Shown here piece by piece: positions 1 to 61,018 of a DNA stretch of 61,018 nt. How positions within the stretch are numbered: position 1 is the first letter of the stretch; the number at the start of each line of letters is the position of its first letter. The stretch covers positions 1 through 61,018 of the forward strand of contig JAJEFO010000039.1 in assembly GCA_022820365.1 (NCBI GenBank), read 5' to 3'. Source of the DNA: Silicimonas sp. GTDB taxonomy: Bacteria; Pseudomonadota; Alphaproteobacteria; Rhodobacterales; Rhodobacteraceae. A program made the translations under genes and the position numbers. Below the pieces are notes generated by a model. That model had not been told where the DNA came from. It did no database searches and worked only from the letters and a program-made list of their open reading frames with translations.

Positions 1-1098
1 GTGGGCATGGCGTTTTTCGCAAAACTGAAGGAACGGCTCTTCAGGTCGTCCACGAAACTTGACGAAGGCCTCGACGCGATCATCGAGGACGGCGGCAGCA
101 TCGACGGGGCTCCTGCCGCCGTCGCGCCAGAATCTCCACCAATGGAAGCCGTAGATACCGCCACACAGGAACCAACTGTGCCCGACGCAAAGGACGAGAA
201 GGGTGCGGAAGGCTCGGAGGCCGTCCACCGAACGTCGGACCGCATCGCGTCGGAACCCGTAGCCCGGCGCACCTTAGATGACGGCATGCTCGAGCAGATC
301 GAGGAATTGCTCATAGCGTCGGACATGGGCGTCGAGACGGCGATGCGTGTCGCGGGCAACATGGCCGAAGGACGAATCGGACGGAAGTTCTCGACGGTCG
401 AGTTGAAGCAACTGCTGGCCGACGAAATCGCCCGCATCATGGAACCGGTAGCCAGCCCGATGCCGATATTCCCGAAGCGACCGCAGGTCGTGCTGGTCGC
501 CGGCGTCAACGGTTCGGGCAAGACCACGACGATAGGCAAGCTCGCTGCCCAGTTTCGCGATGCCGGGAAGTCCGTCGTGATCGCTGCCTGCGACACCTTT
601 CGGGCGGCCGCAGTCGAGCAGCTGCAGATATGGGGCCAGCGGGCCGGTGTCCCGGTTCTGACGGCGCAAGAGGGTTCGGATCCGGCAAGCCTGGCATTCG
701 AGGCCATGGCGCAAGCCGAATCGGATGAGGCGGACATTCTCATGATCGACACGGCGGGTCGGCTCCAGAACCGGAACGACCTGATGGAGGAACTGGCCAA
801 GATCGTTCGCGTCGTCCGAAAGAGGGATCCGGAGGCGCCGCACAACACGCTCCTGGTGCTCGACGCCACGACCGGACAGAACGCGCTTTCCCAGGTCGAG
901 ATTTTCCGCGATGTCGCGGACGTCTCCGGTCTGGTCATGACTAAGCTTGACGGGACCGCGAAGGGCGGCGTGCTTGTAGCGCTGGCCGACCGGTTCGGTC
1001 TGCCGATCCACGCGATCGGGGTCGGCGAACAGATCGACGACTTGGCACCCTTCGATCCACGAGAATTTGCGGCAGCCCTGACCGGGCTCGAGGCGTGA
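1..1098 (+). CDS. ftsY: FtsY, signal recognition particle receptor GTPase
   Basis: FtsY is the membrane-associated SRP receptor that docks SRP-ribosome complexes at the Sec translocon. The order is a short basic N-terminal segment, an acidic variable A region (about residues 20-95), then the NG GTPase domain. Visible GTPase motifs are GVNGSGKT (168-175), DTFRAAA (198-204), DTAGRLQ (250-256) and TKLDGTAKGG (314-323). The reading frame opens with GTG at base 1, so the true start could lie outside the window; an ATG at base 7 giving MAFFAKLKERL is the more typical alphaproteobacterial FtsY start. An EamA transporter gene follows 55 bases downstream on the same strand. Identity is certain; only the start is open. 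Confidence 0.96.
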   Translation: MGMAFFAKLKERLFRSSTKLDEGLDAIIEDGGSIDGAPAAVAPESPPMEAVDTATQEPTVPDAKDEKGAEGSEAVHRTSDRIASEPVARRTLDDGMLEQIEELLIASDMGVETAMRVAGNMAEGRIGRKFSTVELKQLLADEIARIMEPVASPMPIFPKRPQVVLVAGVNGSGKTTTIGKLAAQFRDAGKSVVIAACDTFRAAAVEQLQIWGQRAGVPVLTAQEGSDPASLAFEAMAQAESDEADILMIDTAGRLQNRNDLMEELAKIVRVVRKRDPEAPHNTLLVLDATTGQNALSQVEIFRDVADVSGLVMTKLDGTAKGGVLVALADRFGLPIHAIGVGEQIDDLAPFDPREFAAALTGLEA

Positions 1099-1153
1099 CG
1101 ACTCCGCACGTGCTGGACCGCTCGACGGCGGACGTCCGACGGCACCCGCGGCG

Positions 1154-2053
1154 ATGAGCGAGTGGCTGATCTCCATTGAGGGAACGGAAGCTGGCCGAAC
1201 GGTGGCGCTCGTTCTGGCACTGCAGGCCGCAGTCCTTCACGCCTTGTTCGGAGCCCTTCAGAAGACGCGCGCCGACCCATGGACCATCCGCGCCGTGATT
1301 GATGGCTGCTACGGCTTGATTGCCCTGCCGGCCGCTCTCTTTCTCGTTCCCTGGCCCGAACCCGAACTTTGGCCGCTCTTCGGCATCGCATGGGTGGTGC
1401 ACACAGGCTACAAGATCGCGCAGGCCGGTGCATACTCGGCGGGAGCCTACACGGTGGTGTACCCAGTCGTGCGAGGATCAAGCCCGGCATTCACGGTCAT
1501 TGGAGCTGGCATCCTGTTCAACGAACATTTCAGGCCGGTCCAATGGCTCGGCGTTGCCTGTCTCACATTGGGAATCCTTGGCCTCGCGGCCTACAACCTT
1601 CGACACACCGTGATCGACCGGTCAAGATTGCCGCTTGCGCTCGGCCTTGCATTGATGACCGGAGGCATCGTTGCGCTCTACACCACTTGGGACGCCTACG
1701 TCATCCGTGCCACGGAGAACCCGTTCACGTTCCTGGCGTGGCTCTTCCTGATCGACGGAATTGCCTTTCCGGCCGGATACCTCATTTGGCATCGCGGGCA
1801 GCTGCCACAGCCATTCGCGCCGGTGCTGCGCCTTGGGATCCTAGGAGCGTTCGTGGCCTTCTTTTCCTTTGGCGGCATCTTGCTGGCAACGCGCCTCGAC
1901 AAGGTCGGCGAAGCAGCGGTGCTCAGGGAAACTTCCGTCGTGTTTGCCGCCCTCTTCGGCTGGCTGATGCTTGGAGAAAACGTGGGCCCCCGGCGACTCG
2001 CCTTGATGGCCTTGATCGCGGCGGGCGCAGTCGTCGTGGAAGCGGGAAGCTGA
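1154..2053 (+). CDS. EamA/DMT-family membrane transporter
   Basis: A 299-residue, very hydrophobic protein with about ten predicted membrane segments arranged as two EamA-type halves, the usual length for drug/metabolite transporters. The second half carries the common EamA ending in which a GWLMLGE stretch precedes a last helix. Members export amino acids, metabolites or drugs across the inner membrane; nothing in the sequence fixes the substrate. It sits between ftsY and secG in the same direction and may be co-transcribed with ftsY. The ATG has only a weak ribosome binding site. Confidence 0.85.
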   Translation: MSEWLISIEGTEAGRTVALVLALQAAVLHALFGALQKTRADPWTIRAVIDGCYGLIALPAALFLVPWPEPELWPLFGIAWVVHTGYKIAQAGAYSAGAYTVVYPVVRGSSPAFTVIGAGILFNEHFRPVQWLGVACLTLGILGLAAYNLRHTVIDRSRLPLALGLALMTGGIVALYTTWDAYVIRATENPFTFLAWLFLIDGIAFPAGYLIWHRGQLPQPFAPVLRLGILGAFVAFFSFGGILLATRLDKVGEAAVLRETSVVFAALFGWLMLGENVGPRRLALMALIAAGAVVVEAGS

Positions 2054-2132
2054 CCGTCTGGCGCAAGCGGGGTTGCGAAGGGAGATTGGCTCGCATAGAT
2101 ACCGCACACTCGCAAACAGGGCCGCATTCGCC

Positions 2133-2504
2133 ATGGACAACGTCGTTCTCATCGTCCACCTGATTCTCGCACTCTGCCTCATTGGAGTCGTGCTCCTGCA
2201 ACGCTCCGAAGGCGGTGGCCTCGGCCTAGGTGGCGGAGGTGGCGGGCTTGTGACTTCGCGTGGCGCGGCAACGGCGCTCGGCAAGGTCACATGGGCTTTC
2301 GCGATCGCATTCATAATCACCTCGCTTACGCTGACGATCATCGCCGCTCAGAACTCGGCAAGCGGCTCCGTGCTTGACCGTCTCGGCATTTCGTCTCCCG
2401 CGACAAGCGCAGGACCGGACCAGGTTCCGGAGGCTGATTCGCTGCTGCCTCCCGTTGACGACGGCGGCTCAGGCGGAGGTCTCCTGCCCCGCGCGGACGA
2501 ATAA
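2133..2504 (+). CDS. secG: SecG, preprotein translocase subunit
   Basis: SecG is a small two-helix component of the SecYEG channel. The 123-residue protein starts MDNVVLIVHLILAL, has a first membrane helix, the conserved LLQRSEGGGLGLG segment with a glycine run, then a second helix (about 50-72) and a low-complexity acidic/proline tail typical of alphaproteobacterial SecG. I chose the ATG at 2133 because it begins directly at the conserved first helix; an upstream in-frame ATG would add 20 uncharacteristic polar residues. The neighbour downstream is pyrG, an arrangement common in Alphaproteobacteria. Confidence 0.93.
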   Translation: MDNVVLIVHLILALCLIGVVLLQRSEGGGLGLGGGGGGLVTSRGAATALGKVTWAFAIAFIITSLTLTIIAAQNSASGSVLDRLGISSPATSAGPDQVPEADSLLPPVDDGGSGGGLLPRADE

Positions 2505-2884
2505 CCGGCCCCGCAGCCTCCCTGTTCGCAGAACACCATTATTTTAACAGGCAGGTTCGCGACCGACCCAACGCTGCGCCACCCGGCAGGAGTTCGGGAA
2601 GGGCATCTGCTGCACAGCCAGCGGTTTCTCTGCATCCGGACGTTTAGGAGGGTTGCCAACACCCTGAATTCGCGTGACTCCTTGACCGAGTGAATCGACT
2701 TTGGCCGGCTCATTTGGGGCGAAATTCCACAAGACTTCGGCCAATTGCGGAATTTTTCTCAAGATATTGAGGGTGACCCACTTGGCAAACTGCCGAGATT
2801 CCTCTAATGGTGTAGCCCCGTGATGCCGCGTCATTCGTAGGACGAATCGGGCGGCCACGCACGGTCACGGGGGTATCCGAGAAG
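2505..2884. other. Intergenic region secG-pyrG (380 bp)
   Basis: No convincing coding region or RNA gene is visible. It presumably holds the pyrG promoter; a small inverted repeat GGCA-aac-TGCC lies near 2780 but I can assign it no role. I looked for the tRNA that follows secG in some genomes and found none. Confidence 0.4.
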
Positions 2885-4528
2885 ATGGCGAGGTTCGTCT
2901 TTGTCACCGGCGGTGTTGTGTCGTCGCTAGGAAAGGGGCTTGCGTCCGCCGCGCTGGGAGCGTTGCTCCAGGCACGCGGATACTCGGTTCGGCTGAGGAA
3001 ACTCGACCCCTACCTGAACGTAGATCCTGGAACGATGAGCCCAATCGAGCACGGCGAGGTCTTCGTCACTGATGACGGTGCAGAAACAGACCTCGACCTT
3101 GGCCACTACGAGCGCTTCACCGGCGTTCATGCGCGCGGCACCGATTCCGTCTCGTCGGGCCGCATCTATTCCAACGTCCTCGAAAAGGAACGGCGCGGCG
3201 ACTACCTCGGAAAGACCATTCAGGTGATTCCGCACGTCACCGACGAGATTAAGAACTTCATCAGCATCGGAGAGGACGAGACGGATTTCATGCTCTGCGA
3301 GATCGGCGGCACCGTCGGCGACATCGAAGGGCTGCCCTTCTTCGAGGCGATTCGCCAGTTTGCGCAGGACAAGGCCCGCGATGAATGCATCTTCATGCAC
3401 CTGACCCTGCTGCCCTACATCGCCGCGTCGCGCGAGTTGAAGACCAAGCCCACGCAGCACAGCGTCAAGGAGCTCCGTGCAATTGGACTCCAGCCCGATG
3501 TCCTTGTCTGCCGCTCGAGAATGGAGATCCCCGAAAAGGAACGCGCAAAGATCGCGCTGTTCTGCAATGTCCGCCCGGAAGCGGTGATACCGGCCTACGA
3601 CCTCGCGTCGATCTACGAGGCGCCAATTGCCTATCACGAGTTTGGCCTCGACCAAGCGGTTCTTGATGCATTCCGGATCGCGCCGGCACCCACGCCCAAG
3701 CTGGATCGCTGGCGTGACGTAAAGGACCGGCTCGACAACGCGGAAGGCGAGGTCAGGGTCGCGATCGTCGGGAAGTACACGCTGCTCGAGGACGCCTACA
3801 AGTCCATCGCCGAGGCGCTGATCCATGGCGGCATGGCCAACCGCACGCGCGTAGAGGCCAATTGGATCGATTCGGAAATGCTCGAACACGAGGATCCGGC
3901 CCATCATCTCGAGGGCTTTCATGCGATCCTTGTCCCAGGAGGCTTCGGGGAGCGGGGAACCGAAGGCATGATTCGGGCGACTCGGTATGCGCGAGAGAAG
4001 AAGATTCCCTATTTCGGCATCTGCCTGGGCATGCAGATGGCGGTCATAGAGGCAGCCCGCAACCTTGCCGGCATCGCCGAAGCGGGATCCGAGGAATTCG
4101 ACCACGAAGCCGGCAAGAAGCGATTCGAGCCGGTAGTCTATCACCTGAAGGAATGGATTCAGGGCAACCATGTTTCAAGGCGCAAGATCAGCGACGACAA
4201 GGGCGGCACGATGCGGCTGGGCGCTTACACGGCGCATCTCAAGGAAGCTTCAAGGGTCGCAAAGATATACGGAGAAACCGCTATCGAGGAGCGCCACCGG
4301 CATCGCTACGAAATCGATACAAGATATCAAGACAAGCTCGAAAAGAAGGGGCTCTGCTTCTCCGGAATGAGTCCTGACGGACGGTTGCCCGAAACCGTCG
4401 AGATCTCTGATCATCCGTGGTTCGTCTGCGTACAGTTTCACCCGGAACTGAAGTCAAAGCCTTTTGAACCGCACCCGCTGTTCGCCGACTTCATCCGCGC
4501 CGCCGTGGAGACAAGCAGGCTTGTATAG
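2885..4528 (+). CDS. pyrG: CTP synthase
   Basis: PyrG converts UTP, ATP and glutamine to CTP, the last step of pyrimidine nucleotide synthesis. It is full length at 547 residues. The N-terminal synthetase domain opens with the signature [13 protein letters not shown]. The C-terminal class I glutamine amidotransferase domain shows the nucleophile elbow GICLGMQ with Cys380 and the HPE catalytic dyad region near the C-terminus. The start ATG is the family-standard one ([10 protein letters not shown]). It is transcribed in the same direction as secG. Confidence 0.98.
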
Positions 4529-4588
4529 CGGATATTCGCAGGATCCGCGTCTCTCGCAACCCACGATGCCGAAGTATATGGTGGAAAT

Positions 4589-5029
4589 ATGTTTGGTGAT
4601 CTTCTCCGCCGCATGACGGCACCTGAACCTGAAACGCTGTCCGGTGACGATTCCCGGCTGGCGCTGGCGGCGCTGCTTGTCCGGGTCGCGCGTGCGGACG
4701 GGAGCTACGACGATTCGGAGAAGTCGCGAATCAACAAGGTTCTGACTCAACGATTTGGCCTTACTCCTTTCGAAGTCGCGGAAATCCGCAGGGATGCCGA
4801 GACGCTTGAGTCGGAAGCCCCGGACACTGTGCGCTTCACTCGCGCCATCAAGGCCGCCGTTCCGCACGAGGACCGCGAACAGATCATGGAGTCTCTTTGG
4901 GAGATCGCTCTCGCGGACGGTTCACGAGACCACGAGGAAGATGCATTGATGCGCCTTGTCGCCCCCATGCTCGGGATCAACGACCGCGACAGCGCCCTCG
5001 CCCGCCAGCGCGCCGCGAAGAAGGGATGA
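4589..5029 (+). CDS. TerB-domain (tellurite-resistance-like) protein
   Basis: A 146-residue helical protein of the TerB family. It shows the repeated acidic motif VARADGSYDDSE (about 34-45) and ALADGSRDHEEDALM (about 108-122), the two metal-binding-type helical hairpins of this fold. TerB-like proteins are widespread in Alphaproteobacteria as single-domain cytosolic proteins of unknown function; tellurite resistance should not be assumed. The stop overlaps the start of the next gene in an ATGA tetranucleotide, so the two are translationally coupled. Confidence 0.85.
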   Translation: MFGDLLRRMTAPEPETLSGDDSRLALAALLVRVARADGSYDDSEKSRINKVLTQRFGLTPFEVAEIRRDAETLESEAPDTVRFTRAIKAAVPHEDREQIMESLWEIALADGSRDHEEDALMRLVAPMLGINDRDSALARQRAAKKG

Positions 5030-5787
5030 TTGCGAGCTTCCCCATGTATGACCGACCGGAGACCGCAAGTGCGCTCGACCGACTCTGGGCGAACTTTCAG
5101 GACGCTTGGCCGGGCGCGCCAACCGGTCTGACACGCGGCGGGAATCCGTGGAACCATTGGAGACATTCCGAACTCCTGCTTTCCCAGACATGCGGCCTGC
5201 CGTACCGGGCTCGTCTGCACGGAACCGTGCAACTGGTCGGTGCACCGGTGCATGACCTGCCGTGCCCGGAAGGTTGCTACTTCAGCACCATCATTGCGCG
5301 CGTGGATGACAGCCGGACGACGCTGGCCGAGTTCGCGGAGGCGCGCCCTGCAGTCAATGATCGGCTGTCCCAATCGGGATGGGCCGCCCTCGATGCGATG
5401 GCCAGAGATGAAGGGCTCGGATTCTCCACGCCGGTAATTACCGGCTCGCACGACGCGAGCGCCCATGCGGTCGCGAATCGCGTTGCCGACATTGCCGCCA
5501 TTGATGCGGTATCATGGAAATACATAAAGGAATTCGATGGCTTGGCGTCCGTTCTTAAAGAACTCGTCCACACGCCTTCGACGCCCGCCTTGCCTTACAT
5601 CACCGCCATGGGGCAGGACGCGCGCAAGGTCTTCGACACGCTTCGAAGCGCGATCCAGAAGCTGGAGGAGGCCGACAAGAACGTGCTCTGTCTCAAGGAT
5701 CTCGCCTGCGTGCATGCGAATGACTACCTTGAATTGCCGACGCCGACTGCGCTTTCGGGCATCTCATACCGCAAGCGCACGTCCTGA
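5026..5787 (+). CDS. PhnD-like (phosphate/phosphonate-binding family) protein without signal peptide
   Basis: A 253-residue protein resembling the PhnD/COG3221 substrate-binding fold. Recognisable segments are LLSQTCGLPYRARLHG (where PhnD-type proteins have LSQTCG), the ARPAVNDRLSQSGW segment, and VSWKYIKEF. The start ATG overlaps the TerB stop (ATGA). The N-terminus, MIASFPMYDRPE, has no signal peptide or lipobox, and no ABC permease or ATPase gene is nearby, so this is probably a cytosolic single protein and not a transporter component. Similar signal-less versions are, as far as I recall, common in Rhodobacteraceae. Ligand unknown. Confidence 0.75.
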   Translation: MIASFPMYDRPETASALDRLWANFQDAWPGAPTGLTRGGNPWNHWRHSELLLSQTCGLPYRARLHGTVQLVGAPVHDLPCPEGCYFSTIIARVDDSRTTLAEFAEARPAVNDRLSQSGWAALDAMARDEGLGFSTPVITGSHDASAHAVANRVADIAAIDAVSWKYIKEFDGLASVLKELVHTPSTPALPYITAMGQDARKVFDTLRSAIQKLEEADKNVLCLKDLACVHANDYLELPTPTALSGISYRKRTS

Positions 5788-5900
5788 AGAGCAGACCATA
5801 TATTTCGCGTGGTCAGGAGCCCGGGATTGAGGCACATTCTGCATCGGGCGAAATTGAAGTTCGGCAGGGCGAGTTGAACAACGAGAGTTGCTGTACGCCA

Positions 5901-6821
5901 ATGCGAGATGGCCTGCCACGCGAAGGGCGGGACGTGGTGCCAGAGTCCGGAACTGACCGGCGTGCCATGCATGCTTGCCGCGCAATTCCCGGCGGTGACG
6001 CACTTCTTGGCACTGACCGGCCATTGATTCCCGTAGACGAAGAGGGCCCGGTTCGACGCAAGCGGGTGTCCGGGTTTCGCATGATGGAAACTGCAGTCAC
6101 GAACGAGATGTTTGCAGCATTCGTCGAGGAATCCGGGCTTGACACCGAGGCCGAACGGTTTGGCTGGTCCTTCGTGTTCCACCAAGACGTTGCGGCATCC
6201 GTCACCGAGGCACAGGCCGTGCTTGGCCATGAATGGTGGCGCAGGATAGATGGCGCCTCATGGCGTTCGATCAACGGCCCTGGCTCGGAAGAGGCCTGGC
6301 GCCCAGATCATCCCGTAGTTCATGTGTCCTGGAACGATGCGCGAGCCTACGCGAAGTGGGCGGGCGGACGCCTCCCCACCGAAATCGAATGGGAGCATGC
6401 AGCACGAGGCGGATTGGGCGACGTGCCGTTTCCATGGGGCGACGAGGAACCCGACGATTCCAGCTTCTTCCCCTGCAACATTTGGCAGGGCGAATTTCCT
6501 GTCGAAAATGCCTGCGGCGACGGATACGCAACCACTGCGCCGGCTAAGTCCTTCGCGTCGAACGGCTACGGTCTCTACAACTTGTGCGGCAACGTGTGGG
6601 AATGGACGTCAGACCCGTTCAAGCTCCGCTCGTTGTCGAAGCGGGCAAAGGCCCATCATGCCAATCAGCCAAGGTCCAAGGTCCTGAAGGGCGGCTCTTT
6701 CCTGTGTCACAAGAGCTACTGCTTCCGCTATCGCATTGCGGCACGAACCGGAACGACGGCCGACACGACTACTTCGCATCAGGGATTCAGGCTGGTCTTC
6801 GACGAGAGACAGCATGGATGA
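5901..6821 (+). CDS. Formylglycine-generating enzyme (SUMF1/FGE family)
   Basis: FGE oxidises a cysteine in type I sulfatases to formylglycine, using O2 and a copper site held by two cysteines. This protein has the full FGE-sulfatase domain: IPGGDALLGTD near the start, MMETAVTNEMF, the W/G-rich PVVHVSWNDARAYAKWAGGRLPTE stretch, GNVWEW, and the C-terminal GGSFLCHKSYCFRYR. Both active-site cysteines (Cys269 and Cys274 with this start) are present in the same spacing as in human SUMF1, so it is a genuine FGE and not one of the many catalytically inert family members. I start at ATG 5901; a TTG at 5874 would add nine residues. No sulfatase gene lies in the window. Confidence 0.88.
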   Translation: MRDGLPREGRDVVPESGTDRRAMHACRAIPGGDALLGTDRPLIPVDEEGPVRRKRVSGFRMMETAVTNEMFAAFVEESGLDTEAERFGWSFVFHQDVAASVTEAQAVLGHEWWRRIDGASWRSINGPGSEEAWRPDHPVVHVSWNDARAYAKWAGGRLPTEIEWEHAARGGLGDVPFPWGDEEPDDSSFFPCNIWQGEFPVENACGDGYATTAPAKSFASNGYGLYNLCGNVWEWTSDPFKLRSLSKRAKAHHANQPRSKVLKGGSFLCHKSYCFRYRIAARTGTTADTTTSHQGFRLVFDERQHG

Positions 6822-7121
6822 GCCCAGGGGCCGTGAACCGGGGGCTGCTGTGAGTGGAAGGATGTCATGAAGTTGCCACTCTGCGCAGCAGACAGCTATC
6901 GAGAAACGCTTGGACTTCGAAGAGGATCAGCAAGAGTGAAACTGGATTCGCAAGGTGAGCATTTCGCCCCGTGAACGAGGCGGCTTCTCGGTCAAGCCTT
7001 GCGAAAACCCACACGCTTCGCGACTGAAGGCCGCCGCCCCCCGGCCCCGCGATCCGTATGCCGCGGCGGGTCTGTTGGGAAACGAACGTGCACCTGAACG
7101 CGGCCGTCTCCAAGGCGAATT
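6822..7121. other. Intergenic region (300 bp) between convergent genes
   Basis: Lies between the ends of the FGE gene (plus strand) and the toxin-partner gene (minus strand). Short open frames here lack recognisable domains and ribosome binding sites. I see no clear terminator hairpin with a T tract. Confidence 0.4.
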
Positions 7122-7439
7122 CTATGGGCAAGCACTTGATCCTGCCCGCTCTTTTTGAAACCGGCGCTCAGGCATGGGGGGAACCGGTAATATCCCGTAA
7201 AATCGGTTCCAGTACAGCCATTGGCGAGGAGAAAATACTCCGCTCGGCGCGGCTTCCAGCGCCTGCCTTATCCGCTCGTCGCCGACAACACGACGCGTCG
7301 TTTGAATGTCGGACAGGGTGCCACGACTCAGCACATGCGTCAGAAAGCCTCTCTCATCCGCCGTCGCGTCTGCAGGCGTCTTGAACCATACAACCCGCTG
7401 CGCCACATGGCGCAAGGCATCCATTTCGGAAGGGGTCAC
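7122..7439 (-). CDS. Small partner protein of an AbiEii-type nucleotidyltransferase (antitoxin-like)
   Basis: A 105-residue protein whose start overlaps the stop of the upstream nucleotidyltransferase gene (ATGA on the minus strand), so the pair is co-translated. It resembles the short helical proteins that accompany AbiEii/DUF1814 nucleotidyltransferases (DUF6922-like pattern: a VLSRGTLSDIQ segment, VGDERIRQAL, then SPRQWLYWNRFYGI and a PPMPERRF tail). I infer an antitoxin or accessory role from the pairing; the family match is from memory and moderate in strength. Confidence 0.6.
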   Translation of the reverse strand: MTPSEMDALRHVAQRVVWFKTPADATADERGFLTHVLSRGTLSDIQTTRRVVGDERIRQALEAAPSGVFSPRQWLYWNRFYGILPVPPMPERRFQKERAGSSACP

Positions 7440-8131
7440 GACTTGATCTCCGGTTCTCGGTCACGCTTCCGCAGCCGCCGCGCCAGTCGGTCGAGGTCAA
7501 CCGACGCCACATCACGCTCGAGATCACGTTTCAACTGGTCAGGCAGGAAACGCACATCGCCATCTTCAAAGTAGCCAAGAGCCTGCAAAGATGGAAGCGG
7601 AGCAAATCGATCTCCATAGGCTTCATGGGCATCCGCCAGCAAGTCTTCCAGGGACATGCCAGCCTGGTGCAGCATGGCATGAAGGTCTAGGTAGTCCTTT
7701 TTCTCAGCACGCTGCTGGACCACCGTCAATTTGGTGACGGCAAGGTCACGCAAGGACGCAACCCTTAGACCGGTATCTTCCGTCAACTCCGCACTTTCCA
7801 AGCACGGGAAATCGACCGGCTTGAAAAAGGACAACTGCACCGGCGCGTTTCTACGGTAGACTCGGCAACCAAGAGAGTGCGGCTCGATCTGGTAGGCCTC
7901 CGCATCACGCAGGTAGGGCACGGATGACAACAACTCCTGCGGTGAGAACGGCAGTCTTGTAAAGAAATCGAAATCGGCTGACTTTCGGTGTCCCAACCGC
8001 AAGGCAATGGCCGTGCCGCCGTACAAGACGAATGAATCCGGCGTTTCCGACAGTTCTGACCACAACGACAACTGCGCTTCAGCCAGCACATCGAGGCGAG
8101 GCACGAAACGGGGGTGACGCGGCATTGTCAT
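7436..8131 (-). CDS. AbiEii/AbiGii-family nucleotidyltransferase (toxin-like)
   Basis: A 231-residue protein of the AbiEii nucleotidyltransferase toxin family (type IV-like toxin-antitoxin and phage-defence modules). Key motifs are visible: FVLYGGTAIALRLGHR followed by KSADFDFF, the GG(T)A and [ST]xDxD nucleotide/metal-binding pattern, and the later VQQRAEKKDYLDLHAML helix containing the family Lys/Asp signature. The active-site Asp pair is intact. In classical AbiE operons the antitoxin (AbiEi) precedes the toxin; here the nucleotidyltransferase comes first and the small partner second. Two in-frame ATGs (8131 and 8125) are possible. Confidence 0.82.
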   Translation of the reverse strand: MTMPRHPRFVPRLDVLAEAQLSLWSELSETPDSFVLYGGTAIALRLGHRKSADFDFFTRLPFSPQELLSSVPYLRDAEAYQIEPHSLGCRVYRRNAPVQLSFFKPVDFPCLESAELTEDTGLRVASLRDLAVTKLTVVQQRAEKKDYLDLHAMLHQAGMSLEDLLADAHEAYGDRFAPLPSLQALGYFEDGDVRFLPDQLKRDLERDVASVDLDRLARRLRKRDREPEIKS

Positions 8132-8137
8132 GCAGCA

Positions 8138-8167
8138 ATTATAGCGATTTCACGCAACCATGACCAA
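8138..8167 (-). promoter_or_regulatory. Predicted promoter of the AbiEii-type operon
   Basis: On the minus strand, a perfect -10 TATAAT (8143-8138) is preceded after 18 bases by TTGGTC (8167-8162). The -10 ends only six bases before the first ATG, so transcription starting 6-8 bases downstream of it would give an almost leaderless message for the first ATG, or a very short leader for the ATG at 8125. Confidence 0.5.
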
Positions 8168-8484
8168 TGCTTCCCGGGATTATCGGGCACATCCCTGATC
8201 CTAGCTCAGGCGGTTCGGTGGGAACTGGCGCCGGCAAGACCGCTTCTCATTCGATCATCGACCTGCGGGAATTCGGTCGAAGGCGTCTTTCGACGAACAT
8301 CGAATCCGGATCTGCCGTCAGGCGGACCATCGCCACCGTCCAGCATCTATGCCGAAGCCTTTCTCGTCCGCCTGCGTTCCATCACCGGATCCGCAAACAT
8401 TCGCTCACGGAACTTCCGCTTCGTCTCGGGCTTCCCCAGACGACGGGATACGCCGCTAAATCAAATCCAAGCAGATCGAGTGCG
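8168..8484. other. Intergenic region (about 320 bp) with no recognised gene
   Basis: Between the promoter of the toxin pair and the end of the YejA-like gene. Plus-strand open frames of about 100 codons run through it but show no domain, no ribosome binding site and skewed composition; I regard them as chance. Confidence 0.4.
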
Positions 8485-10323
8485 CTATAGTGCGCCCTCG
8501 GCACGCAGCTTCTCGTACTTGCCCTGATCCCACCACCAGTAGTTGATGCCCCTGTTGTATGGCGGCTTGATCTCTGGTCGCCCGAACACGTCCCAATAGG
8601 CAACCCAGTGCGACCCCTTGTACCAGTTCGGCACCCAGATCATGCGGTCGCGCAGAACCCTGTCGAGCGCCATGACGCGCACCTCCATCTCGGCGCGAGT
8701 TTCAGCACCGATGATCTCGTCGATCAAGGCGTCGACAACGGGGTCGGCCAGTCCGGTCAGGTTGAACGTTCCCGGCGTATTGGCGCTTTCGCTTGAAAAC
8801 AGGATCTTCAATTCAAGCGACGGGCTCAGCGGCAAGATGAATCGGGCGACGTAAATGTCATATTCGAAGTCTTCCTGCCTCTGTTCAAGTTCCGCACTGT
8901 CGATCAGCTCAAATCTGGCATCGATGCCGAGAAGCTTCAGGTTTTCCGCGAAAGGCAGGACAATGCGCTCGAAGGCCGGCCCGTCATCGATGAACTCGAT
9001 GCTCAGCACCTCGCCATCGGCATTGCGTCGCATACCGTCATCGCCGATGGTCCACCCTGCCTCTTCGAGTAGAGCATTTGCCGCCCGAACAAGCCGACGG
9101 TCCGTCTTGCTCGTTGTGCTGACAGGCGGCACGAAGGCCGGTTCGGTGAAGACGGTCTCCGGCAACTGATTGCGGTAGGGTTCGAGCACGGCGAGTTCCT
9201 CACCTTCCAGCATCCCCTCGGCCTGCATTGGCGCATTTTCCCAGAAACTGTCGAGCCGAGCATAGGATCCGTAGAAAAGCGTTTCGTTCGACCATTCGAA
9301 GTTGAACATCATCCCGATGGCTTCGCGCACTCTCCGGTCCTGGAACTTAGGAAGCCGCATGTTGAACCAGAAGCCCTGCGCGCCGGACGGCCGGCCGTCA
9401 TCAAGCACCTCGCGCTTCACCCAGCCCTTATCCAGCGCCGGAAAGTCATAGGCTGTTGCCCAAAGGGCCGAGAAGAACTCTTCGTGAAACAGGTAGACGC
9501 CTGCCTTCAGCGCCTCGAACGCTGCAGTGTTGTCCGCAAAATACTCGTAACGGAAGCAGTCGAAATTGTACGCGCCGACGTTCACGGGCATTTCGGCTGC
9601 CCAATAGTCGGGATTGCGGCAGTAGACGATCTGGCGACCTGCATCGACCTTGTCGACAATGTAAGGTCCTGAACCGAGAGGTGGCTCCAGCGTCGATCGC
9701 GTGAAGTCAACGGTCTGATAGTAGTGTTCCGGAAGCACGGGCATCTGGCCAACCTCGGAAATCAGGTCCCGCGTCGCGACGCCCTCGGCGAACTCGAATC
9801 GAACCTCGCGTTCAGAAAGTGCCTCGACATTTGCCACGTCCTCAAGCGCAATCCTGTAGTTCGGGCTGCCGTCGGTCTTTAGCGTCCTGATCGTCCAGAC
9901 AACGTCCGACGCCGTCACCGGCTCTCCGTCCGCGAAGGTTGCGTGGTCACGCAATGTGAACACGACCCACGACCGGTCCTCGGGGTATTCCAGCCTTTCG
10001 GCGAGCAAGCCGTAGACCGCGTCGGCCTCGTCATAGGCCCGATCCAAGAGCGAGTCATAGATCAGTCCAAGGCCCTGCGCCGGTTCGCCAGCGAGGATGA
10101 ATTGGTTCAGGCTGTCGAAGGTCTGGCTTGCCAGGAAGCCCCGAAAGCTCATCGTGCCCCCTTTGGGCGCATCCGGGTTCACGTAATCGAAATACGGGAA
10201 ATCCGGAGGGTACTTGAGTTCGCCAAAGGTCGAAATACCATGGCTCGTGATCGTGTCCTGATGGCTTTCGGCAAATGCCGCGCCTGTCAGGCCGAGAAAC
10301 ATGCAGAATATGGCTGCCCGCAT
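8485..10323 (-). CDS. YejA-like extracellular peptide-binding protein (SBP family 5)
   Basis: A 612-residue periplasmic solute-binding protein of ABC transporters. The start at 10323 gives a clean Sec signal peptide (MRAAIFCMFLGLTGAAFA, cleavage before ES). The mature N-terminus HGISTFGELKYPPDFPYFDY and the following NPDAPKGG are hallmarks of the YejA/microcin C-type subgroup of oligopeptide-binding proteins. The C-terminus ends in the WY-rich YNRGINYWWWD region typical of the group. Longer in-frame extensions upstream run into the divergent gene and are not coding. No yejBEF permease or ATPase genes are adjacent, so this is an orphan binding protein. It is divergent from the reductive dehalogenase gene. 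Confidence 0.9.
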   Translation of the reverse strand: MRAAIFCMFLGLTGAAFAESHQDTITSHGISTFGELKYPPDFPYFDYVNPDAPKGGTMSFRGFLASQTFDSLNQFILAGEPAQGLGLIYDSLLDRAYDEADAVYGLLAERLEYPEDRSWVVFTLRDHATFADGEPVTASDVVWTIRTLKTDGSPNYRIALEDVANVEALSEREVRFEFAEGVATRDLISEVGQMPVLPEHYYQTVDFTRSTLEPPLGSGPYIVDKVDAGRQIVYCRNPDYWAAEMPVNVGAYNFDCFRYEYFADNTAAFEALKAGVYLFHEEFFSALWATAYDFPALDKGWVKREVLDDGRPSGAQGFWFNMRLPKFQDRRVREAIGMMFNFEWSNETLFYGSYARLDSFWENAPMQAEGMLEGEELAVLEPYRNQLPETVFTEPAFVPPVSTTSKTDRRLVRAANALLEEAGWTIGDDGMRRNADGEVLSIEFIDDGPAFERIVLPFAENLKLLGIDARFELIDSAELEQRQEDFEYDIYVARFILPLSPSLELKILFSSESANTPGTFNLTGLADPVVDALIDEIIGAETRAEMEVRVMALDRVLRDRMIWVPNWYKGSHWVAYWDVFGRPEIKPPYNRGINYWWWDQGKYEKLRAEGAL

Positions 10324-10341
10324 TGGAAGCTCCCTTGCGAA

Positions 10342-10381
10342 TCGGTCCTGCGACCGACTTGCCCGCCTTGCGGCAGCCGCA
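10342..10381. promoter_or_regulatory. Two palindromes between yejA-like and rdhA genes
   Basis: The short divergent intergenic region contains two perfect inverted repeats: TCGGTC-ctgc-GACCGA at 10342-10357 and TGCGG-cag-CCGCA at 10369-10381. The first is close to the yejA-like ATG. They are candidate operator sites or hairpins; no regulator gene is adjacent. Confidence 0.35.
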
Positions 10382-10452
10382 TCCGATTGTCGACTGCGGC
10401 GGGCACATCGGCCACTTGTGCAATTCAATACATGCGGATTAGCTTCGCGACA

Positions 10453-13400
10453 ATGACCCGCTTGTTCACAGACAGTAACCGTCCTGTTCATCTCGGCCCC
10501 TATCCGCTGGAGCGCCTTCGCAGATCCAGAACGGCGGATGTTGCGGGCCTGCCTCGTCCCAAGCCGCTGGCCTTCCGGAAGCCCGACGCGCCGGATTGCA
10601 TCGTGAACGCAATGGCGGAGTACCAGGCGATGATGGACGCGATCAGGGACGGCCTCGTCAACAAGGCTGTTGCCGAGTGTCCGGCCGACCCGACAGAACG
10701 GGCTCGTCACCTCAAGTCCTTCGGGTACTTTTCGGACGCCGCGATGGTCGGAGTCTGCCGCCTGCCCGACGACGCCCTTCTGGAAGAGCCATGGAGGAAC
10801 CCTGACATTGACCGGTTGGCCAATGACCTGAAGACGCGCCAGACAAAGACGCTTGCAAGCGGGATCGACATGATCATGGCGGACCTGAAGGAGTCGATGG
10901 ATGCCCCGCCGTCCACCATTGGCGGACACACCCATGCTGCAGTCTTCCTCAATGCGCGGCCGCGACCGATCCGGGACGACGAGCCAGGAACGGAGTGGCT
11001 TGAGGGAGCCGAAGACTATGCCGCCTGCCTCCGTGCATCGGAAACTGCGGTCATCCTGGCAAACTACATTCGCCTTCTCGGCCATGACGCCAAGGCGCAC
11101 AGCGCAACCTCCTCGGACGTCGACCTGAACAGGCTGGCTGTCGAAGCCGGGCTTGCGATCGCAAGGCAAGGCGTTCTGCGCAATCCGTTCCTCGGTGACA
11201 GGTTCGGTCTTGCGGCGCTGACCACCACTTTCGAGATGACGCCCGACCTGCCGCTTGCGGCAAAGCAGCCGTTGATCGGCACACGTGGCCCTGCATGGTG
11301 GTCTGGCTACCGAACCGCAAAAAACGCATTCAACAAGGACCCTTTCAGGCGCCGCAACTACGTTGACGGCCCGCACCCGTTTGAAACCCTGAAGCGCGTG
11401 GACGATCCCACGACCTTCATCGACGAGCCGCGCGTGCCCCGCGTGCCGAAACGAACCGACATGTTTGCGCGCGCCCAGTTCGGCGACATGGGCAAGGCTG
11501 TGCAGGACGGCGCAAGGAACGGGCATTACGCCCGGAAGGCACCGACGGCAATGGCGCAAAGACGCATGCTCGGGGCCTTCGTGCTGTTGCAGGACGGTGC
11601 GTCCGAAGCGGGCAATCGCCCGTCGGTCGCAGAACGCAACGCCGCGAACGTGAAGGCGGCGAGCTACTTCCTGGGCGTCGATGCGGTCGGGATCAGCCGC
11701 TGTCCCGAATGGACATGGTACAGCCACGACGCGACCGGCGTACCCATCGACCCGCCGCACGATCAGGCGATCAGCATGATCATTGACCAGGGCTACGAGA
11801 CAATGGAGGGGGCCAGCGGCGACGACTGGATCAGCGTCGCGCAGTCCATGCGCGCCTATCTCAGGTTTTCCCTTCTGGGAGGCGTCATTGCGAAGCACAT
11901 CAGGAGCCTTGGCTACGGGGCAAAGGCGCATACGGTCCTTGATGGCGAGGTCGTCCAGCCACCGCTCCTGCTGCTGTCGGGCCTTGGCGAGGTCAGCCGC
12001 ATCGGGGAAGTGATTCTGAATCCCTTCCTCGGGCCCCGCCTCAAATCGGGTGTCGTGACCACGGACATGCCGCTCGCACATGACAAGCCAATTGACTTCG
12101 GTCTCCAGGCATTTTGCGAGGCGTGCAACAAGTGCGCGCGGGAATGTCCGTCAGGCGCGATCACGGCGGGTCCGAAACTGATGTTCAACGGATACGAGAT
12201 CTGGAAGTCCGACAGCCAGAAATGCGCAACCTACCGCATCACGACACCCGGCGGCGCCATGTGCGGCAGATGCATGAAGACCTGCCCGTGGAATCTTGAA
12301 GGACTGTTTGCCGAGAAGCCCTTTCGCTGGGCAGCCATGAATGTGCCGGCGCTTGCCCCCGCCCTTGCGCGCCTTGATGACCGCCTGGGCAACGGCGGTC
12401 TTAACCCGGTCAAGAAGTGGTGGTGGGATATCGGGATCGAGGAAGACGGCGGCTACCGGCCGGCACGCGAGGCGGTGAACGCCCGCGACCTGCAGCGGGA
12501 GCTTGACCTGAAATACGAGGACCAGACGCTGGCCGTCTATCCGGCACATCTCACGCCGCCGCCCTGGCCATACCCCTTTCCAATGGACCGCGAATCCGGG
12601 ATCGAGGCCTACGAAGCCATGCTGACGCCAGAGGCATACAAGGCGCGTCTCGAGCGCGGGGACACCGAGGGTCTCGCGCACGAAGTTCTTGACCATGCAG
12701 ACAGTCCGGTCCTGAAGATGGTCGTGTCGAAGGTCAATCCACGCGGCGGCGGCATAACGATCTATGAGTTCCGCGACCCCGACGGCCGCGACCTGCCGGA
12801 ATGGACGGCCGGCGCGCATCTGGACATCGTCGTGGCACCGGAGTTTCTTCGGCAATATTCAATGTCTGGCAACCCGCAAGACCGTTCGGTTTACCAGATC
12901 GGCGTCCTGCGGGACGGCGGCGGGCGCGGCGGCTCGACGCTGCTGCATCGCATTTTCACGGCAGGTCGCCGGGTCTTCCTGTCGAAGCCGATCAATCACT
13001 TCCCTTTGGAGGAAGGCGCCGCACGGACGCTTCTCATGGGCGGCGGAATTGGGGTCACGCCAATGGTGGCCATGGGGCATCGCTTGCATGACCTCGGCCG
13101 CGACTTCACGCTTCATTATTCGGTGCCGTCGCGTGACAAGGCCGCCTATCTCGATGACCTCCTTGCCATGCCCTGGGCGGAGCATGTCACGCTGCACGTC
13201 TCCGACGAAGGCAGCCGGGCGGACCTGCTGTCAATACTCGGGCCGTACTCGGTCGGCACCCACGTCTACACATGCGGCCCGGACCGCTACATGTCCGCCG
13301 TCATTGAGGCGGCCGAACGACAGGGCTTCCCGGATGAAGCTCGCCATCTCGAGTACTTTTCGGTTCCCGAGGTTCCAGAATACGAAAACCACCCGTTCAC

Positions 13401-13656
13401 GCTGAAGCTCATCCGATCCGAAATCACGCTTGAAGTGCCTGCAGACAAGAGCGCGACCGATGTCCTGACCGAACACGGCGTTGCTATTGACGTGAAGTGT
13501 TCGGACGGGCTTTGCGGCGTCTGCAAGTGCGGCTTGGTCGCAGGCGAGGTCGAGCACCGCGACTTCGTGCTCTCGGCTGCGCAGCGCAAGGACTCCATCA
13601 TTCTCTGCCAGTCTCGCGCCGCCGAGCCGGATGGCGCCATAGAGGTGGACATCTGA
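10453..13656 (+). CDS. Cytosolic reductive dehalogenase fused to flavin/[2Fe-2S] reductase (BhbA-type)
   Basis: A 1067-residue multi-domain enzyme. Residues 1 to about 680 form a cobalamin-dependent reductive dehalogenase core with two 4Fe-4S motifs: C555/C558/C561/C565 and C604/C607/C611 (extra Cys591). Tyr423 (WTWYSH) and Lys491 (GYGAKAH) lie in the regions where NpRdhA has its catalytic Tyr and Lys; exact equivalence needs an alignment. Residues about 750-980 are a ferredoxin-NADP-reductase-like domain with RQYSMSG (800-806, flavin) and GGGIGVTPM (863-871, NAD(P)). The C-terminus is a plant-type [2Fe-2S] ferredoxin (C1016, C1021, C1024, C1052). There is no Tat signal and no RdhB anchor, matching the aerobic catabolic class (BhbA, acting on dibromo-hydroxybenzoate). 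ATG 10453 is preferred over ATG 10432, seven codons upstream. Confidence 0.9.
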   Translation: MTRLFTDSNRPVHLGPYPLERLRRSRTADVAGLPRPKPLAFRKPDAPDCIVNAMAEYQAMMDAIRDGLVNKAVAECPADPTERARHLKSFGYFSDAAMVGVCRLPDDALLEEPWRNPDIDRLANDLKTRQTKTLASGIDMIMADLKESMDAPPSTIGGHTHAAVFLNARPRPIRDDEPGTEWLEGAEDYAACLRASETAVILANYIRLLGHDAKAHSATSSDVDLNRLAVEAGLAIARQGVLRNPFLGDRFGLAALTTTFEMTPDLPLAAKQPLIGTRGPAWWSGYRTAKNAFNKDPFRRRNYVDGPHPFETLKRVDDPTTFIDEPRVPRVPKRTDMFARAQFGDMGKAVQDGARNGHYARKAPTAMAQRRMLGAFVLLQDGASEAGNRPSVAERNAANVKAASYFLGVDAVGISRCPEWTWYSHDATGVPIDPPHDQAISMIIDQGYETMEGASGDDWISVAQSMRAYLRFSLLGGVIAKHIRSLGYGAKAHTVLDGEVVQPPLLLLSGLGEVSRIGEVILNPFLGPRLKSGVVTTDMPLAHDKPIDFGLQAFCEACNKCARECPSGAITAGPKLMFNGYEIWKSDSQKCATYRITTPGGAMCGRCMKTCPWNLEGLFAEKPFRWAAMNVPALAPALARLDDRLGNGGLNPVKKWWWDIGIEEDGGYRPAREAVNARDLQRELDLKYEDQTLAVYPAHLTPPPWPYPFPMDRESGIEAYEAMLTPEAYKARLERGDTEGLAHEVLDHADSPVLKMVVSKVNPRGGGITIYEFRDPDGRDLPEWTAGAHLDIVVAPEFLRQYSMSGNPQDRSVYQIGVLRDGGGRGGSTLLHRIFTAGRRVFLSKPINHFPLEEGAARTLLMGGGIGVTPMVAMGHRLHDLGRDFTLHYSVPSRDKAAYLDDLLAMPWAEHVTLHVSDEGSRADLLSILGPYSVGTHVYTCGPDRYMSAVIEAAERQGFPDEARHLEYFSVPEVPEYENHPFTLKLIRSEITLEVPADKSATDVLTEHGVAIDVKCSDGLCGVCKCGLVAGEVEHRDFVLSAAQRKDSIILCQSRAAEPDGAIEVDI

Positions 13657-13795
13657 AGCAACGGGAGTTCGTGGATGACGCGAGTCGGGAAGTCCGCGCA
13701 CTGACGATCAGATCCTCGGGCGGATCTGGAGTCCAATCTCAAGGAATGCGGAACCGACCAACCCGCCCTCGGCAGTGCCGCATCGTCACAAGCGG

Positions 13796-14218
13796 TCAAC
13801 CGACCAATTCGAGCCCCGAAAAGAAATACGCGATCTCGACCGCAGCGGTTTCAGGCGCATCCGAACCATGCACAGAGTTCTCGCCCACGCTCTCGGCAAA
13901 TTCCGCGCGTATCGTGCCAGGGTCGGCGTCAGCCGGGTTGGTCGCTCCCATGACATCGCGATTCCTGGCTATGGCGTTCTCTCCTTCGAGCACTTGCACC
14001 ACGACCGGATCCGAAGCCATGAACCCGCAGAGCTCGTCATAGAAGGGCCTCTCGGCATGCACTTCGTAGAACTTGCCTGCCTGCGCCTTGGTGAGGTGGA
14101 TGCGCTTCTGAGCGATAATCCGCAGCCCGGCTTCCTCGAACTTTGCGTTGATCTTGCCAGTCAGGTTTCGCTTGGTCGCATCGGGCTTGATGATGGACAA
14201 TGTGCGTTCGATCGCCAT
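13796..14218 (-). CDS. ndk: Nucleoside diphosphate kinase
   Basis: Ndk balances NDP and NTP pools through a phosphohistidine intermediate. The 140-residue protein is standard length and starts [18 protein letters not shown]. The catalytic His lies in the canonical [16 protein letters not shown] motif (NxxHGSD) near residue 117. It is transcribed toward the reductive dehalogenase gene, ending 139 bases from that gene's stop; the two genes are convergent. Confidence 0.98.
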
Positions 14219-14665
14219 GTGGAATCCTCGTCATTCAGTTGTGCAGGGCATCACGCATCCCCGTGGAATTCGCGGGTCGCTAGCACGGAAGCCCATCGAA
14301 GAAAAGTCGGTGCGGACGGCTTCGACATCATCGAATTACATGCGGGCCGCACTCGTTGGTCGCAGAGGGCGTCATCAACCTCATGATGATGCAGAGCGCG
14401 TTCGCGTCATCGCGCACCGCGGACGAGTTGGAGCCGGTCACGAAGGGTAGCCGGACCTGCCGGGCGGTGTGGTCACGCGGGGAGCCGATGGAAAACTCGC
14501 TGGCATGTTCGGGAGGCTGCAGCGCTCCGGCAATTGGTTCAGCGTGGGTCATGGCAAAGACCTGAGACCGCTGCACCTGGTGACGATGAATGGTCTACCG
14601 ATCCAACGGTCTCACGCACTTCTTGACATCGGGCGGTCACAAACCGACGCGACGGTTGAGCTTGC
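14219..14665. other. Intergenic region (447 bp) between ndk and Lrp-type regulator
   Basis: No supported gene. Short frames on both strands lack domains. It should contain the ndk promoter on the minus strand, but I cannot point to convincing -35/-10 boxes. Confidence 0.4.
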
Positions 14666-15187
14666 TCAGGTGTCGCGCGGCTTCCAGTTGCGTTTGAGAA
14701 GAAACTGGTTCTTGAAGTTCTTCAGCCCCAGCATCACCTCGGCGTCCACTATGTCGTCAACGCCGTGGATGTGATCTTCCAGGAAACTTGCGAGGTCGTC
14801 CGGATCGTCGCAGATCAGCTCGACCAACAAGTCAAAGCGCCCAGTTACCCACAATATGTAAACGACGCTGGACAACGCACCCAACCGTTCAGCAACGGCT
14901 TGGGGAGTGATGCCCGGGGCCACCTTGAGACAAATCATCGCGTCTGCCTTGTAGTCGGACGCGGTCGGATCCGCGATGGCCACAATCCGCAACAGCCCGG
15001 CGTCCTTCATGCCATTCACCCGGTTCCGGACGGTGCCTTCGGAGACCTGGAGCTTGAGCGCGATTTCGGAATACGGCATCCGTCCATCGTCTTCCAGCAT
15101 CCGGATGATCTCGCTGTTCAGACGCCCTTCAACGGAATGGGTGCCTCTCCTTCGAGTTGCCTTTCTTTTTTCTGGCCTAGCCGGCAT
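14666..15187 (-). CDS. Lrp/AsnC-family transcriptional regulator
   Basis: A 173-residue regulator. An N-terminal winged helix-turn-helix (EGRLNSEIIRMLEDDGRMPYSE..LQVSEGTVRNRVNGM, about 20-60) is followed by the ligand-binding RAM domain with the IVAIADPTA segment and VVYILWVTGRFDLLVELIC, the typical regulatory beta-strand core. The start at 15187 (MPARPEKRK) is preferred; an upstream ATG would add 23 residues that are not family-like. Such regulators often control amino-acid metabolism. The nearest downstream-oriented metabolic genes begin at 16565, so it may act on the catabolic block, but that is inference. Confidence 0.9.
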   Translation of the reverse strand: MPARPEKRKATRRRGTHSVEGRLNSEIIRMLEDDGRMPYSEIALKLQVSEGTVRNRVNGMKDAGLLRIVAIADPTASDYKADAMICLKVAPGITPQAVAERLGALSSVVYILWVTGRFDLLVELICDDPDDLASFLEDHIHGVDDIVDAEVMLGLKNFKNQFLLKRNWKPRDT

Positions 15188-15551
15188 GTCTGCTACAGAT
15201 CCCCGGTCTTGTCGCGCAAATCCTGTAATAATCCAGAATCGGTCGGTGTTGAACACACCGGCCCGGACCGGGCGCGTCGGACAGATCTCTGTATCCCGGC
15301 TGGAGTCCTCGAAACGAACTGCAAGGGTTCATTGCGCACGCGCTGCAGGGCCATCGTGTTGACGGGCCGGGCTGAAGTTCCATTGCAGGACGAGATTGTG
15401 CTTTGCGGGCAGGCATTCCACCAAGCTGCGGCGGTTCGCAGAGATGCGCATCGCGAATTGTCACGTTCGTGCCGACCAGCCCCTTCCGCTCGACTGCGCC
15501 ACGGCCCAGCGGAACGGTGACCCTTGCGGCGTTCTCGGTCCGCCCTCACAT
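15188..15551. other. Intergenic region (364 bp)
   Basis: Between the Lrp-type regulator and the end of the MetX-like gene. No recognisable gene, RNA or hairpin with T tract. Confidence 0.4.
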
Positions 15552-16565
15552 TCACTCTCCGAGCAGCTCACGAAGCCCTGCATCGAGCGCTGCGGCAAAT
15601 CCAGCATCGTTGCCGGGATTGGCGGCGCAATGGCCCCAAGGCGAGTCATAGGGCCGGAACTGGGCATTCGACATATGCTGTGCCTCGATCTCGTTGTCCT
15701 CTGGAGGGAAGTAGAGATCCTGTGAGCATGGCATCAGAATGGCGCTTGCCCTTATCGCCCCAAGTGCAGCCTTGAAGTCGCCGTTGTATAGCGGTCCGGC
15801 CGAGATGTCCCCGGCCTGCCAGGTTGCCAGCTTTGCCAAGAGATCGTTGGCATCCCAGCCTTCGGCGTGATCGATCTCCCAATCGACCAGAAGATCCTCG
15901 ACAGTCTTGAATCCCAGCTTGCGATACAGGCCTTCACGATAGAACGCCTGCGAAAATGCCCAACCGGCATAAACGCGGCCAAAGGCCTTCAGCCCGGCAA
16001 CCGGCGCACTGTCGTAGTCCCCGCCATTCCAGTTCTGATCGGCGCAAAGCGCCGCCTTGACGCCTTCCAGGAAAACGAAGTTGTGCGCTGACGTCCTGGC
16101 AGATGCACAAAACGGCAGGATCGCTTCGACCATGTCTGGGTATTGCGCCGCCCATTGGTAGGACTGACATCCGGCCATTGACCATCCCGCGACTAGGGCA
16201 ATCTTCTCAATTCCGAGTTGATCATGAATCAACCGGTGCTGCGCAGCAATATTGTCCCACATCTGCACCAACGGAAAGCGCGGCCCGTCTTGTGGGACAG
16301 GCGTGTTCGAAGGCGACGACGAACGGCCGTTGCCGAACAGGTTCGGGCTGACGATGAAATGGCGTGCAGGGTCAATGGCACGCCCGGGTCCGAAGAAGCC
16401 TTCATTGCGGGTGTCGGTACCTGTGTAGAATGTCGGCAAGACGATCAGGTTGTCGCGCGCGGGCGAGAGCGTGCCGTAGCACCGGTAGGCAAGCTTGGCA
16501 TCCTTCAGGACTTCACCTGACAGAAGCGGGAAATCTCCAAGCTCAAGAATCTGGTAGTCCGACAT
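15552..16565 (-). CDS. MetX-like alpha/beta-hydrolase (homoserine O-acetyltransferase family)
   Basis: A 337-residue alpha/beta-fold protein of the homoserine acetyltransferase family. The probable catalytic triad is Ser129 in the elbow GWSMAGCQ, Asp283 (SQDLYFPPED) and His312 (WGHCAANPG). The elbow differs from classical MetX (GGSMGGMQ), so acyl transfer to homoserine should not be assumed; family members include hydrolases and other acyltransferases. It lies 69 bases downstream of the type III glutamine-synthetase-like gene in the same direction and is probably the last gene of that operon, which makes a catabolic hydrolase role plausible. The start has a GGAGGAGGG ribosome binding site. 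Confidence 0.78.
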   Translation of the reverse strand: MSDYQILELGDFPLLSGEVLKDAKLAYRCYGTLSPARDNLIVLPTFYTGTDTRNEGFFGPGRAIDPARHFIVSPNLFGNGRSSSPSNTPVPQDGPRFPLVQMWDNIAAQHRLIHDQLGIEKIALVAGWSMAGCQSYQWAAQYPDMVEAILPFCASARTSAHNFVFLEGVKAALCADQNWNGGDYDSAPVAGLKAFGRVYAGWAFSQAFYREGLYRKLGFKTVEDLLVDWEIDHAEGWDANDLLAKLATWQAGDISAGPLYNGDFKAALGAIRASAILMPCSQDLYFPPEDNEIEAQHMSNAQFRPYDSPWGHCAANPGNDAGFAAALDAGLRELLGE

Positions 16566-16634
16566 GGCTGCCCTCCTCCACTTGGACAGGTTCCTCGCAT
16601 CCGGCCTGCACGGGGCAACCCGACAGCCGGCGCG

Positions 16635-18074
16635 TCAATAGAGCCGCAGGTATTCCTTGACTTCCCAGTCAGTGACCGCCTGGTGATAGCGTTCCCATTC
16701 ATCAGCCTTGTATTCGAGGTAGGACTTGAGCATGACCTTGCCCAAGACGTGTTCGGCCGTCTTGTCTTGGCTCAGTGCCTCCATTGCATGGAACAGCGTG
16801 CGCGGCAGGCGCCGGACTCCCAAGTCGGCCAACTCGGCCTCGGTCTTCGCGTAAAGGTCGAAGTCGGTCGGATCGCCGGGGTCGATCTTGTTCTCGATCC
16901 CTTGCACCATGCAGGCCAAGTGCATCGCCATCGCCAGATAGACATTCATTGTCATGTCACAGGCGCGGTTCTCAATGCAGAATCGATTTTGCGGAAGCCT
17001 AAGCTGTGCCGAGCGGTTGTTGAAACCGTAGGCGATGTTGGTCGGGGCCCAAGTCACGGTTCCGCCCTCGAATCCGCCGACACGAGGGACCAGGCCGTTA
17101 TAGGAATTCACTGTCGGGCACGTGATCCCGGTGATCGCTTCTGCATGCTGCAACACCCCGCCCACGGCCCAGCGACTTTCGTCGCTCCAGTCGCCGTCCG
17201 CGGTCTTGAAAATGTTCTCGCCCGGCCGGCTCTCATGACTGATCGACACGTTGATGTGCGCACCCGACCGCCAATCGCCAAGGGTGGGCTTCGGCATGAA
17301 GGTCACGAACAGGCCATGTGTCTTCGCCACCTCCTTGAGCAGGATGCGCAGAAACACAAAGCGGTCAGACATTTCCAGCATGTTGGTATAGTGAAAGTCG
17401 AGTTCGAACTGCGAATAGCCACCCTCGCAGACAACGTCATGCAGCTTCCAGCCGAGCCCCTCAAGGTAATCGATCATGTCCTTGAGGAAAGGCATCGAAT
17501 CGATCGAGTACTCGATGTCATAGCCAAATGCTTGGCGACGCGGGCGCACGCCGCCTGCCGGGTCGTCATCAAAGGCTTTGACCGGCAGGCCGTTCTCGTC
17601 ATGCTTCATGACGATGAACTCCGGCTCTACGCCAGCGTGAAAGCGATACCCCTTCAGGGCTGCCTCTTGCATCATGCGTCTCAGCGCCTGTCGGGGGCAG
17701 ACGTTGTAAGGTGCATCCTCCCAGTAGAGATCGGAAATGATGATTGCCATCGACCTGTCCCACGGACAGATGTAGACGGCGTCGAGGTCCGGAACCACCA
17801 ACTGATCGCTGTCGGCGGGAGTGAGTTCGGGCACATACGAGACCGAATGCACGGCAAATTGAGGCCCCTCGCCCAAGCACAGCGCCTCGAGTTCTCTCAT
17901 CGGCACCGGTTTCGTCTTGGGAACGCCGTGCATGTCGATCCAGGCACCCATTACGTACTTGACGCCTGCCTCCTCCAGGCGCTTCCTGACTTCGGGAATC
18001 CTCGGCCGGTTTCGCTCGACCGCTTCACCAAAGCTCTCGTAGTATATTCTGTCGTTCGCCTTTGCCTCGGGCAT
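16635..18074 (-). CDS. glnT: Type III glutamine-synthetase-like ligase (GlnT/GmaS group)
   Basis: A 479-residue ATP-dependent ligase of the glutamine synthetase superfamily. Motifs include GVEPEFIV and QFELDF (metal-binding glutamates), SGAHINVSIS (metal/glutamate site), and NNRSAQLRLP followed by ENRACDMTMN (ATP/glutamate site). The GlnT group includes type III glutamine synthetases of rhizobia and gamma-glutamylmethylamide synthetase (GmaS), which joins glutamate to methylamine. Its location downstream of GlxB/C/D-type genes matches both. The start at 18074 has an AGGAG ribosome binding site; an earlier ATG six codons upstream lacks one. Sequence alone does not decide ammonia versus amine as substrate. 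Confidence 0.88.
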   Translation of the reverse strand: MPEAKANDRIYYESFGEAVERNRPRIPEVRKRLEEAGVKYVMGAWIDMHGVPKTKPVPMRELEALCLGEGPQFAVHSVSYVPELTPADSDQLVVPDLDAVYICPWDRSMAIIISDLYWEDAPYNVCPRQALRRMMQEAALKGYRFHAGVEPEFIVMKHDENGLPVKAFDDDPAGGVRPRRQAFGYDIEYSIDSMPFLKDMIDYLEGLGWKLHDVVCEGGYSQFELDFHYTNMLEMSDRFVFLRILLKEVAKTHGLFVTFMPKPTLGDWRSGAHINVSISHESRPGENIFKTADGDWSDESRWAVGGVLQHAEAITGITCPTVNSYNGLVPRVGGFEGGTVTWAPTNIAYGFNNRSAQLRLPQNRFCIENRACDMTMNVYLAMAMHLACMVQGIENKIDPGDPTDFDLYAKTEAELADLGVRRLPRTLFHAMEALSQDKTAEHVLGKVMLKSYLEYKADEWERYHQAVTDWEVKEYLRLY

Positions 18075-18624
18075 TTGACTTCTCCTGTCCATGTTTCGCC
18101 GCGCACACCGTCAGTTCGGATCGCGGCATCGCTGGTATGCGGGCGGTTCCGCGCCGCCGGTCGTCAGAGTCCGGCCATGTGATCTGCGCCGTCCCGTTTC
18201 GCAAATTCCGGTGTCGCTGCAAGGTCCAGAAACATCAGGTTGGACACCTTGAATCCGGGCGATGCCTGCAAAGTTCTGCCGGTCGCTGAGCCAGGCGGAA
18301 TTGAGGATGCTGTTCCCGTCCGTCTTGTGCGAATTGCAGCTGGGTGATCGGGCTGATCCCTCGAATGCGGGGAACGTCACCGAAGGCGCAGACGCGACTC
18401 ATGCCACCGTGGTCCACGCAGCTCCTGCCTGCATGGAATTCATCGAGCCCGCTGCAGGTCAGAAATCGGGACGTGATGTCGTTGCCGGCCTTGATGCCGC
18501 CACACATCCACCTGCCGACTGGCCCGGCCACGAAACTCCCGACGCAGGCGGCAACCCTTACCGGCACCCTGCTGCATTCACGGATCATGTTCTGTTCGTG
18601 CTGCTTCCAACCGTGGCGCATGGG
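18075..18624. other. Intergenic region (550 bp) within the catabolic block
   Basis: Unusually long gap between the glyoxalase-like gene and the glutamine-synthetase-like gene. Open frames on either strand show no domains. It may contain a separate promoter for glnT. I see no transposon ends or strong terminators. Confidence 0.4.
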
Positions 18625-19068
18625 TCAGGACCCTTCCTTGGCAAGGTGTTTCAGGATGGACTCGTTGAGTTCGACCTTGTAGCCATCCGGATCCTCGCAA
18701 AATGCGATCACGCGCGTGCCGCCCTTCATGGGTCCGGGAGGACGGGTAATGTTGACTCCAGCCGCCGCCAGTACTTCGCACGCCTTGTAGACATCCGGGG
18801 TCTCGATGCAGATGTGGCCCCAGCCGTTGCCCTTTTCGTATGGCTCCTCCTGCTCCCAGTTCGCTGTCAGTTCCAGCGTCGGAGACTCCGCCTCAGGGCC
18901 GTAGCCGATGAATGTGTTGGTGAACTTGCCCTCGGGATAGTCGGTGCGGCGCAAGACCGTCATGCCCAGAATGCCGCAATAGAACCGCAGCGACTTGTCC
19001 ATGTCCATCACGCGCATCATCGTATGCGCCAGGCGAAAGCCGCGTGAAATGTCGGGAGTGTCTGTCAT
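18625..19068 (-). CDS. VOC-family lactoylglutathione lyase-like protein (glyoxalase I)
   Basis: A 147-residue single-module glyoxalase I-like protein. The four expected metal ligands are visible in order: His in RLAHTMMRV, Glu in TLELTANW, His in GWGHICIET and Glu in YKVELNES. That matches GloA, which isomerises the glutathione-methylglyoxal hemithioacetal; other VOC enzymes share the fold. The start at 19068 has an AAGGAAA ribosome binding site, and 16 bases separate it from the Rieske gene stop, so the two are co-transcribed. In this context it could detoxify an aldehyde or dicarbonyl by-product. Confidence 0.87.
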   Translation of the reverse strand: MTDTPDISRGFRLAHTMMRVMDMDKSLRFYCGILGMTVLRRTDYPEGKFTNTFIGYGPEAESPTLELTANWEQEEPYEKGNGWGHICIETPDVYKACEVLAAAGVNITRPPGPMKGGTRVIAFCEDPDGYKVELNESILKHLAKEGS

Positions 19069-19084
19069 ATGGAGTTTCCTTTGG

Positions 19085-20197
19085 TCAGTTGCTGCTGCGG
19101 CCAATCAGGTCACGAGCCACGAGGGACTGAAAGGCGTGGACGCTGTCTTCCCAGACTGGGGACAAGACACCCCCGGTGTCGGAAACAGTTGATGCCCGGC
19201 CCGCCTGCAATCGTTCGACCATTTCATGGTCTTCCTTGTGGACATCCCACCAGAGTCTCTTCAAGTCCTCCACCTCGCTTGCCCTCAACTGCTTGCCACT
19301 TGTCGTGTACAGCCCGCGCTTCTGGTTCATTGTGCCTGGGCCGGTCGGAATGTTGAGGTAGACTCCCAATTGATCCGGAAAATACCGGCCGAGGATGAAA
19401 TTCGGATAGAGCGCCAGGTAGCGCGAGCTGACGGCCAGACTGCCCGACGTGCCGACCTCTTCGCCGAGATCCACGGCACTGCCCATGCAGTTGCCGTCAA
19501 TGATCGTGTAGTGATCGGACAAGGGCTGGTCAGTGGTCGAGCTGTGAACGAACTGCACATGATAGGGTTCGATGAAGTTCTCCATGATGAACTTCCAGTT
19601 CGTCGAGATCTCCCCGAAATCCAATATGCCGATGCAATCGACATTCTCCCAGTCGACCCCCTCAAGGCGCCTGATCAGCGACCCGGCATAGTCCTCGAAG
19701 TGCGGCGCCCCGCCGCCGACATTGACGAAGATCCAGTCCTGCCAGACATGGGTTCGCACGGGAACCAAGCCGCTGCGCGACTTGTCGAATCCATTGGCGT
19801 CATGCTGCCCGGTGCCACCAAAATGCGGCGAGGCCCTCAGCGTTCCATTCAGATCGTATGCCCAGGCATGGTAGGGACAGCGGATGAGCTTTCCGACATT
19901 TCCCGGCTTGTCGACCAGTGTCAGGCACCGGTGGCGGCAGACGTTGTGGAATGCCTTGATTTCGCCCTCGCCATTGCGGACCATGAGCAGCGGCTGGCCC
20001 GCCGCGGTTACAGGCACGACATCTCCGGGTTTCTTCAATTCATGTGCAAATCCGATACAGACCCAGTTCCGGGCAAACACGGACTGGCACTCGGCGTCCC
20101 AGAATTCCACGTCCCTGTAGGCCGCGGACGGCAGCCCGCGCCTGGGCTCGGATTTTTCGAGGAAGGGCTGCAGCAGGGATTGCATGTCGCTCGTCAT
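19085..20197 (-). CDS. Rieske non-heme iron oxygenase, alpha subunit
   Basis: A 370-residue ring-hydroxylating/demethylating oxygenase. The N-terminal Rieske [2Fe-2S] site is CRHRC (Cys87, His89) with CPYHAW (Cys107, His110). The catalytic mononuclear iron site is ENFIEPYHVQFVH: His213 and His218, with Glu210 at the position that bridges to the neighbouring Rieske domain, and a C-terminal Asp in WEDSVHAF. Glu at the bridge, instead of the usual Asp, is known from carnitine oxygenase CntA. No cognate reductase gene is adjacent. It sits between the GlxBCD genes and the glyoxalase-like gene, all in the same direction. Substrate unknown; a quaternary or N-methylated amine is my leading guess. Confidence 0.9.
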   Translation of the reverse strand: MTSDMQSLLQPFLEKSEPRRGLPSAAYRDVEFWDAECQSVFARNWVCIGFAHELKKPGDVVPVTAAGQPLLMVRNGEGEIKAFHNVCRHRCLTLVDKPGNVGKLIRCPYHAWAYDLNGTLRASPHFGGTGQHDANGFDKSRSGLVPVRTHVWQDWIFVNVGGGAPHFEDYAGSLIRRLEGVDWENVDCIGILDFGEISTNWKFIMENFIEPYHVQFVHSSTTDQPLSDHYTIIDGNCMGSAVDLGEEVGTSGSLAVSSRYLALYPNFILGRYFPDQLGVYLNIPTGPGTMNQKRGLYTTSGKQLRASEVEDLKRLWWDVHKEDHEMVERLQAGRASTVSDTGGVLSPVWEDSVHAFQSLVARDLIGRSSN

Positions 20198-20531
20198 TCT
20201 TCTGACCGTCTACGTGTTTCAGGTTCGACCTCTGTCGGATCTCCGATCGGCATTGCGCGTCTTGCTTGTCGACAGTGAACTTCGCGATTAATGCACTGTC
20301 CAGAGTATTCTTATATTTTTCGCAAGAAATTTTCACGAAATCGTAAAATTTATGTAGTTCTTGACCTTATTTTGAATAATTCGAAGCCACTCTTCATTCT
20401 AGATCGCTTCAATCCATGACGATTCCTCCGCGCTTCGCCCTAGCCGCTGCCAATCGAAGCGACGAATCCCGGGGCGGGCTTCGTGCCGGTCAGGAAAACG
20501 CGCCTTTCCACGTCGTACTGAAACAACCGGA
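20198..20531 (-). promoter_or_regulatory. AT-rich promoter/operator region upstream of the Rieske gene
   Basis: A 334-bp gap with a strikingly AT-rich core (about 20300-20400) in a high-GC region. It contains two adjacent imperfect operators: TTTC-gcaa-GAAA (20318-20329) and TTTC-ac-GAAA (20331-20340), followed by ACGA-aa-TCGT overlapping the second. This suggests regulated transcription of the Rieske-GloA segment separate from the glx genes. Confidence 0.45.
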
Positions 20532-21869
20532 CTAGAATCCGCTCTTTCCCGGGTACCAGTCGGTTCCTGCCAACGGCACCTTGGCCATCGCTGCAGCTTC
20601 CAGGGTAAGCGCACAGAGGTCTTCGGCCTCAAAATTGCGCAGGTGATTATGGCCGCAAGCCCGCGCTATCGTTTGCGCCTCGAGCGTCATGACCTTGAGA
20701 TAGTTGCGAAGCCGCCGCCCGGCCTCCACCGGGTCCAGCCTGGCAGCCAGATCGGGATCCTGCGTGGTAATGCCCGCCGGGTCCCGCCCTTCATGCCAGT
20801 CGTCATATGCGCCCGAGGTGGAACCCAGCTCCTGGTACTCGGCTTCCCACTTCGGGTCATTGTCCCCCATGGCGATGAGTGCGGCGGTGCCGATAGCGAC
20901 CGCATCCGCACCGAGCGCCAGTGCCTTTGCCACATCGGCCCCGCTACGGATTCCGCCCGATATCACCAACTGTACTTCGCGATGCACGTCCAGGTCCTGA
21001 AGAGCCTGCACGGCAGGACGGATGCATGCCAGCGTGGGCAAGCCCACGTGTTCAATGAACACGTCCTGCGTGGCCGCAGTGCCGCCCTGCATGCCGTCCA
21101 TGACCACGACGTCGGCCCCGGCCTTCACTGCCAGGGCAGTGTCGTAATAGGGTCGCGTCGCGCCGACCTTTACGTAGATCGGCACCCGCCAGTCCGTGAT
21201 CTCGCGCAGTTCAAGAATCTTGATCTCGAGGTCGTCCGGCCCCGTCCAGTCAGGGTGGCGGCATGCTGAGCGCTGGTCGATCCACTTGGGCAACGTTCGC
21301 ATCTCAGCCACGCGGTCGGAAATCTTCTGACCCAGCAGCATTCCGCCACCGCCGGGCTTGGCACCCTGACCTACAACGACCTCGATGGCATCTGCCTGGC
21401 GCAGATCGTCGGGGTTCATGCCGTAGCGCGAAGGCAAGTACTGATAGACCAGCTTCGATGAATGCCGCCGCTCTTCGGGCGTCATGCCGCCATCGCCCGT
21501 CGTGGTTGACGTGCCTGCAGCCGATGCTCCGCGTCCAAGTGCCTCCTTTGCAGGCCCTGACAGTGCACCGAAACTCATGCCTGCGATGGTGATCGGGATA
21601 TCCAGTTCGATCGGGTTCCTGGCAAAGCGAGTGCCCAGCGTCACCGAGGTGTCGCAGCGCTCACGATACCCTTCGAGCGGATACCGCGACACCGAGGCTC
21701 CAAGAAACAGCAGGTCGTCGAAATGCGGCACGCGGCGCTTGGCGCCGCCGCCTCGGATGTCGTAAATTCCGGTGGCGGCGGCGCGGCGAATTTCGGCATT
21801 GACCTCTTTGGTGAACGTCGCCGACTGGATCGGCAGGGTGCGCGGAATCGCGTTTTCTTTGTCCTTCAT
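20532..21869 (-). CDS. glxD: GlxD/MgsC-like FMN-binding glutamate synthase-family protein
   Basis: A 445-residue homologue of the FMN/synthase domain of glutamate synthase GltB. Visible are the GAKPGGGGMLLGQK loop (169-182), the substrate-strand DVVVMDGMQGGTAATQ (253-268) and the FMN phosphate-binding SGGIRSGADVAKALALGADAVAIG (304-327). The equivalent of the GltB iron-sulfur loop (about 332-371) contains no cysteine. In N-methylglutamate synthase (MgsABC) and the rhizobial Glx proteins the glutamate synthase is split into three subunits exactly as here. The start at 21869 is ten bases after the GlxC stop. Confidence 0.87.
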   Translation of the reverse strand: MKDKENAIPRTLPIQSATFTKEVNAEIRRAAATGIYDIRGGGAKRRVPHFDDLLFLGASVSRYPLEGYRERCDTSVTLGTRFARNPIELDIPITIAGMSFGALSGPAKEALGRGASAAGTSTTTGDGGMTPEERRHSSKLVYQYLPSRYGMNPDDLRQADAIEVVVGQGAKPGGGGMLLGQKISDRVAEMRTLPKWIDQRSACRHPDWTGPDDLEIKILELREITDWRVPIYVKVGATRPYYDTALAVKAGADVVVMDGMQGGTAATQDVFIEHVGLPTLACIRPAVQALQDLDVHREVQLVISGGIRSGADVAKALALGADAVAIGTAALIAMGDNDPKWEAEYQELGSTSGAYDDWHEGRDPAGITTQDPDLAARLDPVEAGRRLRNYLKVMTLEAQTIARACGHNHLRNFEAEDLCALTLEAAAMAKVPLAGTDWYPGKSGF

Positions 21870-21879
21870 GCCCAATTCC

Positions 21880-22563
21880 CTAGTAGTCAGCGACGTTGTC
21901 GACATCGAAATTGTAGAGCTTGCGAGCCGAGCCGTAGCGCCTGAACTCCTCGGGCCTGGCATGCAAGTCCGCCCGATCAAGCAAGCCCTTGAGGATGTCG
22001 ACATGCTCCGGCCGCATCTCCTTTTCCACGCAGTCCGCGCCAAGGCTCTTGACCGAGCCGCGCACGAAGAGCCGCGCCTCGTAGATCGAGTCGCCCAATG
22101 CATCACCCGCATCACCGCACACGACGAGATTGCCGGCCTGCGCCATGAAGGCCGACATGTGCCCGACATTGCCATGCACCACGATGTCGATTCCCTTCAT
22201 CGATATGCCGCAGCGCGAGGAGGCGTTGCCCTTGATCACCAACAGCCCTCCATGACCCGTGGCACCCGCATACTGGCTGGCATCACCCTCGACCACCACG
22301 GATCCCGACATCATGTTTTCTGCAACTCCGGGGCCTGCCGAACCTTCGACCGTGATGGTCGCCCCTTGGTTCATCCCTGCACAATAGTACCCGGTCGAGC
22401 CCTTGACGATGACTTCCAGCGGCGCATCCAACCCCACGGCAATCGCATGGCTGCCCCTTGGGTTCACGACTTCCCAGCTAGTCTGGTTGGTTTCCTCGTC
22501 CTGCGCATGCAGAATGGAATTCAGCCCCCGAAGGCCCTTTTCGGCGAGATCATATGTCTGCAT
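21880..22563 (-). CDS. glxC: GlxC/MgsB-like GXGXG-motif subunit
   Basis: A 227-residue protein corresponding to the C-terminal beta-helix (GXGXG) domain of glutamate synthase. It has the repeated glycine pattern, for example GSAGPGVAENMMSGSVVVEG, GATGHGGLLVIKG and GNVGHMSAFMAQAGNLVVCG. It has no catalytic residues; in GltB this domain holds the synthase and amidotransferase halves together. The start at 22563 follows directly after the glxB stop (22565), so the genes are coupled. Longer ATG choices would overlap glxB. Confidence 0.88.
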   Translation of the reverse strand: MQTYDLAEKGLRGLNSILHAQDEETNQTSWEVVNPRGSHAIAVGLDAPLEVIVKGSTGYYCAGMNQGATITVEGSAGPGVAENMMSGSVVVEGDASQYAGATGHGGLLVIKGNASSRCGISMKGIDIVVHGNVGHMSAFMAQAGNLVVCGDAGDALGDSIYEARLFVRGSVKSLGADCVEKEMRPEHVDILKGLLDRADLHARPEEFRRYGSARKLYNFDVDNVADY

Positions 22564-22564
22564 C

Positions 22565-23461
22565 TCAATGGCTCCAGAAATAGACGGTCGCTGGTTCAGG
22601 CTCCCAGACGCTTGCATCTTCAATTCCCGGAAGGCTCACCAGCGCCCGGTACTCGCTGCCAAAGGCCACGTACTGGCTTGTCTCACCCATCACGGCCGGT
22701 TTGCAGGCGATGGGGTCGCGCAACACGCCAAAGCCATCCTTCGTACCGACGACAAACGTGAAGAAACCGTCGAGATCCTCGAGCGAGCTGTCCAGCGCCT
22801 CGCCGAGCGACGCGCCATTCTGCATCTTCCAGGTCAGGTATGCGGCTCCGACTTCGGTATCGTTCATCGACTCTATCCGGGCGCCCTTGCGCATGAGCTT
22901 GCGACGCAGGTCGTTATGGTTCGAGAGTGAACCGTTGTGCACCAGGCACTGGTCCGCCCCGGTGGAATACGGGTGCGCCCCTTCTGTCGTCACTGCGGAT
23001 TCGGTGGCCATTCGGGTATGTCCGATGCCATGCGTGCCTTCCATCCGGGACAGATCGAAACGGTCGGCAACGTCCTTGGGCAGCCCTACTTCCTTGTAGA
23101 TCTCGATGACTTCACCGTCGGACATCACCCTTATGCCTGGACGCAATTCGCGAACCGCCTTCCGTGCGGCATGCACCTTTGCTGCTGCCAATTCCAGGAC
23201 CGCATGCGTGTCGACGCGACGAATGCCGACCTCCGTGCCTATGGCCTGTCCTAGTTCCGGTGCCAGGTCGCCTAGATCCTGATCAGGCTGGTCCGACTGC
23301 ACTGTCAGTTTCGCCTTGCCGCGCTTGCCCCTGCCGTAGATCGCAATGCCAGCACTGTCCGGTCCCCGGTCCGACATGGTTGTCAGCATCTGCGTCAACA
23401 TCTCGCCCAGTTTCGGCTCGAGCTCCTTGTCCTTGAGGAACAGACCTACAATCCCGCACAT
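22565..23461 (-). CDS. glxB: GlxB/MgsA-like class II glutamine amidotransferase
   Basis: A 298-residue Ntn-type glutaminase that releases ammonia from glutamine. The start at 23461 gives MCGIVGLF, placing the nucleophile Cys2 immediately after the initiator Met as the family requires; an ATG 8 codons upstream would bury it. Other class II signatures are GIGHTRMATES and the VHNGSLSNHNDLR segment. It is the first gene of the glxBCD set and lies 163 bases downstream of the XRE-cupin regulator gene. Confidence 0.92.
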   Translation of the reverse strand: MCGIVGLFLKDKELEPKLGEMLTQMLTTMSDRGPDSAGIAIYGRGKRGKAKLTVQSDQPDQDLGDLAPELGQAIGTEVGIRRVDTHAVLELAAAKVHAARKAVRELRPGIRVMSDGEVIEIYKEVGLPKDVADRFDLSRMEGTHGIGHTRMATESAVTTEGAHPYSTGADQCLVHNGSLSNHNDLRRKLMRKGARIESMNDTEVGAAYLTWKMQNGASLGEALDSSLEDLDGFFTFVVGTKDGFGVLRDPIACKPAVMGETSQYVAFGSEYRALVSLPGIEDASVWEPEPATVYFWSH

Positions 23462-23528
23462 GGATCGAATCCCTTCTTGGCCCAACAGTGCAAGTCTAGC
23501 GAATCTCGTGCCGAGGCACTACCTGTGA

Positions 23529-23541
23529 GAAACTTTTTTTC
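23529..23541. promoter_or_regulatory. A/T-tract inverted repeat upstream of glxB
   Basis: In the 163-bp glxB leader region the sequence GAAA-ctttt-TTTC forms an A/T-rich inverted repeat. It is a possible operator for the neighbouring XRE-cupin regulator and resembles, in composition only, the repeats upstream of the Rieske gene. Confidence 0.25.
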
Positions 23542-23624
23542 CCGATACGAACCTTCGGCAAATCAGTCGAGATGCCAGCCAGCCAGAGTCTCAAGCAATG
23601 GCCGGCAGCCTGGATCCGGCTATT

Positions 23625-24254
23625 TCAGCGAGACTGCCGATAGGATATCACGGACAGATACCTTGCCGGAAGCTTGACCAGAACCTCGGGGCCATGCGGC
23701 GAGTCCGCGTCGAAAAACAGGGTATCTCCGGGCTTCAGGGAGTAGATCCTGTCTCCGTGGCGATAATCGACTTCGCCTTCCAGCATGTACAGCATCTCGA
23801 TTCCGTCGTGCTGGAAGGTCGGGAACACGTCCGACTGTTCAGCCAACGTGATCAGGTACGGCTCGACCACGACCCCGCTGGTGTTGTGTCCAAGATGACC
23901 GAGCAAGTTGTACTGGTGCCCTGCCCGAGTTCCCGCCCTCTTTGTCTCGACGCCGCTGCCGGATCGAGTCAGGACAGCCTCTCGAGCGTCATCGAAGCCC
24001 GTGAACAGTGAGCTGAGAGGAACATTCAGCACGTTTGCAAGGCCTTGCAGCGTGGTGAGTGACGGAGAGATCCTGCCGTTTTCGATCTTTGAGAGCATTC
24101 CCGCTGACAGACCGGTGGAGGACGCCAGTTCAGATGCGGTCATGCCCCGTTGATGACGAAATGCGCGCACTTCGCGCCCGATGGCCCGCTCGAGATTCCT
24201 GTCGACACCTTGCCGAACCCTGTGCGGATCCTGTGACAGTTCAGGTTGTCTCAC
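23625..24254 (-). CDS. XRE-family regulator with C-terminal cupin domain
   Basis: A one-component regulator: an N-terminal Cro/C1-type helix-turn-helix (VRAFRHQRGMTASELASSTG..AGMLSKIENGRISPSLTTL) followed by a cupin sensor domain (HDGIEMLYMLEGEVDYRHGD and PGDTLFFDADSPHG). This architecture (PuuR/SutR-like) commonly controls amine, polyamine or amino-acid catabolism. I chose GTG at 24254; a TTG at 24314 would extend the frame by 20 residues but lacks support. It sits immediately upstream of glxBCD on the same strand and is the natural candidate regulator for that operon. Confidence 0.88.
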   Translation of the reverse strand: MRQPELSQDPHRVRQGVDRNLERAIGREVRAFRHQRGMTASELASSTGLSAGMLSKIENGRISPSLTTLQGLANVLNVPLSSLFTGFDDAREAVLTRSGSGVETKRAGTRAGHQYNLLGHLGHNTSGVVVEPYLITLAEQSDVFPTFQHDGIEMLYMLEGEVDYRHGDRIYSLKPGDTLFFDADSPHGPEVLVKLPARYLSVISYRQSR

Positions 24255-24278
24255 GGTGCGCTCGCTCGGCTGCTGGTC

Positions 24279-24298
24279 GTTGTCATTTGTCCGACAAC
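24279..24298. promoter_or_regulatory. Inverted repeat upstream of the XRE-cupin regulator
   Basis: GTTGTC-N8-GACAAC, perfect 6-base arms, 25 bases upstream of the GTG chosen as start of the regulator gene. Position and symmetry fit an autoregulatory operator. If the TTG at 24314 were the true start, this repeat would be inside the coding region. Confidence 0.35.
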
Positions 24299-24314
24299 AC
24301 GCGGCTTGGAGCAA

Positions 24315-24674
24315 CCCTCATCTCATGACAGGAGCGTGCAGCGGCGACACGGGTCGCTGTGAGTTGTCACAGGAACCAAATGCCATATCCTGCATCTTCA
24401 AGCGCTCAGGTCGCCAGGCCCAGCCAGTGCGTGGGCGCGGCCTTGCACCGGTCATCCACTCCAGGTACCTCCATTGCTTCTGCCAAGATTGCAATGTCAT
24501 TTTGGCAGAGTGATCCAATTGACGCACATGATCTCATCCGAGGTCAGGACGACCGAACTTGCAGCGCCGCGGCATCCTCGAAACCAAACTCAGGCAGTCC
24601 GGACAATTGGCACACGCTGGACTGCCTGATCGGCACAATTCGACAGAATGCGGACTTGCTCCCGACACCCTCCC
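24315..24674. other. Intergenic region (360 bp)
   Basis: Between the end of the TRAP large permease gene and the regulator. No gene recognised on either strand; short frames lack ribosome binding sites. It would contain the regulator promoter. Confidence 0.4.
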
Positions 24675-27335
24675 CTAGAAATTCAGGGAAACGTCGCGAT
24701 GGGCGGCGTTGCAACCGGAAATGTGCAACGCCTGGTCGCGACTGAGCCGCTCCTGCTGGCGCGAGCCCACCGTGTCGGAGATGGCGTCAAGATATGCCCG
24801 AATGCCAGTCGACAGGTCTCCCGCAGCAGCGCGACGCCATACGGTCTGGGTCTCAAACGCCGCCACGGCATCACCCCAATTCTCCGCCGCCTGTTCGCGA
24901 TCCTCCCGACCTTCGCGCAGTGAGCGGCGCACCTTCGACAGAGCCGAACGAATGTCGTCGGCACCGGCCAACGCCCCGAAGGCGCTGCCGACGGCCTTGG
25001 CGGTCTCTTCCGCAATGGCCCTGTCACCCGTTGCCACCAGGCTCTGCATTCCGCGCAAGTCGCCTTCCAGCGCGAAGAATGCGTCGTTGGCGTCCACGAT
25101 GGAGAGGAAATCGCGCGCGGGCCCGACCGAACCGTCCGCTGCCCGTCGATAGGCCGCACGTGCCTTGTCCTCTGCCTGAACAAGGGCGCTGAACTGCGTG
25201 TAGACTTCGTCCCAGCTGTCCGGCACGGTCGCCGAGAGTTCAGCGAGATCGGCCTCCATTGCCGCAATTCTTTCTTCGAGCTGCGCCTTTCGGTCGGCCT
25301 GATCTTCGGATGTCAGGAAGCTAGCCTGCTGGGTCAGTTTCCCGATCTCGTGATCAAGATCGCGGATCTGCTTTTCGATGAATCTCACCCGTCGATGCAG
25401 CGGGCGATACTCGCCCGTGGCCGCGACCACCTCGTCATGCGCGACCCAGGCACTCTCGAGATGGCCTATTGCAGCTTCAGCGCTGTCAAATGCGTCCGCC
25501 AAGCCACCGCGAGCACCGCGCGGCAGGATCGAGAGATCGAGCCCGCGTGCCGTCTCGATGGACGCCAGAACAACTTCACGGCTCTCGGCCAGCCGATCAT
25601 GGACGTAGTCTTCAAGGCAATGCTGCAGCTTCGGGTTCCGCGGGGGCGGAGCTGTCTCGCCCAGAAGCGAAACACGGTTCGGCAGATAGTTCACGAGCTG
25701 CGGATAGTAGCCGACGATTCCAAGCGCGACCAGTTGCAGGCAAATGAAGGCCACGACTCCCTTGTAGATCTGAACCGTTTTCACGGATGAAGGCGCAACG
25801 CCTCTCAGGTAGAACAACGCGAAACCGAATGGCGGCGTCAGGAACGAAGTCTGTATGTTCAGCCCGATCATCACGCCAAGCCAGACCGCCGTGATGTTGG
25901 CTGTGGGATCCGCCAACAGGATAGGCGCCACGATCGGCACGACCACAACCGCAATCTCAATGAAGTCGAGAAAGAAACCGAGAACGAATATCACGGCCAT
26001 GACGATGACAAACTGTGTCCAGAACCCGCCAGGCAGCGAATTCAGGAAGTCCTTCACCAGTTCCTCGCCGCCAAAGGCACGGAATGCCGCAGTCAGCATG
26101 GCTGCACCGAGCAGGATGATGAACACCAGCGACGTGGTCTTGGCAGTCTCGATCATCACGTCGCGCAGGGTGTTTTCGATCCGCAGGACGCGAACGCCCG
26201 ACCAGATCAAAGCGACCATCACAAGCGCGACGCCGACGCCGCCAAGCCAGATGCCCGTCATGTCTCCGCCCGTAACGATCACTGACTTGACATTCGTGTC
26301 GAAAGTAGAAAGGGCGAACGCGATCACGGCGAGCCCAATCATCGCAAGAAGCGCTGGCGCGAACGTGCGTCGGTTCTGCTCCACCAGCCTGTAGCCTGCC
26401 ATGATCAACGCTCCGGCCGCACCGATGGCTCCGGCCTGGTTGACGGTCGCGATGCCCGAAAGGATCGAGCCGAGAACAAGGAAGATCAGGGCCAGCGGCG
26501 GGACAAGCGTCAGCAGCACGTTGCCCCAGAATTTCGCGTCGCGCGCACCGTCATACGGAACGGCCGGCGCCACCTTTGGCCTGATCAGTGCGAGTCCGAG
26601 AATGAAAAGCATGTAGAGCAGGACAAGCACGATGCCCGGCACGAAGGCACCCAGGAACATTTCGCCTGCGCTCGTGGAAGCCACGTCGAAGACCGAGGGC
26701 ATGGTCAATTCCCCGGTTGAACCCTTGTGCAGCGCCTTCCGTGCAGTCGACGCCTGGTCCGATGCGCTTGCCAACTGGTCGGCCAGGATGATGAGGACGA
26801 TGGACGGCGGAATGATCTGTCCCAGCGTGCCTGAAGCGGCGATTGTTCCTGTTGCAAGCGGCTGGGAGTAATTGTTGCGCAGCATCGCCGGCAGGGAGAT
26901 GAGTCCCATTGCAACCACGGTTGCACCAACGATCCCGGTCGTGGCAGCGAGCAGCGCGCCCACGAAGACCACCGAAATGCCAAGCCCTCCCGGCACCGGT
27001 CCAAAGAGGCGCGCCATGGTCACAAGCAGGTCTTCGGCGATCTTCGACCGCTGCAGCATGATGCCCATGAAGATGAAAAGAGGAATCGCAATCAGGGTGT
27101 CCCGCTCGACCTCCCAATAGACGCCTCTGAGGTTCGTCACCCCGGCCGTAAGCCACTGCGACGGCCCGCCGGAATGGAAGAACGCGTCCATGTTGTCGGC
27201 AAAGACGTAGCCGGAGGCCGCTGCGGCAACGATCGAAATGATCGCTGCGCCCGGCAGAGCGAAGGCAACGGGAAAGCCGGAGCCCAAGGCAGCGGCCATG
27301 ACCAGGATCAGCAGGGCGAGAAAAAACAGTTCCAT
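24675..27335 (-). CDS. dctM: TRAP transporter large permease (DctM-like) with about 320-residue C-terminal extension
   Basis: The transport subunit of a TRAP carrier, which imports organic acids with sodium. Residues 1-560 are the multi-helix DctM domain, with the long insert between helices (around LADQLASASDQAS) characteristic of the FcbT3/TakM-type ('mannitol/chloroaromatic', COG4664) subgroup. Unusually, the protein continues to 886 residues: from about 566 on it is hydrophilic and helical, with a coiled-coil-like stretch (FIEKQIRDLDHEIGKL and LEERIAAMEADLAEL). No membrane segments are seen there, so it should face the cytoplasm or periplasm as a soluble domain. The gene starts 12 bases after the dctQ stop. 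Confidence 0.9.
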   Translation of the reverse strand: MELFFLALLILVMAAALGSGFPVAFALPGAAIISIVAAAASGYVFADNMDAFFHSGGPSQWLTAGVTNLRGVYWEVERDTLIAIPLFIFMGIMLQRSKIAEDLLVTMARLFGPVPGGLGISVVFVGALLAATTGIVGATVVAMGLISLPAMLRNNYSQPLATGTIAASGTLGQIIPPSIVLIILADQLASASDQASTARKALHKGSTGELTMPSVFDVASTSAGEMFLGAFVPGIVLVLLYMLFILGLALIRPKVAPAVPYDGARDAKFWGNVLLTLVPPLALIFLVLGSILSGIATVNQAGAIGAAGALIMAGYRLVEQNRRTFAPALLAMIGLAVIAFALSTFDTNVKSVIVTGGDMTGIWLGGVGVALVMVALIWSGVRVLRIENTLRDVMIETAKTTSLVFIILLGAAMLTAAFRAFGGEELVKDFLNSLPGGFWTQFVIVMAVIFVLGFFLDFIEIAVVVVPIVAPILLADPTANITAVWLGVMIGLNIQTSFLTPPFGFALFYLRGVAPSSVKTVQIYKGVVAFICLQLVALGIVGYYPQLVNYLPNRVSLLGETAPPPRNPKLQHCLEDYVHDRLAESREVVLASIETARGLDLSILPRGARGGLADAFDSAEAAIGHLESAWVAHDEVVAATGEYRPLHRRVRFIEKQIRDLDHEIGKLTQQASFLTSEDQADRKAQLEERIAAMEADLAELSATVPDSWDEVYTQFSALVQAEDKARAAYRRAADGSVGPARDFLSIVDANDAFFALEGDLRGMQSLVATGDRAIAEETAKAVGSAFGALAGADDIRSALSKVRRSLREGREDREQAAENWGDAVAAFETQTVWRRAAAGDLSTGIRAYLDAISDTVGSRQQERLSRDQALHISGCNAAHRDVSLNF

Positions 27336-27347
27336 CAGCGGTGATCC

Positions 27348-28340
27348 TCAATGCCCGACCGGTTCCACGTCACGGTGCCCGGGCTCGTCCCGCATGTCCG
27401 CCACGGCCTCGAACAGGTAACTGACGAACTGTATCAGCATGGTGATGGCGAATATTCCGAGGAACGCGGCCATCTGGTACTTGGTGTACATGCCCGCGGT
27501 GCCGGTCTGGCTGACCTCGAAGTTCCTGACCGGCGAATTGATGATGGCATTGGCTGACCCCATGCCGACCAGGATGATGACCCAGGAGGTCGACATACCC
27601 AGCAGGATGGATCCCACCGCGTTCACCTTTCCCTTCCGGCGGACGTCAAAGCCAGCATAGAGTACATCGACGCGCACATGGCCTTCTTCGAGCAAAGTGT
27701 ATGCGGAGGAGAAGAGGAACAGGGCCGCGTACCAGTAGCGGACGAGGTCTCCCATCAGCGCCTGTTCGTAGGAGAAGACGAAACGGGAGAAAACGATCAG
27801 CAGTTCCGCAATCACGATCAGCAGCGCCAGCCATATGAAGCCCAGCGAGCGCGAGAATGCCGCCACGACAAACCCGAGAACCGCCATGGGAAAATGAATC
27901 CATGGGCCAATGAAATGAGATCGTATCAGATCTTGTGCGAGTTTCTCGCCAAAGATGTAGGGCAGGAGGCCCTCGACCCGGATGAACGCGACCGCCGCAT
28001 CTGCAATCCCGGTGAAGAGCACGGCGAAATAGCAGCCCCGAATGAGGTAGGCGTTGAAGTCGCTGATCGCTCTCGCATCGTACCGCAACGCGCGTTCAGG
28101 CGTGCGCAGCACCCAGAAAACCGCGAGGGCGACAAGGAGCACGTAGATCGCGACCAGCAGCCACGCGCGTCCGTCACCGCCAAATGCCTGCGTTGGCTTA
28201 GGAAAACCCCAGGCCACGATGAACACGTTGCTGATCATGAATGCGGCAAGCACGGAAAGCATCGCCCATCCGAACACGCGCGTCACGGGTGCAGGCGTGC
28301 CGTGACGATACGGAATGTCTGGATCTGACGCGGTGCTCAT
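27348..28340 (-). CDS. dctQ: TRAP transporter small permease (DctQ-like)
   Basis: A 330-residue membrane protein, longer than the usual 160-200 residues of DctQ but in the range of the FcbT2/TakQ-type small subunits. Several hydrophobic segments precede the DctQ core (FSYEQALMGDLVRYWYAALFLFSSAYTLLEEGHVRVDVLYAG). It is encoded between the binding protein and the large permease and overlaps neither. Confidence 0.88.
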   Translation of the reverse strand: MSTASDPDIPYRHGTPAPVTRVFGWAMLSVLAAFMISNVFIVAWGFPKPTQAFGGDGRAWLLVAIYVLLVALAVFWVLRTPERALRYDARAISDFNAYLIRGCYFAVLFTGIADAAVAFIRVEGLLPYIFGEKLAQDLIRSHFIGPWIHFPMAVLGFVVAAFSRSLGFIWLALLIVIAELLIVFSRFVFSYEQALMGDLVRYWYAALFLFSSAYTLLEEGHVRVDVLYAGFDVRRKGKVNAVGSILLGMSTSWVIILVGMGSANAIINSPVRNFEVSQTGTAGMYTKYQMAAFLGIFAITMLIQFVSYLFEAVADMRDEPGHRDVEPVGH

Positions 28341-28473
28341 CGGCCTCCCTCCGACTGTCCCGTAGCGTGGCGCGCACCGGAACTCCCGCAGCCGAACGCG
28401 CTGCGCTGGAAAAAGCAGGAGCCGACGTTCCGCCAGCTCCTGCCTTGGCTATCAGCCAGTTCCGTTCAAGACC

Positions 28474-29562
28474 TCAGATCAGGCCAAGAATACGGTTGCG
28501 CTGGTTCGAGAACTCGATCTCTGCAGCAGCACGCCATGCACCGATTTCCTGCAGCGCCGCCTGGAAGGCGTCGTTGATCTCGGCCGCTAGCGGGGAGTGA
28601 TCCCTGGTTTCGGCAAACACTTCTTCCGCAGCGTCACCGAAAGCATCCCAGACATCCTCGTTGAATGCGCGAACCTGGACGCCGTGGTCGTTCACGAGAC
28701 GTGCGAGATATGCGCCGTTGTTGGCCGAGGCCTCCTCCGGCTGGGCAGCATGCTCCTCGAAGCAAGCCGCCGTGATAAGCGACTGCTCCCAAGTGCTCAG
28801 TTCGCCCCACCAGGAAGCGTTCATGCCGAACGTGAGACCGCCGCCTGGCTCATGCATGCCGGCGGTGTAGTAGTACGTGGCGGCCTCGTAGAACTTCATG
28901 AAGTAGTCATTGTACGGGCCAACCCATTCGGTGGCATCAACAGCACCCGACACGAGGTTCTCGTAGATCTGGCCGCCAGGCAGCGAAACCGTCGAAACGC
29001 CTAGCTTCGACATCACGGTTCCGCCAAGGCCAGGAATACGCATCTTCAGGCCCTGAAGGTCATCCGGGCTGTTGATCTCCTTGTTGAACCAGCCGCCGGC
29101 CTGGGCGCCTGTCGCACCGCATGCTAGGGGCTTCAACCCGAATTCTCCGGACATCTTGTCCCAGAGTTCCTGCCCGCCCTTGAATTTGATCCAAGCATTC
29201 CATTCCGGCGTGGTCATCCCGAACGGCACCGAGGTGAAATAGGCAAATCCGGGATGCTTCCCGATCCAGTAGTAGTCGGCAGCGATGTAGGCCTGCGAGT
29301 TGCCAGAAGACACTTCGTCGAACACGTCGAAGGCGCCAACGCGCTCGCCCGCCGCGAAATACTCGGTCTGGATTGCGCCTTGGCTCAGTTCTGTAATGCG
29401 CGCAGCAAGGCGCTGGGCGCTCAGTCCAAGGCCGGGAAAGTCCCGAGGCCAGGTCGAAACGATGGTAAGTGTGCGTGCGCTTTGCGCGTTCACCATTGGC
29501 GCGGCAAGCGCGGCTCCTGCCGTGCCGAGTGCCGCGGCTTTCAGAAACTTGCGACGTTGCAT
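28474..29562 (-). CDS. dctP: TRAP transporter substrate-binding protein (DctP, TakP/FcbT1 type)
   Basis: A 362-residue periplasmic binding protein. The start at 29562 has an AGGAGG ribosome binding site and opens with a twin-arginine signal, MQRRKFLKAAALGTAGAALA. The mature sequence has the TakP-type (COG4663) features ARTLTIVSTWPRDFPGLGLSAQRLA, AYIAADYYW, TGAQAGGWFNKEI and AVDATEWVGPYND. Characterised relatives bind 2-oxoacids (TakP) or 4-chlorobenzoate (FcbT1), so the ligand is likely a monocarboxylate. The gene leads a dctP-dctQ-dctM operon. Confidence 0.92.
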   Translation of the reverse strand: MQRRKFLKAAALGTAGAALAAPMVNAQSARTLTIVSTWPRDFPGLGLSAQRLAARITELSQGAIQTEYFAAGERVGAFDVFDEVSSGNSQAYIAADYYWIGKHPGFAYFTSVPFGMTTPEWNAWIKFKGGQELWDKMSGEFGLKPLACGATGAQAGGWFNKEINSPDDLQGLKMRIPGLGGTVMSKLGVSTVSLPGGQIYENLVSGAVDATEWVGPYNDYFMKFYEAATYYYTAGMHEPGGGLTFGMNASWWGELSTWEQSLITAACFEEHAAQPEEASANNGAYLARLVNDHGVQVRAFNEDVWDAFGDAAEEVFAETRDHSPLAAEINDAFQAALQEIGAWRAAAEIEFSNQRNRILGLI

Positions 29563-29760
29563 TGTTTGTCTTTCCTCCTGATGTGTCGTCCTAAAGTTGT
29601 CGAGACAGGAATGCCTGTCCGTGCAGGACGAGAAAGTAAAGAGAAAGCGAAGAGATGCAACCATTTCCTTTGCTGCAATCTCGGAAGGACAATGCGCGAT
29701 TCAACGTCCCGCTTTGGTCCTCTGAGAACCGGCGATGGCGATCGCCCTGCTTCGCGGCGC

Positions 29761-30657
29761 TCAGCCGGATTCAAACTTCTTGGCGAAGAAATCCACCTGC
29801 TCCGGCACGACGGTGTCGCCCCGCCCCATCGAGATCGCCTCTTCGAGCGCCTGCATCGCGCCGTCTGCCATGATCGACTGCACGCCCGCATCCTCAGCCA
29901 TCTGCCTGTAGTAGCCGACATCCTTGGCAGCGTTTCGGACCGAAAACGCCAGCAGGTCCGGATTGCCTTCGACCGCATACGCCTTAATGAAATCCATCAT
30001 GGGCGACCCGACGGGTCCCGCGGACATCACGTCATACACCGCCTGACGATCAACTCCGGTCCTGTCGGCCATGGCGAATGCCTCCGCAAATGCATTGGAC
30101 ATGCATTGCGCACAGAAATTGTTGATGAGCTTGATGACGTGGCCAGTTCCAGACGCACCGAGATGAAAGACGTTTTCGCCCAGGTCATCCAGCACCGGCC
30201 TGACCCTGTCGAACGCAGCTTTGTCGCCCGCACCCATGATGTTCAGAAGACCGTCACGGGCATGCATTGGCGTCCGCCCAAGCGGTGCGTCCAGATAGGC
30301 TCCGCCTGCAGCGGCCACCTCTTCGGCCAAGTTCCGGGTAGACTCGGGAAGGGATGTTCCGAAGTCGATCACTACCGCTCCCTCTCGGAGGCCAGCGATC
30401 ACCCCCTCCGGCCCGCGCATCCGGCTTTCGACCTGCGCGGACGTGGCGACGCAAAGCATGACGACATCGCTGGCTTCCGCGACTTCCCTTGCGGTTCCGA
30501 CTTCCATCGCGCCGCGCGCGACCGCGGCATCCACGTTTTCGCGCGACCGGTTGGCAATGACGGTCAACAAATGGCCTTGGGATTGAAGGCGTTCCACCAT
30601 GGCGGATCCCATGAGGCCGAGGCCGATGAAGCCGATCGCGGGCTTGGTCATTTCCAT
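29761..30657 (-). CDS. NAD(P)-dependent beta-hydroxyacid dehydrogenase (3-hydroxyisobutyrate dehydrogenase family)
   Basis: A 298-residue dehydrogenase. The N-terminal Rossmann signature is IGFIGLGLMGSAM; the substrate-binding DAPLGRTPMHARDG and the GTGHVIKLINNF helix with the catalytic Lys follow. Members oxidise or reduce 3-hydroxyisobutyrate, tartronate semialdehyde, 6-phosphogluconate-like or related 3-hydroxy acids. Lying directly upstream of the TRAP operon, it may act on the imported compound or a product. A second in-frame ATG at 30651 is possible. Confidence 0.9.
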   Translation of the reverse strand: MEMTKPAIGFIGLGLMGSAMVERLQSQGHLLTVIANRSRENVDAAVARGAMEVGTAREVAEASDVVMLCVATSAQVESRMRGPEGVIAGLREGAVVIDFGTSLPESTRNLAEEVAAAGGAYLDAPLGRTPMHARDGLLNIMGAGDKAAFDRVRPVLDDLGENVFHLGASGTGHVIKLINNFCAQCMSNAFAEAFAMADRTGVDRQAVYDVMSAGPVGSPMMDFIKAYAVEGNPDLLAFSVRNAAKDVGYYRQMAEDAGVQSIMADGAMQALEEAISMGRGDTVVPEQVDFFAKKFESG

Positions 30658-31011
30658 TCACTCCCTGTCACGAAATCCAGGATTGCGCTCGGTCGAGCCA
30701 TTCCAAGGGCGCACAGTAGCTGCAACCTTGGACCCGAAATTGCAAGACGTTCGAATTCTCGCGGCTGCCCTAGGAATTTGCAGGTCCTGTCGCCAATGCA
30801 CGCCTTTCATCCGCAGCGTCGCAAACGCTTCGTTGCCGCATGGCAGCAGCCAGCCCATGGCGGAATGTCGCACCGTACGGCCATAAACGCCTTCCCGTGT
30901 CCGGAAGGTCGCTGGTCGCCAGTTCTGCGACCGGCCCTCCCTCTCCAAACCGGAAGTCGCATGACGTCCGACATGCAAGTCAGCACTTCCGTAGCTGGTC
31001 CTGATGTCACT
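30658..31011. other. Intergenic region (354 bp)
   Basis: Between the P450 gene end and the dehydrogenase gene start. It presumably carries the dehydrogenase/TRAP promoter. No gene recognised. Confidence 0.4.
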
Positions 31012-32247
31012 TCAGGCTGCGATGCGAACCATCAATTGTCGAAAGCTGTGGATCACACTGATCTTCCCCGGAACGGGTTCTCCGATGAGTTCAAAGCGTT
31101 CAATGCGATCTGCCAGCGCATTGAACAGGCAGTTCATTTCAAGACGGGCGAGGTGCATGCCAAGGCACGCGTGCGTGCCGTGCCCGAATCCGACGTGCCC
31201 GCGCGTATTCCGCGTGATGTCAAAGGCGTCAGGGTCTTCGAACTTTGACGGGTCGCGGTTGGCTGCACCGAACATCATCATGGTCCGGCTCCCTTTCGGC
31301 AACGTCGTTCCGCCGACCTCGACGTCGTCTTCGACAAGGCGCGACAGAGTCTTGATCGGTGTATTGAGCCGAACGACTTCCTCGATGGCGTTACGCACAA
31401 GCGACCTGTCCTGTCGAAGCTTGTCCCATTGATCAGGGTTTCGGGCAAACAGCATCACGCCGTACCCGATGGCCGAAATTGTCGTGTCAAGGCTGGGCGC
31501 AATGTAGTCCCGCATCAGCGAAATCGCCTTGCTGTGCTCCATCCCGGCCTCGACCGCCATGCGAGTTGCACGATTGGCCCAGCCGTCTGGGCTGAGACCG
31601 TTCAGCACCTCGGGATCGTCCAGGAACTGGCGCAACTCGCCCAGGTTCTTTACAGCCGTCTCCCTTCGATCACGCGGATCTCCCATCAGCTCGAAAGTGG
31701 CCCCGGCCCATTTCAGCATGCGTTCCTTGCCATGGGCGCCAAGACCCACCAAGTCGCGCACGATTGCCAGCGGCAGATGCGTCGCGAGATCACTGACGGC
31801 GTCAAACTCACGCCGCGCAACCACGCGGTCGGCAATGAGTTGTGCCTCTTCCTCGATCTTGGCACGCACCTCTTCCAGTGCCTTTGGCGTGAGCGGCCCG
31901 AACGTGATGGCCCGTGTCGCGTCGTGCTCGGGCGGGTCGGAATTGAGAGTGCTGCCGATGAGGAAGGCGTTTACTGCGTCGTCGATCGAAACGCCCTTTC
32001 CGGAGCGAAAGACCTTGTGATTGCGCAACGACGTCGTCAGCGCATCATAGCCGCAAATTGCATGCAACCGGTTCCTGGGCAGCCAGACGACCGGACCAGC
32101 GGCCAGCATCTGGTGGTAGGCCGAAACCGGGTCCGTTACACATTCATCGCTGAAGAAATCGATGTCACAGGCCGGAACCTCAACGCCTGAATTCCTGGCT
32201 GTGGCGGCTGGCAAAGCTGGTCTCCGATCTTGGGCATTCCGCGGCAA
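31012..32247 (-). CDS. Cytochrome P450
   Basis: A 411-residue bacterial class I cytochrome P450. The heme-binding loop FGHGTHACLGMHLAR contains the thiolate Cys; the K-helix ExxR is EEVVR; the I helix reads YIAPSLDTT, keeping the acid-threonine pair but with Pro where Gly is usual (AG-x-[DE]T). The protein lacks a membrane anchor, so it would be soluble and need a ferredoxin and reductase, none of which are adjacent. Overall it resembles the P450s that demethylate or hydroxylate aromatic acids (CYP199-like), but I cannot assign a subfamily with confidence. It is divergent from the arylsulfotransferase-like gene. Confidence 0.9.
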   Translation of the reverse strand: MPRNAQDRRPALPAATARNSGVEVPACDIDFFSDECVTDPVSAYHQMLAAGPVVWLPRNRLHAICGYDALTTSLRNHKVFRSGKGVSIDDAVNAFLIGSTLNSDPPEHDATRAITFGPLTPKALEEVRAKIEEEAQLIADRVVARREFDAVSDLATHLPLAIVRDLVGLGAHGKERMLKWAGATFELMGDPRDRRETAVKNLGELRQFLDDPEVLNGLSPDGWANRATRMAVEAGMEHSKAISLMRDYIAPSLDTTISAIGYGVMLFARNPDQWDKLRQDRSLVRNAIEEVVRLNTPIKTLSRLVEDDVEVGGTTLPKGSRTMMMFGAANRDPSKFEDPDAFDITRNTRGHVGFGHGTHACLGMHLARLEMNCLFNALADRIERFELIGEPVPGKISVIHSFRQLMVRIAA

Positions 32248-32371
32248 TTGGTCTGAACGCTACGGCCTTGCGCGTCGCCTGACAACACGGGAACAAACAT
32301 TGACGGGTCGCTAACGGCGGCACTATTCATTTCGGCAAACCGGCGTCTTGGGCGCTGCAAGGAACTGTTCG

Positions 32372-33424
32372 ATGCTGACCTCAGCCACCGGCGTGACCCA
32401 CCATGACCGATACCGGTCGACCCCCGGCCACGTGCTCCTTGCCCCGTCCGGCGGCAATCAGGTCTACCTGATCGACTATGACGGAGTGGTAGGACACCGC
32501 TGGACAGTCGGCAGCGGACTGACCTTTTGGTGCACCCTGCTTCCTAACGGAAACCTATTCGTCAACGAGCGGTCCGAAAAGCGCAAGGGCGTCGTCCTGA
32601 CCAGCAGCGGCCTGATGCGCGAATACGACTGGGAAGGCAAACTGGTATGGGAGCATTGCGACCCGTACCAACATCACGACGCGCGGCGGTTGCCGACTGG
32701 CGGAGCCGTCTATCTGGCATACACCGAAATCGATCCTGAAGTTCAGGCATCGATAAAGGGGGGCGTTCCAGGATCGGAAACCGAGGCGGGCATCTGTGGC
32801 GAAGCAATCCGCGAAGTCGACGAGGCCGGCACCGTCGTCTGGGAACGACACCTTACGGAGTTCGGCAGCGATCGATTCCCGCTGCACCGCAATGCCAACC
32901 GCTGGTCCACGGGGCACACGAACACGATCGTTCCGCTGAAGGATGAAAAATACCTGATCAGCTGCAAGGTCCTGAACCTCGTCTTCATCCTTGATCGGCA
33001 GCCCGATGAGATAGCCTGGCATTATCAAGACGACGAGATGGGCGGGCAGCACGACGCGCAGATGCTCGACAACGGCAATGTCCTGGTGTTTGCCAACGGC
33101 GCCTATGCTTCTGACCTGCACCATTCCCAAGTCTGGGAAATCGATCCAGCAACCAACGACATCGTGTGGCGCTACAAGGCCAAGGACAACCCGCAAAGCT
33201 TCTATTCGCCGCATGTTGGCGGATGCCAGCGCCTTGCCAGCGGCAACACCCTGATTTGCGAGGGCGCAAAGGGATGCATTTTCGAAGTGACGCCCGAGGG
33301 GGAAATTGCCTGGGAATATGTCTGCCCGTACTTCAATGAGGTTGACGGGTTCGGCAAGATCAACTGGCTGTTCCGTGCCCGGCATTACGCGAAAGGCTCA
33401 CCGGAACTTCGCGGACGGATCTAG
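32372..33424 (+). CDS. Arylsulfotransferase-like (ASST) beta-propeller protein
   Basis: A 350-residue protein with repeated beta-propeller blades of the arylsulfotransferase/PQQ-like type (for example GHRWTVGSGLTFWCTLLPNG, DWEGKLVWEHCDPYQHHDAR, QHDAQMLDNGNVLVFANGA, NDIVWRYKA). ASST enzymes transfer sulfuryl groups between phenols through a histidine; several conserved His are present (HHDAR, HTNTIV, QHDAQ). Unlike classical periplasmic ASST, it starts without a signal peptide. I chose ATG 32372 because of the AAGGAA site. It is divergent from P450 with a 124-bp spacer. Enzyme activity is unproven; a binding or lyase role cannot be excluded. Confidence 0.75.
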   Translation: MLTSATGVTHHDRYRSTPGHVLLAPSGGNQVYLIDYDGVVGHRWTVGSGLTFWCTLLPNGNLFVNERSEKRKGVVLTSSGLMREYDWEGKLVWEHCDPYQHHDARRLPTGGAVYLAYTEIDPEVQASIKGGVPGSETEAGICGEAIREVDEAGTVVWERHLTEFGSDRFPLHRNANRWSTGHTNTIVPLKDEKYLISCKVLNLVFILDRQPDEIAWHYQDDEMGGQHDAQMLDNGNVLVFANGAYASDLHHSQVWEIDPATNDIVWRYKAKDNPQSFYSPHVGGCQRLASGNTLICEGAKGCIFEVTPEGEIAWEYVCPYFNEVDGFGKINWLFRARHYAKGSPELRGRI

Positions 33425-33777
33425 CCTCTCAGATCAGGCCCAACAGACCGATCTGGCGCTCCCTGCTGCAGGGCTGCAGGGATAAGGTTTGGTCACTTCG
33501 GCTTCCGGCGAGGCACTTGGGTGTCCCGAGGCAATTCGTGCGGCACCTTCGTCCCGATTTGGCGACCATCAATTACGATTGCGACGAAAGCCGCCTCCGG
33601 ACCCGAGGCCGACGTCAGCCAAGGCGCAGTTTGCGGTGCGGACTGCAGTCCATCACGACCCAAGTGACGCCTGTGCCCGAAATCGGACGGCGAACACATG
33701 CTCGCTAAAACGGCGACGGAATTTCGCTGCCAACGCGTTTCATTGCACGAATGACACAACGCATTCTGGAATGCCTC
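33425..33777. other. Intergenic region (353 bp)
   Basis: Between the ASST-like gene and the ferric-reductase-like gene. No coding region supported; no hairpin-plus-T terminator found. Confidence 0.4.
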
Positions 33778-34386
33778 ATGTTCAAGGCGATACTCGACTC
33801 CCGTTACTTCATCTGGGCGCTGCTGGCGCTGCCCTCAATCCTCATGGTCCGTGCACTCCTTTCCGGCCAGCCCGGGGCCGAGGGCGAGCCGGTCACCGAG
33901 ATGCTCCTGCACCCAACCGGGGAATTCTCTGCCCGGTTCCTGATCATCGCCTTGATCCTCACTCCGATGCAGATGCTGTTTCCAGGCTCGGGCTTTTGGC
34001 GTTGGATGATGAAACGGCGGCGCTATTTCGGGGTTGCGGCATTCGCCTATGCACTGTTTCACACGGCGCTATACATCGTCGACATGGGCAGCTTGCAGGC
34101 CATCTTGGGAGAAGCGCTTGCTCTTGGCATCTGGACCGGCTGGCTGGCGTTCTTTGTCTTCGTCCCGCTGGCCGTCACGTCGAACAACTGGTCGGTCCGC
34201 AAATTGGGGCCAGCCTGGAAGGTCTTGCAGCGCTCTGTATATGTCGCCGCCCTTGGCACGCTCCTGCACTGGATTTTCGTGCACAACGACTTCGGACCGG
34301 CCCTGGTGCATTTCGTCCCGCTGGCGGGGCTGGAAACATACCGCATCCTCAGGAATCTCAACCGCGCCCGCGTGTCGGCCGCCTGA
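33778..34386 (+). CDS. Ferric-reductase-like/MsrQ-like heme membrane protein
   Basis: A 202-residue protein with about six membrane helices of the ferric reductase-like transmembrane family (MsrQ/YedZ relatives). Candidate heme ligands are His in YALFHTALY and in LLHWIFVHND. Bona fide MsrQ pairs with the periplasmic methionine sulfoxide reductase MsrP; no msrP is present, and a PepSY-domain protein follows instead 13 bases downstream. I chose ATG 33778; ATG 33751 would add nine residues. A role in transmembrane electron transfer is likely; the acceptor is unknown. Confidence 0.8.
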   Translation: MFKAILDSRYFIWALLALPSILMVRALLSGQPGAEGEPVTEMLLHPTGEFSARFLIIALILTPMQMLFPGSGFWRWMMKRRRYFGVAAFAYALFHTALYIVDMGSLQAILGEALALGIWTGWLAFFVFVPLAVTSNNWSVRKLGPAWKVLQRSVYVAALGTLLHWIFVHNDFGPALVHFVPLAGLETYRILRNLNRARVSAA

Positions 34387-34399
34387 AAAAGGACATGAC

Positions 34400-34693
34400 A
34401 TGAAGACCTTGATACTGGCCGTCGCGCTGGCGACACCGGCCATGGCCCATGCGACCGGAATGCATCAATGCGATCATGTCGAGAAAGAGGACTGGCTGAC
34501 CGAAACACAGCTCACCGAAAGGCTCTCTGCTGAGGGCTGGACAGTGAACCGAATGAAACAGGACGGTGACTGCTGGGAAGTCTACGGCATTATGCCAGAC
34601 GGCAAGCGGGTCGAGGCCTATTTCCATCCAGCCACAGGAGAGGTGCAGCTCATCAACCAACGCGGGACGATCCTGTTCCGAAAGGGAGAGTAA
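34400..34693 (+). CDS. Small periplasmic PepSY-domain protein
   Basis: A 97-residue protein with a Sec signal peptide (MKTLILAVALATPAMAHA) and a single PepSY-like domain (LTERLSAEGWTVNRMKQDGDCWEVYG...KRVEAYFHPATGEVQ). Two or three Cys/His residues follow the signal (TGMHQCDHVEK). Encoded immediately after the ferric-reductase-like protein with a likely shared transcript; small PepSY proteins are commonly neighbours of such heme membrane proteins and may regulate them. Confidence 0.82.
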   Translation: MKTLILAVALATPAMAHATGMHQCDHVEKEDWLTETQLTERLSAEGWTVNRMKQDGDCWEVYGIMPDGKRVEAYFHPATGEVQLINQRGTILFRKGE

Positions 34694-34965
34694 CCTCATG
34701 CTCTCACGGAGCACTCGGAAGTCAGGGAGGACACCGGACGCTCAATGGGTCGAACGTTACTGTCAAACGGGTTTGAGCAACGGCTTTTGCAAGTTCTTGG
34801 CACGGACACGCGGACAGTCAATTCCAGCGGCATTGGCGGATTTTCAAAACGCGGAACAGTTACACGATGCCGATCCAATCAAAATTGGAAGGAACAAGTG
34901 CCTTGCAATTCGACAGCCATGGTGTTACTTAGTGTTACCCAAAAATCACTCGGGATCGATGCGAC
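34694..34965. promoter_or_regulatory. ParDE upstream region with 10-bp-spaced direct repeats
   Basis: The 272-bp region before the toxin-antitoxin pair contains GTGTTAC-tta-GTGTTAC at 34922-34938: two seven-base direct repeats one helical turn apart. They lie 27 bases upstream of the antitoxin ATG and are a plausible binding site for the antitoxin. The rest of the gap shows nothing else. Confidence 0.4.
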
Positions 34966-35238
34966 ATGACCGTCAAAACCGCCGTGAGTTTCACAGAACG
35001 ACATCACGAGTTTGCAAAACGGAAAGTGCAGGAAGGCTCTTGCGCATCTGTAAGCAGCCTGGTTGCGCAAGGCATCGAGAGGCTCATGCAGGAAGAAGGC
35101 GAGCGTGAAGCCGTTCTGGCCGGGATGGCTGACGCAATCAGGGCGCGGATGCAGACGCCTCGTTCCGAGTTCATAGAAATGGATGAGAGCGATACGTTGT
35201 TCGATGACGTCCGTCGTCGGCTGAAACGAATGGAATGA
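34966..35238 (+). CDS. ParD/CopG-like antitoxin
   Basis: A 90-residue antitoxin. The N-terminal half looks like a ribbon-helix-helix DNA-binding fold (KTAVSFTERHHEFAKRKVQEGSCASVSSLVAQGIERL), the second half a charged toxin-neutralising tail (MDESDTLFDDVRRRLKRME). It overlaps the toxin start by four bases (ATGA), the usual coupling of type II modules. Confidence 0.85.
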   Translation: MTVKTAVSFTERHHEFAKRKVQEGSCASVSSLVAQGIERLMQEEGEREAVLAGMADAIRARMQTPRSEFIEMDESDTLFDDVRRRLKRME

Positions 35239-35552
35239 AGAAGTATAGAATTTTCCGCCACCCAAGCGTGGCGGATGATCTCGCCGACATTGCCTGGTTG
35301 ATCGCCGACTATGCGGGAACAGAGATTGCGCTACGGACGATTGACGAGATCGAGACAGTGATTCAGAAGCTTAGCGAGGTGCCACACAAGGGCTCACTCC
35401 GAAACGAGATTGCACACGGTCTTCGTGCCATCCCTGCAGCGGACAAGGGCGTGGTTTGCTTCGTGGTGGACGATGAGCATGAAGCGGTCCGCATCATGGC
35501 CATCGGCTACGCGGGGTCCGACTGGGCACGGGTTACGCAAAGCAGAACTTGA
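35235..35552 (+). CDS. ParE/RelE-superfamily toxin
   Basis: A 105-residue protein with ParE-family features: N-terminal KYRIFRHPSVADDLADIAWLIADY, the LSEVPHKGSLRNEI segment and the C-terminal beta strands FVVDDEHEAVRIMAIGYAG. ParE toxins poison DNA gyrase, while RelE members cleave mRNA; the sequence favours the ParE branch. Encoded with the preceding antitoxin. The pair sits between accessory genes and the ribosomal protein operon end. Confidence 0.85.
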   Translation: MKKYRIFRHPSVADDLADIAWLIADYAGTEIALRTIDEIETVIQKLSEVPHKGSLRNEIAHGLRAIPAADKGVVCFVVDDEHEAVRIMAIGYAGSDWARVTQSRT

Positions 35553-35780
35553 CTGGACCAAGCATCAAAGCCATGCAAGATTCAGTTCAGGCGCGAACCG
35601 CCGGACAATTGCTTGCGTGTTCGACTGCAAGTTCCGGACCGAAGGCCAGAGTTGCTTGGCTGAAATTCCTCAGCATTCGATCGTGACATAACGACAGTTC
35701 GTCCTGTCGTCCTTTCAAGCGCCGCTGAATTGGGGGGGCAACATGGAGCCCGACCTGTGATCGCGCCGCCCATGCTCTCT

Positions 35781-35820
35781 CGACAAAAGACAAAGCGCCC
35801 GCAATTTCCTGCGAGCGCTT
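35781..35820 (-). terminator. Rho-independent terminator of rplM-rpsI
   Basis: On the minus strand, 31 bases after the rpsI stop, an 11-bp stem (AAGCGCTCGCA / TGCGGGCGCTT, one G-T pair) with a six-base loop is followed by the T-rich tract TTGTCTTTTGTCG. Confidence 0.85.
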
Positions 35821-35850
35821 GAGTTCTTTGAGACCTCGACTTGTCCTGCG

Positions 35851-36363
35851 TCAGCGCTTGGAGAACTGGAAGCTCTTGCGCGCCTTGGCCTTGCCGTATT
35901 TCTTGCGCTCCACCACGCGACTGTCGCGAGTCAGGAAGCCCGCAGCCTTCAGTGCCGGTCGGTGGCTGGGGTCATAAAGCTGAAGCGCCTTCGATATCCC
36001 GTGCTTTACCGCCCCTGCCTGCCCGGAAAGACCGCCGCCCTTGACGGTCGCCATGACGTCGAACTCGCCGTCAACGCCAGCAACCTTGAATGGCTGCCGC
36101 AGGATCATCTGCTGCACGGGACGCGCAAAATAGACGTCCATGTCCTTGCCGTTGACGACCACCCTGCCCGAGCCCGGCTTGATCCAGACACGGGCCACGG
36201 CCTCCTTGCGCTTTCCGGTCGCGTATGACCGGCCGAACTCGTCGCGCACGGGCACGCGGGCAGGTTCCGGCTCGGTCGCCGCGACCTGCATGTCCGCAAG
36301 AACGCCTTCGGCCAATCCTGAGGTTTCCGTCGATTCGTTTGCCACTGCGACGTCTTCGGCCAT
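35851..36363 (-). CDS. rpsI: 30S ribosomal protein S9
   Basis: A 170-residue S9. After an acidic N-terminal extension of about 40 residues, common in Alphaproteobacteria, comes the S9 core ([19 protein letters not shown], then [16 protein letters not shown]) ending in the basic KSFQFSKR tail that reaches the ribosomal P site. The start at 36363 ([11 protein letters not shown]) lies 4 bases after the rplM stop. Co-transcribed with rplM. Confidence 0.98.
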
Positions 36364-36367
36364 CGAT

Positions 36368-36826
36368 TCAGCTCCGAGTGTTCTTCTTGTTAAGGGACTT
36401 GACGTCGAGCACTTCGGGCTCTTGCGCGTCATGCGGGTGCTCGCCCCCGGCATAGACGCGAAGGTTCGTCATCTGCTTTCGCGACAGGCGGTTCCTGGGA
36501 AGCATGCGCTTGACGGCCTGCATCACCGCGCGCTCGGGATGCGCACCTTCAAGGATCTCGCCGGTTGTCCGCGACTTGATGCCGCCCGGATAGCCCGTGT
36601 GCCAGTAGTTCGGCTTTTCGCGCTTGTTGCCCGTCAGTTGAACCTTCTCAGCATTGACGACGATGACGTTGTCGCCCATGTCCATGTGCGGCGTGTACGT
36701 CACCTTGTGCTTTCCGCGCAGGCGCGTGGCAATGATCGAAGCGAGGCGTCCCAGCACGACTCCTTCCGCGTCGATCAGAATCCACTTTTTTTCAATCTCC
36801 GCCGGAGTTGCGGTGAACGTGCCCAT
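36368..36826 (-). CDS. rplM: 50S ribosomal protein L13
   Basis: A 152-residue L13, standard length, with the family core [36 protein letters not shown] and [25 protein letters not shown]. First gene of the rplM-rpsI operon, which ends at the terminator near 35800. Confidence 0.98.
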
Positions 36827-36862
36827 GTGTCTACCCGGTTCGAGGAGTTCGTGAATGCGCGG

Positions 36863-36890
36863 GTTCTACGCATATTTCTGCGGCAGTCAA
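36863..36890 (-). promoter_or_regulatory. Predicted rplM-rpsI promoter
   Basis: Minus strand TTGACT (36890-36885), a 16-base spacer, then TAGAAC (36868-36863), with a short leader of about 30 bases to the rplM ATG. Good match to a housekeeping sigma-70 promoter. Confidence 0.5.
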
Positions 36891-37075
36891 GAGTGGCAAA
36901 CGGGTTTTTTCTACTTTGTTTCCAGTCCACCAAAGTCGGATGCGGAAGGGTCGCTCGCAGGCTTGCCGGGAGCCCGCTGCCGATCGGACGAGATGCGCCT
37001 TCCAGTCATCTCCGTACAAGCGCCGACACTTCCAAAAGCGCGTGGAGAACCCTGCTTCCAGCCGGAAACGACCTG

Positions 37076-38896
37076 TCACCCGCCTTCGGCTCTTTCTTCA
37101 AGGGCTAGCCACTCAGCCTCTGCGTCAGCCAGTCGCGCCTGCCTGTCGACCAACGCGTCGCCAACCTTCCGGAACTTGATCGGTTCCCTGGAATAGAGGT
37201 CCGGGTCAGACATGATTTCGCTTAGCTTTGCAATCTCGGACTCAAGCTGCGCGATGACGCCGGGAAGCTCTTCCAGACGGTGGGTTTCCGTGAAACTCAG
37301 CCCCTGCGTCCGTGCCTGCCTCGACTCTCGCCTCTTGCCGGAAGTTCGCGCCTTCACCAACGACGAACGGTTGCTTGCACGTGTCGCCGTACGGTCCAAA
37401 CAAGCAAAGTCCAGCCAGCCTCCCGCATGAACCGTGATCCGACCGTCCCCCTCGAATGCCAAGGTCCTGGTCGCCACTCTTTCAACGAAGTCCCGGTCAT
37501 GGCTGACTAGCAGGACCGTGGAATCGCTGCCTGCGAGCAGGTTCCTCAAGAGGTCCAGCGTCTCCATGTCCAGGTCGTTCGTGGGTTCGTCCAGCACCAG
37601 GAGGTTTGCGGGCCTTGCCATGATGCGCGCAAGCAGAAGGCGCGCCCTTTCGCCGCCTGACAGCGACCGGACCGGTGCCCTGGCCTGCGTCTCGTCAAAC
37701 AGGAAGTCCTTCAGATATGTCACGACATGCCGAGGTCGGCCGCGCACCATGACCTGGTCCGACCGTCCCGGAAGGCGCATCGCCTTGTGACCCGTAAGGC
37801 TCTCCCAAAGCGTCGCATCGGGATCGAGTTCCGCGCGGTGCTGATCGAAGACCGCAAGCTCGACATTCGTGCCCAGCTCGATTCTGCCTTCATCCGGTTC
37901 GGCGCGGCCAGAAAGCAATTCGATCATTGCGGTCTTTCCAACACCATTGGGACCCACCAGCGCGACCCGATCCCCACGCGTCACCCGCAGCGAAAAGTCC
38001 TGGCAAATCACCTTGCCGTCGAATTTCTTTGATATCCCTCGCGCTTCGATGATCCGCTTGCCCGACCTCGGCCCGGACATCAGGTCCATCTTTGCGGTTC
38101 CCTGGCGCAAAACTTGGTTCGCGCGCTCAGTCCGCATTGCTTCCAAAGCCCGCACACGACCCAGATCTCGCCGCCGACGTGCGCTGATGCCCTCGACCGC
38201 CCATTTGCTTTCGCTCAAGATCTTGCGATCGAGCTTGTGCCTTGCCGTGTCCTCGGCCGCCCAAACCTGGTCGCGCCAGTCCTCAAAGCCCGCAAAGCTG
38301 CCTTCGCGCCGGCGCACGACACCCCGGTCGATCCAGATCGTCGCGCGCGTGAGCGCACGAAGGAAAGCACGGTCGTGACTGATCACGACGAAGGCGCGGC
38401 CAGATTCGCTCAGGTGCGCCTCAAGCCAGGCGATCGACTCGATGTCCAGATGGTTCGTTGGCTCGTCAAGCAGCATGAGTTCGGGCGCTTGCGCAATGAG
38501 CCTTGCCAGTCCGGCCTTCCGCCGCCCGCCGCCGGAGGCGGCCTCGACGCGGGTATCAACATCGAATTTCAGTCCTCCGGCTGCCGCCTCGACGCGCCAG
38601 CGTTCCGAAGACTCAACGCCTCGGGTCGCCAGTTCGCCAAGCGTTGTGCACCCCCGAATGTCAGGTTCCTGCTCCATGTAGCCAACGCTGTCTCCGGGAG
38701 AAAGCGTCCGCTCACCCTCGTCGACATCGACCATTCCAGCCATAACCTTGAGAAGGGTGGTCTTCCCGGAGCCGTTTCGTCCGACCAGCGCAAGGCGATC
38801 CCGCGGCTGTATGATCAGCGACAGGTCTTCGAAGAGTGGATTGCCGCCGAATGTCAGCGCGATGTCAGTCAGTTGCAGGAGCGGTGCACGTGCCAT
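37076..38896 (-). CDS. ABC-F family ATPase (Uup-like)
   Basis: A 606-residue soluble protein with two ABC cassettes and no membrane domain. Cassette 1 has GRNGSGKTT and, after a modified signature (ASGGGRRKAGLARLIAQ), LMLLDEPTNHLD. Cassette 2 has GPNGVGKTAM, LSGGERARLLLARIMARP and LVLDEPTNDLD. A linker between the cassettes and a charged C-terminal domain with LEELPGVIAQLESEIAKLSEI form the coiled coil typical of Uup. ABC-F proteins act on ribosomes or DNA intermediates. Both Walker B glutamates are present, so both sites should hydrolyse ATP. Confidence 0.95.
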   Translation of the reverse strand: MARAPLLQLTDIALTFGGNPLFEDLSLIIQPRDRLALVGRNGSGKTTLLKVMAGMVDVDEGERTLSPGDSVGYMEQEPDIRGCTTLGELATRGVESSERWRVEAAAGGLKFDVDTRVEAASGGGRRKAGLARLIAQAPELMLLDEPTNHLDIESIAWLEAHLSESGRAFVVISHDRAFLRALTRATIWIDRGVVRRREGSFAGFEDWRDQVWAAEDTARHKLDRKILSESKWAVEGISARRRRDLGRVRALEAMRTERANQVLRQGTAKMDLMSGPRSGKRIIEARGISKKFDGKVICQDFSLRVTRGDRVALVGPNGVGKTAMIELLSGRAEPDEGRIELGTNVELAVFDQHRAELDPDATLWESLTGHKAMRLPGRSDQVMVRGRPRHVVTYLKDFLFDETQARAPVRSLSGGERARLLLARIMARPANLLVLDEPTNDLDMETLDLLRNLLAGSDSTVLLVSHDRDFVERVATRTLAFEGDGRITVHAGGWLDFACLDRTATRASNRSSLVKARTSGKRRESRQARTQGLSFTETHRLEELPGVIAQLESEIAKLSEIMSDPDLYSREPIKFRKVGDALVDRQARLADAEAEWLALEERAEGG

Positions 38897-38936
38897 GCCG
38901 GCGGGCTATGCGTGACTTCGAAACAGGTCAAGCGTG

Positions 38937-39689
38937 TCATTCCGGCGAGACCGCAACCGCACGCAGCAATCGCGCGCGCGCCGGACGGATGGAGTCGACC
39001 TCCAGGCCGGTGAAGACGTGCAGCGTGTTCAGGTCCAGGTCGATGACCGCATGATCGCTGACCCAGCCGCCCATGGACAGGTAACTCCTTAGCAGAGGCG
39101 GCATCGAGCGCAGCGCCCGGCGCCGGTCCGGCTTCTGCCGAAGCCGATGCGCGAACCTGAATACATTCGGCGCCTTGATCCTGGGAAGCCAGCGCTGCGG
39201 CGCGAGATGCCGCTCTTTCAGCATGGCGAATGCATCGGTGTAGATCCCTGCATCGGTGCCGTGAAATGACGAACATCCGAAGAGCAGCTTGATCCCTTCC
39301 CGGTCAACGAACACGGCCAGGGCGCACCATGCGGCGCGCAGGATGCCAGGATCGTCTTCGCCCGGCGCTACGCAGAACCGACCCATCTCTACCATCGGTC
39401 GCCGGTACCGCGACAAGCCCTTCAGCCCGTAGTGCTGAGCCGAATAGCTCTTGCCGATTTCGGCCCCGCATCCGAGTCGCAGCAGCCGAAACGTGGCGAC
39501 GACCCGATCGCCGGCAACATCTTCGACAAGGACCTGCTGGCAAATGTCGTCAAAGGAATCCGCATCGAGCCCGTTCGGACGGTCCATGGCATTCCTGCCT
39601 GCAATGAAGGCCCGGTACCGAAGCCGCTGTGCAGCCTCGATGTCTTTCGACGCCGCCGCGATGCGGGTTCTGTACTTCACGCGCGCCAC
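38937..39689 (-). CDS. olsB: L-ornithine N-alpha-acyltransferase (OlsB)
   Basis: A 250-residue GNAT-fold enzyme of the OlsB family, which forms lyso-ornithine lipid from ornithine and a 3-hydroxyacyl-ACP, the first step of phosphorus-free ornithine lipid synthesis. Family features: LRYRAFIAGRNAMDRPNGLDADSFDDIC, VEMGRFCVAPGEDDPGILRAAW and LLFGCSSFHGTDAGIYTDAFAML. OlsA is not in the window. It lies 40 bases downstream-to-upstream of the ABC-F gene on the same strand. Confidence 0.9.
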   Translation of the reverse strand: MARVKYRTRIAAASKDIEAAQRLRYRAFIAGRNAMDRPNGLDADSFDDICQQVLVEDVAGDRVVATFRLLRLGCGAEIGKSYSAQHYGLKGLSRYRRPMVEMGRFCVAPGEDDPGILRAAWCALAVFVDREGIKLLFGCSSFHGTDAGIYTDAFAMLKERHLAPQRWLPRIKAPNVFRFAHRLRQKPDRRRALRSMPPLLRSYLSMGGWVSDHAVIDLDLNTLHVFTGLEVDSIRPARARLLRAVAVSPE

Positions 39690-39783
39690 GTTCTACTCTT
39701 GGTGAATCCGGTTCGCCAGCTTAAGTTTCGCATGGGCCATGATGCCGCACAACCGTGACAGCAACGCGACAAGGGGAACTAAA

Positions 39784-40185
39784 GTGGAGAAGATCGCAAA
39801 ATCCGATGAAGAGTGGCGCGACCAATTGGACGGGCTGGCATACGACGTTCTCAGGAAGCACAAGACCGAACGCGCCTTCACGCATGACAATTTCCCAAAA
39901 GTTCCGGGCGTGTTCACGTGCAAGGGCTGTGGATCACGCCTTTTTGACCAGGCCCACAAGTTCGACAGCGGCACGGGTTGGCCGTCCTTCTACCAGCCGA
40001 TCGAAGACGACATGATCGGCGAGCGCGAGGATCGCAGTTTCTTCATGCGCAGGACCGAAGTGCATTGCTCACGTTGCGACGGGCATTTGGGGCATGTGTT
40101 CCCTGACGGCCCGAAGCCGACGGGTCTTCGCTATTGCATCAATGGCGTGGCCCTCAACTTCGAGCCCGGAGCGGAAGACGACTAG
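39784..40185 (+). CDS. msrB: Peptide-methionine (R)-S-oxide reductase MsrB
   Basis: A 133-residue repair enzyme for methionine-R-sulfoxide. It has both zinc-binding CxxC pairs (CKGCGSRLF, CSRCDGHLGHVF), the FDSGTGWPSF motif and the catalytic Cys118 in GLRYCINGVAL. I start at the GTG at 39784 because AAGGGGAA lies directly upstream; an ATG at 39739 would add 15 residues and has no ribosome binding site. Its stop shares bases with the stop of the convergent bamE gene. Confidence 0.95.
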   Translation: MEKIAKSDEEWRDQLDGLAYDVLRKHKTERAFTHDNFPKVPGVFTCKGCGSRLFDQAHKFDSGTGWPSFYQPIEDDMIGEREDRSFFMRRTEVHCSRCDGHLGHVFPDGPKPTGLRYCINGVALNFEPGAEDD

Positions 40186-40646
40186 TTCTCGTTGAAGAGT
40201 GCCGCCGGGTCGAAATTGCCGAAATTGGAGAAGAGCTGCCGAAGGAAGCTGATGCCCTGCGTGTTCGAATCCGTAACCCTGCGCTCCAATGCGACGACAC
40301 GGCCATCCTCCAGCCCGAAGCGTTCGACATTCTCGACAACGTCATCTTCGGTGAAGGAGACCGCCAGAACTTCGCGGTTCACCTCGACGGGCGCGCGCCA
40401 GAGGCGACTCTCGTAGTCGGACTTTACGTAATACCAGCCGCTGTCGTCGACAATACCTTCCGCGCCCGGGCGACCGAGAATGCGCGCGGCCGTTTCCTTC
40501 GTGTCGACACCGACCTGGACATCCTCAACGAGTCCGGCTTCGGGCACGTAGCCATGACTGTCTTCCAGGCTGGAACAGGCGGACATAAGCACAAGGGCGA
40601 AAACCTGTGCCCCTGCCCCCAGGACAGTCCCACGCGAAACCTTCAT
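40182..40646 (-). CDS. bamE: BamE (SmpA/OmlA) outer membrane assembly lipoprotein
   Basis: A 154-residue lipoprotein of the beta-barrel assembly machine. The signal ends in a lipobox LMSAC, with Cys24 as the lipidation site. The BamE domain follows: VQVGVDTKETAARILGRPG, DSGWYYVKSDYES and EVLAVSFTEDDVVENVERFGL. It is divergent from the DUF177-rpmF operon, a conserved arrangement in Rhodobacterales. Confidence 0.9.
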   Translation of the reverse strand: MKVSRGTVLGAGAQVFALVLMSACSSLEDSHGYVPEAGLVEDVQVGVDTKETAARILGRPGAEGIVDDSGWYYVKSDYESRLWRAPVEVNREVLAVSFTEDDVVENVERFGLEDGRVVALERRVTDSNTQGISFLRQLFSNFGNFDPAALFNEN

Positions 40647-40719
40647 TGCGCCAACCTCTTGCTAAATCCGCGACCTCCGCCTAGTCGGCATATCCATAGT
40701 AGGTCACAGGTTCAAGGAA

Positions 40720-41277
40720 ATGCTCGTGGCAACCGGTGCAGGCAATCACGTCATAAAGTGCCAGTCCGTCAGAGAGCGGATTTCGTTCTCGCTGGAGCCG
40801 GATGCGGACGCCCGCGCAGAACTCGCGCGGGTGCTCGGCGTCAGGGGCTTGCGAAAGGTGAAACTCGAAGGCCGGCTCTCACCGGACGGCGATCTGGACC
40901 TGAAGCTGGATGCCAAGCTGGGCGCAACGGTCCTGCAGGACTGCGTCGCAACGGGCGACCCGGTGACCACCCGCATCGAGGAAAAGTTGATCCGTCTCTA
41001 CGTTCATGACTTGCCGGTGCCCGAGGGCGACGAAGTCGAGATGGCAGCTGACGAAAATGCCGACCCCATGCCGACCACCCTTGATCTCGAGGAAGTCCTG
41101 GCCGAGGCGCTCGCGCTGGCCCTGCCGCCATGGCCGAGGATCAAGGATGTTGAACCGGTCAGGATCTCCGTGTCAGAGCCAGGAAAATCCCCAATGACAG
41201 ATGAAGATGCCCGCCCGTTCGCGGCCTTGAAATCGCTGCAGGAAAAGACGTCTGACACCGGCAGGAACCAAGGGTGA
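40720..41277 (+). CDS. DUF177 (YceD-family) protein
   Basis: A 185-residue protein of the YceD/DUF177 family, which in many bacteria is encoded directly before rpmF and is linked to 23S rRNA accumulation. Visible features: the FSLEPDADARAELARVLG start region, LRKVKLEGRLSPDGDLDLKLDAKLGATVLQDCVATGDPVTTRI core and an acidic C-terminal part containing LDLEEVLAEALALALPPWPR. It lies upstream of rpmF, as expected. Confidence 0.88.
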   Translation: MLVATGAGNHVIKCQSVRERISFSLEPDADARAELARVLGVRGLRKVKLEGRLSPDGDLDLKLDAKLGATVLQDCVATGDPVTTRIEEKLIRLYVHDLPVPEGDEVEMAADENADPMPTTLDLEEVLAEALALALPPWPRIKDVEPVRISVSEPGKSPMTDEDARPFAALKSLQEKTSDTGRNQG

Positions 41278-41424
41278 ATTCGGCCTTGCCCTTGGACGAA
41301 ATCGCGCTATGTTCCCGCCTCCGCGCGAATGACAATGGATTGGACAAGGAGCGTGCCAGCGCGTAAGACCGCGCGAACCCTGAACGGGGTCAGGCAACTC
41401 CAAACTGAACCGAGGATCTAGGAC

Positions 41425-41631
41425 ATGGCCGTCCCGCAGAACAAAATTACTCCGTCTCGCCGCAACAAGCGCCGCGCCCATGACGCTCTGACCGCCTCGA
41501 ATCCCGTAGAGTGTCCGAACTGCGGCGAATTGAAACGCCCGCACCATGTTTGCGCCGCTTGCGGTCATTACAATGACCGCGAAGTTGTTGCCCAGATCGA
41601 GGAATTCGACCTGGACGAGGACGCGGCCTGA
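41425..41631 (+). CDS. rpmF: 50S ribosomal protein L32
   Basis: A 68-residue L32. N-terminus [20 protein letters not shown] is the family signature; the zinc-ribbon is [18 protein letters not shown]. The acidic C-terminal tail [10 protein letters not shown] is common in Alphaproteobacteria. It starts the rpmF-plsX-fabH gene set. Confidence 0.98.
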
Positions 41632-41654
41632 ACCCGTCCTCCAGCACGCTTGGG

Positions 41655-42785
41655 ATGACATATATCCCCGATCAATCGAACGAGGCGAACAGGCGCACGA
41701 AGATCTCCGTTGACGCCATGGGAGGAGACCGGGGACCGGCCGCCGTCGTTGCCGGTATTGCCAGGGCCGCTCGAAAGAACCGCAACTTCGAATTCTTGCT
41801 CTTCGGTCCGGAACCCGAACTGCGCAAACTTGTGCGCAGACGGAACAGGCTGGGCAAGAAGCGACAGTTGATCGATTGCTGCGAGATTCGTCACGTGGAA
41901 GACGTCGTCAGCATGGAGGACAAGCCGAGCCAGGTGCTGCGCAACGGCAAGGGAACATCCATGTGGGCGGCGGTCGAGGCAGTCAGAAACGGCGAGGCCG
42001 ATGCCGTCGTGTCCTGCGGTAACACAGGTGCCCTGATGGCAGTTTCCATGATCAGGCTGAAGAAGCTTCCGGGCGTCGACCGGCCGGCAATCGCCTGCCT
42101 GTGGCCGTCGCGGAGTCCCGGCGGATTCAACGTCTTGCTTGACGTCGGTGCCGACATCCGGGCGGACGCCAGGGATCTCCTTCAATACGCGCTCATGGGT
42201 GCCTCCTACGCACGAAACGGCCTGGAACTGTCCCGGCCGCGCATCGGCCTCATGAATGTCGGCACCGAAGAGAACAAGGGCCACACCGAGATTCGAGAAG
42301 CGCACGACCTGATCGCATCGGCCGCCGACGACGCGAATTTTGAGTTCGTCGGCTTTGTCGAGGGCGGTGACATTCCGTCTGGGCGCGTGGACGTGATCGT
42401 GACCGACGGGTTTACCGGCAATATCGCGCTGAAGACCGGCGAAGGCACGGCATTGCTCATCCGCCAATTCCTGCGCGAAGCCTTCCGCGCCACGCCGCTC
42501 TCACGAATTGCAGCGCTGCTGGCAGTAACATCGCTTCGTCGCCTTTCCAGGCGAATTGATCCCAGGAGGGTAAATGGCGGCGTGTTCCTGGGCCTGAACG
42601 GCACCGTCGTCAAGAGTCACGGGTCAGCTGACGCGATCGGCGTCGCATCTGCCTTGGGGCTTGCATGTCGCCTGGCCGAAAGCCGATTCAACGAGCGCCT
42701 CGCGGCACGGGTTGCATCCTTCAACCCCGACAGGCAGGATGACGATGGGGAAACCGCCGAAGCGGCTGATAAAGAACCGGGATGA
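41655..42785 (+). CDS. plsX: Phosphate acyltransferase PlsX
   Basis: PlsX makes acyl-phosphate from acyl-ACP at the start of phospholipid synthesis. It is a 376-residue protein with the family motifs ISVDAMGGDRGP, VSCGNTGALMA, PRIGLMNVGTEENKGH and VTDGFTGNIALKTGEG. The start at 41655 gives a short 15-residue lead before the conserved core. Its stop overlaps the fabH start in an ATGA-type junction. Confidence 0.97.
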   Translation: MTYIPDQSNEANRRTKISVDAMGGDRGPAAVVAGIARAARKNRNFEFLLFGPEPELRKLVRRRNRLGKKRQLIDCCEIRHVEDVVSMEDKPSQVLRNGKGTSMWAAVEAVRNGEADAVVSCGNTGALMAVSMIRLKKLPGVDRPAIACLWPSRSPGGFNVLLDVGADIRADARDLLQYALMGASYARNGLELSRPRIGLMNVGTEENKGHTEIREAHDLIASAADDANFEFVGFVEGGDIPSGRVDVIVTDGFTGNIALKTGEGTALLIRQFLREAFRATPLSRIAALLAVTSLRRLSRRIDPRRVNGGVFLGLNGTVVKSHGSADAIGVASALGLACRLAESRFNERLAARVASFNPDRQDDDGETAEAADKEPG

Positions 42786-43756
42786 TGAAGACACGCGCGG
42801 TGGTGCAAGGAGTCGGGCACTATCTGCCCGAACGGGTGATTCCAAACTCTTGGTTCGAGAACAAGCTCGACACTTCGGATGAATGGATAAGGGCACGGAC
42901 GGGAATCGAATCCCGCCACTTTGCGGCCGAAGGCGAAACTGTCTCCGAACTGGCTACCAAGGCCGCGTCGTCGGCTCTGGGTGCGGCGGGTCGCGCCGCG
43001 GATGACGTCGACGCTGTGATCGTCGCCACATCGACACCCGACCTTACATTCCCGTCGGCGGCAACGATCGTGCAGGCAAAGCTCGGCATGACGCGGGGAT
43101 ACGCCTTCGACGTGCAGGCGGTCTGTGCCGGATTCGTCTTCGGGCTGTCCCAAGCGAATGCCCTGATCGTCTCTGGCCAGGCTCGCCGCGTTCTCTTGAT
43201 CGGCGCAGAGACCTTCAGCAGCATTCTTGACTGGAGCGACCGCTCGACTTGCGTCCTGTTCGGCGATGGTGCGGGGGCGGTCCTGCTCGAAGTTGCCGAG
43301 TGCGAAGGATCCAACAGGGACCGCGGAATCCTTGCGACAGATCTCCATTCCGACGGGCGGCATCGCGACATTCTCTACGTGGACGGCGGGGTGTCGACGC
43401 AGGAGATCGGGCATCTGCGCATGCAGGGACGCGAAGTGTTCCGGCATGCCGTGGAAAAGCTAGCGGGCACGGCGCAAGCCTCGCTGGACAGTCTCAAGAT
43501 CACGGGTGCAGACGTGGACTGGCTTGTGCCGCACCAGGCAAACCTGAGAATCATCAAGTCGACCGCTCAGAAACTAGGTCTCGAAATGGAGAGGGTCGTG
43601 CTGACGGTGCAGGAGCATGGAAATACTTCGGCCGCGTCCATTCCACTCGCGCTGTCGGTCGGGGTTGAGCGTGGCCAGATCCAACCCGGCGACCTGCTGC
43701 TGACCGAGGCGATCGGCGGCGGCCTTGCCTGGGGATCCGTCATTCTCCGCTGGTAG
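42782..43756 (+). CDS. fabH: 3-oxoacyl-ACP synthase III (KAS III)
   Basis: FabH condenses acetyl-CoA with malonyl-ACP to initiate fatty acid synthesis. The 324-residue protein carries the catalytic triad Cys115 (AVCAGFVFGL), His251 (VPHQANLRI) and Asn281 (EHGNTSAASIPLAL), in their expected order. It overlaps plsX (42782-42785). Two consecutive ATG codons begin the gene, the second at 42785. Confidence 0.98.
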   Translation: MMKTRAVVQGVGHYLPERVIPNSWFENKLDTSDEWIRARTGIESRHFAAEGETVSELATKAASSALGAAGRAADDVDAVIVATSTPDLTFPSAATIVQAKLGMTRGYAFDVQAVCAGFVFGLSQANALIVSGQARRVLLIGAETFSSILDWSDRSTCVLFGDGAGAVLLEVAECEGSNRDRGILATDLHSDGRHRDILYVDGGVSTQEIGHLRMQGREVFRHAVEKLAGTAQASLDSLKITGADVDWLVPHQANLRIIKSTAQKLGLEMERVVLTVQEHGNTSAASIPLALSVGVERGQIQPGDLLLTEAIGGGLAWGSVILRW

Positions 43757-43852
43757 CCCTGACACGCCCGCTTTTCCGCCGTCCCGTTATTGACTCGGCA
43801 ACTCTCCCCGCCCATTCTGCCGTCACAAAACATTTTCGCAATGGGGGGATTG

Positions 43853-44155
43853 ATGAGCGAACAGACATTGACACGGATGGATCTCAGGGATGCCGTCTAC
43901 CAGGAAGTCGGCCTCAGTCGCAACGAATCCGCTCAATTGGTTGAAAGCGTCATTGAACACATTTCCGACACGCTCGCCAAAGGTGAACAGGTAAAAGTCT
44001 CCTCCTTCGGAACATTCTCCGTCCGGGAAAAGGGTCCCCGCATTGGCCGCAACCCCAAGACCGGCGAAGAGGTGCCGATCCATCCACGCAAAGTCCTTAC
44101 ATTTCGTCCCTCTCATCTGATGAAAGAACGAGTGGCTGCCGGCAACAAGGCTTGA
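43853..44155 (+). CDS. ihfA: Integration host factor subunit alpha
   Basis: A 100-residue IHF alpha. It starts [23 protein letters not shown], with GGGGGGA just before the ATG. The DNA-binding arm region [30 protein letters not shown] contains the intercalating proline of the IHF/HU family. The beta subunit is not in the window. A possible promoter (TTGACT at 43790, 18-base spacer, ATTCTG) precedes it. The MerR-type gene follows after 6 bases. Confidence 0.96.
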
Positions 44156-44161
44156 TCCACG

Positions 44162-44911
44162 GTGCAGAAGTCCCGCGAGGCGTTCCGAACCATTTCCGAA
44201 GTGGCTGACTGGCTGGAAGTGCCCGCGCACGTTCTTCGCTTCTGGGAGACACGGTTTGCACAGATAAAGCCGACGAAGCGTGCCGGGGGACGCCGTTACT
44301 ATCGCCCGGCCGACATGAAGGTCATTGGCGGGATAAAAACGCTTCTGCGTGACCAGGGCATGACGATTCGCGGGGTACAGAAGCTGCTCCGGGAACAAGG
44401 CGTGAGCCACGTCTCCTCCTTCTCGATTCCGCTTGCTTCAGAACCGACGGAACCGGAAAGCCAAGACCGGATCGAACCCATAGCGGATGACGCCGGACAC
44501 GTCCCTGCCCCCGCCGCACCGGAAGAGTCCGACGTGGACGTCGGCTTCATCGAGGTCGGTCCCAGCGAGAAAGAAAGCCCGCCCCAAGAGGAAGCGGGCT
44601 CGGTGGAATTCCGATCTGGCGATACTGACACGCAGACTGGCAAGATAGACTCCGGTGAGCGGGCATTCGAAGCCGCAGGACAGGCAGATTCAGGCGTGCA
44701 ACCCGTACAGGAAGCTGCCCGCGAGGCCGAACCTTCCGGCATCCTTGAAACTGATCCTGACGACGATGCGGAGGAGTTTGCACGGAACCCAGGCATCGCC
44801 GCACGCGTGATTCTGGCCGACCGCGCCCGGCTGAGCGCGCATCGCGAAGACCTGTTGAAGGCTGTCGAGAAATTGAGAGTCCTGTCGACGGGCAGGTCCA
44901 CGAATTCGTGA
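44162..44911 (+). CDS. MerR-family transcriptional regulator with long acidic C-terminus
   Basis: A 249-residue regulator. The N-terminal MerR winged helix (about 8-80: [25 protein letters not shown], then [21 protein letters not shown]) is followed by a 150-residue acidic, proline- and Ser-rich region that looks disordered, and a short C-terminal helix ([15 protein letters not shown]-like). No metal-binding cysteines are seen. A MerR gene directly behind ihfA is conserved in Alphaproteobacteria. The start is GTG. Confidence 0.9.
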
Positions 44912-44968
44912 AATGCCTCCGGATCAACTATTGCCACCGGCCCCCATTTACGACAGAAGGCCGGACGT

Positions 44969-45046
44969 CGGGCTATGGCGCAGCTTGGTTAGCGCGTCCG
45001 TCTGGGGGACGGAAGGTCGCAGGTTCAAATCCTGCTAGCCCGACCA
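44969..45046 (+). tRNA. tRNA-Pro (GGG anticodon)
   Basis: A full cloverleaf: acceptor CGGGCTA/TAGCCCG, D arm GCGC...GCGC, anticodon stem TCCGT/ACGGA with loop CTGGGGG (anticodon GGG), T arm GCAGG/CCTGC with loop TTCAAAT, discriminator A and an encoded CCA end. Confidence 0.97.
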
Positions 45047-45161
45047 TCACCTGTCTGGCCCGACGGGCAACGAAGAACTTTCCTTGCAAGAAGAATTGCC
45101 GAGGCAGCAGGACGCGGACACGCGGTGGTGCCGGACGTCCGGCAGCCCTTCGGTCCGGTAG

Positions 45162-46292
45162 ATGTCAACGAGGCGGATTCCTCGAGAGATCACCGCTCTG
45201 CCTGGAGTGCTGCCGGTGACCGGTGTTCTGCCTGACACCGCAATCCAGGGCATGATCGGGAACGGCTCGATTGACGCCGACATTGCGTTTGCGGAAGCGC
45301 AAGTCCAGCCCGCATCGCTGGACCTTCGTCTCGGCGACGTGGCCTATCGCGTCCGTGCATCCTTCCTCGCATCCGGCGGCTCCTGCGTCGCGGACCGGCT
45401 GACCAAGTTCGAGATGCATCGATTCGATCTCTGCGACGGTGCCGTTCTCGAAAAGGGTTGCGTCTATGTCGTGCCGTTGATGGAACGACTTGCCTTGCCC
45501 GGGACCGTTTCAGCGGTTGCAAATGCAAAGAGCTCAACGGGCAGGCTTGACCTGCTGACCCGGACCATCACGGACGGCGCGACCGAATTCGACCGCATTC
45601 CAGCCGGCTATCATGGCCCGCTCTATGCAGAGATCTGCCCGCGGTCGTTTTCCGTCCTGGTCCGGCCGGGCATGCGGCTCAACCAGATCCGGTTCCGGGA
45701 AGGACATGTCGCCCTTGATGATGCCGCCCTTGCCGCGCTCCACGACGAGGTCAGCCTGGTTTCCGGCAAGGCAGTGATCTCCGAAGGGCTCGGATTCTCG
45801 GTCGACCTGGATCCGGCAGGCGGCACGCTCGTTGGCTACCGCGCCAAGCCGCATGGCGGCGTGATCGACCTCGACAACGTCGCTGGATACGATCCCAAAG
45901 AGTTCTGGGAAGAAATCCACACCGGCGAAGGAAGGATCATCCTGGATCCCGGAGCCTTCTACATCCTGGTGAGCCGCGAGGCCGTGACGATTCCACCAAC
46001 TCACGCTGCGGAAATGGCGCCATACCTGGCCATGGCCGGAGAGTTTCGAGTCCATTACGCGGGATTCTTCGACCCGGGATTCGGTTGGGCCGAAGCTGGC
46101 GGCGCTGGCTCCCGCGGCGTATTGGAAGTGCGCTGCCACGAAGCACCGTTCGTTCTTGAACATGGCCAAGTTGTCGGGCGCCTTGTTTACGAACAGATGT
46201 CGGAAAGGCCGACAGCGCTGTACGGGAACGCGATTTCGTCCAACTACCAGGGCCAAGGGCTCAAGCTCTCGAAACAGTTCCGCATGGGTTGA
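45162..46292 (+). CDS. dcd: 2'-deoxycytidine 5'-triphosphate deaminase (long, DCD_C-type)
   Basis: A 376-residue dCTP deaminase of the long alphaproteobacterial type in which a trimeric-dUTPase-like fold is tandemly repeated. The first half has AQVQPASLDLRLGD, the active-site-like AKSSTGRLDLLTRTITDG and HGPLYAEICPRSFSVLVRPGMRLNQIRF; the second half repeats an ILDPGAFYILVSREAVTIPP and GRLVYEQM pattern. The enzyme converts dCTP to dUTP for thymidylate synthesis. It begins 115 bases after tRNA-Pro. An ATG start at 45162 is used; the ribosome binding site is weak. Confidence 0.9.
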   Translation: MSTRRIPREITALPGVLPVTGVLPDTAIQGMIGNGSIDADIAFAEAQVQPASLDLRLGDVAYRVRASFLASGGSCVADRLTKFEMHRFDLCDGAVLEKGCVYVVPLMERLALPGTVSAVANAKSSTGRLDLLTRTITDGATEFDRIPAGYHGPLYAEICPRSFSVLVRPGMRLNQIRFREGHVALDDAALAALHDEVSLVSGKAVISEGLGFSVDLDPAGGTLVGYRAKPHGGVIDLDNVAGYDPKEFWEEIHTGEGRIILDPGAFYILVSREAVTIPPTHAAEMAPYLAMAGEFRVHYAGFFDPGFGWAEAGGAGSRGVLEVRCHEAPFVLEHGQVVGRLVYEQMSERPTALYGNAISSNYQGQGLKLSKQFRMG

Positions 46293-46552
46293 ACGATACA
46301 CTCGGTCACGGAACCAGTCGGGGACAGCCTCCCGCGGTCGCCTGGCATTGGGTGATCTGCCGACGATGCGCTCCTGAGTGCCGAAAGACTCCTTTCGATG
46401 GCTGATGCTCGACGGTGTCGGCGCGCGATGCTAAACGGAGTCGCGAGGGGCCGCCTGCTTCGCGACGGATCCGGTCATGCTGCAGACAACATTTGGCCAG
46501 CGTGCCTCTTTTTTCCGTCGCGTCGCTTGCGCAAGAGTGGGGCTGGAGTCGA

Positions 46553-47329
46553 ATGAGCAAGGTATTTTTTGGGCGGTTGCAAGCCGCCACTGCGTGCGCA
46601 CTCGCCATATTGGCTTTCGGCGCCGCTGAGACACGGGCGGCGGGCGGCGGCAACGAGGATTACGCGGGCGTGTTCATCGGCACCGGAACGGTGGCGGGCA
46701 AGATCGTTGACGTCGATGGGTTCGCGGATTGGGGCAATCCGGGATCAACGAACAAGCTCAATGGTCCCGCCGCATTTGCTGGAGTGCTGGCGGGTCGCCG
46801 CATTGACATGGACTCGTCGGGACTGCGATTCGAGATCGACGCCCTGGTCGGCAGCCTTTCCTCGGACACGGACGAACTGGACCCGACGTGCAACGACGAA
46901 ACCGCGTTGGCACGCATCCGCTGGATGGCGACGGCCCGCATGGGCTTCGACATGGATGTCGGCAACACCCGGATCTTTCTCGCCGGCGGTCCCGCGCTGG
47001 CCCGGATCGCCAATTCCGTTACGGACATTGACTATGGGGGACCCGGATGCCTTGAAGGTAACCTGCTCTTTGACGACGACGACTCGTTCCGAAGCGATGG
47101 AACCCGGGTCGGCTGGGCGGTCGGAGCCGGTGTTGAGGCGCCGCTCTCCTCCCGCTGGTCACTGCGGCTCGACGGGACGCACTTTGACTTCGGGCAGGAG
47201 AACTATCTGGTGAACGAATCCGCCAACAATCGCTGTGGGCGGGGCGGCGAGTTCAGACCCTGCACCTATTCGCTCGACAACCGGGGCGGCGTGGTGCGCC
47301 TGCTGATCTTCTACCGGTTCGGGCAGTGA
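46553..47329 (+). CDS. Outer membrane beta-barrel protein
   Basis: A 258-residue secreted protein with a Sec signal (MSKVFFGRLQAATACALAILAFGAAETRA), then an OmpW/porin-like series of alternating strands rich in Gly and aromatic residues, ending in the Phe-rich strand RLLIFYRFGQ typical of outer-membrane targeting. Two Cys pairs (CNDE, CLEG and the RCGRGGEFRPC loop) may form disulfides in the loops. The start ATG 46553 has a GGAG site. Function beyond an outer-membrane barrel is unknown. Confidence 0.8.
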   Translation: MSKVFFGRLQAATACALAILAFGAAETRAAGGGNEDYAGVFIGTGTVAGKIVDVDGFADWGNPGSTNKLNGPAAFAGVLAGRRIDMDSSGLRFEIDALVGSLSSDTDELDPTCNDETALARIRWMATARMGFDMDVGNTRIFLAGGPALARIANSVTDIDYGGPGCLEGNLLFDDDDSFRSDGTRVGWAVGAGVEAPLSSRWSLRLDGTHFDFGQENYLVNESANNRCGRGGEFRPCTYSLDNRGGVVRLLIFYRFGQ

Positions 47330-47774
47330 CCCGCCCTTCCATGAATGGCTGAACTTCCCCGGGGTGCCGCCGACTCGGACCTCCTTGGTGACAAACCCGT
47401 CAATTCCCTGCCAGTGCAGACGCTGACCGCGTCCTGCCGGATCCCGTTCCAGCCGCCGGTCGAGCGTACCTTGAAGCAGGCGCGGCAACCCTTTCATCGG
47501 AAAGGTCAGTTCCCGTCCGCCGAAACGGCGCTTTCAGCAGTTCGGCAATCCGGAGGGAACTCATTGCCCGAGCCCGGCACGTTGTCGGCAAACGCCGCAC
47601 CCTTCTAGAATAACTTCTCAGGAGGAGCAAATGTGCTAAAATCGGTCCCGGTGCGCAGTGGGCAATCCCTTCAACCCTGAACGTACAGTCGAGCATGTGG
47701 GAAGCCCGAGCGCACCGCCTGTCACGGCAGTTCAGGCATGTCCGCCAGCGCATTTTCTCGGATTGCGACCCGCC
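47330..47774. other. Intergenic region (445 bp) with strong-SD minigene
   Basis: The end of the beta-barrel gene and of scpB face each other here. At 47619-47639 a strong AGGAGGAGCAA ribosome binding site is followed by ATG TGC TAA, a two-codon open frame. The tatABC genes that usually follow scpB in Rhodobacterales are not here, and no remnants were recognisable. Confidence 0.4.
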
Positions 47775-48449
47775 TCATTCGTCAGTTGCGTCCGCCTCTT
47801 CGTCCCCGGCGAACATTTCTGCCTGGTCATCGGACGTCGCGCCGCCCTCGTCCGGCTCAGCGCAGGGAGGAGGACGGCTATCCAGAAGACCCGACGCCCG
47901 AAGCTCCTTCAGTCCGGGAAGGTCCTTCGTGCTTTCAAGTCCAAAGTGGTCCAGAAAGGTCTGGGTCACGACATAGGTCACCGGTCGCCCGGGAGTCATC
48001 CTCCGGCGACCCAGCCTTATCCACTCGAGCTCGAAGAGCTGGTCAAGCGTTCCCCGGCTGACGCTCACGCCGCGAATTTCCTCGATCTCCGTCCGGGTTA
48101 CGGGCTGGTGATAGGCAATGATCGTCAACGTCTCGATCGCGGCGCGACTCAGCCTGCGCGTCTCAACGGTCTCCTTCGTCATCAGGAATCCGAGATCGGG
48201 CGACGTCCGGATGGCCCAGCCATCACCCGACTTTCGCACGTTCACGCCTCGCCCTTCGTAACGTGCCTTCAGCAACTCAAGTGCCTTGGCCGCATCGCTG
48301 CCGTGGGGCATGCGGGCATTGAGGTCAACAATGGAAATCGGCTCCGCCGACGCGAACAGCAAGGCCTCGACCATCCGCTCCTGCTCGTCCAGCGGCGGAG
48401 CTTCAAACAGGCTGTCAAGCGCCCCGAAGTCCTCGCCCGCGTCAACCAC
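47775..48449 (-). CDS. scpB: Segregation and condensation protein B
   Basis: ScpB binds ScpA and the SMC ATPase to form the chromosome-condensing SMC complex. The 224-residue protein shows paired winged-helix domains (PPLDEQERMVEALLFASAEPISIVDL and LSRAAIETLTIIAYHQPVTRTEIEEIRGV) and the conserved RPVTYVVTQTFLDHFGL. I start at the GTG at 48449 because it overlaps the scpA stop, giving the expected N-terminus; earlier ATGs only add out-of-family residues. The acidic C-terminal tail is not conserved. Confidence 0.9.
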   Translation of the reverse strand: MVDAGEDFGALDSLFEAPPLDEQERMVEALLFASAEPISIVDLNARMPHGSDAAKALELLKARYEGRGVNVRKSGDGWAIRTSPDLGFLMTKETVETRRLSRAAIETLTIIAYHQPVTRTEIEEIRGVSVSRGTLDQLFELEWIRLGRRRMTPGRPVTYVVTQTFLDHFGLESTKDLPGLKELRASGLLDSRPPPCAEPDEGGATSDDQAEMFAGDEEADATDE

Positions 48450-49224
48450 TCTGAACCACTTTGATCTGGATCGGCGCGAATATCTCGCTTTGCCGAATCT
48501 GAATTGCACCGCCCTTCGCAAGTTCCAGCGACGCGGCAAAGTGTGATGCAGTGGCCGAGCGGCGCCGTTTAGGGTCCGCCTCCCAGCCTTCGGGCAAGTA
48601 GGACATGAGATCGGTCCATTCGCCTGCGTACCCGATCAGGCCTCGCATTCGCTCAAGCGCGTGTTCCAGCGTCATCACGTGTTCCCGTATGAACGTGAAC
48701 GGGCGAAACTCGTCTCGGGTGCGGACCCGTGCATAACCCTGCATGAGGTCCAGAAGAGACGCAGTGTAGCGAACGCGGCGTACGCGGGTCACGTCTTCCG
48801 GAATGCCGCGCACAAAGAAATCCCTGCCCTTCTGATCTCGCGCCATGAGCTTGGACGCGGCATCCCGCATCGCGGCCAGACGTTCGAGCTGGAACGCAAG
48901 ATGCGCTGCCAGTTCCTCGCCAGATTGACCCTCGTCGTCCGGATCCCGAGGCAAGAGCAATCGCGACTTCAAAAAGGTCAGCCAAGCCGCCAGGACCAGA
49001 TAGTCGGCCGCAAGCTCGATTCTGAGAGTTTTCGCGCGCGCGATGAACAGAAGGTACTGCTCTGCCAGAGCCAGGACGCTTATCTTGCGAAGATCCACTT
49101 TCTGGTTCCGCGCAAGCTGGAGAAGCAGGTCGAGCGGCCCCTCGAACCCGTCCACGTCGACAAACAGCGCATCGGGCTCGACACGAGCCTCGAACTCGAC
49201 AAAGCCTGCATCACCATCCGGCAT
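48442..49224 (-). CDS. scpA: Segregation and condensation protein A
   Basis: The kleisin subunit of the SMC complex. The 260-residue protein has the family N-terminus VDGFEGPLDLLLQLARNQKVDLRKISVLALAEQYL, the LAADYLVLAAWLTFLKSRLLLP segment and a C-terminal winged-helix region. Start at 49224 overlaps the end of nagZ by 14 bases; stop overlaps the scpB start. Co-transcribed with nagZ and scpB. Confidence 0.94.
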   Translation of the reverse strand: MPDGDAGFVEFEARVEPDALFVDVDGFEGPLDLLLQLARNQKVDLRKISVLALAEQYLLFIARAKTLRIELAADYLVLAAWLTFLKSRLLLPRDPDDEGQSGEELAAHLAFQLERLAAMRDAASKLMARDQKGRDFFVRGIPEDVTRVRRVRYTASLLDLMQGYARVRTRDEFRPFTFIREHVMTLEHALERMRGLIGYAGEWTDLMSYLPEGWEADPKRRRSATASHFAASLELAKGGAIQIRQSEIFAPIQIKVVQSG

Positions 49225-50245
49225 TTTTTTCCGCCTCCTGTGTCAGTGCCGCAAACTCGGCTTCAAAATCGCAAATGTCAACATCTAGTGGGTTCCGTCG
49301 TCCAGAAAACGCAATATCTGCCAATTTCTCTGTTGATGACGACATTTCGCCTACGGCTGCCGCAATCGCCGACATCTCGGCAAGTTCTCCATTGCAATGG
49401 AGAACCAGATCACATCCCGCCTCGCACGCCGAAGCGGCCCGAGCCTCCACCTTGCCGGAAAGCGCGCCCATTGAGATGTCGTCTGTCAGCAACAGCCCCG
49501 AAAGCCCAAGCTCTTCACGAAGGTACGTCACGCCGGACGCAGACAGCGTTACGGGCCGTTCAGGATCGATTTCCGGCAGGACGACGTGAGCCGTCATCAC
49601 CATTGGCAGGTCTGCTAGTTCGCGAAACGGCACGAAATCGGTCTCGAGAAGTTCAGCAAGAGATGCGTCGATGCAAGGAAGGGCATCGTGACTGTCCCGT
49701 GTTGCACGTCCGTGGCCGGGCGCGTGCTTGAGGACGGGCAGGCAGCCCGCATCCGTCAGGCCAGCGGCCAGTGCGCGTGCCATTACCGTGACCACCGAAG
49801 CAGTGGTGCCGAGGCAACGATTCCGGAGGAAGGGATGGGTTTCAGGACAGGCGACATCCACGCATGGGGCGCAATTCACGTCTATGCCGTGGGCAAGAAG
49901 CTCGGTCCCTATCAGAAACCCGCGCAGGTACATCGCCCTTTCGGCCTCGGGCGACACGCGACCATGGCCGGCAAGCGCTTCCACCTGGTCAAGCGGCGGC
50001 ATCCACTCGCGCCAATGGGGTCCTCTCATCCGCTGAACGCGGCCGCCCTCCTGATCGATCAATATCGGCGCATCACGTCCGACTGCCTCTCGGAGCGCCT
50101 TGGTCAGGCGGAGCAGCTGGTCGGGCGACTGGCAGTTTCGTTGAAACATGATGAACCCGAAGGGTTCCGCCTCGGAGAAAAATTCCGCCTCCCGGCGGCC
50201 AAGCTCGGGCCCGGACGGCGCGAAGATATACGCACCTTTCGGCAC
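49211..50245 (-). CDS. nagZ: Beta-N-acetylhexosaminidase (NagZ-like)
   Basis: A 344-residue glycoside hydrolase family 3 enzyme of peptidoglycan recycling, releasing N-acetylglucosamine from anhydromuropeptides in the cytosol. The catalytic loop KHAPGHGRATRDSH contains the family's His/Asp pair, and DDISMGAL the nucleophile Asp. FGFIMFQRN and LIDQEGGRVQRM mark the N-terminal half. It starts immediately after the SPOR gene stop. Confidence 0.94.
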   Translation of the reverse strand: MPKGAYIFAPSGPELGRREAEFFSEAEPFGFIMFQRNCQSPDQLLRLTKALREAVGRDAPILIDQEGGRVQRMRGPHWREWMPPLDQVEALAGHGRVSPEAERAMYLRGFLIGTELLAHGIDVNCAPCVDVACPETHPFLRNRCLGTTASVVTVMARALAAGLTDAGCLPVLKHAPGHGRATRDSHDALPCIDASLAELLETDFVPFRELADLPMVMTAHVVLPEIDPERPVTLSASGVTYLREELGLSGLLLTDDISMGALSGKVEARAASACEAGCDLVLHCNGELAEMSAIAAAVGEMSSSTEKLADIAFSGRRNPLDVDICDFEAEFAALTQEAEKNAGW

Positions 50246-51181
50246 TTACTGCTGCACGACCGGAACGCAGTCTGCACCGTCCGCCTGCAGTACCGAGCAA
50301 AAGCGCCGGGCATCGGCCAGATCAACAAATCCCGTCGCCCGCAATCGGTAAAACGTCCGGTCACCTGACTCCACCTCCTGCACGACCTGCTGCTTGCCGA
50401 CCATGTAGTCACCGAAGCGCGAAGTGAGTCTTTTCCATTCAGCATGCGCAGCGCTCGCATCGCCAAAGGCACCGAATTGCACGAGCCTCGTGCCAGGCAG
50501 GATTGCCAAGGGCTGAACATTGCCGGCTCCCGAATCTGCAGCTGGTGCAGCCGAGGCCCGCAGGCCCTCCGGTCGGCGCGGCGGCAGCCGAACGGTCGCC
50601 GGAATCAACCTGGCGCCGGTCGTGCCTTCCGTCGCATCCGAAGCTGACGTCATGATGCCCGCCAGCGCTTCCTGAACGGCCAGGTCAGTTCCGGAAAGCA
50701 CCGCCTTTTCCGAAACGTCGTTCGCCCGCTCCGGGCCGAACGTCGGAGTCTCGCCAATCGTCACGACGTCTCCTTCGACTTCGGCATCGTGGCCTGGCAG
50801 CACCACGCCCGTGCCGAGGTCAGCGGCTCCGGGCAACGCCCCCATGGCAAGATCCTCGTCTTCGTCCAGGGCAACAGGCTCGGAAACCAGCACCAACCTC
50901 TCGGGCGTTACATCCGCTCGTTCTTCAGCGATCCGGTTAACTGTCAGACCCTGATTTTCGCTTGCCAACCCGCCGGGGTCTTCCGGCAGCACCCGCATCG
51001 GGCCCGAGAGGGCCTTTATGACCGGAACGCCTGTTACGTCCCTGACCCACAGTTGCCATCCCCAAGCCGCAAGTCCCGCAATCAGCAGTACCGAAAGGAG
51101 CGCCCCGGCCCAATTCATGGCAGCCGCGAAGGATCCGCCCTCGGCGGACTCTTCGTGGTCTTCGAAATTGATTGCCGTCAT
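50246..51181 (-). CDS. SPOR-domain membrane protein
   Basis: A 311-residue inner membrane protein: short cytosolic start, one transmembrane helix (WAGALLSVLLIAGLAAWGWQLWV, about 24-46), a long disordered periplasmic linker rich in Ala, Glu and Pro, and a C-terminal SPOR domain (VQFGAFGDASAAHAEWKRL, FYRLRATGFVDLADARRFC) that binds denuded septal peptidoglycan. Located between argS and nagZ, as in other Rhodobacterales. Confidence 0.9.
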   Translation of the reverse strand: MTAINFEDHEESAEGGSFAAAMNWAGALLSVLLIAGLAAWGWQLWVRDVTGVPVIKALSGPMRVLPEDPGGLASENQGLTVNRIAEERADVTPERLVLVSEPVALDEDEDLAMGALPGAADLGTGVVLPGHDAEVEGDVVTIGETPTFGPERANDVSEKAVLSGTDLAVQEALAGIMTSASDATEGTTGARLIPATVRLPPRRPEGLRASAAPAADSGAGNVQPLAILPGTRLVQFGAFGDASAAHAEWKRLTSRFGDYMVGKQQVVQEVESGDRTFYRLRATGFVDLADARRFCSVLQADGADCVPVVQQ

Positions 51182-51260
51182 TTCAGTGCCTCACTGCTGC
51201 CGCCGGTTGCTCCAGCGGTCATCCTGCTCGTCTCGCGCACGGCCCGGGCACTTGTTGAAT

Positions 51261-52985
51261 TCAGCGCATCTCCTCGACCGGCGTCACTCCCAGAATACGC
51301 AATCCATTGGAAATTACAATGCCCACTGCACGGGGAAGCGCGATCTTTCTCGCTGTCGCCTTCGGGTCCCCTTCGTGCAGGAAACGCAGTGCAGGCTTGG
51401 AATTGCCAATGTTCCAAAGGGCATGGAATTCGGATGCGAGGTCGTAGAGATAGAAGGCGATCCGGTGCGGCTCATGGTTTCGTGCCGCGATCTCGACCAG
51501 CCTTGGCCACTCGGCAACCTTTCGTGCCAGGGCAAATTCGGCCTCGTCCTCCAGATTTGCATCGTCAGACCAGTCGAGATGCATCGCTTCGGCCTTGCGC
51601 ATCACGGAGCGAACGCGCGCGTGCGCATACTGCACATAGAAGACGGGATTGTCCTTGGATTGCTCGGTCACCTTGGCGAGGTCGAAGTCCAGAGGCGCAT
51701 CGTTCCTGCGGGTCAGCATCACCATCCGGGTGACGTCCGCACCCACGCGCCCAACCAGGTCCTGCAGCGAAACAAACGCGCCGGCTCGCTTGGACATCTT
51801 CAGCGGCTTGCCGCTGTCCCAGAGCCTGACCAGCTGGGTCAGCTTGATGTCCAAGGGCACGCGCCCGTCCGAAAGAGCGGATACGGCAGCCGACATGCGC
51901 TTCACGTATCCGCCATGGTCAGCCCCGAAGATGTCGATCAGCTCGTCGTAGCCCCGCGAGATCTTGTCCCAGTGATATGCGATGTCAGGGGCAAAATACG
52001 TCCATGAACCGTCAGACTTCATGATCGGCCTGTCAACGTCGTCGCCGCGTGCCGTGGATCGAAAGAGCGTCTGTTCGCGCGGCTCCCAGTCGTCGGGCAG
52101 CTTGCCCTTGGGCGGCTCGAGCGTGCCCTGATAGATGAGAGCGCGCCTCTTCAACTCATCAACCGCCGCCTCGATCCGGCCCGTTCCAAAGAGCGACCTC
52201 TCGCTGAAGAACACGTCCATCGTCACACCGATGGCCGAGAGGTCCTCCCGGATCAACTTCATCATCGCTCGGGTCGCGAATTCCCGGACTTCCGGAAGCC
52301 AGGCCCCCTCGTCCTTGCCGACATGCACGTCGCCCGCACTCTCCTTGAGCGCCTCCGCCACCGGAACCAGGTAGTCGCCCGGATACGCACCCTCGTCGAA
52401 CTCGATGTCCTGTCCATGGGCCTCCAGGTACCGGAGGTAGACCGACCGTGCCAATGTATCGACCTGCGTGCCGCCGTCGTTGACGTAGTATTCACGCGTG
52501 ACGTCGTAACCGGTGAATTCCAGCAGCGATGCCAGCGCGTCGCCGAAGACCGCACCCCGCAAGTTGCCGACATGCAGGGGCCCTGTCGGGTTGGCGGACA
52601 CGAATTCGACATTGACCCTGACGCCGGCCCCCATGCCGGAATGACCGAATTGCGGTCCTGCATCGATCGCCTCCGCCAGCACGTCATGCCAGATCACGGG
52701 AGCCAGCCGCAGGTTGATGAAGCCGGGACCTGCAACTTCGGCGCGAACGATGTTCGGATCATTCGCCAGCCTCTCGGCCAGAGTCTCGGCGAGATCCCGC
52801 GGCCGCTTGCCCGCAAGCTTGGCAAGCACCATCGCAGCATTCGTTGCCATGTCGCCATGGGCCGCGTCCTTTGGCGGTTCCACCGTTACATTGCCCCACG
52901 AGAGGTCAGCCGGCAGCGCACCCTCCGCCACCAAGGCGTCAAGCGTTTCCAGAACCGATGCACGGATATCGCTGAATATGTTCAT
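51261..52985 (-). CDS. argS: Arginyl-tRNA synthetase
   Basis: A 574-residue class I synthetase. The HIGH-type motif reads HVGNLRG within [20 protein letters not shown]; the KMSKS-type motif reads [10 protein letters not shown]. The C-terminal anticodon-binding helical domain with HALWNIGN-like ending region is present. It charges tRNA-Arg. The start at 52985 is the first ATG ([11 protein letters not shown]). It leads the argS-SPOR-nagZ-scpA-scpB group. Confidence 0.98.
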
Positions 52986-53063
52986 GCGCGCGGTTTATCA
53001 CCCAACAGGTCGCAGTCAAACACGGACGCGGACCGACTTGCGTCCGAAACTATGGATCCAGGC

Positions 53064-54212
53064 TCAGCGCTTCGGTTCGACAATGAACCTCTCGTGGCAC
53101 TGGAGAGCGAACCGATCCGTCATCCCGGCGATGTAGTCGGAGACGATCCGGGCAAGTTCCGTTTTGCCATCGGTATTCTCTATGTCCTCGCGCCAGCGGC
53201 CGGGCAGCATTTCCGGGTGATCGAGAAAGTGTGGAAACAGGTCCTTGACCACGCCCGTCACCTCCCTGCGCATCTCAACCACTGACGGTGCGCGGTACAT
53301 GCGGTCGAACAGGAACTCGCGAATCACCTTCAGATCCTGATGCAGTGCATCCGAGAAAAGGATGACCTGGAAACCGGCATTGCGAATGTCGTCCGGTGAC
53401 CGAGGAGCGAGCTTGGCCAGGTTCCGCCTTGCAGCTTCAATCACGTCCTCGACCAGGACGCCGAAGAACCGGCGCAATGCCTCGTGGCGACGGCGATAGC
53501 GGTCCAGACCCGGATGCAATTCGTCCACGCGTTCGAAGCATCGACACAGGATCGGCAATTCGGCCAGATCATCGGTGGAAAACAGCTTCGCCCTCAATCC
53601 GTCATGCAGGTCATGGTGGTTGTAAGCGATGTCGTCCGCAACCGCAGCCACCTGCGCCTCAGCGCTGGCGAATGTGTCCGTTTCGAGATCGTGGCGCTGC
53701 TGATAGGCCGCCAGCGCCCACGGCAGCTCACCGGTCACCGGGCCGTTGTGCTTCGCAATTCCTTCAAGCGTCTCCCAGGTGAGGTTCAGGCCATCGAAGT
53801 CGGCGTAGTGGCGCTCGAGATCGGTCACGATGCGCAATGCCTGCGCGTTGTGATCGAAACCGCCATGAGGCGCCATCAATTCCGAAAGGGCGTCCTCGCC
53901 TGTATGGCCGAAGGGCGTATGGCCGAGATCATGTGCCAGGGCCACGGCTTCGGTCAGTTCCGTGTTGAACCCGAGCGCATTGGAGATGGTGCGCGCCACC
54001 TGGGCGACTTCGATCGAGTGGGTCAGCCGCGTCCGGAAATAGTCCCCTTCATGCTCGATGAAGACCTGCGTCTTGTGCTTGAGCCGACGGAATGCGCTGT
54101 AATGAATGATACGGTCGCGGTCGCGCTGAAAGCACGACCGAAAGGCGCTTGGCTCCTCTGGAAACAAGCGCCCGCGACTCTTGATTGGATCCGATGCATA
54201 GGGCTCCAACAT
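53064..54212 (-). CDS. dgt: Deoxyguanosinetriphosphate triphosphohydrolase-like protein
   Basis: A 382-residue HD-domain dNTP triphosphohydrolase. Metal ligands are in RLTHSIEVAQVARTI (His) and ALAHDLGHTPFGHTGE (His-Asp), with DDIAYNHHDLHDG further on. The N-terminal RSCFQRDRDRIIHYSAFRRLKHKTQV segment is family-typical. Upstream is divergent erpA; downstream argS follows in the same direction. Confidence 0.95.
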   Translation of the reverse strand: MLEPYASDPIKSRGRLFPEEPSAFRSCFQRDRDRIIHYSAFRRLKHKTQVFIEHEGDYFRTRLTHSIEVAQVARTISNALGFNTELTEAVALAHDLGHTPFGHTGEDALSELMAPHGGFDHNAQALRIVTDLERHYADFDGLNLTWETLEGIAKHNGPVTGELPWALAAYQQRHDLETDTFASAEAQVAAVADDIAYNHHDLHDGLRAKLFSTDDLAELPILCRCFERVDELHPGLDRYRRRHEALRRFFGVLVEDVIEAARRNLAKLAPRSPDDIRNAGFQVILFSDALHQDLKVIREFLFDRMYRAPSVVEMRREVTGVVKDLFPHFLDHPEMLPGRWREDIENTDGKTELARIVSDYIAGMTDRFALQCHERFIVEPKR

Positions 54213-54286
54213 TGGACTTCTCTTGCCGGGCTGTGCACCGCCCCATATATTCAGACGAGCCTTGATTGAAAACGCCGGAGTTCGGC

Positions 54287-54619
54287 ATGGACATCGCCAT
54301 CCCTCCTCAGGTCACGGACCGCGCCTTTGCGCGGCTGGCCGAGATCAATTCAGGCGTGAGTGATCCCAAGGCGCTTCGCGTCGCGGTGGAGGGCGGCGGC
54401 TGCTCGGGCTTCCAGTACAACATCGACCTCGACGAACCGACGGACGGGGACCTCGTTCTCGAAGGCGAGGGACAGAAGGTCGTCGTTGACGAAGTGTCGC
54501 TTCCGTTTCTGTCAAACGCCGTCATCGACTTCTCGGACGAACTCATCGGCGCGCGCTTCGTTGTCGAGAATCCCAACGCGACATCCAGCTGCGGCTGCGG
54601 TACGTCGTTTTCGATCTGA
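54287..54619 (+). CDS. erpA: Iron-sulfur cluster insertion protein (ErpA/IscA-type)
   Basis: A 110-residue A-type carrier. The three cluster-binding cysteines lie in GGGCSGFQY and the C-terminal SSCGCGTSF. Position beside dgt and xth is the usual alphaproteobacterial context of ErpA. I use ATG 54287 with a GGAG site; a TTG at 54266 could add seven residues. Confidence 0.93.
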   Translation: MDIAIPPQVTDRAFARLAEINSGVSDPKALRVAVEGGGCSGFQYNIDLDEPTDGDLVLEGEGQKVVVDEVSLPFLSNAVIDFSDELIGARFVVENPNATSSCGCGTSFSI

Positions 54620-54786
54620 CCCGTTCACGCCCGCCGATTGCAGTCGTCGACCGAACAGCCCGCACCCGCGACGCGCTCTGGCGCATCGCAACCGCCTCGG
54701 GCACCTGCGATGAAACGGGGAACCTCCAGTACCCTCCGCTTGCCGAGTTTGGGCGAATGGTCCAAAACCTGACTCGGAGGGACCAA

Positions 54787-55566
54787 ATGCGCATCGCGAC
54801 ATTCAACATCAACGGCATCAAGGCACGCTTCGAAGGCCTGACGGACTGGCTCAACACCAGCGCCCCCGACGTCGCCCTGCTTCAGGAGATCAAGTCTCAG
54901 GACGAGACCTTTCCCCGCGAGCACTTCGAGGATCTTGGCTACACCGTGGAGACCCATGGCCAGAAAGGCTTCAACGGCGTGGCAATCCTCTCGAAGCTCC
55001 CGCTTGAGGATGTCAGCCGCGGCCTCCCGGGCGACCCGAACGACGAGCAGGCGCGCTGGATCGAGGCGACCGTGACTGACCGAAAGCCGGTTCGCGTCTG
55101 CTGTCTTTACCTTCCAAACGGGAATCCGGCGCCGGGCGAGAAATACGACTACAAGCTCGCCTGGATGAGGCGCCTGCAGCATAGGGCCTTGGAACTGCTG
55201 GCGACCGAGGAACCTGCGGTCATGGCCGGCGACTACAACGTGATTCCGCAGGACGAGGACGCCGCCCGTCCGGATGCGTGGCGCGAGGACGCGCTTGCCA
55301 GGCCGGAAACCCGCGCCGCCTTCCGCGAAATCCTCAACCTGGGCTTCACCGACGCCTTTCGCGCACGACGCCAGGATCCAGGTCACTACTCGTTCTGGGA
55401 CTACCAGCGGAACGCCTTCGACCGAAACGACGGCATCCGGATCGATCACTTGCTGCTGACGGCGCAGGCAGCGGACCTGATGAGCGACTGCTGGATCGAG
55501 GCGGAGGTGCGCGGTCGCGAAAGGCCATCGGACCATACTCCGGTCTGGATCGAACTGAACGCCTGA
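54787..55566 (+). CDS. xth: Exodeoxyribonuclease III
   Basis: A 259-residue AP endonuclease/3'-exonuclease. It starts MRIATFNINGIKARFEGL, includes LLQEIKSQDETFP (metal-binding Glu), GDYNVIPQDEDA and ends with the catalytic RIDHLLLTAQA and PSDHTPVWIEL. The start ATG 54787 follows a GGAGGG site; an upstream ATG would add ten residues. Likely co-expressed with erpA. Confidence 0.96.
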   Translation: MRIATFNINGIKARFEGLTDWLNTSAPDVALLQEIKSQDETFPREHFEDLGYTVETHGQKGFNGVAILSKLPLEDVSRGLPGDPNDEQARWIEATVTDRKPVRVCCLYLPNGNPAPGEKYDYKLAWMRRLQHRALELLATEEPAVMAGDYNVIPQDEDAARPDAWREDALARPETRAAFREILNLGFTDAFRARRQDPGHYSFWDYQRNAFDRNDGIRIDHLLLTAQAADLMSDCWIEAEVRGRERPSDHTPVWIELNA

Positions 55567-55623
55567 ACCGGCCTCCTGGGCGCCAGTCATGTGCCCGCGA
55601 CGCCGTGAGAATTCAGCCCGCGA

Positions 55624-58482
55624 CTATTCCGCGGCGACGCTTTCGGCTCCAAACAGGCCTGCCAGGTACCGGCCGGTATGGCTCTTCGGCGACTTGGATA
55701 CGTCCTCGGGTGTGCCGACTGCGACGATCTGCCCTCCGCCGTCGCCGCCCTCCGGCCCGATGTCGATGATCCAGTCTGCCGTCTTGATGACATCGAGATT
55801 GTGTTCGATGACGATCACCGAATTGCCTTGTTCAACCAGCTCGTGAAGCACTTCCAGGAGCTTCCGCACGTCGTCGAAATGCAACCCGGTGGTCGGCTCA
55901 TCGAGGATGTAGAGCGTGCGACCCGTTGCGCGCCGCGACAATTCCTTGGAGAGCTTTACCCGCTGCGCTTCGCCGCCTGACAGCGTCGTGGCCTGCTGGC
56001 CGACCTTTATGTAACCGAGCCCGACCCTCATCAGCGCATCCATCTTCTCTCGGATCGAGGGCACTGCCTTGAAGAACTGCTGTGCATCCTCGACCGTCAT
56101 GTCGAGAACATCTGCGATCGACTTTCCCTTGAATTTTATCTCCAGCGTTTCGCGATTGTATCTCGCACCCTTGCAGGTTTCGCAGGTCACGTACACGTCC
56201 GGCAGGAAGTGCATCTCGATCTTGATGACGCCGTCGCCATGGCACGCCTCGCAGCGTCCGCCCTTGACGTTGAAGCTGAAGCGCCCGGGCTTGTAGCCCC
56301 GAGCCCTGGATTCCGGGAGGCCCGTGAACCAGTCACGAATCGGCGTGAAAGCTCCGGTGTAGGTGGCCGGATTCGAGCGGGGAGTTCTGCCGATCGGCCG
56401 CTGGTCGATGTCGATCACCTTGTCCAGATACTCGAGCCCCTTGATTCCCTCGCAGGGCGCCGGGGTCTGGCGCGCTGCGTTGAGACGCATCGAGGCGGTC
56501 TTGAAGAGCGTTTCGACGGTGAGCGTAGACTTGCCGCCTCCGGACACGCCGGTCACGCAGATGAACTTGCCGAGCGGAAACTCCGCGGTGACCTCCTTCA
56601 GGTTGTTGCCGGTCGCCTTCACGACGCTTACGGACTTGCCCTTGCCGGCCCGCCGCGAAATCGGCACGCCGATGGCACGCCTTCCGGCAAGATAGTCGCC
56701 GGTGATGCTCTTCTTGTTGGCGGCGATCTTCGGCGGAGCGCCTTCCGCCACGACCTGACCGCCGTGCACGCCGGCACCCGGCCCGATGTCGAAGACGTGA
56801 TCGGCTGCCCGAATCGCCTCCTCGTCATGTTCGACCACGATGACCGTGTTGCCCTGGTCGCGAAGGTTCTTCAACGTCTGCAGCAGTCGCCCGTTGTCGC
56901 GCTGGTGCAGCCCGATGGACGGTTCGTCAAGAACGTAGAGCACGCCGGTCAGACCGGAGCCGATCTGGCTTGCCAGCCTGATCCTCTGGGATTCGCCGCC
57001 GGAAAGCGTGCCCGCATTCCGGCTGAGCGTGAGATATTCGAGTCCCACATTGTTCAGAAACCCGAGCCGTTCGCGGATCTCCTTGAGCACCGCATGCGCG
57101 ATTTCGTTCTGCTGCTTGCTGAGTTGCTTCGGAGCGCCTTCGACCCAATCGAGCGCTTCGCGAATCGACATTTGCACCACTTGACCGACATGAAGCCCGC
57201 CGATTTTGACGGCGAGCGCCTCCGGCCTCAGGCGATAGCCCCCGCAGGCCCCGCAGGGGCGGTTGTTCTGGTAGCGCTCGAACTCTTCGCGGATCCAGTT
57301 TGAATCGGTTTCCCGATAGCGACGCTCCATGTTTGGAATCACGCCTTCGAACGGCCGCTTCACCTGGTATATGCGCCCGTTTTCGTCGTAGCGGAACAGG
57401 ATCTGCTCCTCGCCGGAGCCGTAGAGGAATACACGCTGGACCTCGACCGGCAGATCCTTCCACTTTGTGCTCGCATCGAACTTGTAGTGTCTTGCAAGGG
57501 CCTCGATGGTCTGCCTGAAATACGGGCTCTTGCCCTTCCGCCACGGGGCAAGCGCGCCGTCATAGACCTTCAGGTTCCCGTCCGGGACCACGAGGCGCTC
57601 GTCGAAAAAAAGTTCGACGCCCAACCCGTCGCAGTCCGGGCAGGCCCCGAAAGGCGCGTTGAACGAGAAGAGCCGGGGCTCGATTTCAGGGATCGTGAAG
57701 CCGGAAACCGGGCAGGCAAAATTCTCGGAAAACGTAATCCTCTCCGGATCGCCGTTCTTCGGAACGGTCTCCAGAACCGTAATGCCATCGGCGAGATCAA
57801 GGGCGGTCCGGAAACTGTCAGCCAGCCGCGTCTCGATGCCCTCCTTGATCACTATGCGGTCGACAATCACGTCGATGTCGTGGCGGAACTTCTTGTCAAG
57901 CGTCGGAGGTTCCTCCAACTCGAAGAACTGGCCGTCCACCTTGACGCGCTGGAAGCCCTGTTTCCGGAGCTCCAGGAACTCCTTGCGGTACTCTCCCTTT
58001 CTGTCGCGGACTATGGGAGCCAGAAGATAGGCCCGGGTTCCCGCCTCCATCGCCATGACGCGATCAACCATGTCCTGCACCTGCTGCGCCTCGATCGGCA
58101 GACCCGTTTCCGGAGAGTAAGGCGTGCCGGCACGGGCGAACAGGAGGCGCAGGTAGTCGTAGATTTCCGTAACCGTCCCGACGGTCGAGCGCGGGTTCTT
58201 GGAGGTTGTCTTCTGCTCTATCGAGATTGCGGGCGACAGCCCGCTGATATGATCCACGTCAGGCTTTTCCATCATGTTGAGGAACTGCCGGGCATAGGCC
58301 GAAAGCGACTCGACGTAGCGACGCTGTCCCTCGGCGTAGATCGTATCGAAGGCAAGAGACGACTTGCCGGATCCCGAGAGTCCGGTAATCACCACCAGGC
58401 TGTTGCGCGGGATGTCGACGTCGATGTTCTTGAGATTGTGCTCGCGGGCGCCTCGGACCTCGATGTTCTTCTGCTCGGCCAT
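55624..58482 (-). CDS. uvrA: Excinuclease ABC subunit A
   Basis: A 952-residue damage-recognition ATPase of nucleotide excision repair. Two ABC domains: [20 protein letters not shown] and [16 protein letters not shown] with signatures [16 protein letters not shown] and [15 protein letters not shown]. Zinc modules [17 protein letters not shown] and CEACHGDG...CETCKG are present. The start at 58482 follows a GGGGGG-rich site; an ATG 12 codons upstream is less typical. Confidence 0.98.
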
Positions 58483-59191
58483 TCGCCCCCCCTTCTTCGC
58501 GCCCGATAGATAGGCCAACCCAGACGGACAGAAAAGGGCGATTCGTGCGCGGATGCGGACGAGATCTCACTGCAAGGCAGCGATGGGCCACCGCCAACTC
58601 CGCATGCCATCCGACCTCGGATGCGTCACCATGAATCCCGGACTTCCTTGCTCGCTTGGACCATCGGTCCATGGGTCAGTCCGCGGTTCCAATCGACGTC
58701 TGACAAGTGGCACAGGACGACCCTCCGGTAGTCGCTGTGTTGCTGGACTCTTGGAACAAGTTCCGCACCTTGAACAATTCCGGCCGTCAAGTTCGGCGCA
58801 TGTCTCGGCTCGCCGGGCTCGCAACACACCCTGCGTCAGATTCGCCAAGGCTCATGGCCGATGCGGTTCGTCAAATGTCCAGCGCCGCATCATCGGTCGC
58901 ACTGCCACGCAACGAGATCATGGGCAGCATCCGCCCCCTTGCCGCCGCTCCGGGCAATGCCTCCGGAATTGACCTGCGTGTACATCGCGCCGAAAGTGGC
59001 CTATGGCCTAGGAATCACTTGAAGCGGAGCATGTTGCAGCGTAACGTGATTGTCGACATGGCATTGCTCACAAAGCCCAATGATTGCACACTGGAGAGGA
59101 TACGCATTTCCCGGTCACCTCTCGCGATCATGGTGCCGAAAGCGACGGATCCAGCCGGTCAGGACTGCCGGAAAACGGGGAGGATGAGACA
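58483..59191. other. Non-coding region (709 bp) between uvrA and GPP34 gene
   Basis: The longest gap in the window. Open frames of up to about 160 codons exist but show no domain or ribosome binding site. In many Rhodobacterales the single-stranded-DNA-binding protein gene stands beside uvrA; it is not found here. I see no clear RNA. Confidence 0.45.
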
Positions 59192-59848
59192 TTGCTGACT
59201 CTCGCTGAAGAAATCGTTCTTTTGATGCTGGAAGATGAGAGCGGAAAGTTCGTTCATGTTCCGGAACATTCCGTCAGTTTTGCGCTTTCCGGCGCAGTAC
59301 TGATGGACCTTGCCTTTGAAGGCAGAATCGACACTGATCCAGAGAAGCTCTTTGTCACGAACTCCGAACCCACAGGGGATGATCTGCTTGATTCGGCACT
59401 TCGCGACATCTGCGCCTCCGAGGAGCAGCATGATTCCCGTTACTGGGTAGAGTTCTTCGGCCGCAAGTCCGCTGACATCCGGAAAGCGGCCCTTGACCGT
59501 CTGTGCGCCAACGGCATCCTGAGGGAGGAGGAGAACCTTTTTCTCTGGGTATTCAGGTCTCGCCGTTATCCGACTCGCGATGGTGCGGTCGAACGACGGG
59601 AAGTGAAGCTCCGCATAATGTCCCTGCTGTTCAGCGACGAGATTCCGGAGCCACGGGACATTGCAATCATCGGCTTGGCGGACGTGTGCAGGATATTCGA
59701 GCATCTGCTTGCACGGCCGGAGCGCGAGAGAGTCCGCGACCGCATCGTCCAGATACGAAAACTCGAATTGATTGCCGACACCGTCGTTACGGCTGTCCGT
59801 GAAATCGAGACGCGGATTGCGCAGTCCATGACGATGCATCCCATGTAG
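59192..59848 (+). CDS. GPP34-domain (Golgi phosphoprotein 3-like) protein
   Basis: A 218-residue protein (from TTG 59192) matching the GPP34 family. It shows the family opening LTLAEEIVLLMLEDESGKF, the FALSGAVLMDLAFEGRID helix and the PTGDDLLDSALRDI motif, then a helical C-terminal region. Eukaryotic GOLPH3 binds phosphatidylinositol-4-phosphate; the role in bacteria is unknown. I choose TTG because GGGGAGGA lies seven bases upstream and the protein then begins at the domain; the frame stays open upstream to an ATG at 59084. It sits in a sparse, likely acquired region. Confidence 0.7.
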   Translation: MLTLAEEIVLLMLEDESGKFVHVPEHSVSFALSGAVLMDLAFEGRIDTDPEKLFVTNSEPTGDDLLDSALRDICASEEQHDSRYWVEFFGRKSADIRKAALDRLCANGILREEENLFLWVFRSRRYPTRDGAVERREVKLRIMSLLFSDEIPEPRDIAIIGLADVCRIFEHLLARPERERVRDRIVQIRKLELIADTVVTAVREIETRIAQSMTMHPM

Positions 59849-60207
59849 CCGTTCCAACCAAAGGCTCTGGCGCCCAGAGCCTCCGATCTTGCCGAAACCT
59901 GGCCTTGAGATGTCTCTCTGACTCCGGTCGTTGAAGATTGTTCCGTTCTGACCGTCTTGGAGTGTCCGCGTTTCGAACGAGAGTTGAACGCCGCAAGATA
60001 TTGGATACAAATGACAATTTCCACCCAATCGACGCCAGGGCAACCAGCCGGGAATGCTCTCTCTTGGACGTGGTGCCCTCTTCAGAGAGGCCTCCTCGGA
60101 CCAACATTCGAAGGATGAGCCGGATTCGTCGCATGGTGCCGCAAGACACTCCGTCAGATGAGGCAAGATTCTCCGTCTAGTGGAGTGCGGCCCAGCGAGT
60201 GGACAGT
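59849..60207. other. Intergenic region (359 bp)
   Basis: Between the GPP34 gene and the transposase remnant. No gene supported; may contain insertion-sequence scars but no clear terminal repeat could be delimited. Confidence 0.35.
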
Positions 60208-60477
60208 TTATTCGGCACTTTTGGACCCATCCGGGGCGTTGATCTTCTCGAACGTGTTGGGGCTCAGATAGCCGAGCGCTGAATGCAGGCGAGTTGCATT
60301 GTAGATGTCCTTGGCAAGGCTCCGCGTCGCTTCGGCAATCGGTTCACGTGCCTGCAGCCGGTTCTTCAGACCGGACGGCAACCGCTCCTCATTGACCGAA
60401 CGGAACATGCCACTGCCATTGGAGCCGCTGTAGGTCATGACACGGTTGAAACAGCGGATGGCGCGGCAAGCGCTCAA
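60208..60477 (-). pseudogene. IS3-family transposase C-terminal remnant
   Basis: The last part of this 89-codon minus-strand frame contains the typical IS3 OrfB ending, YNATRLHSALGYLSPNTFEKIN, which is the C-terminal end of the DDE integrase domain. The rest of the frame (MSACRAIRCFNRV...) has no transposase similarity and the catalytic D, D and E residues are missing, so only a fragment of the insertion sequence remains. Confidence 0.75.
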
Positions 60478-60699
60478 TTCCGGTCCGCACCGAAAGTGAT
60501 CGGAACGCCAATTCGATCTGGAAATTCGGTTCCGGCCTGTTCAGGATTGTCAAGGACCGGGTTGCAAGCCTGCGCTGCTTCGTCGCGCGAATTCAGTGCG
60601 AGTTCTTGGAGCAACCCGATCTGGCCGGGCACTGCCACGGCGCAAGAGAGTTTCGTGGAAGTGGCTCGGCCGAACCGATCAGGAAACTGGAGGAGCCAG
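60478..60699. other. Short intergenic region before the SAHH-like gene
   Basis: Contains the AGGAG ribosome binding site (60691-60695) of the next gene. The reading frame stays open for at least 33 codons upstream of that ATG, so an earlier start cannot be excluded. Confidence 0.3.
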
Positions 60700-61018
60700 A
60701 TGCAACGCAACCGTGGAACTCGCATCGACTGGGTCGCCGAGAGCTGCGCCCTGCTTGCCGGACTGACCAACGAATTCCGGCAAACGCTTCCGTTCGAGGG
60801 GTTCACCATCGGGACGGGCATCCACCTGGAGCCGAAGACCGTCGCACTGCTCATGACCCTTCGTGCCGGCGGAGCGTACGTCGTGGCTTCCGGCAACCTC
60901 GGCAGCACGCAGCCGGAGAGCGTGGCGTTCCTGAGGTCCCGGGGGATCACGGTTCACGCAGCGAAGACGACCGATGCCGCCCGTCACGCGAAATCGCTGA
61001 AGAAAGTGCTGGCGGAAA
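60700..61018 (+). CDS. Adenosylhomocysteinase-like protein, N-terminal part (truncated by window end)
   Basis: An open frame from ATG 60700 through the window end (106 codons) resembles the N-terminal part of S-adenosylhomocysteine hydrolase. IDWVAESCALLAGLTNEF and GFTIGTGIHLEPKTVALLM-TLRAGGAYVVASGNLGSTQPE match the family pattern (RIAACLHLxxKTAxLxxTLxAxGAEVxxxxxNxxSTQDD). The conserved His of the LHLxxKTA segment is kept (GIHLEPKTVAL), but STQD has become STQP and the downstream ITVHAAKTTDAAR segment diverges from the usual AWKGET pattern. The NAD-binding part lies outside the window, so activity cannot be judged. Confidence 0.7.
   Translation, partial: MQRNRGTRIDWVAESCALLAGLTNEFRQTLPFEGFTIGTGIHLEPKTVALLMTLRAGGAYVVASGNLGSTQPESVAFLRSRGITVHAAKTTDAARHAKSLKKVLAE

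Follow-up and report, generated by a model that had tools for sequence, protein, structure and literature searches.

A 61,018-nucleotide stretch of DNA from Silicimonas sp. (hereafter the window) encodes a reductive dehalogenase that carries a reductase in the same chain. This raises the question of which class of dehalogenase the gene, rdhA, belongs to, and whether its residues, its neighbors or its kin point to a substrate other than those of the enzymes already characterized. The gene is a single open frame of 1067 amino acids with zero internal stops (Table 1). From the N- to the C-terminus, its product comprises two RdhA halves, the first vestigial and the second catalytic, followed by a module resembling phthalate dioxygenase reductase and a [2Fe-2S] domain.

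Table 1. Coordinates of rdhA, its domains and its flanking features in the window
Feature	Coordinates	Strand	Basis
rdhA, self-sufficient catabolic reductive dehalogenase (very probable assignment)	10453..13656	+	open frame, TIGR02486, phmmer
vestigial N-terminal RdhA half	10687..11256	+	second TIGR02486 match, 43.4 bits, below cut-off
catalytic cobalamin and 2x[4Fe-4S] core	11761..12393	+	TIGR02486, 165.5 bits
phthalate-dioxygenase-reductase-like flavin and NAD(P)H module	12745..13359	+	about residues 765-969; 2pia match
plant-type [2Fe-2S] domain	13414..13620	+	Pfam Fer2, residues 988-1056
divergent periplasmic peptide-type ABC substrate-binding protein	8485..10323	-	
ndk, nucleoside-diphosphate kinase, convergent housekeeping boundary	13796..14218	-	
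divergent intergenic region, 129 bp	10324..10452	.	

Each of these domains is identified by a profile or a structural relative. The whole protein scores 207.6 bits against NCBIfam TIGR02486 ('reductive dehalogenase'; cut-off 160.35), a family that also produced matches in 11 of 14 control genomes, none of them over the cut-off. In phmmer, the dehalogenase part matched NpRdhA (4ras) at 545 bits, and residues 765-1059 matched phthalate dioxygenase reductase (2pia) at 182 bits. Pfam placed a 4Fe-4S dicluster at residues 555-614. The first-pass annotation had recognized the dehalogenase core and the plant-type [2Fe-2S] domain, both of which our searches recover, the latter with four cysteines; its account of the core lacked the vestigial N-terminal half, and the flavin domain that it had called ferredoxin-NADP-reductase-like is instead of the phthalate-dioxygenase-reductase type. 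We take the RQYS and GGGIGVTP stretches of this module to be its flavin and nucleotide motifs. The flavin is expected, by analogy with JtRdhA, to be FMN.

The same architecture bears on whether the protein could be a respiratory enzyme. Within the first 120 residues we found no Tat signal, the only arginine pair being at positions 23-24, and the highest 19-residue hydropathy is 0.53 when the segment begins at one of the first 60 residues, compared with 1.28 over the entire protein. No membrane anchor RdhB is encoded by the flanking genes. We rejected a respiratory RdhA on these two grounds, the missing Tat signal and the missing RdhB-like neighbor, and a truncated catabolic RdhA of the NpRdhA type because the reductase domain is fused. 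That the protein is in truth a respiratory RdhA, or else an epoxyqueuosine reductase (QueG), is vanishingly improbable: there is a weak QueG match (21.4 bits, cut-off 200), but this reading is refuted by the fused reductase module, the lack of a Tat signal or hydrophobic N-terminus, and the TIGR02486 score. The profile search of the genome returned three TIGR02486 matches, two of them within the rdhA frame, and the third, on another contig and below the cut-off (C131, 24.7 bits), could be the genome's QueG. The BhbA-like class proposed at first reading, with neither Tat signal nor RdhB, thus stands, and the protein is 51% identical to BhbA of plasmid pBHB and 72% identical to a homologue in Ruegeria sp. 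TM1040. We conclude that the rdhA product very probably belongs to the BhbA/JtRdhA class of self-sufficient catabolic reductive dehalogenases, with the mechanism proposed below; its cytosolic location and its NAD(P)H-driven activity are predictions.

Upon alignment with NpRdhA, the catalytic residues S422, M423, Y426, K488 and R552 correspond to S465, M466, Y469, K531 and R595 in the rdhA protein, and F291 is kept as F338. All six are the same in every one of the 51 sequences aligned, a set of near relatives (at least 66% identity) composed of the rdhA protein and 50 of 80 homologue loci, themselves the best 80 of 237 in the scan. Y469 and K531 are the catalytic tyrosine and lysine whose loss the first-pass annotation had named as the sign of a wrong assignment, and both are retained. 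Equally invariant across this alignment are the eight cysteines of the two [4Fe-4S] clusters (C555, C558, C561, C565, C591, C604, C607 and C611) and the four of the [2Fe-2S] cluster (C1016, C1021, C1024 and C1052). Seven of the eight had been placed exactly at first reading, and C591 had been omitted. A second alignment, which includes BhbA and four other plasmid-borne homologues, keeps the same catalytic and cluster residues in 8 of 8 sequences.

The AlphaFold2 model of the protein, built from 51 sequences, is of moderate quality (mean pLDDT 74.4, pTM 0.65), and the stretches of the catalytic core that fall under a pLDDT of 50 include residues 496-524, 567-584 and 603-616. In Foldseek, NpRdhA chains fill the top 14 places (TM 0.83-0.86, normalized to target length), followed by the self-sufficient, reductase-fused P450s 6kbh and 6laa and by the reductase 2pia. 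The model supports the predicted architecture of the protein, not the geometry of its pocket.

The activity, cofactors, electron donor and substrate of the enzyme we infer by analogy with JtRdhA and NpRdhA. NAD(P)H would reduce the flavin of the phthalate-dioxygenase-reductase module, from which single electrons would pass to the [2Fe-2S] cluster, on to the two [4Fe-4S] clusters and finally to cob(II)alamin. In the active site, S465, K531 and R595 would hold the phenolic substrate, which would lose the halogen next to its hydroxyl, in the ortho position, with Y469 as the proton donor. The genome encodes CobN, the cobaltochelatase of the aerobic B12 route. The best prediction for the rdhA product is that it uses NAD(P)H to remove ortho bromine or iodine from phenols, with ortho-bromo- and iodophenols such as bromo-4-hydroxybenzoates as likelier substrates than their chlorinated counterparts.

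The dN/dS of rdhA lies between 0.04 and 0.14 in all seven pairs computed, with synonymous sites saturated in two of them (dS 3.5 for the pair with L007 and 2.5 for the pair with L008); purifying selection acts on rdhA, and the frame is not a chance one. A quick tree with 56 proteins, rooted only at the midpoint and with 17 of 53 inner branches drawn open, groups the rdhA protein with proteins from Silicimonas and Boseongicola MAGs (four rows, support 100), in line with the Rhodobacterales-type host that had been proposed from the sequence. BhbA and the OM-1 homologue stand apart from this group, and the intervening rows are mostly alphaproteobacterial. Three MAGs labeled Granulosicoccaceae (L034, L058 and L075; 67-69% identity) are scattered among the alphaproteobacterial rows, a placement that suggests either transfer between classes or a binning error, that is, mis-binned contigs. 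An association of the host with sponges is not claimed, as its basis was MAG names and a limited literature search settled nothing.

The gene is common in this group of bacteria. Counting the host's own genome, rdhA occurs in all 8 of the genus's genomes that were searched (two of which have it divided between two contigs) and, at E <= 1e-100, in 152 of the 394 family genomes searched. A strong match is present in 151 of 393 sampled genera. Most of the family matches listed are near full length, though a few cover only part of it, and one contains an in-frame TGA. This last copy, in relative G275 (contig C1:2007650-2009686), may be broken. A limited literature search found no published survey of rdhA across the family. 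In a collection of 72,556 plasmid records, 455 match the rdhA protein, only 8 of them over at least 80% of its length. The 52 other plasmid matches listed cover 28-34% of the length, starting from about residue 694, and involve mainly the reductase part.

We then turn to what the surroundings say about function. On its own strand, rdhA is the sole gene between the divergent binding-protein gene, whose product has an N-terminus that we take to resemble YejA (a microcin C/peptide importer), and the convergent ndk. The next gene scanned on the binding protein's strand (7436-8131) has no NCBIfam match and does not look like a permease. The 129-bp divergent intergenic region presumably holds the rdhA promoter; a sigma-70 scan found zero sites within it, at a chance level of detection (one site found against 1.0 expected, and three terminators against 4.0). 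The one tRNA found in the window is distant from rdhA. Across the homologue loci, the binding-protein gene adjoins rdhA in at least 8 of 80 and ndk in at least 5 of 80, counts that are lower bounds because several loci are short contigs, and all of these cases are among the nearest loci (L002-L009). When the genes around rdhA were clustered over the 80 homologue loci together with the window, shadow frames of rdhA itself made up the larger clusters, and the commonest cluster of true neighbors, an ABC-transporter ATPase within 10 kb in 25 of 81 loci, has no member in the window.

Because rdhA stands alone in this way, its neighbors name no substrate, and we rejected an assignment based on them, given that only the binding protein and ndk recur beside the gene and only in the nearest loci. 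The first-pass annotation had noted, rightly, that the neighbors are unlike the bhb operons. It had gone on to suggest a new substrate on that account, a step that does not follow, since rdhA stands alone, its context varies from one relative to another, and the class is widespread and includes the characterized JtRdhA. The enzyme class is already characterized and common in the host's family, and novelty of this rdhA is unsupported.

Elsewhere in the window, the minus-strand stretch 16635-29664 holds a run of glutamine-synthetase-like, glyoxalase and GbcA-like Rieske genes, of which the glyoxalase alone exceeds a curated cut-off, followed by genes that presumably encode parts of a glutamate synthase and a TRAP transporter. 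Together they may serve the catabolism of amines or betaines. At 31012-33424, we take the translations to show a cytochrome-P450-like frame on the minus strand divergent from an arylsulfotransferase-like frame on the plus strand. A frame of the formylglycine-generating/EgtB type at 5874-6821 (+) is below all curated cut-offs listed.

What becomes of the product is a separate question from what the enzyme does. We predict that the dehalogenated phenol serves as a carbon source via PobA and the 4,5-cleavage of protocatechuate (LigAB). The genome has two PobA matches and one LigA match over the cut-off, and a homogentisate dioxygenase, all on contigs other than that of rdhA. We rejected protocatechuate 3,4-dioxygenase as the downstream step, with zero matches over the cut-off in the genome (best 53.5 bits against 296.4). 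Alternatively, the same enzyme mechanism could serve detoxification, stripping bromine from bromophenolics whose product is left unassimilated. The isolation of rdhA outside any catabolic operon argues for this role, and its presence in every searched genome of the genus, together with the divergent neighbor shared by the nearest loci, would fit a protective function. The two PobA genes and LigA could, by contrast, use a 4-hydroxybenzoate product, and on two plasmids, Comamonas pBHB and Nitratireductor pOM-1, extradiol dioxygenase genes lie close to the homologue, accompanied on pOM-1 by pobA. Among the features listed for the Ruegeria, Jannaschia and Aminobacter plasmid records, whose gene tables are incomplete, there is no extradiol dioxygenase or pobA. 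On balance, we give detoxification an appreciable but minority chance and retain the catabolic assignment.

The pocket is where the protein departs from its characterized relatives. NpRdhA F290, F310, P311 and A419, whose pocket roles we take from the portion of PMC7565698 consulted, are replaced by M337, Y359, A360 and V462, so that the hydrophobic side of the pocket differs and the substrate preference may differ with it. M337, Y359 and V462 are fixed in all 51 near relatives (at least 66% identity), and at position 360, 36 of these sequences carry A, 14 carry V and one carries G. In place of M337, Y359 and V462, BhbA and the Nitratireductor sp. OM-1 homologue have F, S and S. One reading of this signature is that the M337/Y359/V462 group acts chiefly on a marine natural product rather than on halo-4-hydroxybenzoates. 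Its fixation and its difference from the residues of BhbA and the OM-1 homologue are consistent with such a shift, as is the report, in the same portion of PMC7565698, that A419 lines the second-halogen pocket of NpRdhA and that A419M moves preference towards mono-halogenated substrates. However, the 51 sequences are the nearest relatives only, a Jannaschia plasmid homologue 70% identical to the rdhA protein has L at 337, and JtRdhA works well on bromo- and dibromo-4-hydroxybenzoate, with the dibrominated form preferred (PMC10463259, in the sections consulted). We consider a distinct natural substrate unlikely, and bromo-4-hydroxybenzoates remain our preferred candidates. The signature itself is a modest new point, suggested by the alignment, and the possible substrate difference is the main point worth bench work.

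A broader idea, which we hold to be doubtful, is that reductive debromination in air by a single-chain enzyme belongs to the core traits of the genus and of a large part of the family, and that the M337/Y359/V462 pocket of the near relatives is tuned to a marine bromophenolic, unlike the herbicide-derived substrate of BhbA. Taken alone, rdhA is an ordinary member of a characterized class, and its frequency across the family has some value: if the enzymes are active, the family would be a sizeable aerobic debrominating guild. The pocket residues offer a simple substrate test.

Set beside known systems, the C-terminal part of the protein resembles 2pia in its flavin, NAD(P)H and [2Fe-2S] module, except that 2pia is a separate protein without a dehalogenase part. 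NpRdhA of Nitratireductor pacificus (4ras, 6zxu, 6zxx, 6zy0 and 6zy1), the best fold match of the model at 38-40% identity, has the same duplicated core and aligns in phmmer to residues 3-107 and 158-735, with only a few residues where the rdhA protein has about 108-157. Unlike the rdhA protein, NpRdhA as solved has neither a fused reductase nor a [2Fe-2S] domain, and the sections consulted of PMC10463259 describe NpRdhA as naturally truncated. BhbA of Comamonas sp. 7D-2 shares the single-chain architecture over its full length and all catalytic and cluster residues tested; its gene differs in being carried by a plasmid that is typed as conjugative, with ligA and a gene for an extradiol dioxygenase close by.

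Two further comparisons are with enzymes of marine bacteria. Ros_A3X954 of Roseobacter sp. MED193 is, in the part of PMC13101508 consulted, a marine alphaproteobacterial debrominase that, like the rdhA protein, has no Tat signal; its cluster motifs at 283-294 and 337-345 indicate a shorter protein, apparently of another lineage, and it lost activity on exposure to oxygen, so that oxygen tolerance of the rdhA enzyme cannot be assumed. JtRdhA (WP_104007082), from the marine bacterium Jhaorihella thermophila and characterized in 2023, is by the description in PMC10463259, as far as consulted, like the rdhA protein in its duplicated RdhA core, two [4Fe-4S] clusters, FMN, [2Fe-2S] cluster and lack of a Tat signal, and it keeps Y426, K488 and R552 as the rdhA protein does. 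According to the same sections, JtRdhA removes bromine and iodine in air, consuming one NADPH per product, and chlorinated analogues only inhibit it. Set beside this description, the rdhA product is probably a near relative of JtRdhA, and by analogy we predict that it, too, would debrominate and deiodinate in air, with chlorinated analogues only inhibiting.
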